A stretch of 64,000 nucleotides of DNA, from assembly GCA_033584155.1 (NCBI GenBank), contig CP138355.1, positions 3,853,826 to 3,917,825 of the forward strand. Direction: 5' to 3'. The stretch's first letter is position 1, and each line of letters starts with the position of its first letter. The position numbers and the translations under genes were made by a program. Shown here one piece after another: positions 1 through 64,000 of the stretch. Under the pieces are notes generated by a model. That model searched no databases, was not told the origin of the DNA, and saw only the letters and a program-made list of their open reading frames with translations. The stretch comes from Candidatus Electrothrix scaldis. GTDB taxonomy: Bacteria; Desulfobacterota; Desulfobulbia; Desulfobulbales; Desulfobulbaceae.

Positions 1-117
1 AGCGACACTCATACCGAACTCATCATAATCCGACACAAAATCGTCCTGCCAGTTCGCCTGAGCAATCCCGGCTCCAAACAAAATCATCAGCACCGTAATG
101 CAAAGAATCTTCTTCAT
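1..117 (-). CDS. secreted protein, N-terminal part only
   Basis: The reading frame starts at an ATG (minus strand, 115-117) and runs off the left edge, so only 39 residues are visible. They begin with a clear signal peptide (MKKILCITVLMILFGAGIAQA) ending in an AQA-type signal peptidase I site, followed by NWQDDFVSDYDEFG. A GGAGGGAAC ribosome binding site lies just before the ATG. The protein should be exported to the periplasm or outside. The mature part is too short to assign a family. Confidence 0.75.
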   Translation of the reverse strand, partial: MKKILCITVLMILFGAGIAQANWQDDFVSDYDEFGMSVA

Positions 118-254
118 GTTCCCTCCAGCCAATCTTTATTTTTTTCTTCACCCGTATAAAAATTTAAATTATTCTATCCGGTAAATAAACAAAAGTAAAT
201 ATATCTTTCTTCGATTTTATCTTGCATAAGGAGCTGACGACCTGTCTCCATTTT

Positions 255-755
255 TTACCATTCTTCACTGAATGCAAGCAGCACTGTTTTACGCTGACTC
301 TTAAACTGTCTATACTCAACCCCAGACTTTTCCAGCATAATTTTCGAGGCTCTCACTGTATCAGTATCCCTATATTTATCAGACAAATAGATAATCTCTT
401 CTATTCCTGACTGAATAATCACTTTGGTGCATTCATTACAAGGGAAGAGCGCCACATAGATACGGCAACCTGAAAGGTTACGCGAGGTTGCATTCAGAAC
501 CGCATTTAATTCAGCATGACAGACATAAGGATACTTGGTATCCAGATACGCTCCTTCACGATTCCAAGGCAGTTCATCATCAGAGCATCCCCAGGGGAAT
601 CCGTTATATCCAACGCCGACAATCTTGTTATCAGAGTCCGCCACACAGGCACCTACCTGCGTATTCGGATCTTTTGAGCGCTGCCCAGAAAGCAACGCCA
701 CTGCCATAAAGTACTCATCCCAGCTCAGGCAATCAGTCCGCTTTCCCGTTTCCAT
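255..755 (-). CDS. dCMP deaminase family protein
   Basis: 166-residue zinc-dependent cytidine/deoxycytidylate deaminase. The fold is recognisable from the HAE motif (His80, Glu82: zinc ligand and proton shuttle) and the PCNEC motif (Cys106, Cys109: the two other zinc ligands), plus the early NTQVGACV strand typical of dCMP deaminases (ComEB/DCTD). The family converts dCMP to dUMP, which feeds thymidylate synthesis. The length is normal for the family (about 150-180). It stands alone, with an intergenic gap on both sides. Assignment to the dCMP rather than another deaminase subgroup rests on the overall pattern from memory. Confidence 0.88.
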   Translation of the reverse strand: METGKRTDCLSWDEYFMAVALLSGQRSKDPNTQVGACVADSDNKIVGVGYNGFPWGCSDDELPWNREGAYLDTKYPYVCHAELNAVLNATSRNLSGCRIYVALFPCNECTKVIIQSGIEEIIYLSDKYRDTDTVRASKIMLEKSGVEYRQFKSQRKTVLLAFSEEW

Positions 756-842
756 ATTCTCCGGTTAATCCCACCACATCAATACACATACTCTCGCTAC
801 CGGAATCACACCGGGGTACGGTCGTTACTCTTCTTGCTCTTT

Positions 843-1781
843 TCACTGGCTTGGCTGCTCAGCAGAGCTCGCCCTTTTTTGAAACTTCTTTCTGCGATTT
901 CGCCAATCCGAATCACCGGTGCTTTTCTCAATAAATTGCTGAATAGCCATGAAATAATATTTTCCACCAATACTGATCAGAGAATTATGATCAGCACCTG
1001 GAACAACCTGTAACTCCTTGACACGAGCCCCACTTTCTGCGTGTAATTTTTCTGCCTGCCAAAGAGGAATAAGGGTATCCAATTGGCCGTGGAGAAGAAA
1101 TGTAGGTTTGGTTACATTCTTAATTTTACCTACATTATTAAAGGCCTGTTCCTCAGTAATATCAATTGAGGATATATCTGCCCCAAGTGTTTCTGCTAAA
1201 GGTAAGGTTTCAGCAAAACCGCTTTCAATGATCATCCCACTGATTTCATCATTATATGAACGGGCAAGCTCAATGGCTGAGGCAGAGCCCAAAGATCGCC
1301 CCATAATAAAGATGACGTTTCGATATTCCCGCTCTGTCAGCATTCTTTTCAGCTCTGCATACAACACATGACAGTCGGCAAGCAAAGAGGAAAAAGAGGG
1401 CGTTCCATCACTCCAACCATAGCCACGATAATCTGTAACCAGCAAATTGAGTCCGTATCGCACATATTCCGGGCCAATCATATCATAATCAGCAACGACC
1501 TCACCGTTGCCATGAAAAAAAAGAATGGTTGGCCTGTCTTTGCCTGCTACATAAAAACGACACCCGATCCCAATGCCAGGTTCGACCTCAATCTCAATAT
1601 CTTCAGCATTGGGAGGTAAAGGTGTTCGCGCTGTTGTACGGGGATGAAAAAGAATACGCTGTACTTCCGGGCGATCCATAGGGTTCTCCACTGATGTTTC
1701 CTGACGGCCACAGCTCCATAACAGCGTCCATATCAACAAAAGGAAAAACGCCGGGAGCAGTGTCAGTCGGAATGAGTTCAT
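843..1781 (-). CDS. alpha/beta hydrolase lipoprotein
   Basis: 312-residue alpha/beta hydrolase. The chosen start (MNSFRLTLLP) gives a signal peptide ending in a lipobox (LLWSC, Cys24), so it is probably a membrane-anchored lipoprotein; a longer frame up to 1844 would run into a palindromic repeat and lose the signal. Oxyanion motif FFHGNG, nucleophile elbow GRSLGS (Ser163), Asp235 in HGQLDTLIP and His265 in GADHNS form a plausible catalytic triad. It resembles ABHD13/YqkD-like serine hydrolases; the substrate cannot be told. Confidence 0.85.
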   Translation of the reverse strand: MNSFRLTLLPAFFLLLIWTLLWSCGRQETSVENPMDRPEVQRILFHPRTTARTPLPPNAEDIEIEVEPGIGIGCRFYVAGKDRPTILFFHGNGEVVADYDMIGPEYVRYGLNLLVTDYRGYGWSDGTPSFSSLLADCHVLYAELKRMLTEREYRNVIFIMGRSLGSASAIELARSYNDEISGMIIESGFAETLPLAETLGADISSIDITEEQAFNNVGKIKNVTKPTFLLHGQLDTLIPLWQAEKLHAESGARVKELQVVPGADHNSLISIGGKYYFMAIQQFIEKSTGDSDWRNRRKKFQKRASSAEQPSQ

Positions 1782-1807
1782 TACAATACTCAGGGGTTTC
1801 GGGATGC

Positions 1808-1871
1808 TGTAGGGACAGGTCCCCTGTGCCTGCCCGGTAAGCAAGGGCGAACACAGGGATTCCCCCCTACG
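1808..1871. repeat. dispersed palindromic repeat
   Basis: An imperfect inverted repeat of about 64 bp. The left arm begins GTAGGGACAGGTCCCCTGTG and ends TGCCC; the right arm runs GGGCGAACACAGGGATT to CCCCCCTAC, its approximate reverse complement, with a loop of about 8 nt. Part of the right arm (AAGGGCG-ACAC-...-CCCCTACG) recurs at 17322-17351. It looks like a REP/MITE-type element sitting between genes. Confidence 0.6.
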
Positions 1872-1877
1872 CTGCTG

Positions 1878-2123
1878 TCATTCTTGACCAATCCGAGTCG
1901 CTGTTTTAAGCCGAACCAGCTTATACAACAAGACCACAAAGGGGGCACTATGATATAACAAGTCAAAAATGTCAATCGGTCTCACTAAGGTCCCATTTGC
2001 CAACATGCGAATCTTCCCAACAAGATGGGGTTCCGGGACAAAGGGAGCACCTCCCAGAATCAGAACGATAACCAACAAAGGTGGCAAAGGGAGCGCATCT
2101 ATCCATGCTCCAATTTTGTTCAT
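1878..2123 (-). CDS. small membrane protein
   Basis: 81 residues with two hydrophobic segments (about 12-28 and 57-70) separated by PFVPEPHLVGKIRMLANGT and RPIDIFDL. Short proteins with this PFxPEPHL...RPIDIFD pattern are common in proteobacteria and are often labelled RND-transporter-like without functional proof. It ends 30 nt after the end of ppsR's coding strand neighbour region and is probably transcribed with ppsR and the cytochrome. No catalytic residues are visible; the role is unknown. Confidence 0.7.
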   Translation of the reverse strand: MNKIGAWIDALPLPPLLVIVLILGGAPFVPEPHLVGKIRMLANGTLVRPIDIFDLLYHSAPFVVLLYKLVRLKTATRIGQE

Positions 2124-2152
2124 TTTTTTACCTTATATTTTTATCTTACAGC

Positions 2153-2968
2153 TCATCTTTTCTTCTTCGAAATACCGAGCAATTGGGTTATCTGCACAGC
2201 AAGCTCTTCAATGGATTTCCCCTCGGTATTCAAGGTATTAATCCCATGTCGCATATAGAGCTGTTCAGCCTGCCCTATTTCTGCCCTGCAGGTTGCCAAC
2301 TGCGCATAGGAGCTGCCCTTATACCGTTCTTCCCTGATCCTGTGGAGAAACTGGGGAGAAATCGTCAAGCCCACGGTTCGCTTACGGTTACGAATAATAT
2401 CAGCAGGCAGTTCATACGCTTCCAGATGATCGGCAGTCATCGGGAAATTGGCGGTTTTTAGTCCCATATGGGTGGCCAGATAAACACTGACCGGAGTTTT
2501 TCCTGTTCTCGACACACCGACCAAAATAATTTCCGCCTGATCATAGCCGCTGGTTCGCTGCCCATCATCATGTTCTATAGTATAATGAATTGCCTCAACC
2601 CGCTTATCCGGCTTGGCGTCATCACGGTTTCGAAAGACACCGGGCTGGCGTAAGGCCTGGGCTTCAAGCTTCACTTCAAGCTTATCCAAAAGACCGCCGT
2701 AGAGATCAAAAAGTTCAATCTCTGCCTTATCAAAGACAGCGAGTACCTCGGAATTAATTATGGTGCAAAAAACCAATGGGAGCAGGCCGCCTGACTGTTT
2801 TAAGATATGGGTAACAGCCTTTTCCGCATCATGCGGCGTTCTGACAAAGGGAATTTTTTCCTCATTAAGCCCAATGGCGGGAAACTGACAGAGCAAGGAT
2901 TTACCGATATCCTCTGTCAGCAATGCTGTTGAATCGGAAACATAATACACATCTTTCACCGTCCACAT
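2153..2968 (-). CDS. ppsR: PEP synthase / PPDK regulatory protein
   Basis: 271-residue DUF299 bifunctional kinase/pyrophosphorylase. This family adds phosphate (from ADP) to, and removes it from, a threonine of phosphoenolpyruvate synthase or pyruvate phosphate dikinase, so it switches gluconeogenic PEP formation. The P-loop GVSRTGKT (151-158) is intact and is followed by SVYLATHMGLKTANFPM, typical of the family; the N-terminal YYVSDSTALLTEDIGKSLL is also characteristic. Length is normal. An AGGAG site precedes the ATG. It follows the cytochrome gene by 8 nt, so the two are likely cotranscribed. Confidence 0.93.
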   Translation of the reverse strand: MWTVKDVYYVSDSTALLTEDIGKSLLCQFPAIGLNEEKIPFVRTPHDAEKAVTHILKQSGGLLPLVFCTIINSEVLAVFDKAEIELFDLYGGLLDKLEVKLEAQALRQPGVFRNRDDAKPDKRVEAIHYTIEHDDGQRTSGYDQAEIILVGVSRTGKTPVSVYLATHMGLKTANFPMTADHLEAYELPADIIRNRKRTVGLTISPQFLHRIREERYKGSSYAQLATCRAEIGQAEQLYMRHGINTLNTEGKSIEELAVQITQLLGISKKKR

Positions 2969-2976
2969 GGCAAGGT

Positions 2977-3270
2977 CTACTCCTTTTCAAGCTGCCGGAC
3001 CTGATCAACCCGCTTATGGCAGAACAGACAACGGTAGGGTTTGGGGTGGGTATCTGGCAAGGGCTTTACTTTATCTGCTGCATGGCACTCCAGACAATTT
3101 CCTTCAGCCTGCTTGCGATCCATATCCATAAATCGCTCGTGATTATGATTACGGGGCATATGGGGTGTTGTTTCCGGGGGGGCGCTCCATAAAAAATAGA
3201 AAAGACCGCCGCAAATTAAAACAAAGAAGACGTGATAAACAAGAAGGTTCTTTTTCTTTTTTTCTGCCAT
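2977..3270 (-). CDS. membrane-anchored diheme cytochrome c
   Basis: 97 residues from the chosen ATG (MAEKKKKN); an upstream in-frame ATG at 3300 is possible. One N-terminal membrane segment (about 9-27) is followed by a short exported domain with two CxxCH heme sites (CLECH and CLFCH) near the C-terminus, and extra histidines (HMPRNHNHERF) that could be distal ligands. The layout suggests a small periplasmic-facing electron carrier of the NapB/NrfH-like size class. The partner is not encoded next to it. Confidence 0.82.
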   Translation of the reverse strand: MAEKKKKNLLVYHVFFVLICGGLFYFLWSAPPETTPHMPRNHNHERFMDMDRKQAEGNCLECHAADKVKPLPDTHPKPYRCLFCHKRVDQVRQLEKE

Positions 3271-3558
3271 TGAAATACATCCGAGACGTAAGGTCAGCAC
3301 GCGAAAAGACCTTATTCACTGCGCCTGACATTTTTTGCACCTTGTATATTGGTTTCCGATTGTATATTGACTACACAGTTATTACCCTGAGCATAATGAC
3401 TTTTCTTCTGCCTTCTGTGACATTTTATCGTCCCGTGCTCGTGCTTTTCCCCTGTACACTCTGATAGACTTTTTCACTATACACGAAGCAGAAAAAATAT
3501 AAAATAATTCATGCGCACTTTCATTTTTCTTCATCAAACCATAAAAAATACACTTCTC

Positions 3559-6225
3559 ATGAGACAAGACACGACAAAGTACCTCAAAGATTATCGCCCC
3601 TATCCTTTCACCCTCTCCACGGTTGACCTCCGTTTTGAACTGGATCCAACCCAGACCCGAGTGCTTACCCGCATCTCCATGCAACGCAATGCATACGGCC
3701 AGGAGAACAACTCTGCCCTGGAACTCATGGGCGAGTCTCTGGAACTGGTCTCTGTACACATTGATATGGTTCCGTTGACAAAGGATGAATACAGCTATGA
3801 TGGCAACATTCTTCGGATCCCAGAAGTACCGAATCAGTTCACTCTGGCAGTTGAGACGATCATCAACCCACAGGAAAACACGGCCCTGGAAGGATTATAC
3901 CTTTCCTCAGGAAACTACTGCACCCAGTGTGAGGCAGAGGGCTTCCGTCGTATTACCTGTTATCCCGACCGACCGGATGTCCTGGCGGTCTTCACTACCA
4001 TTATCATCGGTCCCAAAGACAGCTGCCCGGTCCTGCTGGCCAACGGCAACCGAACAGCCCAGGGAGAACTTCTTGATGGTCGCCATTTTGCCACCTGGCA
4101 CGACCCCTTTCCCAAACCCAGCTATCTCTTTGCCCTGGTTGCGGGCGACCTCACCTGCATTGAGGACACCTTCACCACCATGTCTGGCCGCGACATTGCC
4201 CTCCATATTTATGTGGAGCACCGCAATAAGGAAAAATGCGGCCATGCTATGGAATCGCTCAAGCATTCCATGCGCTGGGACGAGCAGACCTTTGGCCGGG
4301 AGTATGACCTCGACACCTATATGATCGTTGCTGTGGATGATTTCAATATGGGGGCCATGGAAAATAAGGGGCTGAACATCTTCAACTCCAAATACGTCCT
4401 GGCCCGCCCGGAAACAGCAACGGATGCGGATTACGAGGGAATCGAGGGCGTTATCGGTCATGAGTATTTCCATAACTGGTCCGGTAACCGGGTGACCTGC
4501 CGGGACTGGTTTCAGCTCAGCCTCAAGGAAGGCCTGACGGTTTTCCGGGATCAGGAGTTTTCAGCGGACATGGGTTCCAGGGCCGTGAAACGGATTCATG
4601 ATGCAGACATCATGCGTTCTTTTCAGTTTCGTGAGGACGGCGGTCCTATGGCCCATCCGGTCCGTCCTGACTCTTACATGGAAATCAATAATTTTTACAC
4701 CCTGACAGTGTATAATAAGGGGGCAGAAGTCATTCGCATGCTCCACACCTTACTGGGTCGAGAGGGCTTCCGCAAGGGCATGGACCTCTATTTTGAACGC
4801 CATGACGGCCAGGCTGTGACCTGTGATGATTTTATCCAGTCCCTCCAGGATGCCCAGCTGGCAGAAAATCAACTGGATTTCGAGCAGTTCAAGCTATGGT
4901 ACAGTCAGGCAGGAACACCGACCGTCACAATTTCTCAAAATTATGATTCTGCAAACCAGGAATACACCCTGACTGCCCAACAGAGCTGCCCGGATACGCC
5001 GGATCATAACGGCAAGAACAAGCGCCCCTTCCTCCTGCCGCTCTGCATCGGTCTCCTGGATAGCAAAGGGCAGGACATGGAACTGCATCTGCACGATGAG
5101 GGAAAGAGCAACGGAAGCAATGGCACCTTGATCCTGCACCGGGAGGAGCAGCAATTCCGTTTCACCGGGATGCAGGAAAAACCCGTGCTTTCCCTGAATC
5201 GGAATTTTTCTGCGCCCATCAAGGTGGTTTCTGATCTCGGCGAAGAAGAACTGGCCTTTCTCATGGCCCATGACAGCGACCCATTCAACCGCTGGGATGC
5301 CGGGCAACAACTGGGCCTGCGCTACCTCCTGGCCGGGATTGAGGATTGGCAGCAAGGCAAGGAGCTGACCGTTCCAGCCATCTTTCATCAGGCCTTTGAT
5401 CGTCTCCTCTGTGATGAAACAACCGACCCGGCCTTTCTGGCCTCTGCCCTGACGCTCCCTTCCGAGACCTGGATCAGCCAGCAGCTCAGCGTCATTGAAC
5501 CGGAGGCGGTGCATGTCACCCGCCAAGCCTTCCGGCTGCAACTAAGCTGGCAGCATCGGGATACTCTCTATGAGAACTATTACACACTTGGAACAGAGGA
5601 GCCGTACCGCTACTCGGCAGAAGAGGCGGCCCGCCGGGCCCTGCGCAACTGTCATCTCGCCTACCTGCTGGCCCCGGAAACGGAAGAACCGATTTCCGAG
5701 GAATTACTGAAGATAGGCATGGAGCAATACCGGGAGGCTGATAACATGACCGATGCCCTGGCTGCGCTGCGGGCTGTCGTCAATGCGGATCGGGCAGCCG
5801 GAGACGAGTTGCTGGCAGATTTTTACAGCCGCTGGCAGAATGATCCTTTGGTGCTGGACAAATGGCTCACGCTTCAGGCCACCTGCTCCCTGCCCGGCAC
5901 CCTGGAACGGGTTCAGGAGCTGATGGGGCATCCCGCTTTCAGCATGCGCAACCCCAATAAAGTCCGCGCCCTTGTCGGGGGCTTTTGCAGCAATCAGTAT
6001 TCGTTCCACGCCAGGGATGGCAAGGGCTATGACTTCCTGGTTGCTTGCATCACCGAGCTGGACCCGATGAATCCCCAGGTTGCGGCCCGCATGGTTGCTC
6101 CCCTGAGCAGGTGGAAACAATATGATCAGGAGCGACAGGGACTCATGAAGGCGGCTCTGGAACGGATAGCGGCCCTGCCGGGTCTTTCGCGGGATGTGGG
6201 GGAGATTGTGGAGAAAAGTATGTAG
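3559..6225 (+). CDS. pepN: aminopeptidase N
   Basis: 888-residue M1 metallopeptidase, the usual length for bacterial PepN. The GAMEN exopeptidase motif (about 265-269) and HEYFH zinc site (His301, Glu302, His305) with the third ligand Glu324 in LKEGLTVF are intact, and the C-terminal helical domain is full length. It removes N-terminal residues from peptides in the cytosol. The start MRQDTTKYLKDYRPYPF is chosen because it aligns with other PepN proteins; an upstream in-frame ATG at 3511 lacks support. The stop lies just before a 21-nt repeat array. Confidence 0.96.
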   Translation: MRQDTTKYLKDYRPYPFTLSTVDLRFELDPTQTRVLTRISMQRNAYGQENNSALELMGESLELVSVHIDMVPLTKDEYSYDGNILRIPEVPNQFTLAVETIINPQENTALEGLYLSSGNYCTQCEAEGFRRITCYPDRPDVLAVFTTIIIGPKDSCPVLLANGNRTAQGELLDGRHFATWHDPFPKPSYLFALVAGDLTCIEDTFTTMSGRDIALHIYVEHRNKEKCGHAMESLKHSMRWDEQTFGREYDLDTYMIVAVDDFNMGAMENKGLNIFNSKYVLARPETATDADYEGIEGVIGHEYFHNWSGNRVTCRDWFQLSLKEGLTVFRDQEFSADMGSRAVKRIHDADIMRSFQFREDGGPMAHPVRPDSYMEINNFYTLTVYNKGAEVIRMLHTLLGREGFRKGMDLYFERHDGQAVTCDDFIQSLQDAQLAENQLDFEQFKLWYSQAGTPTVTISQNYDSANQEYTLTAQQSCPDTPDHNGKNKRPFLLPLCIGLLDSKGQDMELHLHDEGKSNGSNGTLILHREEQQFRFTGMQEKPVLSLNRNFSAPIKVVSDLGEEELAFLMAHDSDPFNRWDAGQQLGLRYLLAGIEDWQQGKELTVPAIFHQAFDRLLCDETTDPAFLASALTLPSETWISQQLSVIEPEAVHVTRQAFRLQLSWQHRDTLYENYYTLGTEEPYRYSAEEAARRALRNCHLAYLLAPETEEPISEELLKIGMEQYREADNMTDALAALRAVVNADRAAGDELLADFYSRWQNDPLVLDKWLTLQATCSLPGTLERVQELMGHPAFSMRNPNKVRALVGGFCSNQYSFHARDGKGYDFLVACITELDPMNPQVAARMVAPLSRWKQYDQERQGLMKAALERIAALPGLSRDVGEIVEKSM

Positions 6226-6237
6226 AAGGCGCGCCTG

Positions 6238-6594
6238 CTGACGGACATGTAAAAGCTGCTGCGCAAGGTGTGAATGCTGCGTTGCAAGATATGAAAGGAG
6301 TTTTTACATGTCTGCATGCTGTGTTTAGATGTTGAGATGCTCTGTTCAAAGGTATGAACAGAGTATTTATACGTTGAAAAGCTTATCACAAACCTTTGAA
6401 AGCTTCCGACAAACGTCTCAACAGAGCTTGCAAAGATATAAAAGCTCTCAACACTCGTTGAAACAGAGGTCTTGGACGAATAAAACCTCCTTGCAAACAT
6501 CTGTAAGCTCTTGCGGGATGTTGTGAAGCTTGTCCTGAACGTCCCAAAGGTTGTTTTGCATGTCTGAAAGCTGGTTGCGGATATGGAGGGGCGG
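6238..6594. repeat. degenerate 21-nt tandem array (17 units)
   Basis: Cutting the sequence every 21 nt from 6238 gives 17 consecutive units without spacers. They share a loose pattern close to TTGCAAAcgTnTGAAAGCT: for example units at 6490 (CTTGCAAACATCTGTAAGCT), 6427 (CTTGCAAAGATATAAAAGCT) and 6553 (GTTTTGCATGTCTGAAAGCT). The period is exactly seven codons, and the minus strand reads S-[FVIM]-x-T-x-x-x heptads across most of it. It fills the whole gap between pepN and the ROCO gene. Not CRISPR: no spacers and no strict repeat. Confidence 0.8.
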
Positions 6595-6678
6595 TTCGCG
6601 AACCGCCCGTACCTCTGTCGGTACAGGCTAAAAGATCAGATTCTTCTTGCGGCGTTTCTTTTGCTGATACAGGATATT

Positions 6679-9411
6679 ATGGCATCGAATGATTTAGAGG
6701 TTATTGAGGAAATAGAGAAGGCGTTGCGGGTGCGGCTGCGAAGGTACGAGCCAAAGTTCAAGCACGAAGATATAACACTCTGTCCTTACAACTATTGTTA
6801 TGTTGTCAATGAGCAGGGGGAAGTGATAGCCTTACGATTGCGCAATGTCAATATTCACTTATTCCTGACTGATCATCCAGAATTAAAAGAATTCAATATT
6901 GAAGAGTTAATCAATAACCAGACCAGCGCCCCCTCTGTCCTTAAAGAACTGCAACCACCTCCACTACACAGGCTTAATTTACGTTATAAGCATTTTTTTC
7001 CCTTTCTCAAAAAATTGAGTCAGCTGCACACTCTTGATTTAAGTGGCAATAATATTGATGACATATCCTTCCTCAAAGACCTTGTCCAGCTGCACACCCT
7101 CAATTTATGCAATAATAATATTCGCGACATTTCTGCTCTCAAGAATCTCAAAAAACTACAATACATTAATCTATCAAGAAATAATATTGAGGACATTTCT
7201 GTCATCAGGAATTTTCTTTTTCTTAAAGAATTAAATGTGGAAAACAACAGTATTGCCAAACTCCAAAGTTGGATAATTGAGCTTCCCCCAAAACTTTTCT
7301 TTTTGGCTAAATACAGATTTATAACGCCAAAAGATAAAATCAATAAAATAAATGTTAGCGGAAATCCCTTGACCAGCCCCCCACCGGAAATCATCAAGCA
7401 GGGCTGCGAAGCCATCCGCGCCTATTTCCAATCCCTGGAAAAGGAAGAGACCGTTCGCTTGCACGAGGCCAAAATCCTCCTGGTCGGAGAAGGCATGGCA
7501 GGTAAAACCTCGCTCCTCAAACGCCTTCAGGGTCTGGACTTTGACAAAAAGGAATCCCAAACCCACGGCATCAACGTTCTCTCCCTTTCCAGCAACCAAC
7601 TCCCCGGCTTCAACAACGACGATGAATGCCGCCTCCACTTCTGGGACTTCGGCGGCCAGGAGATCATGCACGCCTCCCACCGCTTCTTCATGAGCAACCG
7701 CTCCCTCTACATCCTGGTCCTGGACAGCCGCACCGACAGCAGGAAATTTCATTGGCTCCGCCATATCGAGAAGTACGGCGGCAAGTCGCCGCTCATCGTG
7801 ACCATGAACAAGATCGACCTCAATCCCTCCTATAATATCGAACAGAAGAGCATCAATTCCCGCTTCCCTTGGATCAACAATCGCTTCTTCCGTATCTCCT
7901 GCAAAAATCAGGACGGCCTGCCGGAACTGGTGCGCAGCATTGCCACGGCTGTCCCGAATACCCCGCTCTTCGGCATGGAGATCAGCAAATCCTGGCTGGC
8001 CGTCAGAACCGAGCTGGAACAGGCCACCGGAGCGCAGAACTATATCAACCGGGATCAATTCCTCACCATCTGCGCAAAACACGGGGTGGATGACGAGATC
8101 AGCCGGATGACCCTGCTCAAGCTGCTCAACGATCTGGGCACGGTGCTCTTTTTCGAGAACCTGCCCCTGACCGATATCTATGTCCTTGATCCGCATTGGG
8201 TAACCGTGGGCGTGTACAAGATCATCAACTCGGAACGGACCAAGGACGGTCTCCTCCGCGAGACGGACCTGGAGTTCATCCTCAACGAAGAGAAAATCCG
8301 CTGCGACGAGTATGATCCGGCCAGGGAAAAGCAATTCACCTACACCCGAACTGAGTTACAGTATCTCATCAAAATCATGCAGGAGTTTAAGCTCTGTTAT
8401 CTGTACAGCGAATCAGAGCATCTCTACATCCTGCCCAATCAGCTGCCCAAAGAGCCGGAACAGGAACCGGAGCTGCACGGAGAGAACCTGCTCCGCTTTC
8501 ACATGGAGTACGACTTCCTGCCCACGTCCCTGTTCTCCCGCCTCATGGTCCGCCTGAAAGAGGATATTCAGAACCGACGGCAACAGTGGCGCTACGGGAT
8601 GTTTCTGAAAAATACAGACCATGATGTACAGGCCATCATCAGAATGGAAGAGCAGAATAACCGGATCATGATTACCATCAAGGGCGGGCTGCACAGCAAA
8701 CGGCAGTATCTCTCCATCATCCGGCACGCCATTGAGGGACTTGGTTTTCAGGAGTTGGTCCCGAAGGAGTTAGTTGAATTGCCAGGATATCCAGGGCACT
8801 TCGCTGATTATCAGAACCTACTTGGCTACGAGCGAAAAGGTTGGGATACCTATTGTGACGGTATCTTAGGGGAGTCATTTTCCGTCTCTGATCTACTGGA
8901 TAGTGTGGTCAGCAAAGATGAACGAAACAAAGAAGGAGAACGTAACATGTCAGGAGAACATCATCATTTTCACTTTGAGAATATCGGCAATCCCAATGTA
9001 ACGGTCACCCAAAACAACACGCAGACGGTCAACCAATCTATTGACCTGCTCAAAGACGCCCAGGCACTGTTCCGCAACCTGAAAGAGGATATCCTTGATG
9101 AAGTAGATGACGAAATCGAGGATGAAAAAGAGAAGAAGCGGGTTGCCAGAGAGCTGGACAAGGCAGAAAAAGCCCTGACCGAGGCCAAAGAAGCCGCCGC
9201 CCAAGGCAAGGAACCGGATGCCGCCACCAAGAGCCGCCTGGAGGAATTCTTCACCAGCCTCGCAGATAAGAGCTCCCGCCTGGGTAAGGCCCTGGAGTTT
9301 GTTGACCAGGGCGCGCAAAAGGTGCAGAAGCTCGCCCGAACCTATAACAGCATTGCAGGCAACATCGGCCTGCCCACGGTACCGCCATTGCTGCTGGGCA
9401 AAGAGAAGTGA
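6679..9411 (+). CDS. ROCO protein: LRR-Roc-COR GTPase
   Basis: 910 residues from the chosen ATG (MASNDLEVIEE, preceded by AGGA); the longer frame from 6583 would start inside the repeat array. Order of parts: N-terminal region; leucine-rich repeats (about 95-200, LHTLDLSGNNIDDIS and similar); Roc GTPase with Walker A GEGMAGKTS (about 269), switch WDFGGQE (322) and TMNKID (375); COR dimerisation domain to about 740; then a GEHHHFHFENIGNPN-VTVTQNN segment and a charged helical tail (758-910). Bacterial ROCO proteins are GTP-dependent dimers often found beside unknown effectors. It precedes ptuA by 42 nt on the same strand, so a joint function is possible. Codon use shifts: the LRR part is AT-rich, the Roc-COR part GC-rich. 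Confidence 0.9.
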   Translation: MASNDLEVIEEIEKALRVRLRRYEPKFKHEDITLCPYNYCYVVNEQGEVIALRLRNVNIHLFLTDHPELKEFNIEELINNQTSAPSVLKELQPPPLHRLNLRYKHFFPFLKKLSQLHTLDLSGNNIDDISFLKDLVQLHTLNLCNNNIRDISALKNLKKLQYINLSRNNIEDISVIRNFLFLKELNVENNSIAKLQSWIIELPPKLFFLAKYRFITPKDKINKINVSGNPLTSPPPEIIKQGCEAIRAYFQSLEKEETVRLHEAKILLVGEGMAGKTSLLKRLQGLDFDKKESQTHGINVLSLSSNQLPGFNNDDECRLHFWDFGGQEIMHASHRFFMSNRSLYILVLDSRTDSRKFHWLRHIEKYGGKSPLIVTMNKIDLNPSYNIEQKSINSRFPWINNRFFRISCKNQDGLPELVRSIATAVPNTPLFGMEISKSWLAVRTELEQATGAQNYINRDQFLTICAKHGVDDEISRMTLLKLLNDLGTVLFFENLPLTDIYVLDPHWVTVGVYKIINSERTKDGLLRETDLEFILNEEKIRCDEYDPAREKQFTYTRTELQYLIKIMQEFKLCYLYSESEHLYILPNQLPKEPEQEPELHGENLLRFHMEYDFLPTSLFSRLMVRLKEDIQNRRQQWRYGMFLKNTDHDVQAIIRMEEQNNRIMITIKGGLHSKRQYLSIIRHAIEGLGFQELVPKELVELPGYPGHFADYQNLLGYERKGWDTYCDGILGESFSVSDLLDSVVSKDERNKEGERNMSGEHHHFHFENIGNPNVTVTQNNTQTVNQSIDLLKDAQALFRNLKEDILDEVDDEIEDEKEKKRVARELDKAEKALTEAKEAAAQGKEPDAATKSRLEEFFTSLADKSSRLGKALEFVDQGAQKVQKLARTYNSIAGNIGLPTVPPLLLGKEK
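8934..8949 (+). promoter_or_regulatory. possible internal ribosome binding site and start in the ROCO gene
   Basis: Inside the ROCO reading frame, AGGAG (8934-8938) stands 8 nt before an in-frame ATG (8947-8949). Starting there would give a separate 154-residue protein consisting only of the tail after the COR domain (MSGEHHHFHFENIG onward). The site may be active, or may be a relic of a fusion of two genes. Confidence 0.4.
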
Positions 9412-9453
9412 TGAGCAGATCATGTCTTATCCACAATTTTAACGAATAATGTT

Positions 9454-10713
9454 ATGAAGATTCAACGACTCACAATAGAAAACTTTCGGGGCATCAGAGA
9501 GATGGAACTTGCTTTTCATCCCCGACTGAATGTTTTTGCCGGGAAGAATGGTGTTGGCAAAACGACTATCCTGGAAGCATTAGGACAAACAATCGATATT
9601 GCCAGATTAAATCATGTTGCTGGTAATGAGAAACAAAATCTGGAAAGCCGTGGGATAATTAATTCCGATGATACTCAGATAAACGCGGAACACGCCCGGC
9701 TTGATCTGCAATTATCACTAAAGAATCAAACCATAACAACAACAGCAAGCAGTAATCCTGAAGAAATATCCTCTGATCTTTTCAACCATTTTCCAGAAGC
9801 AAATATTAAACTCCCTCACATAACGTTATCAGAGAGCCGTTCGGCAATGGCTGGCACCTATGCTCCTCCTGATAAAACAATGAATATGATATCAGGAATT
9901 GATTCTCTTATCGGTATCATAGTGAATAACACTACCCGATATGGGCATTATTTTGCGTGGATCTCAGAGCGTGAGGCATTGGAGAACAACAGATTAAGAA
10001 AATTTATTGACAGCGGCAAGGTCTTTGGTAAGGATCATTTTGAAAAAGACAATATCCTGCAAAGAGTAAAAAAGGTGATTGAAGATATTACAGGCTTTAG
10101 CGGGTTATTTCATGACAGAGAGCGTTATGGATTCACTCTGCAAAAAGATGTCGGTAAAGAAAAAGATGCGCTCCTTTTTTCCCAGCTCTCTTCCGGCGAA
10201 AAGCATTTAGTCGCCTTTGTAACCATGATAGCGGTATATCTTGCCGCCACTTTTTCAGAATCTACAAACCCCTTACAAGAACAGGCTATTTTTCTCATAG
10301 ATGCTATCGAACTCCACCTGCATCCCTCCTGGCAGCGGGAACTCATCCCCAAACTCCTGCATTCCTTCCCTGGCTGCCAGTTTATCATAACCACCCACTC
10401 ACCGCAGGTACTGGGCAACATCAAGCCGGAATCAATCTTTCTTTTGAAAAGGGAGAATGATGAGATTATCTGTGAGCACCCTGATGAGAGTTACGGAATG
10501 ACAATGGATCGGGTGCTGGAACTGGTCATGGATGAAGAATCGCGCCCGAATAAGAAGATCCGTGAAGATATCGAACACCTTTTTGATCATATCAGCAGAA
10601 AGGAATTCGACAAGGCTTCCCACCTGCTCAAGGCCCTTAAACAGGACATCCCCAGCGATCCGGAGGTCCTGCGGGCAGAGATGTTGTTGCATAAGAAAGG
10701 ACTGTCTTTATGA
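9454..10713 (+). CDS. ptuA: Septu-like AAA/ABC-type ATPase (PtuA)
   Basis: 419-residue RecF/OLD-like ATPase. N-terminal IENFRGIREMEL, Walker A AGKNGVGKTT (about 29-38), signature LSSGEKHL (about 245-252), Walker B FLIDAIELHLHPSW (Asp283) and H-loop ITTHSPQVL are all present. In this family the residue after the Walker B Asp is normally Glu; here it is Ala284 (GCT). The gene overlaps an HNH nuclease gene by 4 nt (ATGA). An ATPase coupled to a TIGR02646-type HNH protein is the layout of Septu anti-phage systems, where PtuA controls the nuclease PtuB. Assignment by architecture only. Confidence 0.82.
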   Translation: MKIQRLTIENFRGIREMELAFHPRLNVFAGKNGVGKTTILEALGQTIDIARLNHVAGNEKQNLESRGIINSDDTQINAEHARLDLQLSLKNQTITTTASSNPEEISSDLFNHFPEANIKLPHITLSESRSAMAGTYAPPDKTMNMISGIDSLIGIIVNNTTRYGHYFAWISEREALENNRLRKFIDSGKVFGKDHFEKDNILQRVKKVIEDITGFSGLFHDRERYGFTLQKDVGKEKDALLFSQLSSGEKHLVAFVTMIAVYLAATFSESTNPLQEQAIFLIDAIELHLHPSWQRELIPKLLHSFPGCQFIITTHSPQVLGNIKPESIFLLKRENDEIICEHPDESYGMTMDRVLELVMDEESRPNKKIREDIEHLFDHISRKEFDKASHLLKALKQDIPSDPEVLRAEMLLHKKGLSL

Positions 10714-11330
10714 AGCATATCAAGAAAAATATGCCGGAACCGGATCAGTTCAGCCGCTGGAAAAAACAAAACAAGACTGCTGGCTGGAATAATTTTTCAG
10801 GAGGGGCAGAATACGGAGAAGTCAAAGAACAACTCATTGCTGAACAGCTTGGGATGTGCTGCTACTGTGAAGTGCTTATATCCCTGGACGCCTGCCATAT
10901 TGAACATCTGCAACCAAAAAGTGTTTATCCGCAGAACATGTTTGCTTATGAGAACCTTCTGGTTTCCTGCAACCGGAAAGGAAGCTGTGGGCGTAAAAAG
11001 GGAAAATGGTATAGCTCTGCTCTGGTATCGCCTTTGGACCAGGATTGTGAAAAACGTTTCACCTATACCCTTGATGGCAGGATAATTCCATCAGATAAAG
11101 AAGATGTGTCCGCCTTTGAAACCATAGAGAAACTCGGATTAAATTGCTCTCAGCTCAAAGATCGGCGGAGAAGCATCATCATAATGATGGATAACCATGG
11201 AAACGGGCCTGAGCCAAATTATCTGCAAACAGTTACCGCAGGAATATTGCAACGAGAGAAAGCGTGGCCGTTTGGATTTTATACTGTTTTGTTATTTCTG
11301 GCAGAGCTGTATGAAATCCCGATTCCTTAA
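10710..11330 (+). CDS. ptuB: HNH nuclease, TIGR02646 / PtuB-like
   Basis: 206-residue HNH endonuclease. Zinc/HNH pattern: CCYCE (Cys50, Cys51, Cys53), HIEHLQPKS (His63, His66), YENLLVSCNRKGSCG (Asn82, Cys87, Cys93), as in TIGR02646 proteins of Septu and retron-associated modules. These act as the DNA-cutting arm of the system once released by the ATPase. It shares ATGA with the upstream ATPase gene, implying translational coupling. GC and codon use match its partner. Confidence 0.85.
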   Translation: MKHIKKNMPEPDQFSRWKKQNKTAGWNNFSGGAEYGEVKEQLIAEQLGMCCYCEVLISLDACHIEHLQPKSVYPQNMFAYENLLVSCNRKGSCGRKKGKWYSSALVSPLDQDCEKRFTYTLDGRIIPSDKEDVSAFETIEKLGLNCSQLKDRRRSIIIMMDNHGNGPEPNYLQTVTAGILQREKAWPFGFYTVLLFLAELYEIPIP

Positions 11331-11344
11331 CAAGGAGTAACAAG

Positions 11345-11365
11345 GGCGATCAAACGATCGCTCCT
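11345..11365 (+). terminator. possible weak terminator after ptuB
   Basis: GCGATC-AAAC-GATCGC forms a short 6-bp hairpin just downstream of the ptuB stop, followed by CTCCTAAAATT. The stem is short and there is no clear T run, so this is weak evidence. Confidence 0.3.
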
Positions 11366-11367
11366 AA

Positions 11368-11388
11368 AATTCCTTACACTTCTTACAA
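11368..11388. repeat. 21-nt direct repeat, copy 1
   Basis: The 21 bases beginning AATTCCTTACACTTCTTACA are repeated exactly at 11820-11840, where they overlap the stop codon of the aspartokinase remnant. The spacing is 452 nt, and the small lipoprotein-like gene lies between the copies. Confidence 0.8.
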
Positions 11389-11574
11389 AATGATTGACCA
11401 TGTGGTTCATTTTCATATCCATTTTCTTGGAGAAAAAAACTATCTCGGTTCTAAAACTTTACAACTTCCAGATCATGCGATTAAATTAAGAGTACCCTTT
11501 TGACAAAAGGATGCTCTAAAAAAATAGCAGTTACTTATTGCTGTCCAATCCATCTTTTCTACGGAGGAAAAGGT

Positions 11575-11709
11575 ATGAAAACAAAAAAACGTATCCTGCT
11601 CGCTTTACTTTACTCAGTTCTTGTCTTTTTCTTTTGTTCCGGATCTACTAGTTGTACAACCAACTACAGCGACCCTGCTAATGCTATTGATATTCCATCA
11701 ATACAGTAG
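11575..11709 (+). CDS. small lipoprotein-like peptide
   Basis: 44 residues from an ATG preceded by a strong GGAGG site (CGGAGGAAAAGGTATG). MKTKKR is followed by a hydrophobic stretch (about 7-22) and then SGSTSCTTNYS, where Cys27 could be a lipobox cysteine. The protein stops after IDIPSIQ, so either it is a very short lipoprotein or the front of a gene cut by rearrangement; it sits between two exact 21-nt repeats. No family recognised. Confidence 0.5.
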   Translation: MKTKKRILLALLYSVLVFFFCSGSTSCTTNYSDPANAIDIPSIQ

Positions 11710-11795
11710 GTGTACGGCAGCGTAACCTTTTCAGATTCAGCATCCCTGCAAAGCACCGGGCCACATCCTGAAGGAGAAACAAGAAAATCCAGCAA

Positions 11796-11816
11796 GCCCA
11801 GGGGAACCCCCTGGGC
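11796..11816 (-). terminator. terminator of the aspartokinase remnant
   Basis: A 9-bp perfect stem, GCCCAGGGG / CCCCTGGGC, with a 3-nt loop, read on the minus strand just after the aspartokinase stop and followed there by a T-rich stretch (TTTTCTTGTTT). Confidence 0.6.
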
Positions 11817-11819
11817 ATC

Positions 11820-11840
11820 AATTCCTTACACTTCTTACAA
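11820..11840. repeat. 21-nt direct repeat, copy 2
   Basis: Second exact copy of the repeat at 11368-11388. Its inner part is the last codons and stop of the aspartokinase remnant on the minus strand, so the upstream copy may also be a leftover of an aspartokinase 3' end. Confidence 0.8.
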
Positions 11841-12042
11841 CATCTCGTTCTTAGGCGAATTTTCCTTATCCAGATTAAAGACCGCATGCAACGCCCGAAC
11901 CGCCAGTTCGTTATACTTCTCTTCAATCACACAGTAAACCTTGACAATGCCTTCCGCCGGTCACGGATTCCGCCCCGATCTCTTTAGCGATCTTCTGCAC
12001 GATTTCCATTGTCCGTACGTAATCGGTCCGCATTACGGTACA
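11835..12042 (-). pseudogene. aspartokinase C-terminal remnant
   Basis: On the minus strand two frames together spell the end of an aspartate kinase: TVMRTDYVRTMEIVQK then IAKEIGAESV in one frame, and EGIVKVYCVIEEKYNELA, VRALHAVFNLDK to a stop at 11835-11837 in another. The CVIEEKY-ELAVRALH pattern is typical of the ACT-domain end of LysC. A frameshift separates the two parts and the catalytic N-terminal domain is absent, so this is a gene fragment followed by its own terminator. The upstream end of the match is approximate. Confidence 0.7.
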
Positions 12043-12115
12043 GGAAAAATTACCTCATCATCAAAACAACAAGCCAGTGGCGGGCTACGGCAACATAAAC
12101 TCCCGCACAGCGACC

Positions 12116-14458
12116 ATGAGCAAAACACAGTGGACTATACAGGACCTCATTGATCTGGAGTTTTTCCTGACGCATGCCCCCGAAAAGGTACCGTACGTTC
12201 TTAAGCTTTGGCACCACGAAACAACTTCAGAACGTCCAGACAGCAAACTGCTCCAAGGCTGGCTCTCATACCGTAAGGTGGTCTGGCTCAAGAAAACAGG
12301 AAAAACAGCTCCGTTCGGACGGCTCTGGCAGAAACATTTCGATGATTCTGCTAAAGCAGCCCTGTTGGCCGGTTTACTCGCCGGAGAAGCACTGACATTT
12401 TTTCTTTTTTCCTCTCCAGAGCATAAGCCCATCAATGCGGCGAGCTATTTTGCCGTTTTTATTCTTGTCCAGGCCGTTTTCCTTCTCCTGTCGGCGGCCA
12501 CCCAGTTTTTCTCCAACCTGCTGTTCCCTCTTTTTTATCAGCGGTTGCAGAACGCTGCCTCTGCTGAGCTGAAGCAACCAATTCATATCTCCAGCACCAC
12601 GCAATTACGGCAAAGATATGGTCGGATATTTGCCCGCCCATTTTTTCAACTTACCCAACTTTTCTGGATAGGTATTAATGCCGGGGGAATAGCAGTCACC
12701 CTTTTCAGGATATTCAGTGACGATATCTCGCTGGGCTGGCAGATCGGGAATATGCACGCCGATACCCTGCACAGGCTGGTCTCCTGGATAAGTCTTCCCT
12801 GGTTCTGGCTACCTTCCACCTCTGTCCCTTCGCTCATCCAAGTAGAGCAAACACAATTAGCTACAGACATGGGCGTGTCTTATTATATTCACAGCTCAAA
12901 CTACCTCCAGGCCTCAGTCCTTGTCCCCTGGGGAAGTTTCCTCTGCCTATCCATAGCATTTTATGGCGTGCTGCCTTGGCTTCTCCTGCTGCTGGCCGGG
13001 ATGATACGACAATCTTATGACCTTGCCCGACTTGATTTCCAGCAGGATCATTTTCAGCCGCTCCTCCAACATTTACGCAACCTACTTACTGCAAAGGAGG
13101 TCCAACCAGCTCAAGGTCCACAACGAAAAAAAATATCACAGGATGTCTGGCTGAATTTTCAACAGGATTATTTACACCCTTTTCTTCACCACTTGTTCTA
13201 CATCCTTGCTCCAAATAAAAATCCTCCGGATGAAAATTCACCTCAAGGAAAAATTTTACTGGAGCACAGGAAAAGTATTCGTCAACATAGTTTAGTCGTC
13301 CACTGCTGGATCTTTCCCATCATCCTCATCATGAGTCTGGTGCTTTACAAAATATTCTTCAAATCCTCACACGCCTCCTTCTTGCCCTGGCTACTATATA
13401 TCGGCATAATAGGGTTTGCCCTGGTGCTGTTGATCCCCCCTGCACGTAAAAATATTGTCGAAATCTACAAGAACACGCAGTTTACCTTCCTTGTCACTGA
13501 TAAAATAATAAGCTGCTCCGGCGGCGGGACAGCTTTACCTATACCAGCTTATTGTATTGCTATTGATTCAATTGACCGTATCATCAAAAAAACCGAGTAC
13601 AAGGAAAAAGATGGTCAAAAAAATATCCGCGTTCATTACCGCATAGTCAATATTCGTGGTCAACGGTATGACATTCCTTCTTCTTTCGATAATCCGAGGG
13701 AAAAAATCGTTCAATGCATTACAGAACACTGGCCGGATATCATTGTCCACGAACAAACTGATAAGACGTTTGAGATCAGGAACGCTCCGTCCAGTGAAGA
13801 TTCATGGCAAACCAAAATCCTGCCGGAACAGAAAGCTCAGATTCATTCACAGAACCTCACCTCACCCGCTCACTCAGCTGAAGACGACCAAACAAAAATT
13901 CTGCTGGAACACAAACAAAGCATTCGTGCAAGCAGTTTAATCTCAATGTGTTGGCTTTCTCCGTTTATCCTCATGACAATTCTGATGATATACAAAACAT
14001 TCTTCAATGTCCTGCGAGCCTCTTCCTTCCCCTGGGTATCTGTCGGCGTAATAGGCTTTGTCCTGGTACTGCTGATATGCGTAGCTTTTGCAAACATCAT
14101 CGATATCTTCAGAAACAAACAGTTCCTGTTCCTTATTACAGATAAAATGATAAGCTGCTCCGAAGGAGGAACAGCTTTGTCTGTACAACCTTACAGCCTT
14201 ACGATTGACTCAATTGACTACATCATAAGAAAAAACGAGTATAGTGAAAAGGATGGCAAAAAAACACCCCGCATGCATTACCGTATCGTCGATATTCATG
14301 GTGAACAATTCGACATAACTTCCTCGTTTGATAATCCCCAAAAAGAAATCGTTCAATGCATCACAGAACACTGGCCGCATATTGAGATCCGGGAGGAAAC
14401 GGAAAAGAAGCCGGGGAGTGACGAACCGTCGGCTGAGGAGGGCACATTCTACGTGTAG
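12116..14458 (+). CDS. DUF2868-like membrane protein with duplicated membrane-PH-like module
   Basis: 780 residues from ATG 12116 (MSKTQWTIQDLIDLEFFL; an in-frame ATG 13 codons upstream is less likely). The first ~370 residues have several membrane segments and match the DUF2868 pattern as remembered (RSWL-type start, LVSWISLPW, YGVLPWLLLLLAG). The rest contains two copies of a ~180-residue module (about 13252-13785 and 13897-14405): ILLEH-x-SIR, two membrane helices, then TDK-ISCS-GGTAL, RIV-I-G, SFDNP and IVQCITEHWP, possibly a PH-like beta fold. Function unknown; DUF2868 proteins have been seen beside GTPases. Confidence 0.75.
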   Translation: MSKTQWTIQDLIDLEFFLTHAPEKVPYVLKLWHHETTSERPDSKLLQGWLSYRKVVWLKKTGKTAPFGRLWQKHFDDSAKAALLAGLLAGEALTFFLFSSPEHKPINAASYFAVFILVQAVFLLLSAATQFFSNLLFPLFYQRLQNAASAELKQPIHISSTTQLRQRYGRIFARPFFQLTQLFWIGINAGGIAVTLFRIFSDDISLGWQIGNMHADTLHRLVSWISLPWFWLPSTSVPSLIQVEQTQLATDMGVSYYIHSSNYLQASVLVPWGSFLCLSIAFYGVLPWLLLLLAGMIRQSYDLARLDFQQDHFQPLLQHLRNLLTAKEVQPAQGPQRKKISQDVWLNFQQDYLHPFLHHLFYILAPNKNPPDENSPQGKILLEHRKSIRQHSLVVHCWIFPIILIMSLVLYKIFFKSSHASFLPWLLYIGIIGFALVLLIPPARKNIVEIYKNTQFTFLVTDKIISCSGGGTALPIPAYCIAIDSIDRIIKKTEYKEKDGQKNIRVHYRIVNIRGQRYDIPSSFDNPREKIVQCITEHWPDIIVHEQTDKTFEIRNAPSSEDSWQTKILPEQKAQIHSQNLTSPAHSAEDDQTKILLEHKQSIRASSLISMCWLSPFILMTILMIYKTFFNVLRASSFPWVSVGVIGFVLVLLICVAFANIIDIFRNKQFLFLITDKMISCSEGGTALSVQPYSLTIDSIDYIIRKNEYSEKDGKKTPRMHYRIVDIHGEQFDITSSFDNPQKEIVQCITEHWPHIEIREETEKKPGSDEPSAEEGTFYV

Positions 14459-14538
14459 TTGTGGTCCTCACCTAAACAAGTGAGGACCTGCGTTTTCAGT
14501 CTTACAAGAATACCGACAGGGGTATTCCGAGCCCTCTT

Positions 14539-15276
14539 CTACCAACTACGCTCATCAATCAGCTGTCCTTGAGTGGACACAACTGCCTGCCGCACTGGCA
14601 CTTCAGCCTCTGCATCCTTATAGGCCTTTTTGACGATCTGGAGCATAGCTGAACAACAGGGCACTTCCATAATGAGGATAGTCACCGAGTTCAGCTTACG
14701 TGTCTTAAACAGCTCCGTAAAACGGTCCACATAGAGCTGCTGGTCATCAAACTTGGGGCAGCCCATCATCACCACCCGGCCCTGCAAGAAATCCTGCTGC
14801 AAACCGGCATAGGCCACAGCAGTGCAGTCGGCTGCGATCAATAGATCGCAATTTTCCAAAAATGGTGCTGTGGGCGGAACCAGGCGAATCTGAACCGGCC
14901 AATGGCTGAGCTGTGACAAGGCAGAACTCGCCTGAAAACTGGGCTCATTCGCGGTCTGACAAGGCGAAGATTGCGGAAAGGTCTTGAGTTGCGCTGATGG
15001 ACAGCCGCCCCCCACAGGTTGCTCCTGCTGCATTTTTTGCTCTGCCAGAAAGACCTCTACCGCCCCTTCATCAAAAGCATCGGCCTCACGTTCAATAATC
15101 TGCAAGGCCCCTGTGGGACAATGACCAAGGCAGGCTCCCAGCCCATCGCAGAGCTTATCTGCTACCAAACGGGCCTTCCCATCAATGATCTGCAAAGATC
15201 CCTCGGCACAATTGGGCACGCATTCTCCACAGCCGGTACAGAGCTCTTCATTAATTTCAATAATCTTTCTCTTCAT
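14539..15276 (-). CDS. 4Fe-4S ferredoxin-domain protein
   Basis: 245 residues. The N-terminus carries a ferredoxin fold: first motif CTGCGECVPNC (Cys13-Cys23) is complete; the second, CDGLGACLGHCP, has Leu where the second cysteine normally is, so that site could hold a [3Fe-4S] or Asp-ligated cluster. After a linker, residues about 120-245 hold cysteines in CTAVAYAG, GCPKFDD and VPCCSAM. Such proteins are widespread in strict anaerobes, and the role is unproven. It lies 10 nt after the HD-domain gene and follows the siroheme reductase, suggesting an operon for electron delivery. Confidence 0.8.
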   Translation of the reverse strand: MKRKIIEINEELCTGCGECVPNCAEGSLQIIDGKARLVADKLCDGLGACLGHCPTGALQIIEREADAFDEGAVEVFLAEQKMQQEQPVGGGCPSAQLKTFPQSSPCQTANEPSFQASSALSQLSHWPVQIRLVPPTAPFLENCDLLIAADCTAVAYAGLQQDFLQGRVVMMGCPKFDDQQLYVDRFTELFKTRKLNSVTILIMEVPCCSAMLQIVKKAYKDAEAEVPVRQAVVSTQGQLIDERSW

Positions 15277-15286
15277 ATCTCTTCCT

Positions 15287-16030
15287 TCATCCTTTTTCCT
15301 TGTATTTGCTCAGCACCTTTATCCCCTGCTCGGCACCTGATTTGGTCAGGAATAATTCCGGCAAGCGATCAAGCTGTTCCTGCCCTGGTGGATTCTCCTG
15401 ATAATGTTCTATCTTATTCACAATCAGGTCTGCATCGTACAGCACCTTAAAATTCGCTGTTTCCTCAGCGCGTGGTGCATGATGATGAGCGATGATATCG
15501 CAGACCTCATCCACCAGCTCCGGCTTTGCCTTGAGCTGGGTGAGGATTTCCTGGGCAACCGGTGGCCCCTCACTATGCTGGTAGCGTGCTGCTGAGGAGT
15601 TGAATTTCCGTTCCGCCTCTCGAATCCCGATATCATGCAGATAGGCCGCAGCCATGATCACCATCATATCACAGCCATCTTCTGTCTTGGCAATAATCTC
15701 AGCCTGCTCAGCAACGGCCTCAGCGTGGTGAATGCGTCGGACATCCTCACCGAAATACTTGCGCATGGCTATGGCAATCCTGTCCTTGAACAGATCCCCC
15801 TGGGCCTGAACCAACTCCGGCGGCAGGGCGCCGAGGCATTGCTCAGCATGGGGGCAATAGGAAGCGCAGCCGAAATCAATCTTGGGGTTCAGCATCCTGT
15901 GCCCGCAGTTCCGACAGGTCTGCTGGCTGTCATCCTTGAAAAACTCCACGGCCAGACCGCATTTCGGGCAGTTGCTCTCAAATACATCCTCGCCGCTCCA
16001 ATAACGGCTATCTTGTCCTGGACATTGCAT
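15287..16030 (-). CDS. HD-domain phosphohydrolase with zinc ribbon
   Basis: 247 residues. N-terminal zinc ribbon CPKC-x14-CRNC (about 21-42) and a further CASYCPHAEQC cysteine group, then an HD domain: HHAEAVAEQA, YLHDIGI (the HD pair) and HHHAP with a later DADL, the metal-binding residues of this superfamily. It may hydrolyse nucleotide or phosphate esters. Placed between the siroheme reductase and the ferredoxin gene on the same strand; the fusion of a cysteine-rich front and an HD domain is common in anaerobic deltaproteobacteria. The substrate is unknown. Confidence 0.8.
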   Translation of the reverse strand: MQCPGQDSRYWSGEDVFESNCPKCGLAVEFFKDDSQQTCRNCGHRMLNPKIDFGCASYCPHAEQCLGALPPELVQAQGDLFKDRIAIAMRKYFGEDVRRIHHAEAVAEQAEIIAKTEDGCDMMVIMAAAYLHDIGIREAERKFNSSAARYQHSEGPPVAQEILTQLKAKPELVDEVCDIIAHHHAPRAEETANFKVLYDADLIVNKIEHYQENPPGQEQLDRLPELFLTKSGAEQGIKVLSKYKEKG

Positions 16031-16143
16031 CTGCGCCTCCTCTGCTTTTATATAAAAGTACCGGGAGCCTCCTTGGACTTCCCCATCAACTTTTACGTTT
16101 TGTTATCCCTCCCCACGGGGGAGGGATGGAAGTTTATTTACAC

Positions 16144-16773
16144 CTATCTCAGCACGTTTTTCTTCACCTCTTCGATGCCGAAGCGCTCGACAAAACGGGC
16201 TGTCCTGGTCTTGGGCTTTGCCGTGACCATATAAAAATTCAGGGTTTTCCGTACCAACTCAAGGGCCTCATCATCACTCAGGCCATCTGCGATCTGATCA
16301 CCGATGCGAGGTTTCCCTGCTGCATTGCCGCCAAAGCTCAGGCGCCATCCCTTTTTCTCGGCAGTCAAACCAATATCACGCATCCAGGATTCGCAACAGC
16401 AGCGCACACAACCGGAAATACCGACCTTTACCTTGGCAGGTAAGGGGCCATCCAGTTCAAGATCCATCAAGGCCTTGGTGAGATGTTCTGTTTCACCGGT
16501 GCCGCAATTGCACCAGGTCTTTCCCGGACAGGCCTGGACATAGTTCACCCGGCTTCTGGCATGGGGCGGAGTGGGCGGAACCTTGAGTTCCTGCTTCAAG
16601 GCATCCATTTTCTCCGGTGCAAGTCCTTTGAAAAAAAGGCGTTGACCACCGGTTACCTTGACCATCGGAACTTCATATCGCTGGGCAAGCTCAGTGACCC
16701 GTTCCAGGTCTTGCAAGGTCATTACTCCGGCGTTGATTCCGGGCATCGGGCAAAATGTTTTATGATTTTTCAT
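16144..16773 (-). CDS. small siroheme sulfite/nitrite reductase-type protein
   Basis: 209 residues, like the ~23-kDa assimilatory-type sulfite reductase of Desulfovibrio. A ferredoxin-like half (about 15-70, PMVKVTGGQRLFFKG) precedes the siroheme-[4Fe-4S] half with CPGKTWC (C-x5-C) and GCVRCCCES (C-x3-C), which bind the coupled cofactor. Reaction in the family: six-electron reduction of sulfite or nitrite; which one is used here cannot be decided. The ferredoxin gene of the same putative operon could supply electrons. It is transcribed in the same direction as hcp. Confidence 0.88.
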   Translation of the reverse strand: MKNHKTFCPMPGINAGVMTLQDLERVTELAQRYEVPMVKVTGGQRLFFKGLAPEKMDALKQELKVPPTPPHARSRVNYVQACPGKTWCNCGTGETEHLTKALMDLELDGPLPAKVKVGISGCVRCCCESWMRDIGLTAEKKGWRLSFGGNAAGKPRIGDQIADGLSDDEALELVRKTLNFYMVTAKPKTRTARFVERFGIEEVKKNVLR

Positions 16774-16795
16774 ACTTTCTATAACTATTTAAATT

Positions 16796-17173
16796 TTACC
16801 AAATAATAATTAGTCGCTTTGATAAATCCCATTCATTTCCTGCCGGTCCTGATAGATTAACAGAAACCTTTTCCTTGGGGATATTAGCTGAGTTTGCGGG
16901 ACACTCTATAAATAAAATTGCACTATCTTGATAAACTCCCGCAAAATTAAGATTCAGCCAATGATAACCTTTTGCTAATAGTTCACTAAACCTTTCTTCA
17001 TATTGTTCAATGCTCATCAACGAATTTCGCGATATTTCCCATAATCTTTTTTCGTTGCAAAGAGGCTGCAAGGAGTCGTCAACGATTCTCACGTCAGACC
17101 AACTGGCGGGACAACCTTCTAGGGTAGACACCCAAGTAATCAATCTTTGGACATGGAACTCTAAATCGCTCAC
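16796..17173 (-). CDS. hypothetical protein, 125 aa
   Basis: MSDLEFHVQRLITWVSTLEG start, acidic to neutral, no signal peptide or membrane segment, ending in the hydrophobic KRLIIIW. A central GYHWLNLNFAGVYQDSAILF strand-rich stretch suggests a small alpha/beta protein of immunity-protein size, but no family was recognised. It ends only 22 nt before the siroheme reductase gene begins on the same strand. Base composition is more AT-rich than its neighbours, a possible sign of transfer. Confidence 0.55.
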   Translation of the reverse strand: MSDLEFHVQRLITWVSTLEGCPASWSDVRIVDDSLQPLCNEKRLWEISRNSLMSIEQYEERFSELLAKGYHWLNLNFAGVYQDSAILFIECPANSANIPKEKVSVNLSGPAGNEWDLSKRLIIIW

Positions 17174-17209
17174 AATTGAAAGTCCTGATCTCCAGTATTA
17201 ACGCTAGTG

Positions 17210-17351
17210 CCCAAGCTCCGCTTGGGTACTGAAATCGTGAAGCTCCGCTTCGTATGTAAAGCAGAGCTTCAGGGGCAGGAGAATTCCCAAGCAGGAGCTT
17301 GGGAACCAGTAAAAACGCCATAAGGGCGGACACCCAGGTCGCGCCCCTACG
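17210..17351. repeat. cluster of short palindromes
   Basis: Three hairpin-forming palindromes lie in a row: CCCAAGC-TCC-GCTTGGG (17210-17226), GAAGC-TCC-GCTTC (17239-17251) and TTCCCAAGC-AGGA-GCTTGGGAA (17284-17305), then AAGGGCGGACACCCAGGTCG to CCCCTACG (17322-17351), which resembles the right arm of the repeat at 1808-1871. These look like remnants of dispersed REP-like elements downstream of hcp and could also end transcription. Confidence 0.6.
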
Positions 17352-17360
17352 AGGTAAATC

Positions 17361-18992
17361 TCAACCCAAAATCGCCTTCAAATCCTCTTCCGGTGTTGCA
17401 GCAACCGGCTTAATATCGAAGGTCGCAACCAAGAACTGAAGAATTGCCGGGCTGATAAAGGCAGGCAAGGAGGGTCCGAGACGGATATCCTTAATGCCGA
17501 GATAGAGCAGGGTCAGCAGGATAGCTGCTGCTTTTTGCTCGTACCAGGAGATAATCATGGACAGCGGCAGATCATTCACCTCGCACTCAAAGGCTCCGGC
17601 CAAGGCCACTGCGATCTGGATGGCGGAATAGGCATCATTACACTGGCCGATATCCAACAGGCGCGGAATACCACCGATGTCCCCCAAGTCCTTATCAAAG
17701 AAGCGGAACTTACCACAGGCCAGGGTCAGCACCATGCAATCCTCAGGTACCTGCTCAACAAATTGGGTGAAGTAATCACGTCCCGGTTTGGCACCGTCAC
17801 AACCGCCCACCAGGAAGAAATGACGGATGTCTTTATTCTTCACAGCCTCAATGACCTTATCAGCAACACCGAGCACTGTATTACGGCCAAAACCGACCAT
17901 CACCGAACCCTTATCCTCATCATCCTGCCAGCCGTCCATAGCCAGGGCTTTGTCGATGACAGCGCTGAAATCCTTCTCCGCAATATGCGTCACACCGGGC
18001 CAGCCGACCAAACCCGTGGTGAAGATGCGGTCTTTATAATCTTCATTGGGCTTCTGGATGCAGTTGGTGGTAAAGAGGACCGGCCCAGGGAAATTCGGAA
18101 ACTCCTTATGCTGATTTTGCCAGGCAGTACCGAAATGGCCATAAAAATGCTCATATTTTTTCAGCTCCGGATAGCCGTGACAGGGCAGCATCTCACCATG
18201 AGTATAAACATCAATGCCCTTGCCCTCGGTCTGCTTCAGGAGCAATTCCAGGTCATGGAGGTCATGACCGGTGATCAGGATGCATTTATTCTTGCGATGT
18301 CCCAGCGGAACTGAAGTGGGCACCGGATGACCGTAGGTACCGGTATTGCCTGCATCGAGCAATTCCATTGCCCGGAGGTTGATCTCACCAGCCTTCATGG
18401 CAACAGGCACGCAGTCGGGAATGGTCAGGCCCTCAGCCAGCAGAGCGGACAGGCCCTCGTACATGAATCCGGCAATAGCAGGGTCATTCTGGCCCAGAAT
18501 AGAGGCATGGTCGGTGTAGGCAGCAATACCTTTGAGCCCGTAAAGCAGGGTCTGTTTCAAGGAGCGAATATTTTCATCACTATCCAGGTTGGGGATGAAT
18601 TGTAACTCAGCGCCCTGCTGTGCCAAACCTACCACGGAATCCGCCGGAACAAAAGAAGCTGCCGGATGGGCAAAATCCACTGTGCCACCAGCCTCAGCAA
18701 TTTGTGTTTTCAGGGATTCACGCAGCTCAACCACCTTATTAATCAGAACAACAAAGCGCTCCGGGTCAAAATTGACATTGGTCAGGGTAGAAAAAACCGC
18801 TTCCATTGTGAAACGGTCAATGGCCTCGTCAACAATCCCCTTTTGCCGCGCCTCGTTGGCAAAGAGTGACATACCGCAGAGGGCGTAGATCAATACATCC
18901 TCGATATCTGCAATGTCTTCTTTTTTACCGCATACGCCCACAGTGGTACAGGCGATTCCCCTGGCTGTCTGCTCACATTGATTGCAATACAT
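17361..18992 (-). CDS. hcp: hydroxylamine reductase / hybrid cluster protein
   Basis: 543 residues, class I type. N-terminal cysteines Cys3-x2-Cys6-x8-Cys15-x5-Cys21 match the C-x2-C-x7/8-C-x5-C pattern of anaerobe Hcp, which holds a [4Fe-4S] cluster. The hybrid-cluster region is intact, with HGEMLPCHGYPEL, TTNCIQKP and GGCDGAKPGRDYF. Hcp reduces NO (and hydroxylamine in vitro) and protects anaerobes against nitrosative stress. It is monocistronic, and has an Fnr-like box exactly 41.5 nt upstream of a predicted start point, so it is probably activated by the Crp/Fnr regulator encoded at 19672. Confidence 0.95.
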   Translation of the reverse strand: MYCNQCEQTARGIACTTVGVCGKKEDIADIEDVLIYALCGMSLFANEARQKGIVDEAIDRFTMEAVFSTLTNVNFDPERFVVLINKVVELRESLKTQIAEAGGTVDFAHPAASFVPADSVVGLAQQGAELQFIPNLDSDENIRSLKQTLLYGLKGIAAYTDHASILGQNDPAIAGFMYEGLSALLAEGLTIPDCVPVAMKAGEINLRAMELLDAGNTGTYGHPVPTSVPLGHRKNKCILITGHDLHDLELLLKQTEGKGIDVYTHGEMLPCHGYPELKKYEHFYGHFGTAWQNQHKEFPNFPGPVLFTTNCIQKPNEDYKDRIFTTGLVGWPGVTHIAEKDFSAVIDKALAMDGWQDDEDKGSVMVGFGRNTVLGVADKVIEAVKNKDIRHFFLVGGCDGAKPGRDYFTQFVEQVPEDCMVLTLACGKFRFFDKDLGDIGGIPRLLDIGQCNDAYSAIQIAVALAGAFECEVNDLPLSMIISWYEQKAAAILLTLLYLGIKDIRLGPSLPAFISPAILQFLVATFDIKPVAATPEEDLKAILG

Positions 18993-19064
18993 AATTATTC
19001 TCCCTGGTAAAAGTTATGCTGCATGTATGTATAATTCACACATTTTTTTCATCATTATGAGGGA

Positions 19065-19106
19065 ACTATACAGTGAATGTTTTTTGTATACCTTGATCTG
19101 GGTCAA
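19065..19106 (-). promoter_or_regulatory. Crp/Fnr-type operator and -10 box of hcp
   Basis: TTGATCTGGGTCAA (19093-19106) is a near-perfect Fnr/HcpR-type palindrome (minus strand TTGACCCAGATCAA). A -10 hexamer TATAGT lies at 19070-19065 on the minus strand; counting from it, the predicted +1 is about 19058 and the box centre falls at -41.5, the canonical class II activator position. No good -35 is visible, as expected for an activated promoter. Confidence 0.65.
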
Positions 19107-19237
19107 AAAAAAAAGAAAATAAGACGAAAAAATTCCTTTTTTTGACGAGTCATGCCCTCACAGCTACCAAACAAAACACGCTATGATTAAAAGAAGTTGG
19201 AGGAGTCAATATTCTCTTAACAGCAGGAGAGACTCTT

Positions 19238-19492
19238 ATGGATATACAACGACAAAAAAAACAGGCCAAGGTATGGAAGAAAGAGTTCATAGAAACCTTT
19301 GGGTTAACACCTGGAGGGGTATCAAAACAGACAGGCGTTCCTCTGCCGGAACTCGGTAAGATCCTCAAAGAGGTTGCCCGAAAAATGCATGTTTCGCCCC
19401 ATGCAGTGCTGAATCAGGTGAGACAGCTTCAAATGTCCGACAGCTTTCTTCTCAATATCATCGTGAAATATAATAAGCGCAAAAAAGAGTGA
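19238..19492 (+). CDS. hypothetical protein, 84 aa
   Basis: Small basic protein (many Lys/Arg) beginning MDIQRQKKQAKVWKKEF with mostly helical propensity; GVSKQTGVPLPELGKILKEV could be a helix-turn-helix-like segment, so DNA or RNA binding is conceivable. An AGGAG-like site (CAGGAGAGACTCTTATG) precedes the start. It sits between hcp and the Crp/Fnr regulator. No family recognised. Confidence 0.6.
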   Translation: MDIQRQKKQAKVWKKEFIETFGLTPGGVSKQTGVPLPELGKILKEVARKMHVSPHAVLNQVRQLQMSDSFLLNIIVKYNKRKKE

Positions 19493-19567
19493 GAGCACAT
19501 AGCAGGAATGCATACTTCCTCAAAACAAGTCATTACCGTTTGATTCGTACGGACTTACTCTTACCGG

Positions 19568-19596
19568 TTGACAGAAGGTGTGGGGTCCGTGATAAT
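19568..19596 (+). promoter_or_regulatory. sigma-70 type promoter of the Crp/Fnr regulator
   Basis: Consensus -35 TTGACA (19568-19573), a 17-nt spacer and -10 GATAAT (19591-19596), about 75 nt before the regulator's start codon. An inverted repeat GGTCCG...CGGACC (19585-19590 and about 19608-19613) overlaps the -10, a possible operator. Confidence 0.65.
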
Positions 19597-19671
19597 ACTT
19601 TTTCTTCGCGGACCAAGAGATTTTCGCAAGATCACTCGTAATATAACCATTTCATACCTGGAGAGCTGCCT

Positions 19672-20337
19672 GTGCTGAATAAAATACAACTCCTTTCCCA
19701 ATCAGTCCTTTTTAAAGGGCTTGCCCCTCCCCTGCTTCAGCAGATTGCCGATTCAGCATCTATAAAAAAATTCCAGCGCGGTGAAACAATCTTCTTTGAA
19801 GGAACAGAGGCAACTGGCTTCTATATGGTGGGCCAGGGTCGGGTGAAAATTTTTAAAATGTCTCTGGATGGAAAAGAACAGATCCTTCATATCTTCGGGC
19901 CTGGAGAGCCCTTTGGTGAGGTACCGGTTTTTCATGGCAACCCATATCCGGCCAATGCTGTTGCTTTAGAATCCTCCAGCATGCTCTTCTTTCCCCGCCG
20001 AAAATTCATTGACCTGATCAACAGCACCCCCTCGCTGGCCCTGTCCATGCTCGCGGTTTTATCTATGCGCCTGCGCCGTTTTGCGGCCCAGATCGAAAGC
20101 CTCTCCCTGAAAGAGGTTCCTGCCCGATTAGCAGCACACCTGATCTATTTAACTGAGGAACAAAAGAACACCAAAGCGGTAACCCTTGATATTCCTAAGG
20201 GACAGTTGGCAAGCCTTCTGGGCACCAGCCCAGAGACCCTGTCCAGAATCTTTGCCAAAATGACAAAAGAAGGGCTGATCAAGGTCAGTGGAAAAGAAAT
20301 AGAGATACGCCGTTATAACAAACTATTGGAGAGATAG
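19672..20337 (+). CDS. Crp/Fnr family transcription regulator (HcpR-like)
   Basis: 221 residues from a GTG start with GGAGAG before it. N-terminal cyclic-nucleotide-binding-like fold (LFKGLAPPLLQQIA, GRVKIFKMSLDGKEQILH, GPGEPFGEVPVFHG), a dimer helix, then a C-terminal winged helix with GQLASLLGTSPETLSRIFAKM as the DNA-reading helix-turn-helix. No N-terminal iron-sulfur cysteines, so it is not classical Fnr; it fits the heme-sensing HcpR/Dnr type. Its neighbour hcp carries a matching palindrome, so control of hcp in response to NO or nitrite is likely. Confidence 0.85.
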   Translation: MLNKIQLLSQSVLFKGLAPPLLQQIADSASIKKFQRGETIFFEGTEATGFYMVGQGRVKIFKMSLDGKEQILHIFGPGEPFGEVPVFHGNPYPANAVALESSSMLFFPRRKFIDLINSTPSLALSMLAVLSMRLRRFAAQIESLSLKEVPARLAAHLIYLTEEQKNTKAVTLDIPKGQLASLLGTSPETLSRIFAKMTKEGLIKVSGKEIEIRRYNKLLER

Positions 20338-20474
20338 AGGACGCTTGGCTCACCAACCCCTGTTCTATCAGCACCAATCTGGAACCCCATTGATACGGAA
20401 TCTATTCTGAAAAGCCCGGATAGCAAAAGAGAGGACTTTAAGAAAAACATAAAAAACAAGTAAGAACAAATTCC

Positions 20475-20513
20475 TAAAAAAAAATGACCGGCATCACATG
20501 AATGACCGGTCAT
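20475..20513 (-). terminator. rubredoxin terminator
   Basis: ATGACCGG...CCGGTCAT (20484-20491 and 20506-20513) forms an 8-bp stem, and on the minus strand it is followed by a run of nine T. It lies just beyond the rubredoxin stop. Confidence 0.7.
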
Positions 20514-20535
20514 ACCATAAAATTCTTTTCCCCGC

Positions 20536-20694
20536 TTAGTCAGCTTCGAAAAAGAATTCTTTTTCCGCCTGACATTTAGGACAAACCCAATCATCTGGCA
20601 GATCTTCAAAGGCGGTTCCTGCGTCAATTCCATTATCAGGATCACCCTCTTCTGGATCATAAATATAACCACAGGGGCACTCATACTTTTGCAT
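20536..20694 (-). CDS. rubredoxin
   Basis: 52-residue mononuclear iron electron carrier, [18 protein letters not shown] onward. The second iron motif is normal (CPKC, Cys38/Cys41), the DWVCPKC and [11 protein letters not shown] signatures are intact. The first motif reads CPCG (C-x-C) rather than the usual C-x2-C; other sequence here looks clean. GGAGGAATG precedes the start. It lies alone downstream of the regulator, transcribed in the opposite direction, and likely donates electrons in oxygen or NO defence. Confidence 0.9.
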
Positions 20695-20918
20695 CGTCCA
20701 TTCCTCCTCTTCTCTTAAAAGAAAATAAAAAATATAGTTTCATTAACCTGTTGGACTACAGAACACAGTTTCCTCACATTGAGCAAGTGAGAACAAAAAG
20801 AGTATAATTAACCTAATACTATTAAGCAAGAAAAAGCCGTTGTTTTCCCCAACAACACAGCCCAGCTTCTGCCCCTTGTTTTCAGCGGATAATTTATCCG
20901 AACCCGCTTTTTTTCCTC

Positions 20919-20948
20919 TTGACAAAAGGCGCCGCCATGTAGTTTAAT
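20919..20948 (+). promoter_or_regulatory. likely promoter of rplU
   Basis: TTGACA (20919-20924), an 18-nt spacer and TTTAAT (20943-20948), about 65 nt before the rplU start. A perfect 7-bp palindrome CGGATAA-T-TTATCCG lies just upstream (about 20886-20900). Confidence 0.5.
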
Positions 20949-21012
20949 TGTATTTTTAATTATAAAATAATACTGATAGCATTTATCATTGTTCATATAC
21001 GGAGGAAGGAAT

Positions 21013-21321
21013 ATGTATGCCATAGTACGTACCGGCGGAAAACAGTATCAGGTTGCGACCGGCGACACTTTGCGGGTAGAAAAATTAAAAGGTGAAGTCG
21101 GTGATACCGTAGAACTCTCTGATGTTCTGCTGGTCGCTGATGGTGATAACGTTCGGGTTGGAACACCTGCGGTTGAAGGTGCAAAAGTTGTCGCCAAGAT
21201 CGTTGAGCAGGGCAAAGCCAAGAAAGTTCTCGTCTTCAAGAAAAAGAGACGGCAGGGATACCGCGTTCTGCGCGGACATCGTCAGGTCTTCACTGCCCTG
21301 AGCATTCAGGAGATCATGTAA
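21013..21321 (+). CDS. rplU: 50S ribosomal protein L21
   Basis: 102-residue large-subunit protein that binds 23S rRNA. The family pattern MYAIVRTGGKQYQV at the start, VELSDVLLV in the middle and KKRRQGYRVLRGHRQ near the end is complete. The start is fixed by GGAGGAAGGA directly upstream, so the eight extra in-frame codons before it are not used. First gene of the standard rplU-rpmA-obgE block. Confidence 0.97.
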   Translation: MYAIVRTGGKQYQVATGDTLRVEKLKGEVGDTVELSDVLLVADGDNVRVGTPAVEGAKVVAKIVEQGKAKKVLVFKKKRRQGYRVLRGHRQVFTALSIQEIM

Positions 21322-21475
21322 GATATCATACGATATCTTCAGCATGCATCCTGATCCATTTTTTATTTATTGTATTTGAAAGTATGGCTTGGTTCCCTGG
21401 AGCCGGTCGATCAACTTTTATGTTTTGTTGTCTTGGTCCGGCGGGCCGGGATAAAAGCTTCTTTGGAGAGAACTC

Positions 21476-21733
21476 ATGGCTCATAAAAAGGCAGGCGGTA
21501 GTTCAAGGAATGGCCGCGATAGTGCAGGGCAGCGACGTGGAGTAAAACGCTTTGGCGGTCAAATCGTAACAGCGGGCAGCATCTTGGTTCGCCAGCTCGG
21601 CACCAAAATCCATCCGGGAACCAATGTTGGCTGCGGGCGTGACTACACCCTGTTCGCCAAGGTTGACGGCGTAGTAACTTTTGAAGACTTCGGTAAAAAC
21701 CGCAAGCGGGTGTCTGTTTATCCTGAGGCCTAA
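21476..21733 (+). CDS. rpmA: 50S ribosomal protein L27
   Basis: 85 residues beginning [20 protein letters not shown], the N-terminal arm that reaches the peptidyl transferase centre. The rest ([39 protein letters not shown]) matches the family throughout. The 154-nt gap after rplU is longer than usual and carries no other frame. A strong terminator follows at 21795-21829. Confidence 0.97.
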
Positions 21734-21794
21734 TTGCCCGGACAACAACACCACAAAAGGATGGCTGAGTTTAATTCAGCAACCTGGGAATATG

Positions 21795-21829
21795 CTCGAC
21801 ATCATTTTGTGGTGTCGAGTTTTTTTTTT
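21795..21829 (+). terminator. rplU-rpmA terminator
   Basis: CTCGACATCA / TGGTGTCGAG stem of 10 bp (one G-U) with a 5-nt loop, followed by ten T. A strong rho-independent terminator placed between rpmA and obgE. Confidence 0.85.
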
Positions 21830-21889
21830 GCGGAAACAAAGCATTCGTTGAGCAAAATACACATTTAACCCGGCGCAAGCATAGGGTGA

Positions 21890-24153
<2,264 letters not shown>

Positions 24154-24169
24154 CCGTTCGAGGAATTAT

Positions 24170-24691
24170 ATGGAACTGCAATGGGATCATAAAAAGTACA
24201 CCACAGGCTTTGCGCATATTGACCAACAGCATAAAGAACTGTTTGAAGGGGTTAACGGTTTAATACATTTTCTCAAGCTCTCATCTGTTACTCAGGACGA
24301 TAGAAACAAGGCAAAAGTCAGTGAGATGCTGGATTTTCTCGCTGATTATGCGCAAAAACATTTTCAGGACGAAGAAAAGGTCTTTGAAAAATATGATCAT
24401 CCCATGAAAGAAGCAAATAAGGAAGCACATCAGCTCTTTCTTGAAAAATATGGTCATTATCAGGAAAAACTAGAGGAAAAGCTGCAGGAAGAGCGCCTTA
24501 CCCGTGGGGTACTGATCCAGATACATATCTTTCTCCAGTCCTGGTTGGTTAATCATATCCTTAAGGTAGACACTTCCTTACGCGACTGTGCGGACAAAGC
24601 GGCTGAGGAAAAAGAGGAAATTCGGGAGCAGGAAGAAACAAAAAACAGAGGTGTCTTCTCCCGCTTTTTTGCTCTGCTGACAGGCAAATAA
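24170..24691 (+). CDS. bacteriohemerythrin-like protein
   Basis: 173 residues. The hemerythrin pattern is clear: W-DHKKYTTGFAHIDQQHKEL at the start (His from IDQQH), KHFQDEEKVFEKYDHP, HQLFLEKYGHY and HIFLQSWLVNHILKVD, giving the seven di-iron ligands of the four-helix bundle. Such proteins bind or sense oxygen, or deliver it in anaerobes and microaerophiles. A charged EEKEEIREQEETKN tail follows the bundle. It lies 16 nt after proB, perhaps by chance of compaction. Confidence 0.9.
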   Translation: MELQWDHKKYTTGFAHIDQQHKELFEGVNGLIHFLKLSSVTQDDRNKAKVSEMLDFLADYAQKHFQDEEKVFEKYDHPMKEANKEAHQLFLEKYGHYQEKLEEKLQEERLTRGVLIQIHIFLQSWLVNHILKVDTSLRDCADKAAEEKEEIREQEETKNRGVFSRFFALLTGK

Positions 24692-24765
24692 GATAATCCT
24701 TCTTCATATCCTGTACCGCATGACATTTTGTTCAGTAAAATGAGCAGAATTCCGTACGCACCAAG

Positions 24766-25623
24766 CTACTCGTGCGAAGCGCTTGGAGCAAGTATTGTGG
24801 ACAAAGAGGCTGTTTCCTTCACAACAAACCCTGATCTTTCCGCCAATTGATGGAGCGCGGTGATTCGTTGCACCGCCGCAGGGTGGCTGGAGAAATATCT
24901 TCCAAGCCCGCCTCTCTGCTCTCCGTCTTCCTCCTGCATGGCTTCAAAAAACTCACTTGCCCCGCCCACATGACCATACAAGCAATGGAGACTCTCCAGG
25001 GCCAGCCTATCCGCCAAGGTCTCCCGACCCTGGGAATACTGGGCCTGACCGACACCCAAGGCCGGAGCAATAAGCTTGGTGATATCTGAACCGGCCCCAG
25101 TCAGCAAGGCAGAAAGGGCTGTCATCACCAAGCCTCTTCCCATCCCCTGTAGATGATCTCTGTTTTTGAAATGTGCCATCTCATGAGCAAGGACAAAGAC
25201 AAGCCCATTTTCCGAGTGAACCTTTTTCAGTAGCCCTTCCAGGACGATAATCCGTCCGCCAGGAAAGGCAAAGGCATTGGCCTGCTGTGACTGGGCCATA
25301 TTGACTTGCAAGGGATAGCCCACATCATGACATCGCCCCAGCTCATCCACGAGTCGTTGCAGCTCTACCCGCCGAGGATCGTCTTCTTGTTGCTTAAAAA
25401 TCGCAGCCCCGGAGACCTGCATTGAGGAAAAAATAACAGCTTCCATTTGTGGAGAAATAAAACCGGCTGCCCAGTCAACGAACAAGCCCAGACTCCAAAC
25501 AGCGAGCAGCAGAAAAGCTGTTACCCCCGAGAGGAGAATAACAAATTCCTTGAGCGGATGATCATGGGAGACATTATCGTTTACTTCCGGCAGGCCAGGC
25601 CGATATTCCGGGCAAGACTGCAT
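24766..25623 (-). CDS. M48 family metallopeptidase
   Basis: 285 residues with one N-terminal membrane segment (about 25-50), then a periplasmic-type M48 protease: the zinc site LAHEMAHFKNRDH (HExxH) and a downstream RETLADRLALESL that supplies the Glu third ligand. It resembles M48C/BepA-like proteins without the TPR half. Probable role in periplasmic quality control. Same strand as the two YbjQ genes; gap to the next start is 3 nt, so an operon is likely. Confidence 0.85.
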   Translation of the reverse strand: MQSCPEYRPGLPEVNDNVSHDHPLKEFVILLSGVTAFLLLAVWSLGLFVDWAAGFISPQMEAVIFSSMQVSGAAIFKQQEDDPRRVELQRLVDELGRCHDVGYPLQVNMAQSQQANAFAFPGGRIIVLEGLLKKVHSENGLVFVLAHEMAHFKNRDHLQGMGRGLVMTALSALLTGAGSDITKLIAPALGVGQAQYSQGRETLADRLALESLHCLYGHVGGASEFFEAMQEEDGEQRGGLGRYFSSHPAAVQRITALHQLAERSGFVVKETASLSTILAPSASHE

Positions 25624-25626
25624 GAA

Positions 25627-26103
25627 TCAGAGATCATCCATTGTCGTGGCAGGTTGCAGGTAGACTGCGGTACCATAGGCCAGAACCTCAACTGAACCGA
25701 CCTGATTTTTCTTGCCCTTTGAAATGGAAGAGGTTTCCAGGCGCAGATTAACAATCTGGTCCGCTTCAGGGCAGGATTCCTTCAAGCGCAGGACCGCCTC
25801 TCTTCTGGCCCGATCCACCAAGGTTTCATAGGACTGGACATTGCCTCCGAAAATATTTCTCAACCCGGCAAGGATCCGTTTAAAATAATCCACCGAAATA
25901 ACCACGCTGCCGGTGACAAGGTGAGCGTTTTTCACCTTGCTGTCTGCCCCCAGGACACGACGCCCTGTGGTGGTCGGGATATGCATCCATTGCTTTTCCC
26001 GCTCCATAATGGAACGATAATGCCTTTTCTCAGCAAACTTGCCAAAGGCATAGCCCAGGGTCAATAAGGTGAGGAAAAAAATCAGCTGAATAAGCGCATC
26101 CAT
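25627..26103 (-). CDS. YbjQ/DUF74-like protein with membrane anchor
   Basis: 158 residues: an N-terminal membrane helix (about 5-23) before a YbjQ-like domain. The domain has the pattern NAHLVTGSVVISVDYFKRILAG, LRNIFGGNVQSY and IVNLRLETSS also found in the neighbouring short protein, and ends with a tail after YGTAVYL. YbjQ proteins are beta-rich pentamers of unknown function. Located 3 nt from the next gene. Confidence 0.8.
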   Translation of the reverse strand: MDALIQLIFFLTLLTLGYAFGKFAEKRHYRSIMEREKQWMHIPTTTGRRVLGADSKVKNAHLVTGSVVISVDYFKRILAGLRNIFGGNVQSYETLVDRARREAVLRLKESCPEADQIVNLRLETSSISKGKKNQVGSVEVLAYGTAVYLQPATTMDDL

Positions 26104-26106
26104 ATC

Positions 26107-26421
26107 CTACTCCACCGTGACAGCTGTGCCATAGACATAGATCTCCGCCGCACCCGCAGCCACGGAGGAGGTGGAAAAACGGACATTGACCACCGCATTG
26201 GCACCAAGCTGTTTCGCCTGGGCCTTCATCCGTTTGGTCGCCTCATCTCTGGATTCCTGCAGGAGTTCTGTGTAGCCTTTCAGTTCTCCCCCGAAGATAT
26301 TCTTCAGGCCTGCCATGATATCACGACCTGCATGCTTTGCCCTGACTGTGCTCCCGGAAACAAGGCCATAAGAAACTGTAATGGTTTTTCCTGGAATCTC
26401 TTCTGTATTGGTGAGCAACAT
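26107..26421 (-). CDS. YbjQ family protein
   Basis: 104 residues from an ATG with AGAGG 7 nt before it (a TTG two codons earlier is possible). The YbjQ/DUF74 pattern TITVSYGLVSGSTVRAKHAG, LKNIFGGELKGYTEL and LGANAVVNVRFSTSS is complete with the usual length near 105. It is a shorter paralogue of the adjacent membrane-anchored protein, suggesting local duplication. Function unknown. Confidence 0.9.
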   Translation of the reverse strand: MLLTNTEEIPGKTITVSYGLVSGSTVRAKHAGRDIMAGLKNIFGGELKGYTELLQESRDEATKRMKAQAKQLGANAVVNVRFSTSSVAAGAAEIYVYGTAVTVE

Positions 26422-26526
26422 CTGCAATCCTCTCTGTTGTATTCCTTCCCCGGAAGATTCCGGGACACATCTGCCTTTAGCCTGTATATTCTGTACCTTA
26501 TTGGGTAACGAATTTTTAAGGATTGA

Positions 26527-27975
26527 TTACTCCCTAAATCGCCAATAGATTCCATCAGAGGCAAATATCTTAGCCAGTCCGGGCCGTTGGTCAGGTCGCA
26601 GACCTCTCTTAACTATATTGAATATATCTGCAATGACAGAATTATTATTCCCGAAGTATGAATGGCCCAAGAAATCCGTCTTAACATTCGAAGAATCTAT
26701 GGTTTCAACATGAGGGTACAAAGAGATAGTGTCACCAACCCTCCTGTAGGCCGCATTATGAAACCTCCTTGATGCCTCTAGGGCCTTATCATTGGCTGAA
26801 ACATACAGAGTAACAGGAACACTGGATTCTGCCATAATAGGGACTATATCACGCGTAAAGATATCAACATCAATATCAGGTGCAGCCAGAATTACTTCTT
26901 TAAAGCGGGAATGTAATTCCGGCTTTTTCTGCAATAAAGAGACATAGGCCCGTGTCAGTCCCCTGTTTCCCATACTATGGGCAACCAGATAGATACTTTC
27001 CGCATCTGACTTCTTTGTAAAGTCGAGCAGGAAGTCTTCAATGTTTCTTTCAGACCATCGGATATTCTCCTCATCTGCTGCATACTTAAATAATTTCCCA
27101 TGGGAAGGCCAGCTGTAGAATATCGGTGCGCCATCAAAGGCAAGGTCATAGGCCATCTGGGCGGTACGTCTTGCCGCATCCTCAAAGGTCACATTATATC
27201 CATGAATAAATATAAAGGCTTTTTTTCCTTCCGAGTTCTTTATTCTTTGCGATATCCTTTCATAAAACCTCTGGGTAGGAAGTTCACTAATCCCCAGGAG
27301 CACAACATGCTCTTCCGGGTCTTGACGAAACTCCAGTCTCCAGATGGAAGGCTTTTCCAATTCCCCCATTTTATGATCACGGGGAATACTTACGCTGGCT
27401 GTTCCATAGCTTATCTTTCTTCCTATTTTTCCTCCGAAATAGTCTGACACATCCCTCGGGTCATCTTTCTCTCGATCAGTTGCGAAAAAAACCACTGTTC
27501 GGGCATATTTTTCATCCCCAGAGGGTGCTCTGCCAGAGCGCACCGCTCTTGCCTCAGCAGGAGGTGCCATTCTGACCGTGCGCGACCGTAGCATTTCGCT
27601 TTTGATAGCACGTCGCACTCTTGCCTTAGGAGGCGACGGTGCTGCAATTCTGGCAGCACCCTCCGCTGTTCCGCACTCAGCATAGACCCAACGGTACACT
27701 TGCATGTCCCCCTGGATCATAATGATTCTATACCAGAAGCCTTCCGAGCTTTTCCAGCCCTTATTCCACTCGACAAGTGCATAAGCTTTCCCAGGCTCAG
27801 TCATGATCTTTCCGGGATTGCTCCTTTCTTGTAAGGAGAGATAGGTGTTACATACTTCTGATGCAACAAACTCTCCCCTAGCCTTACCAGCTGCCGCTCG
27901 CCCTTGAGAAGAGGAACAAATAACCATGACCAGGGAGAGTGCCAGCAATACTGTTGCGTTCTTCAATCTACTCAT
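26527..27975 (-). CDS. DUF900 alpha/beta hydrolase, secreted
   Basis: 482 residues with a signal peptide (MSRLKNATVLLALSLVMV, likely cut after GRAAA). A short SH3-like segment (about 40-100, LSLQERSNPGKI, EGFWYRIIMI) is followed by a basic linker and an alpha/beta hydrolase: IHGYNVTFEDAARR (oxyanion), nucleophile AHSMGN (Ser about 320) and a later HSYFGNNN. DUF900 proteins are presumed esterases of unknown substrate. Monocistronic, with a long empty upstream stretch. Confidence 0.85.
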   Translation of the reverse strand: MSRLKNATVLLALSLVMVICSSSQGRAAAGKARGEFVASEVCNTYLSLQERSNPGKIMTEPGKAYALVEWNKGWKSSEGFWYRIIMIQGDMQVYRWVYAECGTAEGAARIAAPSPPKARVRRAIKSEMLRSRTVRMAPPAEARAVRSGRAPSGDEKYARTVVFFATDREKDDPRDVSDYFGGKIGRKISYGTASVSIPRDHKMGELEKPSIWRLEFRQDPEEHVVLLGISELPTQRFYERISQRIKNSEGKKAFIFIHGYNVTFEDAARRTAQMAYDLAFDGAPIFYSWPSHGKLFKYAADEENIRWSERNIEDFLLDFTKKSDAESIYLVAHSMGNRGLTRAYVSLLQKKPELHSRFKEVILAAPDIDVDIFTRDIVPIMAESSVPVTLYVSANDKALEASRRFHNAAYRRVGDTISLYPHVETIDSSNVKTDFLGHSYFGNNNSVIADIFNIVKRGLRPDQRPGLAKIFASDGIYWRFRE

Positions 27976-28311
27976 AATATTTCAATCCGTTCAATTGGTT
28001 AAGCGGCACACCTCACAAAGAAAACAGGCTGTGCCGGTAAAGCATATTCCTTCAAATATGCATAAGCTAATATTTCCAACGAAATACAGGGAGAGCAACT
28101 ACATGACTCTTTATCCCAAGGAAAACACTCTGTTCCTGAAAAGGAAACAAAAAAAATACAGAACACTCATATCATGATTACTCTCTGTGGACTCATAATA
28201 TTTCCAGATACGCATCAAAGAGCTGTATTATTTTGATACCGTGAAAGACGGTAATGTATGCTGCCTGGAACAAATTAATCGGGACTGCCCCTGGTTTTTC
28301 TTTCCAGCACC
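27976..28311. other. intergenic region
   Basis: 336 nt between the DUF900 gene and radA. AT-rich with no recognisable coding pattern; short in-frame stretches lack ribosome binding sites. It should contain the DUF900 promoter; I could not pick out a convincing one. Confidence 0.5.
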
Positions 28312-29679
28312 CTACCCCACAAACAACCGCTCCACCACTTCATGCACCGTACGGACCGGATGCACCTGAATCCCTTGTGCCGCCCCAGCCTCCAGCTGCC
28401 GACTGCTGGATTCCGGCATGAGAAAGGTTTTAAAGCCCAAGCGTTGGGCCTCGCGAAGCCGCAACTCCATCTGGCCTACAGCGCGGATTTCCCCGGCCAG
28501 ACCAACCTCGCCGCAGACTACCGTGGTGGGTTCAACCACCTTTTCATAGAGGCTGGAAAGCAGAGCCACAATCACGCCTAAATCCAGGGCAGGCTCATCA
28601 ATGCGGATTCCACCCGCAATATTGAGAAAGATATCATGATCAAACAGGGTGACCCCTATTTTCTTTTCCAAGACAGCGGTGAGCAGGGCCAGACGCTGGG
28701 GATCCGCGCCGATGGCGGTCCGCCGGGCCGTACCCAGGCTGGACGGACTGACCAATGCCTGAACCTCCACCAGGATAGGCCGGGTACCCTCTATGCTGGG
28801 CATGACCACAGAACCTGGCACATTGACCGGACGTTCGGCAAGAAACAGGGCTGAGGGGTTATCAACCTCAGCAAGCCCGCTTTCCTTCATCTCAAAGACA
28901 CCTATCTCATTGGTGGAACCAAAGCGGTTCTTCACCGTGCGCAGGACCCGGAAGACCTGCCCGCTGTCGCCCTCAAAATAGAGCACTGTATCCACCATAT
29001 GCTCCAGAACCCGAGGCCCGGCAATGGAGCCGTCCTTAGTTACATGACCGATCAGGATAATGGGCAGGTCAGTGCGCTTGGCCAGATTAACGAACAGGGA
29101 GGCTGACTCCCGCACTTGGGTCACCGAACCTGGTGCCGAGCTGACCTCCTCACTGAACATGGTCTGAATGGAGTCCACAGCCAGAAAGGCAGGGCGTATT
29201 TTATCGCTCAGACCGATTATAGCCTGGACTGAGTTTTCCGCCGCCAAAAAAATATGTTCACTGCGCACGTTCAGGCGTTCTGCCCGCATCCGGATCTGCC
29301 CAACCGACTCCTCACCACTGGCATAGAGCACCTTATGCTTTTGCCCGGCCAAGGCTGCCAGCAGCTGAAGGATCAGAGTGGACTTTCCTATGCCAGGGTC
29401 ACCGCCAATCAACACCATTGAACCAGGCACAATACCGCCGCCCAGGGTGCGGTCCAGTTCACTGATCCCGGTGACCAGACGAACCGGCTCTTCACCGCCT
29501 TCTCCGGTCAAAGGGAAAACTTCTGCTGTTGCCCGACCTGTTCGACCAGTACGAAGCTTCAGCTTTTTCTGCTCGTTCAGACTGTCCCATTCCCCGCATT
29601 CCGGGCAACGACCCAGCCATTTCCGGCTTTCATAGCCACAGGCAGAGCAGAGATAGATTTTTTGTTCTTTTGGGGGCAT
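28312..29679 (-). CDS. radA: DNA repair protein RadA
   Basis: 455 residues. N-terminal zinc finger CSACGYESRKWLGRCPEC, then a RecA-like ATPase with Walker A GGDPGIGKST, the RadA signature VKNRFGSTNEIGVFEM (KNRFG), and the C-terminal Lon-protease-like domain. RadA promotes branch migration in recombination. It lies 8 nt after the MNT gene on the same strand, probably read through from the defence island. Confidence 0.97.
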   Translation of the reverse strand: MPPKEQKIYLCSACGYESRKWLGRCPECGEWDSLNEQKKLKLRTGRTGRATAEVFPLTGEGGEEPVRLVTGISELDRTLGGGIVPGSMVLIGGDPGIGKSTLILQLLAALAGQKHKVLYASGEESVGQIRMRAERLNVRSEHIFLAAENSVQAIIGLSDKIRPAFLAVDSIQTMFSEEVSSAPGSVTQVRESASLFVNLAKRTDLPIILIGHVTKDGSIAGPRVLEHMVDTVLYFEGDSGQVFRVLRTVKNRFGSTNEIGVFEMKESGLAEVDNPSALFLAERPVNVPGSVVMPSIEGTRPILVEVQALVSPSSLGTARRTAIGADPQRLALLTAVLEKKIGVTLFDHDIFLNIAGGIRIDEPALDLGVIVALLSSLYEKVVEPTTVVCGEVGLAGEIRAVGQMELRLREAQRLGFKTFLMPESSSRQLEAGAAQGIQVHPVRTVHEVVERLFVG

Positions 29680-29687
29680 GGGGGGAC

Positions 29688-30089
29688 TTATTCTTCTAAC
29701 AGGGAACAGTTACGGCAAGGGAGACGAAGGGGATGAGACAACCTCATAGTACTTTTATCATAGACCACCAATCCTTGCTCAGTATGGATAAACAACGGAC
29801 GCGCCACAGCATCAATATGTGTCCGCAACGGCGCATAGGTGATAGTGCTGTAACTTACAACATCAACAGCAAATGGTAGAAGACTTTCATGAAACAAGGT
29901 CCACAGGCGGTCACATACCACTTCGTCAGCAGAACCATAGAGCACTAAATCCAGATCAGAGTTAGGACGATGCTTTCCTTGCGCACGGGAACCAAAGACA
30001 GCCACCTGCTCTATGCTCTTCTGGGCTGTATACAAGATTTTCAGAATGAGCTCCCGTTGCTCATCACTCAGGCCAAAATCATCAGTCAT
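29688..30089 (-). CDS. MNT nucleotidyltransferase antitoxin (MntA-like)
   Basis: 133 residues of minimal nucleotidyltransferase. GSRAQGKHRPNSDLD (GS-x10-DxD: Gly33, Ser34, Asp45, Asp47) is the catalytic motif. In HepT/MntA (type VII) systems this enzyme adds AMP to a tyrosine of the HEPN toxin and so silences it. It overlaps the HEPN gene by 4 nt (ATGA). The C-terminal part ends in RLPCRNCSLLEE. Assigned by motif and pairing. Confidence 0.85.
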   Translation of the reverse strand: MTDDFGLSDEQRELILKILYTAQKSIEQVAVFGSRAQGKHRPNSDLDLVLYGSADEVVCDRLWTLFHESLLPFAVDVVSYSTITYAPLRTHIDAVARPLFIHTEQGLVVYDKSTMRLSHPLRLPCRNCSLLEE

Positions 30090-30511
30090 GGCGAGTCTGC
30101 GTTGATCTGCTGAGTCAGTAAGAACTCATGTAGTTCATCAAAGACCGCTAAATAACTGACGTCGATATCGGCAATTACCTGCTCAAAGGTATCAAAATTA
30201 TAGGTGTGCGACATACGATTGCGGGCATCCAGGGCTTTTTGCCAAACGTCACCCTGCGTAATGACTCCTGCCTCGAATGCACGACGAATGACTGCGCGGG
30301 GAGTAATTTGATCAAATACAATGCCTTCGCTCTCCAGATAGTCTTTCAGCGTTTTCCAGGCAAGTTCCATAGTGTATTCAAAACGCTGAATCACGCCTTC
30401 CTTTTCCAGTTGCGTCAGCGGACTTTCCTGTTCGATTGCTTCGCGCAACAAGTTGAAGGCACGTTGGTAATTGTCAAAACGGTAATACCAGCGTGGGGTT
30501 TGGTCAGTCAT
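30086..30511 (-). CDS. HEPN toxin (HepT / HI0074 type)
   Basis: 141 residues, all helical. The RNase motif R-x4-H is Arg97-NRMS-His102, and Tyr104 completes R-x4-H-x-Y, the site AMPylated by MntA in known pairs. The N-terminus (RWYYRFDNYQRAFNLLREA) and middle (EYTMELAWKTLKDYLE) match nucleotidyltransferase-substrate-binding proteins. The gene is upstream of MNT, the usual order. It lies 95 nt past hsdM, at the end of the restriction island. Confidence 0.87.
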   Translation of the reverse strand: MTDQTPRWYYRFDNYQRAFNLLREAIEQESPLTQLEKEGVIQRFEYTMELAWKTLKDYLESEGIVFDQITPRAVIRRAFEAGVITQGDVWQKALDARNRMSHTYNFDTFEQVIADIDVSYLAVFDELHEFLLTQQINADSP

Positions 30512-30606
30512 GGAGTGACCTCCTTGGTCATGTTTGCTTTGCTCATGGTGCTTTTATATTTTCTGCTTGTTCTGGTTATCCCGCTTCACCGCAGTCCGGG
30601 TAACTA

Positions 30607-32232
30607 CTAAGGCAAAAGCGGCAAGCCGAGTTCTTCAAGAAAGGCATTATGCTTATTCCTGGCCACCTTGATGTCCTGTTCCAATGCAACCAGATCCTTA
30701 TGAACACCCGGTAGATCAACAGACTCTTCCGGTACAGCTGTACTAATATAACGCGAGATGTTCAGGTTGTAATCGTTCGCCTCAATTTCTTCCAACAGCA
30801 CGCGACGGGAATAACGTTCCTCCTCTTCGCGGAACTGATAGGTGTCGATGATTTTCTCAATATGTTCCGGCTGCAAACGATTCTGTCGTTTAATCTTCTC
30901 AAAGTCTTCACTGGCATTGATAAAGAGCACGTCATCCGGCTTTTTGCATTTTTTCAGGACCAGGATGCAGACCGGAATTCCGGTGGAATAAAACAGCTTG
31001 GCAGGCAGGCCGATCACCGTGTCTATATGCCCGTCTTTGAGCAGCTTGGTACGGATGCGTTGTTCTGCGCCACCCCGGAACAGCACACCGTGGGGCAAAA
31101 TAATAGCCATGACACCGTCAGGCTTGAGGTAATGAAAGCCGTGCAGCAAAAAAGCAAAATCAGCGGCGGACTTGGGTGCTATGCCATGATTCTTGAAGCG
31201 CACATCTTCGCCTAAAGCTTCAGTGGGCTGCCAACGATAGCTGAAAGGCGGATTGGCCACAACTGCATCAAACCTGGGCATTTTGGCCGGGTTGGTTTCA
31301 CGCAGCATATCCCAGTCATTGGTAAGCGTATCGCCATGATACATTGCGAACTCGGAATCTTTGACCCCGTGCAGGAGCATGTTCATCCGGGCCAGGTTAT
31401 AGGTGGTGATATTCTTTTCCTGCCCGTAGATTTTACCGATACCGTTAGGGCCTAATCGACCGCGCACGTTGAGTAACAGCGAGCCGGAGCCGCAGGCAAA
31501 ATCCAAAACGCTTTCCAGGTATTTTTTCCTGCCGGTAACGGGTTCCTGGCAGTCTAAAATGACGATAGCAGAAAGGATACTGGAGATCTGCTGAGGCGTG
31601 TAGAACTCGCCTGCTTTTTTGCCGGAACCAGCAGCAAATTGGCCGATAAGGTATTCATAGGCATCACCCAGGGTATCGCTGTCCGTGGAAAACCGGGCCA
31701 GCCCGTCGGCAATCTTGGTAATGATTGTGCAGAGTTTACCATTGCGGGCTGGGTAGTCTTTGCCCAGTTTTTCGGAATTCAGATTGATTTCAGAGAACAA
31801 TCCACCAAAGGTGCTGGCAAAAGATTCGTTTTCTATATACTTAAAGCCTTTCTCCAAGGTACGCAGCAAGTTATCATCCTGCTTACGGGCCATCTCTGCA
31901 ATATTGCCCCAGAGGAAATCAGGCTCAATCACATAATGGACCTTACGGCGCATTTGTTTTTCAAATTCGACAATGTCCTTTTTATTCTCTCCATACCAAA
32001 TTTGCAGCGGTGTCGTTGCACCGAGTCTTTTCATAATATCTTCTTTGGTATCATCGGGATAATCTCGGCCCAACTCCTTCTTTACAGCGGCCTCGTAATT
32101 ATCCGACAAATAACGCAGGAAGAGAAAGGAAAGCATGTAATCGCGGAAATCGTCCGCGTTCATTGCCCCGCGCAGTTGATCGGCAATGGCCCAGAGGGTA
32201 CTGCCCAGTTGTTTTTGATCGTGTTCGGTCAT
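30607..32232 (-). CDS. hsdM: type I restriction-modification methyltransferase subunit
   Basis: 541 residues. N-terminal helical domain (LWAIADQLRGAMNADDFR, LSFLFLRYLS), GEFYTP (208-213), SAM motif FACGSG (245-250), and catalytic NPPF (327-330) typical of adenine methyltransferases. HsdM joins HsdS to methylate the host target. Length is normal. It starts by sharing one base with the stop of the PrrC-like gene (TAATG); the hsdR-hsdS-hsdM order is interrupted by accessory genes. Confidence 0.95.
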   Translation of the reverse strand: MTEHDQKQLGSTLWAIADQLRGAMNADDFRDYMLSFLFLRYLSDNYEAAVKKELGRDYPDDTKEDIMKRLGATTPLQIWYGENKKDIVEFEKQMRRKVHYVIEPDFLWGNIAEMARKQDDNLLRTLEKGFKYIENESFASTFGGLFSEINLNSEKLGKDYPARNGKLCTIITKIADGLARFSTDSDTLGDAYEYLIGQFAAGSGKKAGEFYTPQQISSILSAIVILDCQEPVTGRKKYLESVLDFACGSGSLLLNVRGRLGPNGIGKIYGQEKNITTYNLARMNMLLHGVKDSEFAMYHGDTLTNDWDMLRETNPAKMPRFDAVVANPPFSYRWQPTEALGEDVRFKNHGIAPKSAADFAFLLHGFHYLKPDGVMAIILPHGVLFRGGAEQRIRTKLLKDGHIDTVIGLPAKLFYSTGIPVCILVLKKCKKPDDVLFINASEDFEKIKRQNRLQPEHIEKIIDTYQFREEEERYSRRVLLEEIEANDYNLNISRYISTAVPEESVDLPGVHKDLVALEQDIKVARNKHNAFLEELGLPLLP

Positions 32233-33332
32233 TATGAGTTACTGTTGGAGGTGCTCGTCTCTGCCAGAACCTCAGGCAAAGCAAATTGATAACGATTGAG
32301 AAAGGCGTTCAGGATTTGGCAAAAGAGTTGTTTGGTATCTTCGACCATCTCGCGGGGTTCATAGATGGCGTATTTGCCGTGACTGAGAAGATTCAAGGCA
32401 CGGGCATAAAGGACTTCGTCTTCCACGCCGTGGATGCAGGTAGAAAAGTCATCGTGTCCGAAAAAAATAGCGGTTTTCTCAAGGATACTGCGCAGCATAT
32501 TGAAGTGGTACGTATAGAGGGTGCCGGAATCCGCAGCCTTCTGAAGCTCACTCAACATGGCAACGTGGTGAAAAAATGGTGTCTCGTCTGTCGAGCGGAG
32601 GGTATATTCGCTGCCCCGGTTCGGTCGGTGCAGAAAATACTTTTTATGGGACTGCTTTTTCAATTCATTGCAGACGACATTGAAAAAAAGGGAGTGGTGA
32701 GAGGAAATGACCACTTTAAATTGATCCTTTCCTCTTCTCAGTAACTTTGCCAGATCACTCGCAACAGCGATAGCATTATTGTCATCAAGAGAGGAAATGG
32801 GGTCATCAATGTAGATGTATTTAACCCAGGCATAAGAAGAGTCGCCATCAAAGACACGCTCACAGATCGCCATAAACAGGCACCAGATAAAAACATTCTC
32901 CTCGCCGCGAGATACTTTGATATTTTCTTGCTCGCCTTTACGAAAAGAGATGGCCCATCTTTCATAGTCAATATCAAAGTCAAAGTCGGCATAACGACCA
33001 AGATAGGCCTGAATGTTCTCCTCAAGGGCCAATTCCTTAATTCCAGAAAAAAACAGAGATGCTGAATTGAGTTGTAACACCCTCTCGCTGTCGCCTTCGA
33101 GATCGTTGTCCCAAATAAACAAATCTTCAGTGAAGGCATTAAAATAAAGCGTATCGGGATTACCTCTGTTCTTTCGCTTGCCCGCATCCTTAAATTCCAT
33201 AGAAAGGCGCGTTTTCCCTGTGCCGTTGTATGCATAGAGCAAGACAAAATCTCGGTTATTGAGATCGTCACGTAATCTAGTTGCCAGTTGACGCAACGCC
33301 GGATATTGAAATATCTTCCGGCTACCGCTCAC
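32232..33332 (-). CDS. PrrC-like ATPase / anticodon nuclease candidate
   Basis: 366 residues from a GTG start overlapping an hsdS-tail fragment. ATPase parts: Walker A NGTGKT (36-41), signature SRGEEN (141-146), Walker B IYIDDPISSLDD (173-184), switch ISSHH (209-213). The C-terminal region carries R281-x3-E285 (LRSILE) and His318 in NLLSHG, 33 residues after Glu285. E. coli PrrC uses Arg320, Glu324 and His356 with nearly the same spacing, and also sits inside a type I restriction locus. PrrC cuts tRNA-Lys when the restriction enzyme is inhibited. This gene is therefore a strong candidate, not proven; other AAA_13 ATPases share the motif. Confidence 0.7.
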   Translation of the reverse strand: MSGSRKIFQYPALRQLATRLRDDLNNRDFVLLYAYNGTGKTRLSMEFKDAGKRKNRGNPDTLYFNAFTEDLFIWDNDLEGDSERVLQLNSASLFFSGIKELALEENIQAYLGRYADFDFDIDYERWAISFRKGEQENIKVSRGEENVFIWCLFMAICERVFDGDSSYAWVKYIYIDDPISSLDDNNAIAVASDLAKLLRRGKDQFKVVISSHHSLFFNVVCNELKKQSHKKYFLHRPNRGSEYTLRSTDETPFFHHVAMLSELQKAADSGTLYTYHFNMLRSILEKTAIFFGHDDFSTCIHGVEDEVLYARALNLLSHGKYAIYEPREMVEDTKQLFCQILNAFLNRYQFALPEVLAETSTSNSNS

Positions 33333-33424
33333 TTTCTGGCCTCGTCAAGCGCAGGAAAAAGCTGCTGCATCAGTCCTTTTTTATGGATCTTAAGCGTTTC
33401 GATTTTTTGGGCTTGTTCAGTCAT
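33329..33424 (-). pseudogene. hsdS 3' tail fragment, copy 2
   Basis: A 31-codon frame, MTEQAQKIETLKIHKKGLMQ then QLFPALDEARK, that matches the C-terminus of the complete HsdS. Its ATG overlaps the stop of the 65-aa gene and its TGA overlaps the GTG of the PrrC-like gene. It can be translated, but is only an HsdS end piece and probably serves as a translational coupler or a recombination scar. Confidence 0.8.
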
Positions 33425-33618
33425 TGATTTTTTCCTTCCGGACTCTTGCGGCGTAACTCATCTGCTGATATATGCACCAGTTTTTCATCCTGCACAAGGA
33501 CAATGCCGGTGTCAGTTTGGACGGCGACTTTGCGGGCCAGTTTGGCAGCCCGCTGCATAGCAGCCACTGAGGCACGCAGGTCAGGATTTTTGGCATTGGC
33601 AATATCTTGTGCGCTCAT
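33421..33618 (-). CDS. 65-aa protein of the restriction island
   Basis: 65 residues, MSAQDIANAKNPDLRASVAA with a helical front and the strand-like TGIVLVQDEKLVHISADELR back. It has the size and pattern of a small antitoxin-like or hsd-associated protein, but no family was recognised with certainty. It shares ATGA with the end of one hsdS-tail fragment and its own stop overlaps the start of another, so it is a cassette of its own. Good codon pattern argues that it is real. Confidence 0.6.
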   Translation of the reverse strand: MSAQDIANAKNPDLRASVAAMQRAAKLARKVAVQTDTGIVLVQDEKLVHISADELRRKSPEGKNQ

Positions 33619-33728
33619 CCCTGCACCTCATCAAGCGATGGAACGAGCTGCTGCATCAGCCCTTTTTTATGGCCCTTGAGCGTATTGATTTTTTTGGCTT
33701 GAGCAGTCAAAAGGGGGCTATCCATCAT
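33615..33728 (-). pseudogene. hsdS 3' tail fragment, copy 1
   Basis: A 37-codon frame beginning MMDSPLLTAQAKKINTLKGH and ending LMQQLVPSLDEVQG, the same end as the complete HsdS (LMQQLFPSLDEVQG). It overlaps the DUF1016 stop (ATGATG) at the front and the 65-aa gene start at the back. The DNA is nearly identical to the hsdS end at 34717-34800. Confidence 0.85.
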
Positions 33729-34720
33729 TTCGTCCCTTCGATCAACCGCTTCTCCCGCTCGATCTCGGCAATCAATTCCTCTTCGGTCGGAAGTATGCGC
33801 TGATACTTTGAGGCAAAAAGTTGCTGGCTCTCCTTGATCACCGAGTATTTGACAATGGTTTCATCCTTGCTGTCGCAAAGAATAATGCCAATGGTGGGGT
33901 TGTCGTCTTCGCCGCGTTTCAGATCATCGAACATGCGCACATACATATCCATTTGACCGATATCCTGATGACTGAGCTTGCCGGTTTTCAGATCAATAAT
34001 GACAAAGCACTTGAGCAGGTAGTTGTAAAAAACCAAATCAATAAAAAAATGGCTGGTTTCAGTGCTGATGCGCATCTGTCGTGCGACGAACGAGAATCCC
34101 TTGCCCAGCTCCAGCAAAAACTTCTGCAACTCATCAATAATCGCCTGCTCCAGTCGGCTCTCTTTTACCTGTCCAGCTTCCGGCAGTTGCAAAAACTCCA
34201 GCACATAAGGGTCTCTGATAAATTCCAGTTGGGCAGCTGCGCCCTGTGTCGGCGATGGCGTGGCCTGGGTTGAAAGCAGGCGTTGAAAGCTCCGGCTTTT
34301 GATATTGCGTTCCAGTTGGCGCACCGTCCAGTTCTGTTCTCTGGCCTCGCGGCAGTAATACTCAATGGCCTGCGACGAATCGACGCGCATAATCAAACGC
34401 AGGTGGCTCCAACTCAATTCTCTACACAGCGTGGAGAGAATTGCCTGATCGGGGAAGGTCAGGTAGAACTGACGGCAGTTATATAAATTGGCGTAGGAAA
34501 AACCTTTGCCGAAATCGGCTGTTAACGCCGTCGATAGCGTTTCAATCAGGCGTTTGCCGTATTGGGCTTTATGCTGCCCAAGCTGTTCCTCTTGCACAAT
34601 CCGTTGCCCAATCAGCCAATAGGCTTCCACCATAGCGGCATTCACCGCCGAACGCGCCTGGCTGCGTGCCTGTTCGAGGATGTTTTTTATGTCCGTGTGA
34701 AAAGAGGTTAAGGTGCTCAT
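33725..34720 (-). CDS. DUF1016/YhcG-type PDDEXK nuclease
   Basis: 331 residues. The DUF1016 N-terminal helical part (EQARSQARSAVNAAMVEAYW, LIGQRIVQEEQLG, YGKRLIETLS, FSYANLYNCRQFYL) precedes a PDDEXK nuclease domain with FIDLVFYN (Asp) and IIDLKTG (Asp-x-Lys). These proteins often accompany type I restriction loci. The gene starts inside the hsdS stop (ATGA) and ends overlapping an hsdS-tail fragment. Role as additional nuclease or regulator unproven. Confidence 0.9.
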   Translation of the reverse strand: MSTLTSFHTDIKNILEQARSQARSAVNAAMVEAYWLIGQRIVQEEQLGQHKAQYGKRLIETLSTALTADFGKGFSYANLYNCRQFYLTFPDQAILSTLCRELSWSHLRLIMRVDSSQAIEYYCREAREQNWTVRQLERNIKSRSFQRLLSTQATPSPTQGAAAQLEFIRDPYVLEFLQLPEAGQVKESRLEQAIIDELQKFLLELGKGFSFVARQMRISTETSHFFIDLVFYNYLLKCFVIIDLKTGKLSHQDIGQMDMYVRMFDDLKRGEDDNPTIGIILCDSKDETIVKYSVIKESQQLFASKYQRILPTEEELIAEIEREKRLIEGTK

Positions 34721-36015
34721 CCCTGCACCTCATCAAGAGATGGAAAAAGCTGTTGCATCAGTCCTTTTTTATGGGCCTTGAGTGTTTCGATTTTCTGGGT
34801 TTGGGCGGTGATCAATTCGTCGATGGAAGTGAGGCAGGCGGCGATTTTTTGTTGTTCTGGGAATAAAGGTACTGAAATTTCCAATGCAAGCACATCAGAC
34901 TTGGTTATATTCTTCATTGAACCAGACGTGCCGGTAGCTAATTCAGACAAAGCAGCCCGTCCTTTTTCTGAGCCGAGTAGAAAAGCTATAAAGCGTATTG
35001 ATGTACCGGACTTTGGCTTTGCAGCCCAAAGTCTGTCAGGAAGAAATATATTCTCAAGGCTGGTCTCAACATACGCGTTAGCACCGACCAGTGCTGGCGT
35101 ATTCATTCTGCTAATAATTATTGTATTCTTGCAAACTGGTTCTTTTAATCGCTGCAATTCACTTTTATCTAAAACAACTTTGTTTTCCAGTGGATTAAAT
35201 ATCCCGTCTGTTACCGCGCTAGTTTTTAGAATTCCGGACTCACTATTCTTGGCAGGTCTATCTCCTGAGACTACGGATACACCTGCATCCAATGAATTTA
35301 CTAACTTTGATAATGGCAATTTCCCCCACTCCCCCGTATCCCGAAACTCAGGAAAGCGCAGCTTGGGCACAGTTTCACCTTCAGCGGGGAAAAGCTGCTG
35401 CATCAACCCTTTTTTATGGGCCTTGAGGGTGGCGAGCTTTTGGGCTTCGACGGTGATCAGTTCGTCAAGAGAAGAAAAACAACTGGCAATTTTCTTTTGT
35501 TCATCTATTTTAGGGATGAAACATTTCCAACTTTCTATAGCTCCTTTAGTTATGTGCATTAGCCCCAAGCCATTGGCCGACTGCGACTTCATTCTTTCAG
35601 TTTCATACCCGAGCAAAATAAACAGAAAGTTCCTATCAACCCAACTTTTCTCCAATACCTTCCAGATGTGATAGTGATAAATTACTTTTTCACCTTGCCA
35701 AATTCTTGGGCCAAAAGAAGCAGACCATGCATAAAGAAGATCACCATTATCACAGTATTTATTTTCCTCCAATTCCAGATCGGAGTAATACCATTGGTTA
35801 TTAGAGAAAAAATTACCTACCCGAAGAACTCTATACTTTCCTTTATCAAGCAGCTCATCTTGTTTGTATGCTCTCCCATTTAAGAAAGATGCTGCGCCGC
35901 CAAAAGTATTTCCATCCCACTCCCCTGCATCCCGAAACTCGGGAAAACGCAACCTAGGCACGAGTGCATTTTTTTCCCCTCGCTTCCCCTTCTTTTCCTC
36001 CTTCTTCTTACTCAT
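34717..36015 (-). CDS. hsdS: type I restriction specificity subunit
   Basis: 432 residues from ATG 36015 (MSKKKEEKKGKRGEK); the longer frame would overlap hsdR more. Two target-recognition domains, each ending in a repeated coiled-coil block: LDELITVEAQKLATLKAHKK then GLMQQLFPAEGE and PKLRFPEFRDTGEW in the middle, LDELITAQTQKIETLKAHKK at the end, with the second copy ending LMQQLFPSLDEVQG. Each TRD reads half of a split target site. The start overlaps the hsdR stop by 8 nt. Its tail has been copied twice downstream. Confidence 0.93.
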   Translation of the reverse strand: MSKKKEEKKGKRGEKNALVPRLRFPEFRDAGEWDGNTFGGAASFLNGRAYKQDELLDKGKYRVLRVGNFFSNNQWYYSDLELEENKYCDNGDLLYAWSASFGPRIWQGEKVIYHYHIWKVLEKSWVDRNFLFILLGYETERMKSQSANGLGLMHITKGAIESWKCFIPKIDEQKKIASCFSSLDELITVEAQKLATLKAHKKGLMQQLFPAEGETVPKLRFPEFRDTGEWGKLPLSKLVNSLDAGVSVVSGDRPAKNSESGILKTSAVTDGIFNPLENKVVLDKSELQRLKEPVCKNTIIISRMNTPALVGANAYVETSLENIFLPDRLWAAKPKSGTSIRFIAFLLGSEKGRAALSELATGTSGSMKNITKSDVLALEISVPLFPEQQKIAACLTSIDELITAQTQKIETLKAHKKGLMQQLFPSLDEVQG

Positions 36016-38995
36016 ACACCCCCAACCCGGAAATCTCCCGCCCCTCAGCAAGCCTGTGCAGCAACGGCATCAAGTCATCCATCAAGGCCAGTTCCGCCTT
36101 AGTCCGAGCCTTCCACCCCAGGTCCAAAGGCATCATCAAATCGCTCAACAGTTCACCGTCAAAGATCATACGGCGCATGATGTTATCCACAAAGCCTTGC
36201 AGAGCAGCTGCCTCCAGCCCGTGTTTGTCAGCGATAACAGCCACTCTCCGGGCATCTTTATCCGCCTTGAATCGTTCAAAACCATCGCGGATCGCCTTTT
36301 CATCCAGCCCCTTGCCAACCTCCAGCGTATCAATATACTCCGCAATATCATCGCGATCATCCATGAACTTGGCATCAGACTGGATCAAACCGACCAATTC
36401 GGCCCGGCTCATCTTCTGCTTCCCCGGTTCCTGCTGCGAGTAGCGGGCGATCAGGGCCATGATATAGTCGTAGTCGATCATGGCAGAGGCAAAAAGCACA
36501 AACTCGAAGTCAAGCTGCTCAACTTCCGGGATGGTTTCCTCACCGTCTTTTTTGTCCTGCTTCTCTTTCAGGCGTTGAGCCGTTTCCAGATACACGCCTT
36601 TAAAACCCTGCAACTGCTCCTTGGGCAGTACCTGCTCAACCGTCTCTTTATGTTCATCGCTCAAGTCGGTGTACTGATCAACCTGGGTCTTGAGACGTTG
36701 CACTTCCTTGAACAGGTTGACAAACTGACTGCGTGCCGCATCCCCCTTGAGGTTGGGCACCTCTTCCGGTTTGTTCTCCAAGCCCTGGGACTGCATAAAG
36801 TCGTCCAGCTTCTGCACTGCGGTTTGCAGCTTTTCGATCACTACCGGTGCCTTGTCCACCAGCCAGATTTCCTTGGCCGGTTTGGTGCCGTCCTGGCCGG
36901 AAAAAAGCGTGATAGCTGTATCCACAGCATCCTGCTGCTGGCGAAAATCAAGGATATTGCCGTAGGGCTTGGTATCGTTGAGCACCCGGTTGGTGCGGGA
37001 AAATGCCTGAATCAGGCCGTGGTATTTGAGATTTTTATCCACATACAGGGTATTGAGATATTTGGAATCAAACCCGGTGAGCAGCATATCCACCACGATC
37101 ACAATATCAATCTTCTCGGCGTGAGGCAGGTCCTTGTTCGGATATTGCTGATCCTTAATGCGCTTTTGCACATCCTGGTAATAGAGATCAAAGTTATTGA
37201 TGTCATGATTGGTATTATATGCACTGTTGTAATCAGCGATGATCGCCTTGAGGGCCGCCTTCTTCCTGTCCGGTTCCTGTTCGTTGTCAGCCTTTTCCTG
37301 GGGCAGGTCTTCCTGAATTTGCTGCACATCCGTATTGCCCTCAGCAGGCGGGGAGAAAACGCAGGTGATGTTCAGTGGCTGAAACTCGTTATCTGCGGCC
37401 TGCTTTTCCGCCTGGAGGCTTTTGAATAATGCGTGGTATTCAATGGCATCATTGATGGAAGCTGTCGCCAGAACAGCATTGAACTTGCGCCCGGCAGTGG
37501 CGGCATCATGCTTGCTCAAAATCGCCTCAACAATGGCCTTTTTCGCTAGAGCCTCACCCGGCTTGGGAATATCCCTGCCTTCAGGTTTGTAATAATCAAC
37601 ATGAAAACGCAGAACGTTCTCGTCCTCAATGGCGTGGGTGATGGTATAGGCGTGGAGCTGCTGCTGAAAAATATCTTCCGTGGTTTTGTAGGATTTTACG
37701 GATTTGCCGGAGGACTGCTGTTCTTCAATCTGAAGAAAGGTAGAATTTTGCTCAAAAATAGGCGTACCAGTGAAACCGAACAGCTGGGCCTTGGGAAAGA
37801 ACTCCTTAATGGCCTTATGATTCTCACCGAATTGCGAACGATGGCATTCATCAAAAATAAAAACCATGCGCTGTTGGCGCAGCGGTTCCAGTTGTTTCTT
37901 ATAATTACGCTTATTGCTGCCATCCAGAGCCAAGCCGAGCTTCTGGATGGTGGTGACAATCACCTTGTCAGCATAGTCGTCAGAGAGCAGCCGCCGCACC
38001 AGGGTTGCGGTGTTGGTATTTTCCTCAACGCAATTCTCCTGGAATTTATTAAATTCTTCCCGTGTCTGCCGGTCAAGGTCTTTGCGATCCACCACGAACA
38101 GGCATTTATCAATATCCGGGTTGTCCTTGAGCAGGGTGGATGCCTTAAAGGAGGTGAGGGTTTTACCGCTGCCCGTGGTGTGCCAGATATAGCCGTTGCC
38201 GCTGTTCTGGTGGATACAATCCACAACAGCCTTGACAGCATAGATCTGGTACGGGCGCATCATCAACAGCTTCTGCTCGTTGGCCACCAACACCATGTAA
38301 CGGCTGATCATCTCCCCCAAGGTGCATTTGGCAAGGAACTTCTCCGCAAAGCTGTCCAAATGGGTGATTTTCTTATTGGCCTGATCCGCAAAACGATAGA
38401 ACGGCAAAAAACGTTCGTCAGCGTTAAAGCTGAAGTGACGACGATTATTATTGGCGAAATACCAGGTATCGTTGCGGTTACTGACAATAAACAGTTGCAG
38501 AAAGCAAAGCAGGGTTTTGCCGTACCCATTACCGGGATCATTTTTATAATCAACGACCTGCTGCATTGCCCGGCGCGGATTCAGAGCCAGGGTTTTCAGC
38601 TCAATCTGGACTACAGGTATACCGTTGATGAGCAGGAGCACATCATAACGATGATGACTGTTGTCGGTGTTAATGCGCAGCTGATTAACGACCTCAAAGC
38701 TGTTTTTGCACCAGTCCGTAACATTCACTAAGGTATAGTGCAGCGGTGTACCGTCGTCACGTTCAAAGGTATTGAGCTCACGCAAATGCCGGGCAGCGAC
38801 AAAGACATCGGGCGTGATCAGCTGCTCCAGCAAACGGGGAAACTCGTTATCGGTCAAATGAACACGGTTCAGTGCCTCGAAATGCTGGCGAAAATTTTGT
38901 TCCAGTCCAGTACGATCACGGATGTCTTGGCGATACGTGTATTTGAGATCGTCCAGCTTTTCGATCAAAGATTGTTCGATTTCTTGCTCAGTCAT
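36008..38995 (-). CDS. hsdR: type I restriction endonuclease subunit R
   Basis: 995 residues. PDDEXK-type nuclease with Asp118 (RYDVLLL) and E132-L-K134 (IELK), then a superfamily 2 translocase: Walker A TTGSGKT (273-279), DECHRSQ box, and later helicase motifs, then a C-terminal HsdS/HsdM-contact part. It translocates and cuts unmethylated DNA. First gene of the operon on the minus strand; no promoter was identified in the 370 nt before it. Overlaps hsdS by 8 nt. Confidence 0.95.
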   Translation of the reverse strand: MTEQEIEQSLIEKLDDLKYTYRQDIRDRTGLEQNFRQHFEALNRVHLTDNEFPRLLEQLITPDVFVAARHLRELNTFERDDGTPLHYTLVNVTDWCKNSFEVVNQLRINTDNSHHRYDVLLLINGIPVVQIELKTLALNPRRAMQQVVDYKNDPGNGYGKTLLCFLQLFIVSNRNDTWYFANNNRRHFSFNADERFLPFYRFADQANKKITHLDSFAEKFLAKCTLGEMISRYMVLVANEQKLLMMRPYQIYAVKAVVDCIHQNSGNGYIWHTTGSGKTLTSFKASTLLKDNPDIDKCLFVVDRKDLDRQTREEFNKFQENCVEENTNTATLVRRLLSDDYADKVIVTTIQKLGLALDGSNKRNYKKQLEPLRQQRMVFIFDECHRSQFGENHKAIKEFFPKAQLFGFTGTPIFEQNSTFLQIEEQQSSGKSVKSYKTTEDIFQQQLHAYTITHAIEDENVLRFHVDYYKPEGRDIPKPGEALAKKAIVEAILSKHDAATAGRKFNAVLATASINDAIEYHALFKSLQAEKQAADNEFQPLNITCVFSPPAEGNTDVQQIQEDLPQEKADNEQEPDRKKAALKAIIADYNSAYNTNHDINNFDLYYQDVQKRIKDQQYPNKDLPHAEKIDIVIVVDMLLTGFDSKYLNTLYVDKNLKYHGLIQAFSRTNRVLNDTKPYGNILDFRQQQDAVDTAITLFSGQDGTKPAKEIWLVDKAPVVIEKLQTAVQKLDDFMQSQGLENKPEEVPNLKGDAARSQFVNLFKEVQRLKTQVDQYTDLSDEHKETVEQVLPKEQLQGFKGVYLETAQRLKEKQDKKDGEETIPEVEQLDFEFVLFASAMIDYDYIMALIARYSQQEPGKQKMSRAELVGLIQSDAKFMDDRDDIAEYIDTLEVGKGLDEKAIRDGFERFKADKDARRVAVIADKHGLEAAALQGFVDNIMRRMIFDGELLSDLMMPLDLGWKARTKAELALMDDLMPLLHRLAEGREISGLGVYE

Positions 38996-39763
38996 TGATT
39001 ATTATCAGGGAATTCAGAGAGAAATGCAGAATGCAAACTGATAACCATATAAATGCTAATAAAGCAAGAGGAAGATCACCACTCAAAGCTATCTCTATAC
39101 CACAAAACGGAGCAACGACGAAGGATGATTAAAGAGTGGTTACAAGCTCCTAAAAGCGAAAACGAGTCACAATACAACACGCGACCCAGGAATCAATTGA
39201 ATGCAGAAACCGGAAAGGTGGCTAAAGTGCGGCAAAAGACAGAAGGAGACGGAAGAAGAGGCAGGACAACAGCGAGAAGCGACAGACGGTTTTGAGAGCA
39301 AAAAAATATTTCAGTTTTATAGGACTACAGAAGAATCCAATTGACAGAAAGGCCAGAGTAAAGTTCACTATAAAGGGAAGGCAGCTGAAACTCATATCCT
39401 CCTTTTCATGATGATATTTCCTCCAATTTCAGCTGCCTTCATTTTCAAAGGCAGAAAGTTCAAATTCCTACCTAGCTATCCAGTCAATACAATTTTTTAT
39501 ACCTCGCCCTTTACAAAAAGGCAACACATTCTTTTTTCCAACAAGAAAAAAATTAAACGTTTTGCAAAAACACCTTCCTTTAAAAAAAAACGTTCAAAAT
39601 TTTTGCTGCATCGCGACACAAAGCTTCCTGGTATTTTGTATTACCCTCCACACATCTCTCATCCTCATGGGAACAGATATATTTTCTTCAATCTCATCAA
39701 CACTCAGCCCCTTACCGTACATTTCCCAGACCAGCCCCTGCTGTTTTGTTCAAATACACCCCC
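38996..39763. other. intergenic region
   Basis: 768 nt between hsdR and creA with no convincing gene: possible frames have no ribosome binding site and no recognisable sequence. It must hold the hsdR promoter. It contains a 14-bp inverted repeat (next entry) and A/T-rich stretches. Confidence 0.5.
39377..39440. repeat. 14-bp inverted repeat
   Basis: GAAGGCAGCTGAAA (39377-39390) and its exact reverse complement TTTCAGCTGCCTTC (39427-39440) with a 36-nt loop. Could be a terminator stem or a protein-binding site; no clear T run follows either arm. Confidence 0.65.
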
Positions 39764-40080
39764 TTATTTTCGCCAAGGCCTGATCACGATGGTGGAAATC
39801 GAGTTCTTGGGTGAACCGTCAATAAGCTTATCCGAATAGGTCAGATAGATTAACGTATTACGTTTGGGATCATAAAAACGCACTACCTGCAATTTCTTAA
39901 ACAGGATGGAGGTGGATTTACGAAAAACCTGCTCTCCATCATCCTTGCCATTGGCCACATCCTCGGGCAGGGTGATCGGCCCGGTCTGGCGACAGGCAAG
40001 GGAGGCATCGGATTTGTCTTCGGCCAGGCCCACAGTGCCCTTGATGCCACCGGTCTTGGCCCGACTGAGGTAGCAGGTTG
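39764..40080 (-). CDS. creA: CreA family protein, N-terminus lost
   Basis: The C-terminal ~105 residues of a CreA-like periplasmic protein: [53 protein letters not shown] and [15 protein letters not shown] match the family well. The start and signal peptide are missing because the frame runs into a block of homopolymers at about 40081. The gene is probably intact in the real genome. CreA's function is unknown. Confidence 0.75.
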
Positions 40081-40518
<438 letters not shown>

Positions 40519-41988
40519 AGAAAAAACATCCAGGGGACCATTACCGTTGCCCTGGAGCTGCCGTTCTTCGCCCCCAACAACAACGATGGCCTCAATAGTG
40601 GCGGTAGAACGTTCCTCCTGCTGGTCAATATGGCGTTTCACCACATTAAACTCTTTGAGTCGATAGTATCCTTCCTCACGCAGATATTCCCGCTCAAAAA
40701 CACCATACACTGCCTTGTTCGATAATTCACTGCCAACCTTTTCCGTCTCTTCCTGTACCACCCGCCCAAAACCAGGCCGCATTGCCTTGGGCAGCTTAAA
40801 GCCGAATTGCCGATCCATGATATAGGCGGCTCCACCCTTGCCGGACTGGCTATTAATACAGATGATGGACTCATAGCTCCGGCCCACATCTTCGGGATCA
40901 ATAGGCAGATAGGGCACGGCCCAGACGCCGGAGGCATCGTCAGCCACCGCATCCATCCCCTTGCTGATGGCATCCTGATGGGAGCCGGAAAAAGCGGTGT
41001 AGACCAAGTCTCCTGCATAGGGATGGCGAGGATGTACCGGCAGATCCGTGCAGCGTTTATACACATTCACCACCCGATTGATGTTAGAGAAATCCAACTT
41101 CGGGTCTACGCCCTGACTGAACATATTCAGAGCTAAGGTAACGATATCCACATTGCCGGTGCGCTCGCCATTGCCGAACAGGGTACCTTCGATGCGATCG
41201 GCCCCTGCCATCAGGGCCAGCTCCGTTGCGGCGACCGCACTGCCCCGGTCATTATGCGCATGGAGACTGATCAGGGCGCAGTCGCGATTTTTCATATTGC
41301 GGCCAAACCACTCAATCTGATCAGCATAGATATTGGCTGTGGCCATTTCCACGGTCGCGGGCAGGTTGATAACCACCGGTTTCTCCGGGGTGGGCTGCCA
41401 GACCTTCATCACCTCTTCGCAGATCTCCAGGGCAAAATCAAGTTCCGTGCCGGTAAAACTCTCTGGTGAATATTCATAGCGAATATCACCGACAAAGCGC
41501 CCAGCCTCTTCCCGGATAACCTCTGCCCCCTGTACCCCCAGCTGGACAATCTCTTTTCTGTCCATCTTAAAGACCACCTGGCGCTGCAAGGTGGAGGTGG
41601 AGTTATAGAGATGGACAATGGCCTTGCGGGCACCTTGCAGGGCAGCAAAGCTCTTGCGGATCAGATGCTCGCGGGCCTGGGTCAGGACCTGCACCGTCAC
41701 GTCTTCCGGGATCAGGTTATCTTCGATCAACAGGCGAAGAAAATCAAACTCCACCTTGGAGGCCGCCGGAAACCCCACCTCTATTTCCTTGAACCCGATA
41801 TCCACAAGCAGTTGGAACATCTCCAGCTTCTGCTCCAGATTCATGGGCTGACGCAGGGCCTGGTTGCCGTCACGGAGGTCAACAGAGCACCAGAGAGGTG
41901 CCTCGGTGATGGTCTTGTCGGGCCAGGTGCGGTCGTGCAAGGGCACGATCGGGTAGGGACGATACTTCTTCAATTTCTCAGCCTGCAT
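40519..41988 (-). CDS. leuA: 2-isopropylmalate synthase, C-terminus corrupted
   Basis: About 490 clean residues of LeuA (LeuA2, ~550-aa type): first step of leucine synthesis, acetyl-CoA + 2-oxoisovalerate. Catalytic HMG-like barrel ([52 protein letters not shown]) is complete; the regulatory domain is readable to [12 protein letters not shown] and then hits the homopolymer block, so the last ~60 residues are missing. AGAGGA stands 8 nt before the ATG. A leader peptide and terminator lie upstream, so leucine-dependent attenuation is likely. Confidence 0.92.
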
Positions 41989-42061
41989 GGTCTTATCCTC
42001 TTATACTTGTTTACAATACCCGATAAATCACTCCGCCTGCACGATCACAGGGCGGGGCCGG

Positions 42062-42105
42062 AAAAAAACAAAAAAAAAGCCACGGTTCAGCGTCTGAACC
42101 GTGGC
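42062..42105 (-). terminator. leader terminator (attenuator) of leuA
   Basis: A perfect 12-bp stem GCCACGGTTCAG / CTGAACCGTGGC with a 3-nt loop, followed on the minus strand by a long T run. It lies between the Leu-rich leader peptide and the leuA start, upstream of the gene it would control. Placement suits transcription attenuation. Confidence 0.75.
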
Positions 42106-42131
42106 CGTTGGATCAATCTTGTTTCTGAAAG

Positions 42132-42218
42132 TCAGAACAGACCTCGCCCTTCCGCCACAGTCGCGCTGGCTAGCCCAAGGAGGCAAAGAAGGATGCTAAG
42201 GAGTTCTGTGAAGATCAT
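42132..42218 (-). CDS. Leu-rich leader peptide of leuA
   Basis: 28 residues beginning MIFTELLSILLCLLGLASAT, ending in GRGLF; 8 of 28 are leucine, clustered early. Its stop is about 27 nt before the terminator hairpin. Its start (TAATG) overlaps the stop of a 10-codon frame, MNNNEIKKNE, at 42218-42250. Ribosome stalling at the Leu codons when Leu-tRNA is scarce would be the attenuation signal. The peptide also looks like a signal sequence, an alternative reading. Confidence 0.55.
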   Translation of the reverse strand: MIFTELLSILLCLLGLASATVAEGRGLF

Positions 42219-42375
42219 TATTCGTTTTTCTTGATTTCGTTGTTGTTCATGTTTCTTCACTCATATCTAAAATCGAGCGGCCTGTTTGTCAAGAAATAAT
42301 TCGATAAAATAAGACAGAGCGTCCGAGCAAGGCCCGAAGCGCGGTTAGCACGGCGCATTCCCCTGACCTGCTCAG

Positions 42376-42627
42376 AGGGGAAGCCTTGTCTACCAATGGG
42401 AAATCGTGAGCAACCAGTCTTGATAACAGGGAAAAACCCTGCTCTTCCTGGTCAAATATTCTGATAAGAAAGTCCACCAGCTGGATCTTTTAATCCACTC
42501 GTTGGACTTTTTAATCCATGATCTGGACTTTCTTAACCACTCGCTGGATTATCTTATTGAACCATTGGATAAGCAAATCCACCTTGCGGACTTCCTGATC
42601 CACGGATTGGATATTGTCATCCGTCTC
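42376..42627. repeat. degenerate 21-nt tandem array (12 units)
   Basis: Twelve 21-nt units without spacers; the best-kept are at 42481-42627, e.g. CTGGATCTTTTAATCCACTC (42481), CTGGACTTTCTTAACCACTC (42523) and TTGGATAAGCAAATCCACCT (42565). Read on the plus strand they encode LDFLIHx-like heptads (42502 onward). The first units (42376-42459) are weaker. Same period as the array at 6238 but different sequence. Confidence 0.75.
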
Positions 42628-43052
42628 CTGCCCGGCGTTGAAACACCGGGCTATTTTCATGCTGTCCCTGCCGGGACGCTGATCCCTGCTGAGGCCTTTT
42701 GTTTTTTCTATTGACAGCACTGTTGCAGCGCAATAGATTGGATTTCATAGCTTAATTTAAGATGGGTTTGGGGAAGGAGATGAAAGGGAATGGAGGGGGT
42801 GATGTCTTGGGGATTGTTGTTGGGGAGCTTTGAGTTCTGAGATTCTGACTTGTAAGTTGCTTTGCTGTGGGATTTGGTTTTTGTTGTGATATCGAGGTGG
42901 TATTTTTATTGACTTTTCCAATTCAATATGTATTTTTGGAAAGCTGAAATAGCCTACACTTTATTATTTATTATCGATAAGTCATGTTTAAAAACTGCTT
43001 CCGCCCGAACTTAAGGGGAAAATATGCAGAAATTTTCGGCATGGGAGAAAAA
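42628..43052. other. intergenic region
   Basis: 425 nt between the array and the propeller gene. A palindrome CCCGGCGTTGAAACACCGGG starts it (42631-42650). The rest is T/G-rich and holds no convincing gene; it should include the promoter of the propeller gene. Confidence 0.5.
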
Positions 43053-44216
43053 ATGAGAGCACATCTGTTAACTGCTTTTTCAGTAGCAGTATTATCTTGT
43101 TTACTTTTCAGGCAGAGTTATGCTGCTTGGGAGCAGGTCGGAACTGCGGGATTTGCTGCGGGGAGTGGGAGTTGTTATTTCAGCTTTGCTCTTGATAGCG
43201 CGGATGTCCCCTATATGGCTTATGCAAATAGTGTATACTCAGATAAAGTCAGCGTGATGAAGTTTAACGGAATCGACTGGGTACAGGTCGGGACTGTGGT
43301 GGTTACTACGTCCGGCGCACGATCTATTAGCCTTGCTTTTGACAGTGCAGACACCCCATATGTGGCATATGCTGATGAAGGGGTCAAAGTGATAAAGTTT
43401 AACGGAACCGACTGGGAGCAGGTTGGGTTTGCAGGAGTCGCCGAAGAGTGTGCAAATAATCTCAAGCTTGCTATTGATAGCGCAGATGTTCTCTATGTGG
43501 CTTACGGGAATTGCGATGTCACTCCTAAAATAAAATTAATGAAATTTAATGGAATCTTCTGGGACGATGTCGGTTTTCTTCTGGCGGAGGGAATTGATCC
43601 TAAACTGGCTTTTGACAGCACAGATGCTCCCTATCTTGTTTATACAGCAGAAGTTTCAAGTGATTATAAAGCCAACATGATGAAGTTTAACGGAACAGAC
43701 TGGGAGCAGGTTGGAGCAGCGGGATTTACCCCAAGTGGGGGATTTTACCCCCAGCTTACCATTAATAACTCAGATGTTCCTTATGTGGCTTATGTGGATG
43801 ACGCATATAATGAGGCTAAAGCCAACGTGATGAAGTTTAACGGAACAGACTGGAAACAGGTAGGGGCGAAGAGATTTACCCCAGTGGATAGGTATGACCC
43901 CCTCCAGCTTGCTCTTGACAGCGCAGACATTCCCTATGTTGTTTACAGTCATGGCGGCAGTTCTCCTCAAATCAATGTGATGAAGTTTAACGGAACAGAC
44001 TGGGAGCAGGTTGAAACAACGGGATTTACCCCAGGTGAGGGAGTTTTCCCTCAGCTTGCTATTAATAGCTCAGATATTCTCTATGTGGCTTACTCGGATA
44101 GTGCAAATGCTTTTAGAGTCAGCGTGATGAAATTCCACCCTTCAGTTTCAGTTCCTCCTAACAAATTCCTTCCCGCTATTTATCATCTTCTCCTCAAAAA
44201 AAAGGATTTATATTAA
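43053..44216 (+). CDS. secreted seven-bladed propeller-like protein
   Basis: 387 residues from ATG 43053, which has GGAG before it and gives a signal peptide MRAHLLTAFSVAVLSCLLF ending ...SYA; two earlier in-frame ATGs exist. The mature part has seven repeats of about 50 residues with VMKFNGTDWEQVG and then LA-DSADVPYVAY motifs; the first blade begins AAWEQVG and the last strand VSVMKF closes the ring, as in seven-bladed beta-propellers. Such proteins bind ligands or surfaces outside the cell. Function unknown. Confidence 0.8.
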   Translation: MRAHLLTAFSVAVLSCLLFRQSYAAWEQVGTAGFAAGSGSCYFSFALDSADVPYMAYANSVYSDKVSVMKFNGIDWVQVGTVVVTTSGARSISLAFDSADTPYVAYADEGVKVIKFNGTDWEQVGFAGVAEECANNLKLAIDSADVLYVAYGNCDVTPKIKLMKFNGIFWDDVGFLLAEGIDPKLAFDSTDAPYLVYTAEVSSDYKANMMKFNGTDWEQVGAAGFTPSGGFYPQLTINNSDVPYVAYVDDAYNEAKANVMKFNGTDWKQVGAKRFTPVDRYDPLQLALDSADIPYVVYSHGGSSPQINVMKFNGTDWEQVETTGFTPGEGVFPQLAINSSDILYVAYSDSANAFRVSVMKFHPSVSVPPNKFLPAIYHLLLKKKDLY

Positions 44217-44605
44217 TATTATATTGAGATGCAGATAAATTTTAACAACGAAACTTTGACAATGTCTCATAACGGATGTTATATGAAATCGTTTGACCTC
44301 ACCGGGAGTATATTCTGCATGCAACCTGTTTTTCTGGAAAATACTCCTTCAATCTGCAAAAGCCAATGCACTTGCAATTCACCCATTAACTTATTTACAT
44401 TATTAGTTTTTCAACAACCCTATAGTTAGAAGATAACACTTTTTCCCCCAATACATTTCAAAACCCATAAACCCGCATAAACCAAGCAACCTCGCATCGG
44501 GAATCACAACCCCATTGCAGAATTATACATAACCACAAATAACCTGATGTAACTCACTGAACCCTTTTCGTTGTAATTCCTATAAATTCACCTACGGAGG
44601 ACGCT
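44217..44605. other. intergenic region
   Basis: 389 nt, AT-rich. Nothing resembling a gene was found; small frames lack ribosome binding sites. It ends in GGAGGACGCT before the next start. Confidence 0.5.
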
Positions 44606-45034
44606 ATGCCGGAAAAGACCGTGACCGAACAGATTGCCGAGATCCTGAATGTGGAATTCCCTGACCCGCCTGACCCATCCCAGGTCAAAGCCCTGCACAG
44701 GGCACTGCCCGGCTATCAAAACGTGGTTGACGATGCGATCCGCTTTGCGGAAAAGCACGGAACCCTGCTCAACCTTGACAAGATTCGCTCCTCCCTTGAA
44801 CAGTCCAAAACGAACGTCAATCATCTTGAGCCGGTGGAGCATCTGCTGGAACGGCTCTATCAGTCGGTCTACTATCAGCGTTTGCAGGGCACGGACGGCT
44901 GCATGGAGGGCCTGTACGACATCACCCGCCGTATCCGGGACTTTTCCGAAGCCTACCCGGAAATCGCCGAGGAAGGACAGCCGCTACTGGATTTCATGAA
45001 GGCATTCAAGCCGGGCCGGAAAAAGGAGAAGTAA
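44606..45034 (+). CDS. hypothetical protein, 142 aa
   Basis: Starts MPEKTVTEQIAEILNVEFPD after a clear GGAGG site. Charged and helical throughout (RFAEKHGTLLNLDKIRSSLE, HLLERLYQSVYYQRLQ), no signal peptide, basic KPGRKKEK end. No family recognised. It precedes a secreted DUF1176 protein by 4 nt, so the two are likely cotranscribed. Codon pattern is strong, so it is a real gene. Confidence 0.65.
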   Translation: MPEKTVTEQIAEILNVEFPDPPDPSQVKALHRALPGYQNVVDDAIRFAEKHGTLLNLDKIRSSLEQSKTNVNHLEPVEHLLERLYQSVYYQRLQGTDGCMEGLYDITRRIRDFSEAYPEIAEEGQPLLDFMKAFKPGRKKEK

Positions 45035-45038
45035 GGGA

Positions 45039-46106
45039 ATGGAGGGGGTGAAGGATTATCCGGCGATGTTCAGGAATAAAACGGTTTTTCAAATAAAAAT
45101 CATCCTGCTGCTCAGCCTGGTTACCGCAACAGCCCGGGCTACAGCTGTAACAGGTTTACATTTCGAACATAGAGATTGGGAACTGGCCTGTGATAATACC
45201 CGAACCTGCCGGGCAGCTGGTTATCAGGAAGAGGGAAAGCCGGTGTCCATGCTGCTGACTCGCAAGGCCGGTCAGAACACCCCGGTTTCCATCAAATTGC
45301 AGGCCCTGCTTGATTCTTCTGCCGAGGAAGCACCACAGGAGATGCGTCTTCAGATCGGAGAGCTGATCATTCCCGAAATCATCCTCAAAAAAGAACTTCC
45401 GCGAGAGACCGCAACCAAGCTGCTGGCCGTCATGCCCGATGCTGAACAGGCAACGCTGAGGAAAAAGGATCAACAATGGCAGCTGTCTTTGGCCGGAATA
45501 AAGGCGGTGCTATTAAAGATGGATGAGTTTCAGGGACGGATAGGAACACCCGGTGCCCTGATCCGAAAAGGCAATAAGCCTGAAGCCAAGGTACTGCCGC
45601 CTATCCCCCAAAAGCCCCTCATCATCCCCCCTATTCCACCAACCACTAAACAGGATAAAGAGGTGCTCACCGCCTTGGAGAATTTTTTCGATCTGGAATG
45701 CGAGGAAAGAGGGCTGGACCTGGAAGTCTGCAAAGAATCCAGATCCGTTTACCGCTTGAGCAACAACAAGCTGCTGGTAAGCCAACTGGCCTGGCAGGCT
45801 TTTTCTTATAACCAGGGCGTTTCTTTTTGGCTTGTCAACGACAAACCGCCTTATCAGCCCGAACGTGCCGAAGGTGATGCAGCAGCAGATGACGAAGCAA
45901 GTGAATATGAAAAGGGAATCATTTACTCTGCGCTCAGGGGCGCACGAGGTGACTGCTGGAACAATGCTTCATGGGTAGGACCGGCAAGGCCTTTGAAAAG
46001 ACCGAACAAGGTTCTACCGGCATGTGCCGAGGGGTTCCAGACGGCGCATGGGAACTGCCAACAACAGTCAGCAAGATTATCAACAAGAACGAATAATTTG
46101 CTCTAA
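45039..46106 (+). CDS. DUF1176-like exported protein, frameshifted near the end
   Basis: 355 residues as read. Signal peptide from MFRNKTVFQIKIILLLSLVT (Met10 may be the true start). The protein follows DUF1176: WELACDNTRTCRAAGY near the start and LVSQLAWQAFSYNQGVSFWL, YSALRGARGDCWNNASWV at the end. After SWV the expected tail is in another frame (FEKTEQGSTGMCRGVPDGAW then ELPTTVSK, stop at 46094-46096), so one base is missing near 45975. This may be a sequencing error or a recent mutation. Function of DUF1176 unknown. Confidence 0.75.
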   Translation: MEGVKDYPAMFRNKTVFQIKIILLLSLVTATARATAVTGLHFEHRDWELACDNTRTCRAAGYQEEGKPVSMLLTRKAGQNTPVSIKLQALLDSSAEEAPQEMRLQIGELIIPEIILKKELPRETATKLLAVMPDAEQATLRKKDQQWQLSLAGIKAVLLKMDEFQGRIGTPGALIRKGNKPEAKVLPPIPQKPLIIPPIPPTTKQDKEVLTALENFFDLECEERGLDLEVCKESRSVYRLSNNKLLVSQLAWQAFSYNQGVSFWLVNDKPPYQPERAEGDAAADDEASEYEKGIIYSALRGARGDCWNNASWVGPARPLKRPNKVLPACAEGFQTAHGNCQQQSARLSTRTNNLL

Positions 46107-46185
46107 GCAGGCAGGGAGGACCTCCCATGTACAGCCATAAAATTAAAATTACGCCGTATTTTCAATATGGCTTCACCCCATTCTA

Positions 46186-48312
46186 TTAACTATGCCCAGA
46201 CTGAAATCCTGCCAATAAAAATAAAATTCTTTGCTTCCATTTTGGATCATCATCTGGAACTTTAAAAAGTGCTAATTCGGCCAACATTTTTGCCTCTGAG
46301 GTTTTACCAGCAGATAATGCTGTTATACTAAACTGATAAAGATCAGTATAGGAAAAAATTGGTGAGCTTGAGGTAATATTGCCTGTCTCTTTTAGAAGAT
46401 TATATGCTTTCTTATAAAGTTTGAGGCCATAATAGCATCTCCAAAGTTGCTGACACAACTGCGTCTTCCCTGTCACCCCCATACGTGTCAAAGCAATTTC
46501 GTACAGCTTAAGCGCTTCCTGATATTCTTTTTTCGTCAGCAAAACATCTGCTTTAAATATGTATCCTTCTGGAGATTCGGGAAAATAATCAATCACTTTT
46601 TCTGCATGATATATTGATTTATCGTAATTACGGTTCACAAGAAATATCTTAGACGTAGCGCGATTAATAATCGCAGAGTGATCATAAATCTGATTGTACC
46701 TCATCAACTCTGATAAAAATTGATCACGGATATCTGGTGATATCTTACCAGGAGAAAAACGAGACAATGCTGATGGACTAATATGCTGAAAAGAATATTT
46801 TTCGAATATCTTCGGAAATTTTTCTCGATTAATATACAACACTTCCTCGTCATCAAAAAATATCATTCTATAATTGGAAAATTTTTCCTGAATCATCTTC
46901 TGATAGCTTGCGTATTCATTTTCCTTCCAATTTATGGACAAAAAATCAGGATGATATTTATCAACGAACTTAGAAAAGGATGCAGAGCTGCTTAAAGCAT
47001 ATTTTCCGATAAAAAAATCTTTATCCGTAAATAAAAAGGGCACTTCCATGTCCATATATATAGTATATTTAGGTCCTAGCTCCCACTGGAGATACCCGCC
47101 AGTATCAGCATCATTGAAAATACGTCCTCCAGTATCAATCTGTTTGAGAAATGCCGTAACACCAACAGGGAGTTTTCTTGTTGAAAAAGGGAATCTTGTT
47201 TGTTCTGAGTTTGTTAGATAGCTAAATTGAAAGACAACGAGTAAAATAATACCTGCCAGGGCCGGAAAGGTGATTAATTTACTTTCTTGTTTTTTCTCAT
47301 TTACCAATTGAATATATTTTAGGGATGGTATGGTTAGAAGTAAATATTCCGTTATAAAACGAGAGCTTTTTGTTAACAAGAAGACTCCTCCAACCCATAG
47401 CAAAAAATGCTCCAACTGCATCTTTCTTTTAATTACACCACTCAAAACAGCAATAATTGATATCAACATCAATATATTTACAATTGTGTTGTAATCAGGA
47501 TTAAAAAAATCAAAACTAAAATTGAGAATCATATCTAATTTCAGTTTATATAGCTCACCAATATACAACGAGGCATATTCAGTTGAAACAAAAGGAACTC
47601 TCAATAAAGATAGACCGTGAGGGGTTAAGAAAATTCCTAATATTATGAATATAAAAAACAAAAAATAACTAAGATTGCTTTTGTATTTTTCTTTTTTTAA
47701 ATATCCCATAGCATAACATCCTGTTATCAACAGGAGTACAGGATACGTTATACCGTGAAAATTAACCCACAATAGCGATAAAAATGGTAGAAAGTAAATT
47801 TTATTCGTTTTGCATTCAAGAATATATATAAATGATAGTATCATTAGATATGATACAATATGAGGCCTGACAAGAAAATTTCGTTCGCATAGCATCAAAG
47901 GATAAAACGACAGAAGGATAACGAGTAATAATCCTCGGTTATGACGAAATAAAATAAGGAAAATTAATAAAATTGAAACAAGCGTTAAAATACACCTTAA
48001 AAAAACAAGGCCTAAATATCCAAAATTCTCATAAATTGAATATACCGCAACTTGGAATCCCCAATAATAATCGACCCAGGCTCTAGCTGGTTCAATAAAG
48101 GAAAAAAAGCTTATCTTCGGGATTTCCTTTTGCGTTAACGTGTACCTTCCACTGTTCATATGGTACCATAAGTCAGTGTCACCAACTGAAATCGGAAGAT
48201 TCAACAAATAGTATCCTGTGATTACAAGAACAAAGATCGCATACAATAATATTACCGGTTGGATATCCTTACCCTTTCTTAAATCTATAGCGTCAGGTAC
48301 TAAATTAATCAT
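46186..48312 (-). CDS. polytopic membrane protein with TPR-like tail
   Basis: 708 residues. Some ten membrane helices (about 20-370); a GDTDLWYHMNSGRYTLTQKE motif near the first loop recalls GT-C glycosyltransferase-like proteins with a DxDxWxH segment. A soluble part (about 380-550) follows, then TPR-like repeats (YIFKADVLLTKKEYQEALKL, LYEIALTRM...). Base composition is clearly more AT-rich than neighbours, a sign of different origin. Substrate unknown. Confidence 0.75.
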   Translation of the reverse strand: MINLVPDAIDLRKGKDIQPVILLYAIFVLVITGYYLLNLPISVGDTDLWYHMNSGRYTLTQKEIPKISFFSFIEPARAWVDYYWGFQVAVYSIYENFGYLGLVFLRCILTLVSILLIFLILFRHNRGLLLVILLSFYPLMLCERNFLVRPHIVSYLMILSFIYILECKTNKIYFLPFLSLLWVNFHGITYPVLLLITGCYAMGYLKKEKYKSNLSYFLFFIFIILGIFLTPHGLSLLRVPFVSTEYASLYIGELYKLKLDMILNFSFDFFNPDYNTIVNILMLISIIAVLSGVIKRKMQLEHFLLWVGGVFLLTKSSRFITEYLLLTIPSLKYIQLVNEKKQESKLITFPALAGIILLVVFQFSYLTNSEQTRFPFSTRKLPVGVTAFLKQIDTGGRIFNDADTGGYLQWELGPKYTIYMDMEVPFLFTDKDFFIGKYALSSSASFSKFVDKYHPDFLSINWKENEYASYQKMIQEKFSNYRMIFFDDEEVLYINREKFPKIFEKYSFQHISPSALSRFSPGKISPDIRDQFLSELMRYNQIYDHSAIINRATSKIFLVNRNYDKSIYHAEKVIDYFPESPEGYIFKADVLLTKKEYQEALKLYEIALTRMGVTGKTQLCQQLWRCYYGLKLYKKAYNLLKETGNITSSSPIFSYTDLYQFSITALSAGKTSEAKMLAELALFKVPDDDPKWKQRILFLLAGFQSGHS

Positions 48313-48369
48313 TTAACTATCACGATTATTTTTTCATCTTATTTCCAATACAACCTGCAAGTAATGCAC

Positions 48370-49137
48370 CTACAACTCATCAATCATCTTCTGCACATCA
48401 TGGGCGTCCTCTTCCCTCCCCACCCGTTGCAGACGTTCGCGAAGCTGCTCAAGCTCATTCTGTAAAGCAGGAACCAGCTGGTTTTCCACTTGACGATGAA
48501 CATCATCGGCTGATTTATTGAGGCTATTAGCAAATTCTTGTATAGACTGTTCCAGCTTCTGGACTTCTTCACTATCAGGTACCCCCTGCACCTGCTGATT
48601 CAATGCGTCCAATTGCCGGGAAACATCTTCCAATGCTCCTTGCAGCTGAGCGCTGAGTTCCAGGGATGTATTAACGAGAGATTCTTTCACTTGCTCGAAC
48701 TTGGATTGCATGGCATTTCCTGCCCTTCCAACCTCTTGGATAAAGCCGGAAAGCACATGTTGCACAATCCCCTCACTCACAGAGCCACGCACAAGGGCAC
48801 CTCGCGCAATAACTGTTCCTCCAGCCTGCGACTGCTCAACAATGAGAGCCTTATTGTCTGCGATTACCGGATCATCACCGATATAGAAGCGGGAGTCCAC
48901 GGTAGCGGCATGCTTAAAGCCGGATTGAATGCTGACATCAATAAGATAATCACCTTGGGGCCTGTAAGATATCTTCTGAATCTTTCCAATCTGATTCCCT
49001 TGAAAATAAATAAAATTATCTTTTTTAAGCCCTTGCAGCTGCTCATATTGAATCTGAAAAGTCAGATCGCGCTCTAAACAGCCGAACAAAAAAATACTGA
49101 TCAACACAGACACAAAAAGACAGGTCAACTTGTTCAT
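48370..49137 (-). CDS. MlaD/MCE-type lipoprotein
   Basis: 255 residues. Signal peptide with lipobox LFGC (Cys20). An MCE-like domain follows (YEQLQGLKKDNFIYFQGNQI, GKIQKISYRPQGDYLIDVSI), the fold that binds phospholipids in Mla transport, then a long predicted coiled coil (about 130-250, GNAMQSKFEQVKE ... ELEQLRERLQRVGREED). It is probably anchored in the inner or outer membrane. No permease or ATPase is next to it. Confidence 0.75.
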   Translation of the reverse strand: MNKLTCLFVSVLISIFLFGCLERDLTFQIQYEQLQGLKKDNFIYFQGNQIGKIQKISYRPQGDYLIDVSIQSGFKHAATVDSRFYIGDDPVIADNKALIVEQSQAGGTVIARGALVRGSVSEGIVQHVLSGFIQEVGRAGNAMQSKFEQVKESLVNTSLELSAQLQGALEDVSRQLDALNQQVQGVPDSEEVQKLEQSIQEFANSLNKSADDVHRQVENQLVPALQNELEQLRERLQRVGREEDAHDVQKMIDEL

Positions 49138-49246
49138 ACGTATTACCTCAAAGAGTTTTTGCTAATTCAGGAAAGGGGGCAAAACGGAGGCTGGAACGAA
49201 AAAAAAGAGGATAGAACAAAAAAAGCTCTAACCTCTTGAATATACT

Positions 49247-49323
49247 TGGTACGCCCGGCAGGATTCGAACCTGCGACTCTCGGATTCGAAGTCCGATGCT
49301 CTATCCAGCTGAGCTACGGGCGC
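49247..49323 (-). tRNA. tRNA-Arg (anticodon UCG)
   Basis: 77 nt on the minus strand: acceptor GCGCCCG paired with CGGGCGT, D-arm AGCTCAGCTGGATAGAGC, anticodon arm CGGACTTCGAATCCG with loop CTTCGAA (anticodon TCG), T-arm GCAGGTTCGAATCCTGC, and an encoded 3' CCA. Reads CGA and related CGN codons. Confidence 0.96.
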
Positions 49324-49457
49324 ATAGATAGGTAGGCATTAAATACCCCATTTTTTCGAAATGCGAAAGTCTTTTCTTTCACAGCAACACATGATATTCT
49401 CCTTTACTTTCCAACCAACTTATTCATGATAAAACAATAATACCCGGAGATAAAGCT

Positions 49458-49880
49458 ATGCGATGCCATCAATGCGGTGCAGATATTCCTGTATATAAAA
49501 ATCCAACCCCCACCGTGGACATCATTATTGAAGTGGGAGGGGGAATCGTCCTGATTGAGCGAAAGAACCCTCCCTTTGGCTGGGCCTTACCTGGAGGCTT
49601 TGTTGACTACGGCGAAAGCTATGAAGATGCCGCCGTCCGTGAGGCAAAAGAAGAAACAGGGCTGGATGTAGAGCTGGTCCGTCAATTCCACACCTATTCC
49701 CAACCTGACCGAGATCAGCGGCAGCACACCGCCTCAACAATCTTTCTTGCTACAGCTGTCGGTACGCCGATAGGAGCCGATGATGCCAAGCAGGCACAAA
49801 TTTTCACTCGGGATAATTTACCTGAATTAGCCTTTGACCATGCCGGCATCCTGAAGGATTATTACCAAAAAAAATATTAG
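49458..49880 (+). CDS. Nudix hydrolase
   Basis: 140 residues with the Nudix box G-x5-E-x7-REUxEExGU intact (about 46-68: [20 protein letters not shown] then ETGLD). An N-terminal CHQCG half-ribbon precedes it. Nudix enzymes cleave nucleoside diphosphates linked to another group (e.g. oxidised nucleotides, ADP-ribose). The exact substrate is unknown. It is monocistronic, with GGAG near the start. Confidence 0.9.
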
Positions 49881-50078
49881 GAATAAATAGTTACACAGAA
49901 AAAAGATAACTGTTATTAATTCCCTTGCATTTCCACCAGGTAATTTCATACAATTGACTTTACAGAGGGGGCGGTCATTTTCCCTCTTAGCCTCCGTTTA
50001 AGGGTAATCACAAACAGCTCGTCATGCCAGATGTATGACAGCAACAGCACAACCAAGCTAAAAAAAGGAGTTAAGCCC

Positions 50079-50564
50079 ATGAAAAAATCACTTGTTTTCT
50101 TAACCGCATTTGCCGCTTTGTTTCTTGCCGGTGTAAGCACTAACGCACTTGCTGCCGATGCCGAGCCCAAAGAAGCAGCGGTTGCAGCAGAAGAAGCAAA
50201 ACCAACCCTGTTTGAGGAAATAGGGGGGCATGATGCTGTTAAGGCTGCGGTAGATGGTTTCTACGAGAAAGTGCTGGCTGATGATCGAGTAAACGGCTTC
50301 TTTAAAGGGGTTGACATGGATCGCCAGCGGGCAATGCAGACCGCCTTCCTGACCTTTGCCTTTGGCGGACCTAATGCCTATGAGGGAAAAAATCTACGTG
50401 CTGCCCATGCGCATCTGGTTGCAAAAGGACTCAATGATACCCATTTTGATATCATCCTTGAGCACCTGGGAGCAACCCTGAAAGAGCTTGGCGTGAAAGA
50501 CGAGTTGATCCAACAGGCTGCTGACGTGGCCAACAGTGTACGTGGCGACATTCTCGGGAAATAA
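50079..50564 (+). CDS. secreted group 1 truncated haemoglobin
   Basis: 161 residues from the ATG following AGGAG. An unusual signal peptide MKKSLVFLTAFAALFLAGVS with an ALA-type cut site, then a linker (AEPKEAAVAAEEAKP) and a truncated globin: LFEEIGGHDAVKAAVDGFYE (B helix FY at 61-62), FFKGVDM, TFAFGGPNAYEGKNLRAAHA with the proximal histidine at 110 or 112, and HFDIILEHL. Most truncated globins are cytosolic; this one should be periplasmic and may bind O2 or NO there. A strong terminator follows. Confidence 0.92.
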   Translation: MKKSLVFLTAFAALFLAGVSTNALAADAEPKEAAVAAEEAKPTLFEEIGGHDAVKAAVDGFYEKVLADDRVNGFFKGVDMDRQRAMQTAFLTFAFGGPNAYEGKNLRAAHAHLVAKGLNDTHFDIILEHLGATLKELGVKDELIQQAADVANSVRGDILGK

Positions 50565-50631
50565 AAACAAAGGAAGTTTATCTGGTTGGTTATGCAGGCG
50601 GTGCTCCTACCAGGTAAAACGCTTTTAATTC

Positions 50632-50661
50632 AGGCAGGTCCATAAAGGGCCTGCCTTTTTT
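50632..50661 (+). terminator. terminator of the truncated globin gene
   Basis: AGGCAGGTCC-ATAAA-GGGCCTGCCT: a 10-bp stem (one G-U) followed by TTTTTT. It is 70 nt past the globin stop and just before the end of tamB on the other strand. Confidence 0.85.
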
Positions 50662-50678
50662 ATTCCCCTTTTTTCCTT

Positions 50679-53600
50679 TCAATTCTCCAAAGAAAAAAAC
50701 AAATCAGCTCCGCTGGTCTTGGCGTTGGTGGCAGTTTCAACAGAGAAACCGTATTTCAGATCATAACGGGCCTTAAAGGTTCCTCCAGCTCCGGTCAGGT
50801 CTTTGCCATAGCTGATATAGAGGTCCTTATAAATCTCTTTGCCCATTACCAGGGACACGTCCGAGGCATCCTCCCCGCCACCAATACTGAGATCCACCAA
50901 GCCTTCCATATCAAGAGCCTTCAGGGGATCAACTGTCTTGAGCAGGAGCCCGCCACCCAGCTTACCCAAGGTGGCTGAGGAAGGAGAAAGGGACTTTTCC
51001 CCATTACCGGCTGTAGATCTGGGGATATCCTTACCAGTCAGCAAATACGACAAAATCTCTGAGTCATCCATAGCGCTGTCAGAAAAAAGACGCATGTTCA
51101 TATTATTTACCCTGCCGGTAAGGCGCACACCCAATTCCACCTTTTTAAGCTTTCTTGTTGCCAGGATATCCAGCCCGGGATCATCAATGGGACCGCCCTG
51201 ATAAAAGACCCGTCCCTGACTGAGTTCCAGCATATTTCCCTCAAAATCAAAAGTCCCATCACGGAGAACAAGATTACCAAGCCCGGTGATGGGCCGTCCC
51301 GGCGTGGCTAGAATCTTCAAACTGCCGTCCAAGTAGCCTTTCAGGCCAAAGGTATTGACCAAGACATCATCTCCCATAATGACCTTAAGATCCAAAAACA
51401 TGGGAGAGGTTCCCTGCCTGGACTCTTCTTCATCCACAACAACCACATCCCCAGAGGAGGAGACCGCCCCACTACCAAAACCGGTTGGAGCAATCTCTGC
51501 CTTGTCCAAGGTCACGGTGCCACTGAGACGGGTTTCTGTATCCGCATAGTGCAGACGGAGATCTGGGCTGATAACAGCGCTGTATTCCGGCAGGTCTGCT
51601 GCCAGAAAATTCTTACCGAAAATGCTCAGGTCGGCCAGCCAGTATTGGTTAGCATCCTGGCGCGCCGTACCTGACAGTTTCAGGGTGCCCTCCCCGGAGC
51701 GAAGCTGTGCATCCAGTTTATTGGACGTACTATCTCCTTCCAGGGAGACCTGAATATCCTCCAGCCCTATTCCGGCAGCAACCACAAAGACCTCACCTTT
51801 TTTCTTTTTCCCCTTATTCAGAGCTAACTTACCGTTCACCGTGGGTTTACGAGCAGTCCCTCCAAAAAGAATACGACCACCGAATTTTCCAGAGGCCTGC
51901 ACGGTCTCATTGCTTAAGTGGGCAATCGGCGTAAGATCTTTCATGTTGAGATTCAGCTCACCACTCAATGGCATCTTTTCCGGCTGACTGAAATCTCTGC
52001 AATTCTTTACCAAAATCTCCAGATCTGCATCACTATTATCCTGAAATTCCGTTCGGGCATGTAAACGGGCGACCTTATCCTGAAGGCGAGCCTCGATGAT
52101 ATTCTTTGTCCAGGTCCAGACCGTAGTGCCCACTTCTTCACCATTATCCTCAAAACTCTCCGTGGTCAGGGAAAGCTTGGGCAAGGTCATGGTGAGCAAT
52201 ACCTGTTCTGGCTCTGTCCCTCTGCCCTGGGCCGTCAACTCCACCTTTGCTGTCCCCTCCAGATCAGGAACCGGTAACTGCCATTCCTGCAAAAGCTTGA
52301 GGGTAAAATTATCTATTGCCCCTTTGACCTGCCAGCCCCCCTCCTGCTTCCAGTCTCCGTCTAAGGTAATTTTTAGATCCTTATGGCGCAGATCAAAGCC
52401 GGAAAGTGCTGCGTCCTTGGCAGAGAGGTGTAAACCAGCAGGTTGACGCATGGCCCATTGCCCGAATTGACCATGTTCAAAGGTTAAACGAGTTAAGTTG
52501 CCCTGCCATGCCTGTTCCTTGAGCCCTCCAGTCGCTGCCAACAGTGCCTTACCCGGTGTTCCGTCAAGGGTGAGTTCCAATTTATGCTGATCTGTGCTGC
52601 CCTGAATCTGCAAAGAGGCTGTCTCGATTTTTTCTTTCTTAGCCTGTATTCCGGAGGCCTGAAAATCGGCATCAATCATGCCCTGTTCTGCAAAATCAGC
52701 CTTGACCTTGCCCTTAAGTCGCTTGAGTTGATACTCCTGATATTTCACCTTCTCAGCATTGACGGTCAGGTTCAGGTCAGGCTGCTGTGCCTTCCCCTTG
52801 AGTATTCCCTGAAGCTGAAAATTTCCTTCCGCATCTGGCAGTAATCCAGACAGATCCTTTGACTCCGCTGCAAAGCTCAAATCAAATTGCTGGGCAGGAT
52901 CAACTGAACCATTTACCTGAAACTGGCCCGAACCAAGGTCAAGATGTAGGTCATCCACCAGGAGCCTGGTGTTTTTCACTTCTGCCTTCCCATGCCCGGA
53001 AAGAGGAAAATCACGGAGCTTGCCCTTGAGCTCTTTTATCTGGACCTGAGCCTCCAATGCCTCAGCGCCCTTCCTGCCTTGGGAATGGATCTCAGTCGTG
53101 ATGTCCCCTGACCATTCTGGGAGAAATAAGGACGGATCCAGTTGTTCTCCCTTCAGGTCAACCTGCCAGGAAAGCCCCTTACTCCACCCCACCTTCCCAA
53201 GTGCTGCAAGTCTGCTTTTTTTATTCAGAAGCAATTGCAGATTATCCACAGTGGCCCCCTGCTCCTCTCCCTGTACAATAAGCTTTGCCTTCAGATCTGT
53301 TTGCACATCCTGGAGGGCATAATTTTGATAGGCAAGCCCTGACCCATTCAGCGTCAGCTGCACCTCAGGCCGAGCAGCAGCCCCTTGCGCCTCAGCTGTC
53401 GCGGCAAAGGCTCCTTTAAGCTCGGGCACCAAAGGACTCAGGTCATCGGAACGAGCCTGAAGCGTAAAATGGAGATTTTCCTCATCCGCCTTTCCATCAA
53501 CATCCAGACTGGTGGAACCGGATTGCAGATGCAAGGCATCAACCTGTATTTTCTTGCCGTCAATCGCAACAGCACCACGGCCTTGTAAAGGCAGATCTCG

Positions 53601-55433
53601 CAGAGTACCGCTCAGTTCATCAATATCAACTGTGGTGAGCAACTTTTCTGCCGTCTTGCTTCCCTGCGAGCGTATCTTGGCCTGAATCTTGCCCGGCCAT
53701 TCCGGCACAAAAAATCCAGGATTAACCTCCTTACCGGTCACCTCGGCCTGCCAGGAAATCCCCCCGGCCCAGCCCAGCTGACCAATGACATCCAGCACCA
53801 TATCCTCATTAACCAGTAAATGCAGGTCATTGATCTTCATGCCGCTCTCTTCACCTTCCAAGACCAGATCTGCTGCAAGCTTTGCCTGAATTTTATTGAA
53901 GTCGTAACCTACCAGGTGTAACTCTGCCCCTTCCAGCGCCAGATCAATACCAGGATGTTCCTGGCTTCCCGCAGCCGTTCCTTGGAGATGGAGACGTCCG
54001 CTATACTCGGGGAAAAAGGTCGAGAGGTCATCCGACTCTGCCCGGACCTTGAGGTCAAGGGAATTATCCTTGGCAATGCGTCCGTCAAGCTCAGCCTGGG
54101 CCGAACCGGCTTGGAGCAGGAGATCCTTAAACTGGATCCCCTGCGGAGTCAACTCCATCCCACCGCTCCCCTGAAGAGGAAAGCCGACCAATTCACCCTC
54201 CAGGCTCTTAATATTCACCGACAGATTGGCCCCCGAAGGTCCGAGCTGCCCCTGACTCTGAATCAGGCCACTGATCTTACCCGGCCATTTTTCTGCAAGC
54301 AGTGAGGGGTCGAAGGCCTTGCTTTCCAACTCTGCCTGCCAGGAAAAGCCACCTGTCCATTGCATCTTTCCTCGGGTGGTCAGGATGGACTCCTGATGAT
54401 GAACAGAAAAATACTCTATAGCCAAGCCAGAATAATCTTCCGCAATAACCTTGGCCTCTGCCTGCACTGGCGGATACCCTTCATAATGAACATCAGCAGA
54501 CAGGGTCCCTTGATAGCTGCCCACCGTGCCCGATGCCTCAACAATGGTCAGGGAGCCGTCTACAGGGACATCGACTTTGATATCATTGAGGTGAAAATGG
54601 CCGGTCTTGGCTGCGGCATGCCAGTGAAGATTATTAAGAATATCCATCACCTTCCCCTCCAAGGTAACCTCGGCTGGGGTAATCAGAGTAAGAAAGACAG
54701 CCAGGTCATCAAGATCACCCTGGGCATCCACAGTACCATCTAAATCATTGATGCCAGGATCAGCAACCCGCCACTGTCCTTTAAGCTGCAAGGGCCAGGC
54801 ATCATGCATGGCAACCTGCCCCTGGAGATCCACCCCATAATCACGGAGGTCCAGCTTAATCCGCTGAATGTTCACCTGGGTCGCTCCCGGCACCTCCTGT
54901 TGCAGATTACCAGCCTTGGCCTGCAAAAGAATATCCTGAAGGACCAAGGGATGCCCTTGTTCAGAAAAGAAGATTTTCCCATTCTGGAGATGCAGTTCGC
55001 CGAGCTCAATGTCCAGGGGTAGCCTGATAGTCGGCATGGTAACCGGCCCTTCTTTCTTTTTCTCCTCCTTTGCCTCCCCGGTCAACTTGACTACCAAGCC
55101 CTGGGCAGCGACCTGATGAAGCACCAATTTCTTTTGCAATAAGGCATGAGGGGACCAGGCAAAGACCAGCTCGTCCAGATCCACTTCAACGACCTTATCA
55201 ATATACACCTGCACCTTGCCCAAACGCCAACGACTGAGGAGCCGTCCTTCTATTTCCTGCACAGAAAAAACAGGACCACTCAGGGTGTCTGCCGTGCGGA
55301 GCAGAACCCGAAAACCGGATTCGGTGGTTAGTGCCACAAGAAGAATCAAAGGCAGAATCAGGAAAGGAAGGAGGAGTAAAAAAAGCCATTTGCGCCAAGG
55401 GCGCGGGGCAGAAGGTGTATTCTCGGGCTTCAT
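50679..55433 (-). CDS. tamB: TamB-like translocation and assembly protein
   Basis: 1584 residues. One N-terminal membrane anchor (about 15-37), a very long repetitive beta-rich middle with several recurring GLSWQ...F(x)PEWSG blocks (e.g. GLSWQVDLKGEQLDPSLFLP), then the conserved C-terminal DUF490/TamB domain (GNLVLRDGTFDFEGNMLELS, GRVFYQGGPIDDPGLDILA, KLGGGLLLKTVDPLKALDME). Periplasm-spanning; in other bacteria works with TamA in autotransporter or lipid traffic. No tamA lies beside it here. Normal size range. Confidence 0.9.
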   Translation of the reverse strand: MKPENTPSAPRPWRKWLFLLLLPFLILPLILLVALTTESGFRVLLRTADTLSGPVFSVQEIEGRLLSRWRLGKVQVYIDKVVEVDLDELVFAWSPHALLQKKLVLHQVAAQGLVVKLTGEAKEEKKKEGPVTMPTIRLPLDIELGELHLQNGKIFFSEQGHPLVLQDILLQAKAGNLQQEVPGATQVNIQRIKLDLRDYGVDLQGQVAMHDAWPLQLKGQWRVADPGINDLDGTVDAQGDLDDLAVFLTLITPAEVTLEGKVMDILNNLHWHAAAKTGHFHLNDIKVDVPVDGSLTIVEASGTVGSYQGTLSADVHYEGYPPVQAEAKVIAEDYSGLAIEYFSVHHQESILTTRGKMQWTGGFSWQAELESKAFDPSLLAEKWPGKISGLIQSQGQLGPSGANLSVNIKSLEGELVGFPLQGSGGMELTPQGIQFKDLLLQAGSAQAELDGRIAKDNSLDLKVRAESDDLSTFFPEYSGRLHLQGTAAGSQEHPGIDLALEGAELHLVGYDFNKIQAKLAADLVLEGEESGMKINDLHLLVNEDMVLDVIGQLGWAGGISWQAEVTGKEVNPGFFVPEWPGKIQAKIRSQGSKTAEKLLTTVDIDELSGTLRDLPLQGRGAVAIDGKKIQVDALHLQSGSTSLDVDGKADEENLHFTLQARSDDLSPLVPELKGAFAATAEAQGAAARPEVQLTLNGSGLAYQNYALQDVQTDLKAKLIVQGEEQGATVDNLQLLLNKKSRLAALGKVGWSKGLSWQVDLKGEQLDPSLFLPEWSGDITTEIHSQGRKGAEALEAQVQIKELKGKLRDFPLSGHGKAEVKNTRLLVDDLHLDLGSGQFQVNGSVDPAQQFDLSFAAESKDLSGLLPDAEGNFQLQGILKGKAQQPDLNLTVNAEKVKYQEYQLKRLKGKVKADFAEQGMIDADFQASGIQAKKEKIETASLQIQGSTDQHKLELTLDGTPGKALLAATGGLKEQAWQGNLTRLTFEHGQFGQWAMRQPAGLHLSAKDAALSGFDLRHKDLKITLDGDWKQEGGWQVKGAIDNFTLKLLQEWQLPVPDLEGTAKVELTAQGRGTEPEQVLLTMTLPKLSLTTESFEDNGEEVGTTVWTWTKNIIEARLQDKVARLHARTEFQDNSDADLEILVKNCRDFSQPEKMPLSGELNLNMKDLTPIAHLSNETVQASGKFGGRILFGGTARKPTVNGKLALNKGKKKKGEVFVVAAGIGLEDIQVSLEGDSTSNKLDAQLRSGEGTLKLSGTARQDANQYWLADLSIFGKNFLAADLPEYSAVISPDLRLHYADTETRLSGTVTLDKAEIAPTGFGSGAVSSSGDVVVVDEEESRQGTSPMFLDLKVIMGDDVLVNTFGLKGYLDGSLKILATPGRPITGLGNLVLRDGTFDFEGNMLELSQGRVFYQGGPIDDPGLDILATRKLKKVELGVRLTGRVNNMNMRLFSDSAMDDSEILSYLLTGKDIPRSTAGNGEKSLSPSSATLGKLGGGLLLKTVDPLKALDMEGLVDLSIGGGEDASDVSLVMGKEIYKDLYISYGKDLTGAGGTFKARYDLKYGFSVETATNAKTSGADLFFSLEN

Positions 55434-55816
55434 TACGCAGCGAGGTAAGAGGTCAATTATATTCAGGACATGTTGCCCAACAAAACAAGGTGAGTTTTCA
55501 TTTTATCAGTATCCCGGAAGTATAATGCAATCATCGACCAGTGGCAAACTATTCAGAACGTCTTTCATTCCGCCCATCTTCTACTATAATTTCACAGCAG
55601 GCTCTGTTATCTCTTTCGGAATATCGTAAATATCTCACCGATAATAGCGCCGATACTTCGACCTCCTATATCAAGCGCCATCTCTGCCTGTACCTTTTTT
55701 TCACCTTGTAGAAAATAGAAAATCACGATCTATTAAGGTAAATTGAGTTCGTCTCCATCACACATATCAGCTCCACCTTACACCGCTGAGACATTTACAA
55801 AGAGTGTATACTCAGC
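55434..55816. other. intergenic region
   Basis: 383 nt between the divergent tamB and DUF362 genes, so it should contain both promoters. No convincing gene or repeat was seen. Confidence 0.5.
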
Positions 55817-56674
55817 ATGCCCCCAAACAACACCATGAATACAAGAAAGCACAACGGCATCGTCTACACAACCACCTTTCTCTCCTGGGAAAAAAGTCTG
55901 CCACCCTTATTGGACAAAGCAGGACTGGCAGACAATATCCCCGCAGACAAAACCATCCTCATTAAGCCCAATCTGGTCGAGACTCTGCGTCCCCCCATTA
56001 CAACCCCTGTGACGCTGGTCCGATGTCTCGTGGAATACCTCCAGGAACATCTTGCTAACCCCATCGTCGTTGCCGAGGGCTGTGGTGCCCTAGATTATAA
56101 CACGCACCGCTGCTTTGCTGAGCTGGGTTATACCGCTTTGGCCAAAGATACAGGGATTGAACTGATAGATCTGAACGAGGAGCCTTATCAACGGCACAGC
56201 CTGGAGCATTGCAAACACTGGCCGGAATTCTATCTCCCAGATATCGCTGTTGACAGCTTTCTCCTCTCAGTCCCTGTACTCAAGGTTCATACCCTTGCCG
56301 AGGTCACTCTGACCATGAAAAACATGATGGGCCTTGCGCCACCAGACCATTATCATCAGGGAGGGGGCTGGAAAAAAGCTGCTTTTCATGAACGAATCCA
56401 TGATGCAGTTGCGGATCTGAACCGCTATCGCAGCCCGGATTTTACCATCCTGGATGCCACTATCGGTATGGCAGAAGCCCATCTCTGGGGACCGACCTGT
56501 AATCCACCGGTGAACAGGCTTGTGGCTGGATATGACCCTGTGGCAATAGACAGTTACGGCGCGTCACTCCTGGGGAAAGACTGGCAGGATATCGGCCATA
56601 TTGTTGAGCTGAATGGGGAATTGGGGCAGGCTGCCCCCATAACAAGGATACAAACAGAAGCGACCTTCTGCTGA
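55817..56674 (+). CDS. DUF362 domain protein
   Basis: 285 residues. The pattern ILIKPNLVETLRPPITTPVTLV near the N-terminus, VVAEGCGALD, SVPVLKVHTLAEVTLTMKNMMGL, RIHDAVADLNRYRSPDFTILDA and VAGYDPVAIDSYGASLLG is typical of DUF362, found in many anaerobes next to or fused with ferredoxins. Few cysteines are present and no 4Fe-4S domain is fused here. Function unknown. A bidirectional terminator follows. Confidence 0.85.
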   Translation: MPPNNTMNTRKHNGIVYTTTFLSWEKSLPPLLDKAGLADNIPADKTILIKPNLVETLRPPITTPVTLVRCLVEYLQEHLANPIVVAEGCGALDYNTHRCFAELGYTALAKDTGIELIDLNEEPYQRHSLEHCKHWPEFYLPDIAVDSFLLSVPVLKVHTLAEVTLTMKNMMGLAPPDHYHQGGGWKKAAFHERIHDAVADLNRYRSPDFTILDATIGMAEAHLWGPTCNPPVNRLVAGYDPVAIDSYGASLLGKDWQDIGHIVELNGELGQAAPITRIQTEATFC

Positions 56675-56703
56675 TTTTGCTTGTACAGGTGGGTCACATT
56701 TAA

Positions 56704-56743
56704 AAGCCTGACTCGAAAGAGTCAGGCTTGAGAAGCTTTTTTT
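56704..56743. terminator. bidirectional terminator
   Basis: AAGCCTGACTC-GAAA-GAGTCAGGCTT: 11-bp perfect stem with a stable GAAA loop, followed a few bases later on the plus strand by seven T. It lies between two convergent genes. Confidence 0.8.
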
Positions 56744-56748
56744 ACAAC

Positions 56749-57045
56749 CTACTTCTTCTTATTTTTCTTCTTTCCGGCTTTTTTCTTACTGTCTTTTTTA
56801 GCAGATTTTTTCTTACATGCTTTCTTATCACATGCTTTTTTCTCTTCTTTCTTCTTGGCGAGTTTTTTCTCTACCTTTTTTGCTTCTTTTTTCTTTTCGT
56901 CTTTCTTCTTGCTCATTTCAGTAGTTCTCCTTTCAAGTTGACATTGTAGCCTGATTTTCACCGGGCACCGTTTACAATACTCACTTTTCTTTTGGTACTT
57001 GCGACAACATTTTTTCTTCGGTTTACCGTCAGTATCTTTCCCCAT
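56749..57045 (-). CDS. lysine-rich small protein with cysteine knuckle
   Basis: 98 residues. The N-terminal ~43 residues hold CC-x8-C-x2-C (CCRKYQKKSEYCKRCPVK), a possible zinc site seen in small deltaproteobacterial proteins. The rest is almost only Lys, Glu, Ala and Asp (KKKEAKK and KKAGKKKNKKK), histone-H1-like. A ribosome binding site (GGAGAAC) before Met44 suggests that the Lys-rich part could also be made alone. A DNA- or RNA-binding role is a guess. Confidence 0.65.
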   Translation of the reverse strand: MGKDTDGKPKKKCCRKYQKKSEYCKRCPVKIRLQCQLERRTTEMSKKKDEKKKEAKKVEKKLAKKKEEKKACDKKACKKKSAKKDSKKKAGKKKNKKK

Positions 57046-57128
57046 ATTGTCCTCCCTGCTCGACAGGCCCCCAAAGGAGACCTACACAGACTAGATACAA
57101 CAGGATACTCCACAGCACCCTGTGCTTC

Positions 57129-57836
57129 TTATTTATCCTCGCCCTTTATGATCTCAACGAGCTCAACCTCAAAAATCAAGAGAGATCCCGGCTCGATAGC
57201 GGGCGGCATCCCGCGATCACCATAGGCAAGTTCCGGTGACAAATACAGCATATACTTACTTCCGGGAGTCATCAGCTGCAGGGCCTCAGTCCAACCGGGA
57301 ATAACCTGATCAACCCGGAAGGAAGCAGGCTCATTCCGCTTATAGGAGCTATCAAACTCAGAGCCATCCAGCAGGGTTCCCTTATAATGGACCTTCACGG
57401 TGTCTGTTGCACTGGGCTTATCCCCTTTCCCCTCGGTCATGACCTTATACTGCAAACCAGACGCAGTCACCTTAACGCCTTCTGCTTTTTTATTTTTCTC
57501 CAAAAATTCAGCAGCAGCATCCTTGTTTGACTCCATCAGCGCCTTGATCTGCTCTACCTTTTTTTTCTGCTGATCAATGGCAAACTGCTTCTGAATCTTT
57601 TCTGCCTCATCCGGGGTTAATAAGGCCTTACCGCCTGTATAGGAATCTGTGATTCCCTGAGATACTGCGGAAAGATTAAAATCGGTTTCCAGGCTTTTGA
57701 AATATGAACCAAGATCAAGCCCCAGGGCATAGCTGAGCTTTTGCTTCTCTGTTTTCAACTCAGTTACCGGATCTGAGGCAACAGCGGGTCCGGCAACCAA
57801 CATAAAACCGACGACTGCACAAACAGCAAGTTTCAT
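57129..57836 (-). CDS. FKBP-type peptidyl-prolyl isomerase, exported
   Basis: 235 residues. Signal peptide MKLAVCAVVGFMLVAGPAVA, then a helical dimerisation arm (about 25-130, YALGLDLGSYFKSLETDF) and a C-terminal FKBP domain (SGLQYKVMTEGKGDKPSATD, VKVHYKGTLLDGSEFDSSY, LMTPGSKYMLYLSPELAYGD). This is the Mip/FkpA layout: dimeric periplasmic chaperone and prolyl isomerase. Length is normal. Confidence 0.93.
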   Translation of the reverse strand: MKLAVCAVVGFMLVAGPAVASDPVTELKTEKQKLSYALGLDLGSYFKSLETDFNLSAVSQGITDSYTGGKALLTPDEAEKIQKQFAIDQQKKKVEQIKALMESNKDAAAEFLEKNKKAEGVKVTASGLQYKVMTEGKGDKPSATDTVKVHYKGTLLDGSEFDSSYKRNEPASFRVDQVIPGWTEALQLMTPGSKYMLYLSPELAYGDRGMPPAIEPGSLLIFEVELVEIIKGEDK

Positions 57837-58289
57837 TTTTTCTCCTTTTTATTTTCGTTATCATGCTTCAGCAAAAGCACTTACGGCAAAAAAATCCCCT
57901 TTCTCTTCAATAAGTAAGGGACTTCTCTAACCATGAAAACCGCACCTGCACTCGGAACAGTTATCTGCCAATCCATTACAATGAAACCATACTACCGTAT
58001 TCTTCTCAAAAAAAACAGTGTGTTTTCTTCGCTGGCTCACCCGTACAAACTTATTACGCCGTATTTTTTTATTCCTCTCCCTCAAGGAGATAACAGCCTT
58101 TTTTTAAAAAACTTTCTCTTTAATTCAAAAAATTGTACAATACGATTGACAAGGACAAAAAACTGAATTATCTTGTCCCTTATCAGGAAGAATACAATTC
58201 AACTTGCTCATAACACAAAAAATACCCTGCATACCAAGAAAAGACCACGAGAGGGACATGCAGTGTTCATACAAGCCAGGAGAAATCTT
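57837..58289. other. intergenic region
   Basis: 453 nt, AT-rich, between divergent genes. It should hold promoters for the FKBP gene and the small secreted protein. TTGACA-like and TATAAT-like stretches exist, but none is convincing enough to name. Confidence 0.4.
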
Positions 58290-58604
58290 ATGAAGACAAG
58301 ATATCAACACAGAGCACATCAACTTTTCATCGCCCTTTCCTTACTACTTATAGCCCTTGCTTGTGTACCAAGTATAGCACTTTCCAGCTGCGATAATCAT
58401 GATCATGCTCAACAGGAAAACGAGGCAACAATGCCGGACTTTGGATTTAGCCTAGCTGGAACCTGCAATGAGCCCACAGCAGAAGCCGCTCCTGCACAAG
58501 ACTCTGAGGTTGAAGACGACCTCTTAAAAGATATTGAGGAACCTCTGGATGACCCTCCCTCAGATTTAGCTGCCACCCTTGAGGAAAAAGGTCAGGCCAG
58601 CTGA
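58290..58604 (+). CDS. small exported acidic protein
   Basis: 104 residues from the ATG with AGGAGAAATCTT before it. Signal peptide (LFIALSLLLIALACVPSIAL, cut after LSS or a nearby site), then an acidic disordered region (EVEDDLLKDIEEPLDDPPSD). No domain or family recognised. The mature part starts SCDNHDHAQQENEATMPDFG, with His and Cys that might bind metal. No partner genes. Confidence 0.6.
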   Translation: MKTRYQHRAHQLFIALSLLLIALACVPSIALSSCDNHDHAQQENEATMPDFGFSLAGTCNEPTAEAAPAQDSEVEDDLLKDIEEPLDDPPSDLAATLEEKGQAS

Positions 58605-58685
58605 TCACAGGTCACACAGCATACAGCAAAAAAAGGGGAGACTGCACAAGCAGCCTCCCTCTTTGCATTCTGGGCAGTAAGAAAA

Positions 58686-59048
<363 letters not shown>

Positions 59049-60284
59049 TTACAGGTTATACCCTACCTCGTCGTGCTGGGACAGATCCAACCCCATGACC
59101 TCATCTTCTTCAGAGACCCGAAAGCCAATAAATTTTTCAGTAACCTTCAGGATACCATAGGTCAACAGGCCTGAATAGATAAAGGTAACCAGAACACCCT
59201 CAATCTGGGTAAACACCAGACCAAATCCACCAAAGAAAAGACCATCTGCTCCACCTGGATTAATCGCTGTCGAAGCGAACAGACCTGTGGCAACAGCCCC
59301 CCAGGTTCCGCCACAGCCATGTACGGCAACTACGTCCAGGGCATCATCATATTTAAATTTATTCTTCAGATTAATAGCAAGCAGACAAAGTACGCCCCCT
59401 ATGAGCCCGATAATAACGGCAGATACCGGGCCGACAAAACCTGCCGCCGGAGTAATAGCAACCAAGCCAGCAACAGCCCCTGAGGCGGCACCTAAAGCAG
59501 TTGGTTTTCCATGCATCATCCACTCCGCCACAACCCAGGACACCATTGCTGCGGCAGCGGCAATATGGGTAATGAAAAAAGCTGAACCAGCAATACCATT
59601 GGCTGCTGTTGCGCTGCCCGCATTAAATCCGAACCAACCAAACCAGAGAATACCAGCACCGAGAATGGTCATTCCTAAACTATGGGGCATAAAGGAGGTT
59701 TGCCCGTGCCCCTTACGTTTTCCAATAAAAATTGCCGCAACCAGAGCAGCCATACCGGAATTCAGGTGAATAACTGTTCCTCCGGCAAAATCCAAGGCGC
59801 CTCGCTCCAATAACCAGCCACCAGATCCCCAGACCCAGTGACAAACCGGCAGATAGACAATGGTTGTCCAAACTACGGTAAAAAACAGGAACCCGGTAAA
59901 TTTGATCCGCTCGGCAAAGGCACCGGTGATCAAGGCAGGGGTGATACTGGCAAACATCAACTGAAAGGCGCAGAAAACCAGATGGGGAATAGTGGTGGCA
60001 TAGGTATCGCTGGGTTCCATCCCAACTCCCCTCAAGAAGGCCCAGTCCAAGTTACCGATAAGGCCGCCAACATCAGGGCCAAAGGCCAGAGAGTATCCAT
60101 ACACGACCCAGATCATCCCCACGATTCCCAGAGAAAAAAAACTCTGAACAACCGTTGAAAGCACGTTCTTGGAACGCACGAGCCCACCATAAAACAAGGC
60201 CAGGCCAGGGGTCATAAACATGACCAAGGCCGCAGCAATCATCATAAATGCGGTATCACCCGCATTGACTGCACTCAACTCCAT
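59049..60284 (-). CDS. amtB: ammonium transporter
   Basis: 411 residues with eleven membrane helices. Amt signatures AFMMIAAALVMFMTPGLALF, GGLVRSKNVLST, DFAGGTVIHLNSGMAALVAA (the twin-His region) and HGCGGTWGAVATGLF are intact. Transports ammonium as NH3/NH4+. No cleaved signal sequence is obvious. Located in front of glnB on the minus strand, diverging from the nif-type cluster to the right. Confidence 0.95.
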   Translation of the reverse strand: MELSAVNAGDTAFMMIAAALVMFMTPGLALFYGGLVRSKNVLSTVVQSFFSLGIVGMIWVVYGYSLAFGPDVGGLIGNLDWAFLRGVGMEPSDTYATTIPHLVFCAFQLMFASITPALITGAFAERIKFTGFLFFTVVWTTIVYLPVCHWVWGSGGWLLERGALDFAGGTVIHLNSGMAALVAAIFIGKRKGHGQTSFMPHSLGMTILGAGILWFGWFGFNAGSATAANGIAGSAFFITHIAAAAAMVSWVVAEWMMHGKPTALGAASGAVAGLVAITPAAGFVGPVSAVIIGLIGGVLCLLAINLKNKFKYDDALDVVAVHGCGGTWGAVATGLFASTAINPGGADGLFFGGFGLVFTQIEGVLVTFIYSGLLTYGILKVTEKFIGFRVSEEDEVMGLDLSQHDEVGYNL

Positions 60285-60906
60285 TCTATATACTCCTTAT
60301 AAAAAATCATTCCCACCGGCAAAGCCAGTACTGTGAATCAGAATACCGCCCTCAGCGGTACGTATTACTGGTCCCCTACAAAAAAGAGCACCATACTTCC
60401 ATAACCGTCCTCGTAAAACCCAAGGGAGGAAAAAACAAAAATATTACTGATTAAAAATAGATACATTCACACTCTTTTCATATCCGTCATGACTGCACAG
60501 CGCATGCCACTGTCATTTTTATGTAGCCTTTACAACTTCAATCACGAAAAAACATATCTTTAACAAAAAAGAACCCGCACATTTTCTGTCGAGAATTTAA
60601 CAACACATCACATCAATGTAAATATTTTATTATTTTTTAATACAAATACGTTTAAAAATTGCAATTTAGCGCATATTGCCAACAAAACATGACAGCGCAG
60701 ACCAAACCAGCACACACTTTTCACTTTGAACAAGAGGCCTCCCTTTTCCTCTCCACCCCGAACGAACATACATTTTTGTAGACACAAAACCTTACAGGGC
60801 AAAACTATTCACAATTGTAGACATCTCAAGAAACCTCCTCACCAGCGGCCCAAAACCCTCAAACATAACATCTTGTTTCAAAAGAAAAAAATTATTTTCA
60901 GCGCAA
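60285..60906. other. divergent promoter region
   Basis: Over 600 nt between amtB and the NifB-like gene, AT-rich. It holds a TGT-N10-ACA element at 60587-60602 and leads to the sigma-54 promoter at 60907. No gene was recognised. I found no sigma-54 promoter pointing towards amtB. Confidence 0.5.
60587..60602. promoter_or_regulatory. possible NifA upstream activating sequence
   Basis: TGTCGAGAATTTAACA matches the NifA motif TGT-N10-ACA exactly. It is about 305 nt upstream of the sigma-54 promoter, further than the usual 80-150 nt, and the motif is short enough to occur by chance. Confidence 0.35.
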
Positions 60907-60922
60907 TGGCACACCACTTGCT
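60907..60922 (+). promoter_or_regulatory. sigma-54 (-24/-12) promoter
   Basis: TGGCAC-N5-TTGCT (60907-60922) is a perfect sigma-54 consensus, with GG and GC 12 nt apart. It points to the NifB-like gene, 68 nt further on. Sigma-54 promoters are typical of nif and nitrogen-control genes. Confidence 0.85.
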
Positions 60923-60989
60923 AATTAGAGGGCAAACAGTACTGACTACAAAAGATCGATTAGAGTCCTTAAACCCTAGGGGAAACATT

Positions 60990-62144
60990 ATGAGTACTCA
61001 GCCGTTATCAGATACAGAGAGCAATAAGGCTTGCGAAAAATCCATGCAGATCGACATGTTGGTTCTGCCAGCTGCTCCGCAGGCAAATAGCAAAAAACGT
61101 TTTGGAGCCATTGAGAAGCCCGATCCCGCTCTCCAGCCTGGCGAGGCGGTTGCATGGATAGGGGATCTTATTAAAGGAGGAAAGGAAGTTCATGGAGTAA
61201 ATATCAGCGGCCCCGGTGATGCCTTGGCAGCCCCGGAGCTCCTCCTCCCGCTTCTAGATCTTCTCAAAGAAAAATATGCGGATTGCCCTGTCAGATTAAC
61301 AAGCATCGGACTGAATGCTGCATCACTTGCTGAAGATTTAGCCAGCAAAGGCATTGCCCAAATCAACCTTCAGGTTGAGGCCGTGTCTGAAGACATTTTA
61401 AAAAAGATATATGCGTGGATTCGTCCTGGCAAAAGAACCATCCCTCTCCCTGAGGTTGTGGGTCTTTTGCTCCAGGAACAGGAAAAAGCACTTGCCGCCC
61501 TCAAAGAAGCAGGAATCCTGGTTAATATATATACCACGGTTTACCCAGGCGTTAATGATGAGCACATCAGCGCCATAGCTGAGAAAACCGCTGCATGGGG
61601 AGCATCTTCCATAACATTGATTCCCTTTGAACCGGTCGCTGAGGAAGAAAAATTAGAGGCATGTGATACGGCTCTCCTGGAAAGCGCAAAACAAGCAGCT
61701 GCTGCTCACCTGACAGTTACTGATGATGTGGACTTACATCTGCCCCCGCCATCTGGAGGAGACTTCCAGAATGCGACCACTCTCTTGCCGCAACCGAGCA
61801 AAGAACGCCCCAATGTGGCAGTAGTAAGCACCAACGGTATGGATATTGACCTCCATCTCGGCCAAGCCACCCAGATCCTGATTTATGGGCCCCGCGAAGA
61901 CGGGCTTGCCTGCCTCCTGGAGACACGCTCCACACCGGACGCAGGTAGCGGCGACACCCGCTGGGAGGCCCTGGCCAAGGAATGCCTGCACGACTGCTTT
62001 GCCCTGCTGGCAACCCATGCAGGTAAAAATCCACAAAAAATATTGGATGATCTCGGTGTAAAGGTTCTGCTGTCCGAAGAGAATATCGAAGGCACAATTG
62101 ATGTGCTTTATGGCGGTGGCAAAAAAAAGAAGTGTAAAAAATAA
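60990..62144 (+). CDS. NifB-like protein lacking the radical-SAM cysteines, with NifX domain
   Basis: 384 residues from ATG 60990 (an upstream longer frame overlaps the promoter). Residues ~22-230 follow the NifB radical-SAM barrel: GPGDALAAPELL, INLQVEAVSEDILKKIYAWI, GKRTI, TTVYPGVNDEHI, LIPFEPV. The cluster motif CxxxCxxC that should lie near residues 27-35 is absent (VLPAAPQANSKK), so it cannot be an ordinary radical SAM enzyme. Residues ~275-384 form a NifX/NafY-like FeMo-cofactor-binding domain (VAVVSTNGMDIDLHLGQATQ), ending in a Lys/Cys tail. It could be a scaffold or carrier for the cofactor. Confidence 0.75.
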   Translation: MSTQPLSDTESNKACEKSMQIDMLVLPAAPQANSKKRFGAIEKPDPALQPGEAVAWIGDLIKGGKEVHGVNISGPGDALAAPELLLPLLDLLKEKYADCPVRLTSIGLNAASLAEDLASKGIAQINLQVEAVSEDILKKIYAWIRPGKRTIPLPEVVGLLLQEQEKALAALKEAGILVNIYTTVYPGVNDEHISAIAEKTAAWGASSITLIPFEPVAEEEKLEACDTALLESAKQAAAAHLTVTDDVDLHLPPPSGGDFQNATTLLPQPSKERPNVAVVSTNGMDIDLHLGQATQILIYGPREDGLACLLETRSTPDAGSGDTRWEALAKECLHDCFALLATHAGKNPQKILDDLGVKVLLSEENIEGTIDVLYGGGKKKKCKK

Positions 62145-62280
62145 ATCGTTACCCTCCCGAAAGGAAAGGATAGCAACTATATATCCCGACCCAAAATAAC
62201 AGGTCGAAACAACAATAAATGAAAATGCGAGGCACCTTGCCAAGCATTTCTATCTCACGAGAAAAAGGAGAACAAACACA

Positions 62281-62586
62281 ATGGCAATTTCAGAACGGCA
62301 GGTCCTTGTCTGCCAAAGCTTCCGTGCGGCAGGAGATAAAAAAGGCATCTGTCACAAACAAAGTGAAGGACTGCTGCAATATCTTGAAGAAGAAATACTG
62401 GATCGCGGACTGGACTGCTTGGTTAGCGGCACCACCTGCCTGAAGCAATGCGAGAAGGGACCGGTTCTGGTTATCCAACCTGAGAACTGGTGGTTCGGCG
62501 GAGTGGACAGCGAAGAAGCCGTTGATGCCATCCTGGATGGCCTGGAAGACGGTGAACCAGCAGCAGATTACAAGCTGGAAAGCTGA
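62281..62586 (+). CDS. [2Fe-2S] thioredoxin-like ferredoxin
   Basis: 101 residues. Cysteine pattern C-x12-C (VCQSFRAAGDKKGICHKQ) then TTCLKQCEKGP (C-x3-C), as in thioredoxin-fold [2Fe-2S] ferredoxins found in nif clusters of Azotobacter and others. Starts with AAGGAGAAC upstream. It lies after the NifB-like gene, on the same strand, and probably supplies or exchanges electrons for cofactor or nitrogenase work. Small acidic protein. Confidence 0.85.
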   Translation: MAISERQVLVCQSFRAAGDKKGICHKQSEGLLQYLEEEILDRGLDCLVSGTTCLKQCEKGPVLVIQPENWWFGGVDSEEAVDAILDGLEDGEPAADYKLES

Positions 62587-62598
62587 GAGAGCGAATCC

Positions 62599-63081
62599 AT
62601 GAGCGGAATAATGCCGGATATCACCGGAAAAATAGTGGTCCGCAGAGCACGGGAAGAGGACCTCACGGGTTTGGTCTTTCTGCTGGAGGTTTTATTCAGT
62701 ATTGAAAAGGATTTTAACTTCAATGCTGAGAAACAAAAGCGGGGCTTGAGACTCCTCTTACACAACCCTGAGGCTGTGGTTCTGGTGGCCGAACGACAGG
62801 GGCGGATTATAGGCATGTGTACAGCTCAATTGCTCATTTCCACCGCTGAGGGCGGACTTTCCGCCTTGGTGGAAGATGTTGTCATCCTGCCCGCCTGGCA
62901 GGCACAAGGCACCGGCAGGAGACTCATGGAGTCACTCAGAGAATGGTCTGCGCTCCAAGGCGCAACCAGAATCCAGCTTCTGGCTGATCGCAACAACACC
63001 AGAGCACTGGGCTTTTATCACCACATAGGTTACCGACCCACTGAATTGATCTGCCTACGTACAACAAAAGGAATAGGGTAA
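62599..63081 (+). CDS. GNAT family N-acetyltransferase
   Basis: 160 residues. GNAT fold: VVRRAREEDLTGLVFLLEVL, VVLVAERQGRIIGMCTAQLL, EDVVILPAWQAQGTGRRLME (acetyl-CoA loop QAQGTGR), NNTRALGFYHHIGY. Typical length. GNAT genes are often placed in nif regions, with unknown substrate. Sits 12 nt after the ferredoxin gene; probably in the same operon. Confidence 0.87.
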   Translation: MSGIMPDITGKIVVRRAREEDLTGLVFLLEVLFSIEKDFNFNAEKQKRGLRLLLHNPEAVVLVAERQGRIIGMCTAQLLISTAEGGLSALVEDVVILPAWQAQGTGRRLMESLREWSALQGATRIQLLADRNNTRALGFYHHIGYRPTELICLRTTKGIG

Positions 63082-63082
63082 A

Positions 63083-63517
63083 ATGATAACTGAACCGGAA
63101 CTGATCCCCCTGGCGGGACTTGAACCGATTAAAGGCTGGGAAGAATTCCTCAGTGACGGGGAAAGATACCTGAACACCGCAACTGCGGCCCATACAAAGC
63201 AGAAAAAGATTTTCACCCCAGAAATCCTCTACAATGTGATAGCTATGGCCATTGAAAAATTTGTCATGGCTGTCCTGATGCAACGTGGCACCATGCCATA
63301 CAACCATACGATGACAGACTTGGTCGAGGCTATGGAGAGCACCTTTCCAGGTAAAATGGCAGGATTAGGTGAGGGATTACTGGAAATGGACAAGTATCAA
63401 GAGATATGTGATCTTGATGGATTTAAGATCACCCCTCCAGGACCGGAAAAAATCCCGGGAATGCTTGATCTGGGTAAGCAAATGCATACCCTGGTAACGG
63501 AAGAACTTGGCAGATGA
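63083..63517 (+). CDS. hypothetical protein of the nif-type cluster
   Basis: 144 residues, start 1 nt after the GNAT stop (TAAAATG). Mostly helical, with PEILYNVIAMAIEKFVMAVL, QRGTMPYNHTMTDLVEAMES, giving a HEPN-like four-helix feel, but no clear R-x4-H motif. Ends before a short gap and the next small gene. No family recognised; tight spacing argues for a role with its neighbours. Confidence 0.65.
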   Translation: MITEPELIPLAGLEPIKGWEEFLSDGERYLNTATAAHTKQKKIFTPEILYNVIAMAIEKFVMAVLMQRGTMPYNHTMTDLVEAMESTFPGKMAGLGEGLLEMDKYQEICDLDGFKITPPGPEKIPGMLDLGKQMHTLVTEELGR

Positions 63518-63539
63518 ATACATGACGGAGTAAAGCGTA

Positions 63540-63851
63540 ATGACTGAGCAGATAGCAATAAAACCACTTGGCGTTGTTAAGGAAATCCTGGAAGCAGTTG
63601 GGATGGGCATTTCCTATGCCTATGAAGATCTTATTTTTCTCGATCATAACGCCCTACTCCTCCAATTCACTGACGAGAGCAACAAGGTTTTGGTGCATAT
63701 AAACCGTGAGGCAAAAAAGGAGCCAGCCGAGAAAACCGTTTTGGCGTTGAAGCTGGCTGCAGCGGAAAGAGAAATGGCCTTCCTTGATGGGTGCGAGTAT
63801 GCCATCACCCAAGGAGAGGACGAACAAATTAATATTGAATTTATCCCGTAG
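63540..63851 (+). CDS. hypothetical protein of the nif-type cluster
   Basis: 103 residues, MTEQIAIKPLGVVKEILEAV with a mixed alpha/beta pattern (YAYEDLIFLDHNALLLQFTD, KVLVHINREAKKE). No cysteine-rich or catalytic motif seen. Sits 22 nt after the previous gene and 49 nt before the next, in the same direction. Not recognised; likely part of the same transcript. Confidence 0.65.
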   Translation: MTEQIAIKPLGVVKEILEAVGMGISYAYEDLIFLDHNALLLQFTDESNKVLVHINREAKKEPAEKTVLALKLAAAEREMAFLDGCEYAITQGEDEQINIEFIP

Positions 63852-63900
63852 TAATACGGATAGGCATTACTATAACCTAAGTAAGGAAGGAGGCACTCCT

Positions 63901-64000
63901 GTGGCTAAAAAAAACGTTGAAGAGCTATTGATTGCAGGTGGCGAGGACAAACATGTTCGCGCAAAATACGATGTTCCTGGTACCAAAGAAGAATTTGTCG
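63901..64000 (+). CDS. partial gene at right edge
   Basis: Starts with GTG after a strong GGAAGGAGG site and continues off the window (MAKKNVEELLIAGGEDKHVR, AKYDVPGTKEEFV). Only 33 residues are visible; no family recognised. It continues the nif-type cluster. Confidence 0.6.
   Translation, partial: MAKKNVEELLIAGGEDKHVRAKYDVPGTKEEFV

Follow-up and report, generated by a model that had tools for sequence, protein, structure and literature searches.

Copies of the hsdS 3' end between accessory genes of a type I restriction-modification operon in Candidatus Electrothrix scaldis and a possible route of gene addition

Results

Organization of the operon

The window, which is the whole stretch of 64,000 nucleotides analysed from Candidatus Electrothrix scaldis, contains a minus-strand operon with the order hsdR, hsdS, DUF1016 nuclease, tail fragment 1, 65-aa gene, tail fragment 2, PrrC and hsdM (Table 1). 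HsdR, HsdS and HsdM are all encoded in this one operon, with matches to TIGR00348, Methylase_S (twice) and TIGR00497 that lie above the curated cut-offs where these are given, and HsdR carries an EcoR124-type C-terminal domain; by these profiles the locus appears to be a type I, EcoR124-like restriction-modification (R-M) operon. The hsdS gene, for which the Methylase_S profile scan covered the piece 34717-36009 with the first two codons missing, starts with an ATG at position 36015 and overlaps hsdR by 8 nt.

Table 1. Features of the R-M operon in the window
Feature	Position	Strand	Evidence
hsdR, restriction subunit	36008..38995	-	TIGR00348 380.6 bits (cut-off 284.55); EcoR124_C (PF12008) 239.8 bits
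hsdS, complete specificity subunit, full tail at its end	34717..36015	-	Methylase_S, two stretches; sequence reading
Mid-hsdS copy of the tail motif, ordinary internal HsdS repeat	35360..35454	-	61% to fragment 1 over 95 nt
Cargo 1, DUF1016/YhcG PDDEXK nuclease, 331 aa	33725..34720	-	PF06250 and PF17761; PADLOC PDC-S02
Tail fragment 1, 37 codons	33615..33728	-	hsdS-like from LLTAQ onward; start not hsdM-like
Cargo 2, 65-aa protein (Y65)	33421..33618	-	Profile searches, without family match
Tail fragment 2, 31 codons	33329..33424	-	First 21 nt hsdM-like, remainder hsdS tail
Cargo 3, PrrC-family protein, 366 aa	32232..33332	-	PADLOC PrrC 468 bits; AAA_13
hsdM, methyltransferase subunit	30607..32232	-	TIGR00497 367 bits (cut-off 242.75)

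An earlier note on this DNA had reported two short fragments with the hsdS ending, each followed directly by an overlapping accessory gene, and both observations were borne out. Coordinates and sequence indicated that all five joins between hsdS and PrrC (hsdS/DUF1016, DUF1016/fragment 1, fragment 1/65-aa gene, 65-aa gene/fragment 2 and fragment 2/PrrC) are 4-nt overlaps. The third cargo gene is assigned to the PrrC family by its match to profile PDLC02360, which covers residues 10-359 (profile positions 19-355 of 372), approximately the whole protein. Searches of Y65 against Pfam, PADLOC and further curated profiles gave no family match; a relative is a 75-aa ORF in locus L078 (53.6% alike), where the adjoining gene matches PF06414 (Zeta-toxin).

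Tail fragments of the window

The four tail copies were aligned at the DNA level, as the earlier note had proposed. With fragment 1 as the reference, likeness over 95 nt was 85% for the hsdS end, 77% for fragment 2 and 61% for the mid-hsdS copy. Over a 66-nt core, likeness to the hsdS end was 80% and 85% for the fragments and 80% for the mid-hsdS copy, and the proposal that the fragments are closer than the internal repeat to the hsdS end across the whole core was therefore rejected. The last 23 bases of fragment 1 and of the hsdS end, up to and past the stop codon, are identical; the mid-hsdS copy is without this terminal stretch, of which fragment 2 has part only. Because the difference sits in the 3' part, the fragments are taken to be duplicates of the hsdS terminus, stop/start overlap included, rather than of the internal repeat.

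It is scarcely credible that the fragments reflect the ordinary HsdS repeat, chance or an assembly error, even though the 66-nt core is equally alike in the mid-hsdS copy, many of the loci compared come from metagenome assemblies, and a corrupt low-complexity stretch lies at 40080-40520 of the window. The fragments bear the terminal tail with its stop/start overlap, and similar structures recur in separate assemblies, including the long contigs of G742 and G777. Furthermore, the tail pattern, with at most one mismatch, occurs four times in the 5.09-Mb genome, all at this locus, and its backward control occurs zero times in the same genome; letter-shuffled slot sequences (20 shuffles each) gave zero tail matches.

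Fragment 1, as judged from its sequence, is simply an hsdS tail cut short. Fragment 2, in which 19 of 21 nt match the hsdM start of L099, is probably an hsdM::hsdS chimera, with some ambiguity. Its hsdM origin was graded down to probable because the natural tail of the L050 hsdS reads ITEQAQKIETLK, and fragment 2 was dropped as proof of such an origin, since an hsdS tail with an I-to-M change could explain it.

Tail-gene-tail loci in other genomes

The search of other genomes, also proposed earlier, identified tails between differing cargo genes: RhuM-tail-Fic (L066), u286-tail-RhuM (L071), u286-tail-PrrC-DinD (L076), PrrC-tail-DUF1016 (L047), Fic-tail-PrrC (L077) and HigBA-tail-RhuM (L067). 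In these loci, every tail directly precedes its downstream gene, like a full hsdS end. The same cargo is found in either order: DUF1016 stands before PrrC in the window and after it in L047, and RhuM stands before PrrC in L086 and L088 and after it in L075, L098 and L102. The earlier note had held that a fixed gene order without tail copies, or fragments no more similar than the internal repeat, would count against its reading. Since the tail-gene-tail loci carry different genes, each with a tail right before the downstream gene, neither outcome was found outright, with the qualification that the 66-nt core is no closer than the mid-hsdS copy.

A pattern scan of the genome collection gave 19 loci, in six of which the match is a separate fragment (L010, L011, L014, L015, L019 and L022); the other 13 matches fall on the ends of hsdS genes, some of them truncated at a contig boundary. 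L011 is a decayed region without hsdM and was set aside, and in L017 a chimera sits elsewhere in the locus than the pattern match. Among viral contigs, the fragment pattern matched once, on a mid-hsdS tail, and the same contig also has a true tail between PrrC and DUF1016 (L005/L047); the window hsdS as query gave six loci and added no further contigs. Against plasmids, tblastn matched 44 records with fragment 1, 43 with hsdM and 107 with PrrC, and in many records among the 60 listed of these 107 the coordinates place PrrC directly after hsdS and before hsdM. Four plasmid stretches (L006, L007, L008 and L028) were read in sequence, and L028 was rejected as a stacked plasmid slot because its hsdS is broken.

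The same rule is seen at the other junction of the operon, where hsdR-tail fragments lie between hsdR and hsdS (L025, L056 and L088). The hsdS 3' end, which the earlier note had named as the place of entry, is supported in this role by the tail-gene-tail loci.

Chimeric fragments

Some fragments are, by their sequence, unambiguous chimeras with the downstream core gene at the start and the upstream core gene at the end, a feature that is new here relative to the earlier reading. In L062/L064, hsdM codons 1-30 are followed by the hsdS tail, with no shared bases at the L062 join. In L070, the hsdM start accounts for 53 nt of the fragment and the hsdS end for 106 nt, with 9 nt in common, and the L066 fragment matches its own hsdM start at 21 of 22 nt before the hsdS end, with 13 nt in common. 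In fragment 2 of the window, 12 nt are common to both parents, and across these four cases one junction has little or no homology. In the hsdR-hsdS slot of L025, 75 nt of the hsdS 5' end precede about 144 nt of hsdR tail, forming an hsdS::hsdR chimera, and L088 has an hsdS-like start as judged by eye only. The hsdM-like starts of L076 and L067 are weak in DNA, and a convincing hsdM start was not found in L071 or in fragment 1 of the window. The 5' ends of the fragments vary between loci and do not share a fixed crossover point. The chimeras look like scars of a head-to-tail joining of two gene slots.

These observations bear on two other explanations. The first is that the fragments are working parts, either short relays that are translated or HsdS-tail peptides, and that they were duplicated and retained for the ribosome-binding site and the overlapping stop/start that they provide to the next gene. 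Among the fragments with a downstream start (a count that omits three L067 tails without one, and in which the L077 row was assigned by hand as a fragment and the L023 row as an hsdS at a contig end), nine of ten end in a 4-nt overlap and six of ten have a Shine-Dalgarno (SD)-like motif before it, compared with 16% of random 13-nt windows. However, five of the ten came from a pattern demanding ATGA before and RTGA after the tail, and hsdS ends are alike in these features (overlap in 23 of 31, SD-like motif in 24 of 31), so the fragments may merely inherit both. The hsdM or hsdS starts in the scars are left unexplained by this function, and in L047 the tail lies in a different frame from PrrC and lacks its own start at the join. 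We regard this explanation as quite unlikely.

The second, which we consider very improbable, is that gene and tail together form a mobile, site-specific cassette on whose tail a recombinase acts. A conserved tail core combined with variable cargo agrees with it, but the differing, in several cases chimeric, 5' ends do not fit an integron-like fixed recombination site, and the scars hold starts of hsdM or hsdS. A Pfam scan of 17 of the 46 listed window ORFs with 120 aa or more revealed no integrase, recombinase or transposase. DinD-like proteins, moreover, are slot-specific, being 79-92% alike within a slot and 51-57% between slots when the truncated DinD of L077 is excluded. This slot specificity tells against free cassettes, although one DUF1016 copy of L025, in the hsdR-hsdS slot, fits poorly with it (57-59% to copies from the hsdS-hsdM slot and 27-33% to those from its own). 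The idea of the earlier note that each gene brings its own tail needs amending: because some fragments start with an hsdM 5' end, the joined unit would be a slot (upstream tail, cargo and downstream start) rather than a gene with its tail.

Census of slots

Complete hsdS-hsdM slots were fetched via hsdM. Of 54 loci examined, 17 had no upstream hsdS of at least 150 aa on the stretch and were excluded, leaving 37 slots. The census omits plasmids and the loci of the tail-selected genomes G395, G396, G403 and G404; two of its genome groups are centred on the tail-selected G396 and G403, and the L047 contig had also matched the fragment pattern in the viral-contig search. ORFs without a label counted as cargo from 90 aa upward (e.g. 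in L082 and L107), although some of them may not be genes, and a 58-aa RhuM remnant in L072 and a decayed tail in L078 (below 15 bits) were not counted.

Fragments were found in 4 of 15 slots with at least two cargo ORFs and in none of the 22 others (Fisher p = 0.021; p = 0.051 once the window was removed). An earlier, smaller census had given 4 of 11 multi-cargo slots and 0 of 18 others. Because 11 of the 15 multi-cargo slots have no scar, stacking may often be traceless or proceed in another way, and a tail with each added gene applies to a minority of slots.

Discussion

The hsdR-hsdS-hsdM operon offers two cargo slots, one on either side of hsdS. We lean towards the view that cargo accumulated through repeated joining events, each placing a second slot ahead of the resident one, and that the DUF1016 nuclease, the 65-aa gene and PrrC of the window were brought together in this way, with PrrC arriving first and DUF1016 last. 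On one side, an incoming hsdS-X-hsdM would pair with core genes of the resident locus; on the other, a join into the resident hsdS tail would be made, with short or no homology, either from the end of X or from the incoming hsdM start. The product would be hsdS, X, an hsdM start fused to an hsdS tail (or a bare hsdS tail), Y and hsdM, in which both core genes are intact and neither cargo gene is lost. The scar would be a mini-ORF from the stop codon of X to the start codon of Y; because it starts on the one and ends on the other, translation could pass along the stack in a coupled manner, and the stack might act as a layered backup defence.

The tail-gene-tail loci support the hsdS 3' end as an entry point, as the earlier note had proposed; for the recombination itself we infer homology-facilitated illegitimate recombination as the probable route. 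The likeness of DinD by slot is as expected if exchange runs through the flanking core genes. Strain pairs representing the states before and after a join were searched for, and none were found.

An identical product, with the same scars, would arise if a tandem duplication (R-S-X-M-R-S-Y-M) were followed by a deletion spanning the interval between the start of the first hsdM and the tail of the second hsdS. Two tandem hsdR remnants with cargo between them are present in L107, and the fusions of hsdR start to PrrC end in L079 and L105 indicate that large internal deletions do happen in these loci. However, L107 is the only tandem remnant among the loci read, and a tandem stage with two restriction systems present would be needed. 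We consider duplication and deletion rather unlikely, while giving it some weight.

Ordinary recombination swaps cargo one for one; the joining of slots would add a gene while the restriction enzyme stays whole. The fragments would then record in legible form how type I restriction operons may acquire additional weapons, the scars giving a direction (the later-arriving cargo) and a testable route, and core-gene ends in other defence operons would be worth scanning for similar chimeras. More tentatively, core-gene ends in type I operons may be general landing pads for head-to-tail slot joining, in which each join leaves a translated mini-ORF (the start of the downstream gene fused to the tail of the upstream gene, or that tail itself) that keeps translation coupled and perhaps gives a short HsdS-tail peptide acting on the restriction complex. 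Multi-layer defence operons would then be built additively and without a recombinase, in a manner that the scars reveal.

Several known systems resemble this locus in part. In Streptococcus hsdS inversion loci, long partial genes accompany hsdS and recognition domains are swapped by inversion; they share with the window an extra partial hsdS beside a complete one, whereas the window fragments are direct, about 95 nt long and without a recognition domain. The gene order in E. coli is M-S-PrrC-R. In EcoprrI, the gene for the anticodon nuclease PrrC lies within a type IC hsd operon (PMC3874165, PMC12707154), which likewise combines an EcoR124-kind type I operon with a PrrC gene inside, adjoining hsdS; the present operon differs in its R-S-cargo-M order and in its several stacked cargo genes with hsdS-tail scars. 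PrrC-like, RhuM and Fic/Doc genes, cargo families that also occur here, accompany R-M genes in other operons, which have been read as multilevel defence (PMC3710099), and the portions of that paper drawn on here do not describe scars, chimeras or the mode of gene addition. Homology-facilitated illegitimate recombination (PMC3240628) combines a homologous crossover at one end with an illegitimate join at the other and would yield the observed scars; here it is deduced from the products alone, in one operon type, and would have been repeated at the same slot.

Tail fragments in the hsd operon

The hsd operon in the window lies on the minus strand and holds two tail fragments, short ORFs with the 3' end of hsdS, in the order hsdR, hsdS, DUF1016/YhcG, fragment 1, 65-aa gene, fragment 2, PrrC and hsdM. 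The overlapping joins reported in an earlier note were confirmed, as all five joins from hsdS through PrrC are 4-nt overlaps. Four tail motifs were found in the whole genome (5,089,909 bases, single contig), every one within this locus.

Features of the hsd operon and other features of the window
Feature	Position	Strand	Remark
hsdR	36008-38995	-	family by Pfam/PADLOC/NCBIfam
hsdS	34717-36015	-	family by Pfam/PADLOC/NCBIfam
DUF1016/YhcG nuclease	33725-34720	-	family by Pfam/PADLOC/NCBIfam
tail fragment 1	33615-33728	-	
65-aa gene	33421-33618	-	
tail fragment 2	33329-33424	-	
PrrC	32232-33332	-	family by Pfam/PADLOC/NCBIfam
hsdM	30607-32232	-	family by Pfam/PADLOC/NCBIfam
nucleotidyltransferase and substrate-binding pair	29688-30511		MntA-like, HI0074-like; after hsdM
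Septu-like pair	9454-11330		AAA ATPase matching PtuA, partner matching PtuB
bacterial LRR-Roc-COR protein	6583-9411		942 aa
leuA-like 3' end running into ~440 bases of long C, G, T runs	40080-40520		appears to be corrupt sequence, not biology

Whether the fragments are no more similar than the ordinary repeat inside HsdS, as the earlier note had asked, received a divided answer. Over a 66-nt core every pair among the four tail copies is 76-85% alike, so the fragments are distinguished from the internal repeat by their 3' part with the stop/start overlap. Identity to fragment 1 (reference, 95 nt) was 85% for the hsdS end, 77% for fragment 2 and 61% for the mid-hsdS copy. Differences from the hsdS end fall mostly at third codon positions (8/13 in fragment 1, 6/10 in fragment 2), which suggests, from few sites, that the fragments arose from hsdS tails that were functional elsewhere and not through decay of a fresh copy.

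The 65-aa protein, which may be the orphan partner of a lost toxin, has one relative after a Zeta-toxin-like gene in comparison locus L078 (7070-7812) and another, at 49%, just before hsdM in L073. In L107, two hsdR remnants flank a pair similar to the MntA-like/HI0074-like one (judged by its first residues).

Tail-gene-tail loci with other cargo

Other genomes were found to carry the tail-gene-tail pattern with different inserted genes, as had been anticipated, namely RhuM, Fic, u286, HigBA, PrrC and DUF1016. Scanning a single genome of each species for the tail pattern gave 19 loci, six with true fragments.

Tail-gene-tail arrangements (DinD, HigA, HigB, RloB and u286 are working labels of this analysis)
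Locus	Arrangement	Source
L010/L066	hsdS-RhuM-tail-Fic-hsdM	pattern scan
L014/L071	hsdR-DinD-hsdS-u286-tail-RhuM-hsdM	pattern scan
L015/L062 and L019/L064	chimera-RhuM-hsdM	pattern scan
L022/L067	decayed hsdS-PrrC-like remnant-tail-HigBA-tail-RhuM-hsdM	pattern scan
L047	PrrC-tail-DUF1016	hsdM-fetched set
L076	u286-tail-PrrC-DinD	hsdM-fetched set
L077	Fic-tail-PrrC	hsdM-fetched set

Pfam supported RhuM, Fic, a Bro-N domain in DinD and IrrE-like and HTH domains in HigA, and gave no match for HigB and u286. Cargo order is variable: DUF1016 stands before PrrC in the window and after it in L047, and RhuM lies ahead of PrrC in L086 and L088 but behind it in L075, L098 and L102.

RhuM in L067 (3805-7300, reverse strand of stretch) is preceded in series by the decayed hsdS, the PrrC-like remnant and two distinct tail fragments, as though joining of the slot had taken place repeatedly and decay had followed. 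Fusions of an hsdR start to a PrrC end with loss of hsdS (L105, 6529-8016, and L079, 7844-8464; reverse strand of stretch) are deletion products of such loci.

Association of fragments with stacked cargo

Relatives for a census of hsdS|hsdM slots were collected by searching with hsdM rather than with tails; the query was the window hsdM, except in one search with that of L071. The first group comprised 10 of 395 genomes of the window's phylum, not counting the window's own (E <= 1e-100; other genome searches, E <= 1e-200), the second 12 of 369 after removal of two tail-selected genomes, and the third 8 of 200 after likewise removing tail-selected genomes. With 11 more from two families, 12 viral contigs and the window, this gave 54 loci, 37 of them with a complete slot (hsdS of at least 150 aa through to hsdM).

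None or one cargo ORF was present in 22 of these slots (PrrC in 13) and two or more in 15. Tail fragments, counted at >=15 bits, occurred in 4/15 multi-cargo slots (window, L047, L076, L077) versus 0/22 others (Fisher p = 0.021), and in 3/14 multi-cargo slots when the window was left out (p = 0.051); none was found in 11 of the 15 stacked slots. Shuffled sequences of 29 of the 37 slots gave zero tail matches. The fragments associate with stacking, with borderline numbers.

Chimeric scars in both slots

Several fragments begin as the downstream core gene and end as the upstream one. In the hsdS|hsdM slot, the L062/L064 fragment has hsdM codons 1-30 and then the hsdS tail, with zero bases common to both at the join, and in L070 an hsdM start of 53 nt is continued by 106 nt of hsdS end, with CATCGCCGA common to both and a frameshift further on in the ORF. 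The first 22 nt of the L066 fragment match its own hsdM start at 21/22, and the remainder is hsdS end (13 nt common to both). Window fragment 2 matches the L099 hsdM start at 19/21 nt, 12 nt being common to both parents; its best match in an earlier, smaller locus set, 18/21, was reached by ~0.25% of 4000 random ATGs, a null with a floor of ~0.2% since real hsdM starts are included. An hsdM origin of its start is ambiguous, because the L050 hsdS itself reads ITEQAQKIETLK. The starts in L076 (MTKQ) and L067 (MSKGKQK) are hsdM-like at the protein level and weakly so at the DNA level, that in L071 is less hsdM-like, that of window fragment 1 is not hsdM-like, and the L047 and L077 fragments are bare tails.

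In the hsdR|hsdS slot, L025 has 75 nt of hsdS 5' end joined to ~144 nt of hsdR tail between two DUF1016 genes, before hsdS. Between DinD and hsdS, L088 has MSSKAEE (hsdS-like by eye) joined to an hsdR tail (34 bits), and L056 a short hsdR tail (19 bits). The scars in both slots thus follow one rule: between core genes A and B the scar is the start of B joined to the tail of A, or a bare A tail. Head-to-tail joining of two slot copies yields such a scar, and plain gene insertion does not.

Possible mechanism and relation to known systems

The favoured route would be a homologous crossover at one side and an illegitimate join at the other, a combination described for naturally competent bacteria and E. 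coli conjugation (PMC3240628). Tandem duplication followed by deletion would give the same product, and L107 holds a tandem remnant. By either route the scar could be a mini-ORF inheriting overlaps on both sides. Of the ten fragments followed by a start codon, nine close with a 4-nt overlap, and in six an SD-like motif precedes the start (for hsdS ends, 23/31 and 24/31; random windows, 16% SD-like), five of the ten coming from a pattern requiring such overlaps and L062/L064 being one common scar.

Full-length DinD-like proteins are 79-83% alike in hsdR|hsdS (n=4), 84-92% in hsdS|hsdM (n=4) and 51-57% between slots, and three DUF1016 proteins of hsdS|hsdM are 80-90% alike versus 29-59% to four of hsdR|hsdS. 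Counting against a strict slot rule, one L025 DUF1016 (hsdR|hsdS) is 57-59% alike to hsdS|hsdM copies versus 27-33% to its own slot's, and the RhuM spread inside hsdS|hsdM (L066 and L067 versus the rest, ~41-51%) equals that between slots. On balance, cargo similarity is more in keeping with exchange via the flanking core genes than with free cassettes.

Judging by the gene families, stacked cargo may constitute a layered defence. PrrC is held latent by its restriction enzyme and freed when a phage blocks that enzyme (PMC3874165, PMC12707154), and R-M genes with PrrC plus RhuM or Fic/Doc alongside have been interpreted as multilevel defence (PMC3710099). Tail scars or core-gene chimeras between hsd-operon cargo appeared in none of the titles and abstract beginnings among the matches listed from the open library; the company of the cargo families with R-M genes is already known, and the stacking scars and their rule were found in none of the material covered.
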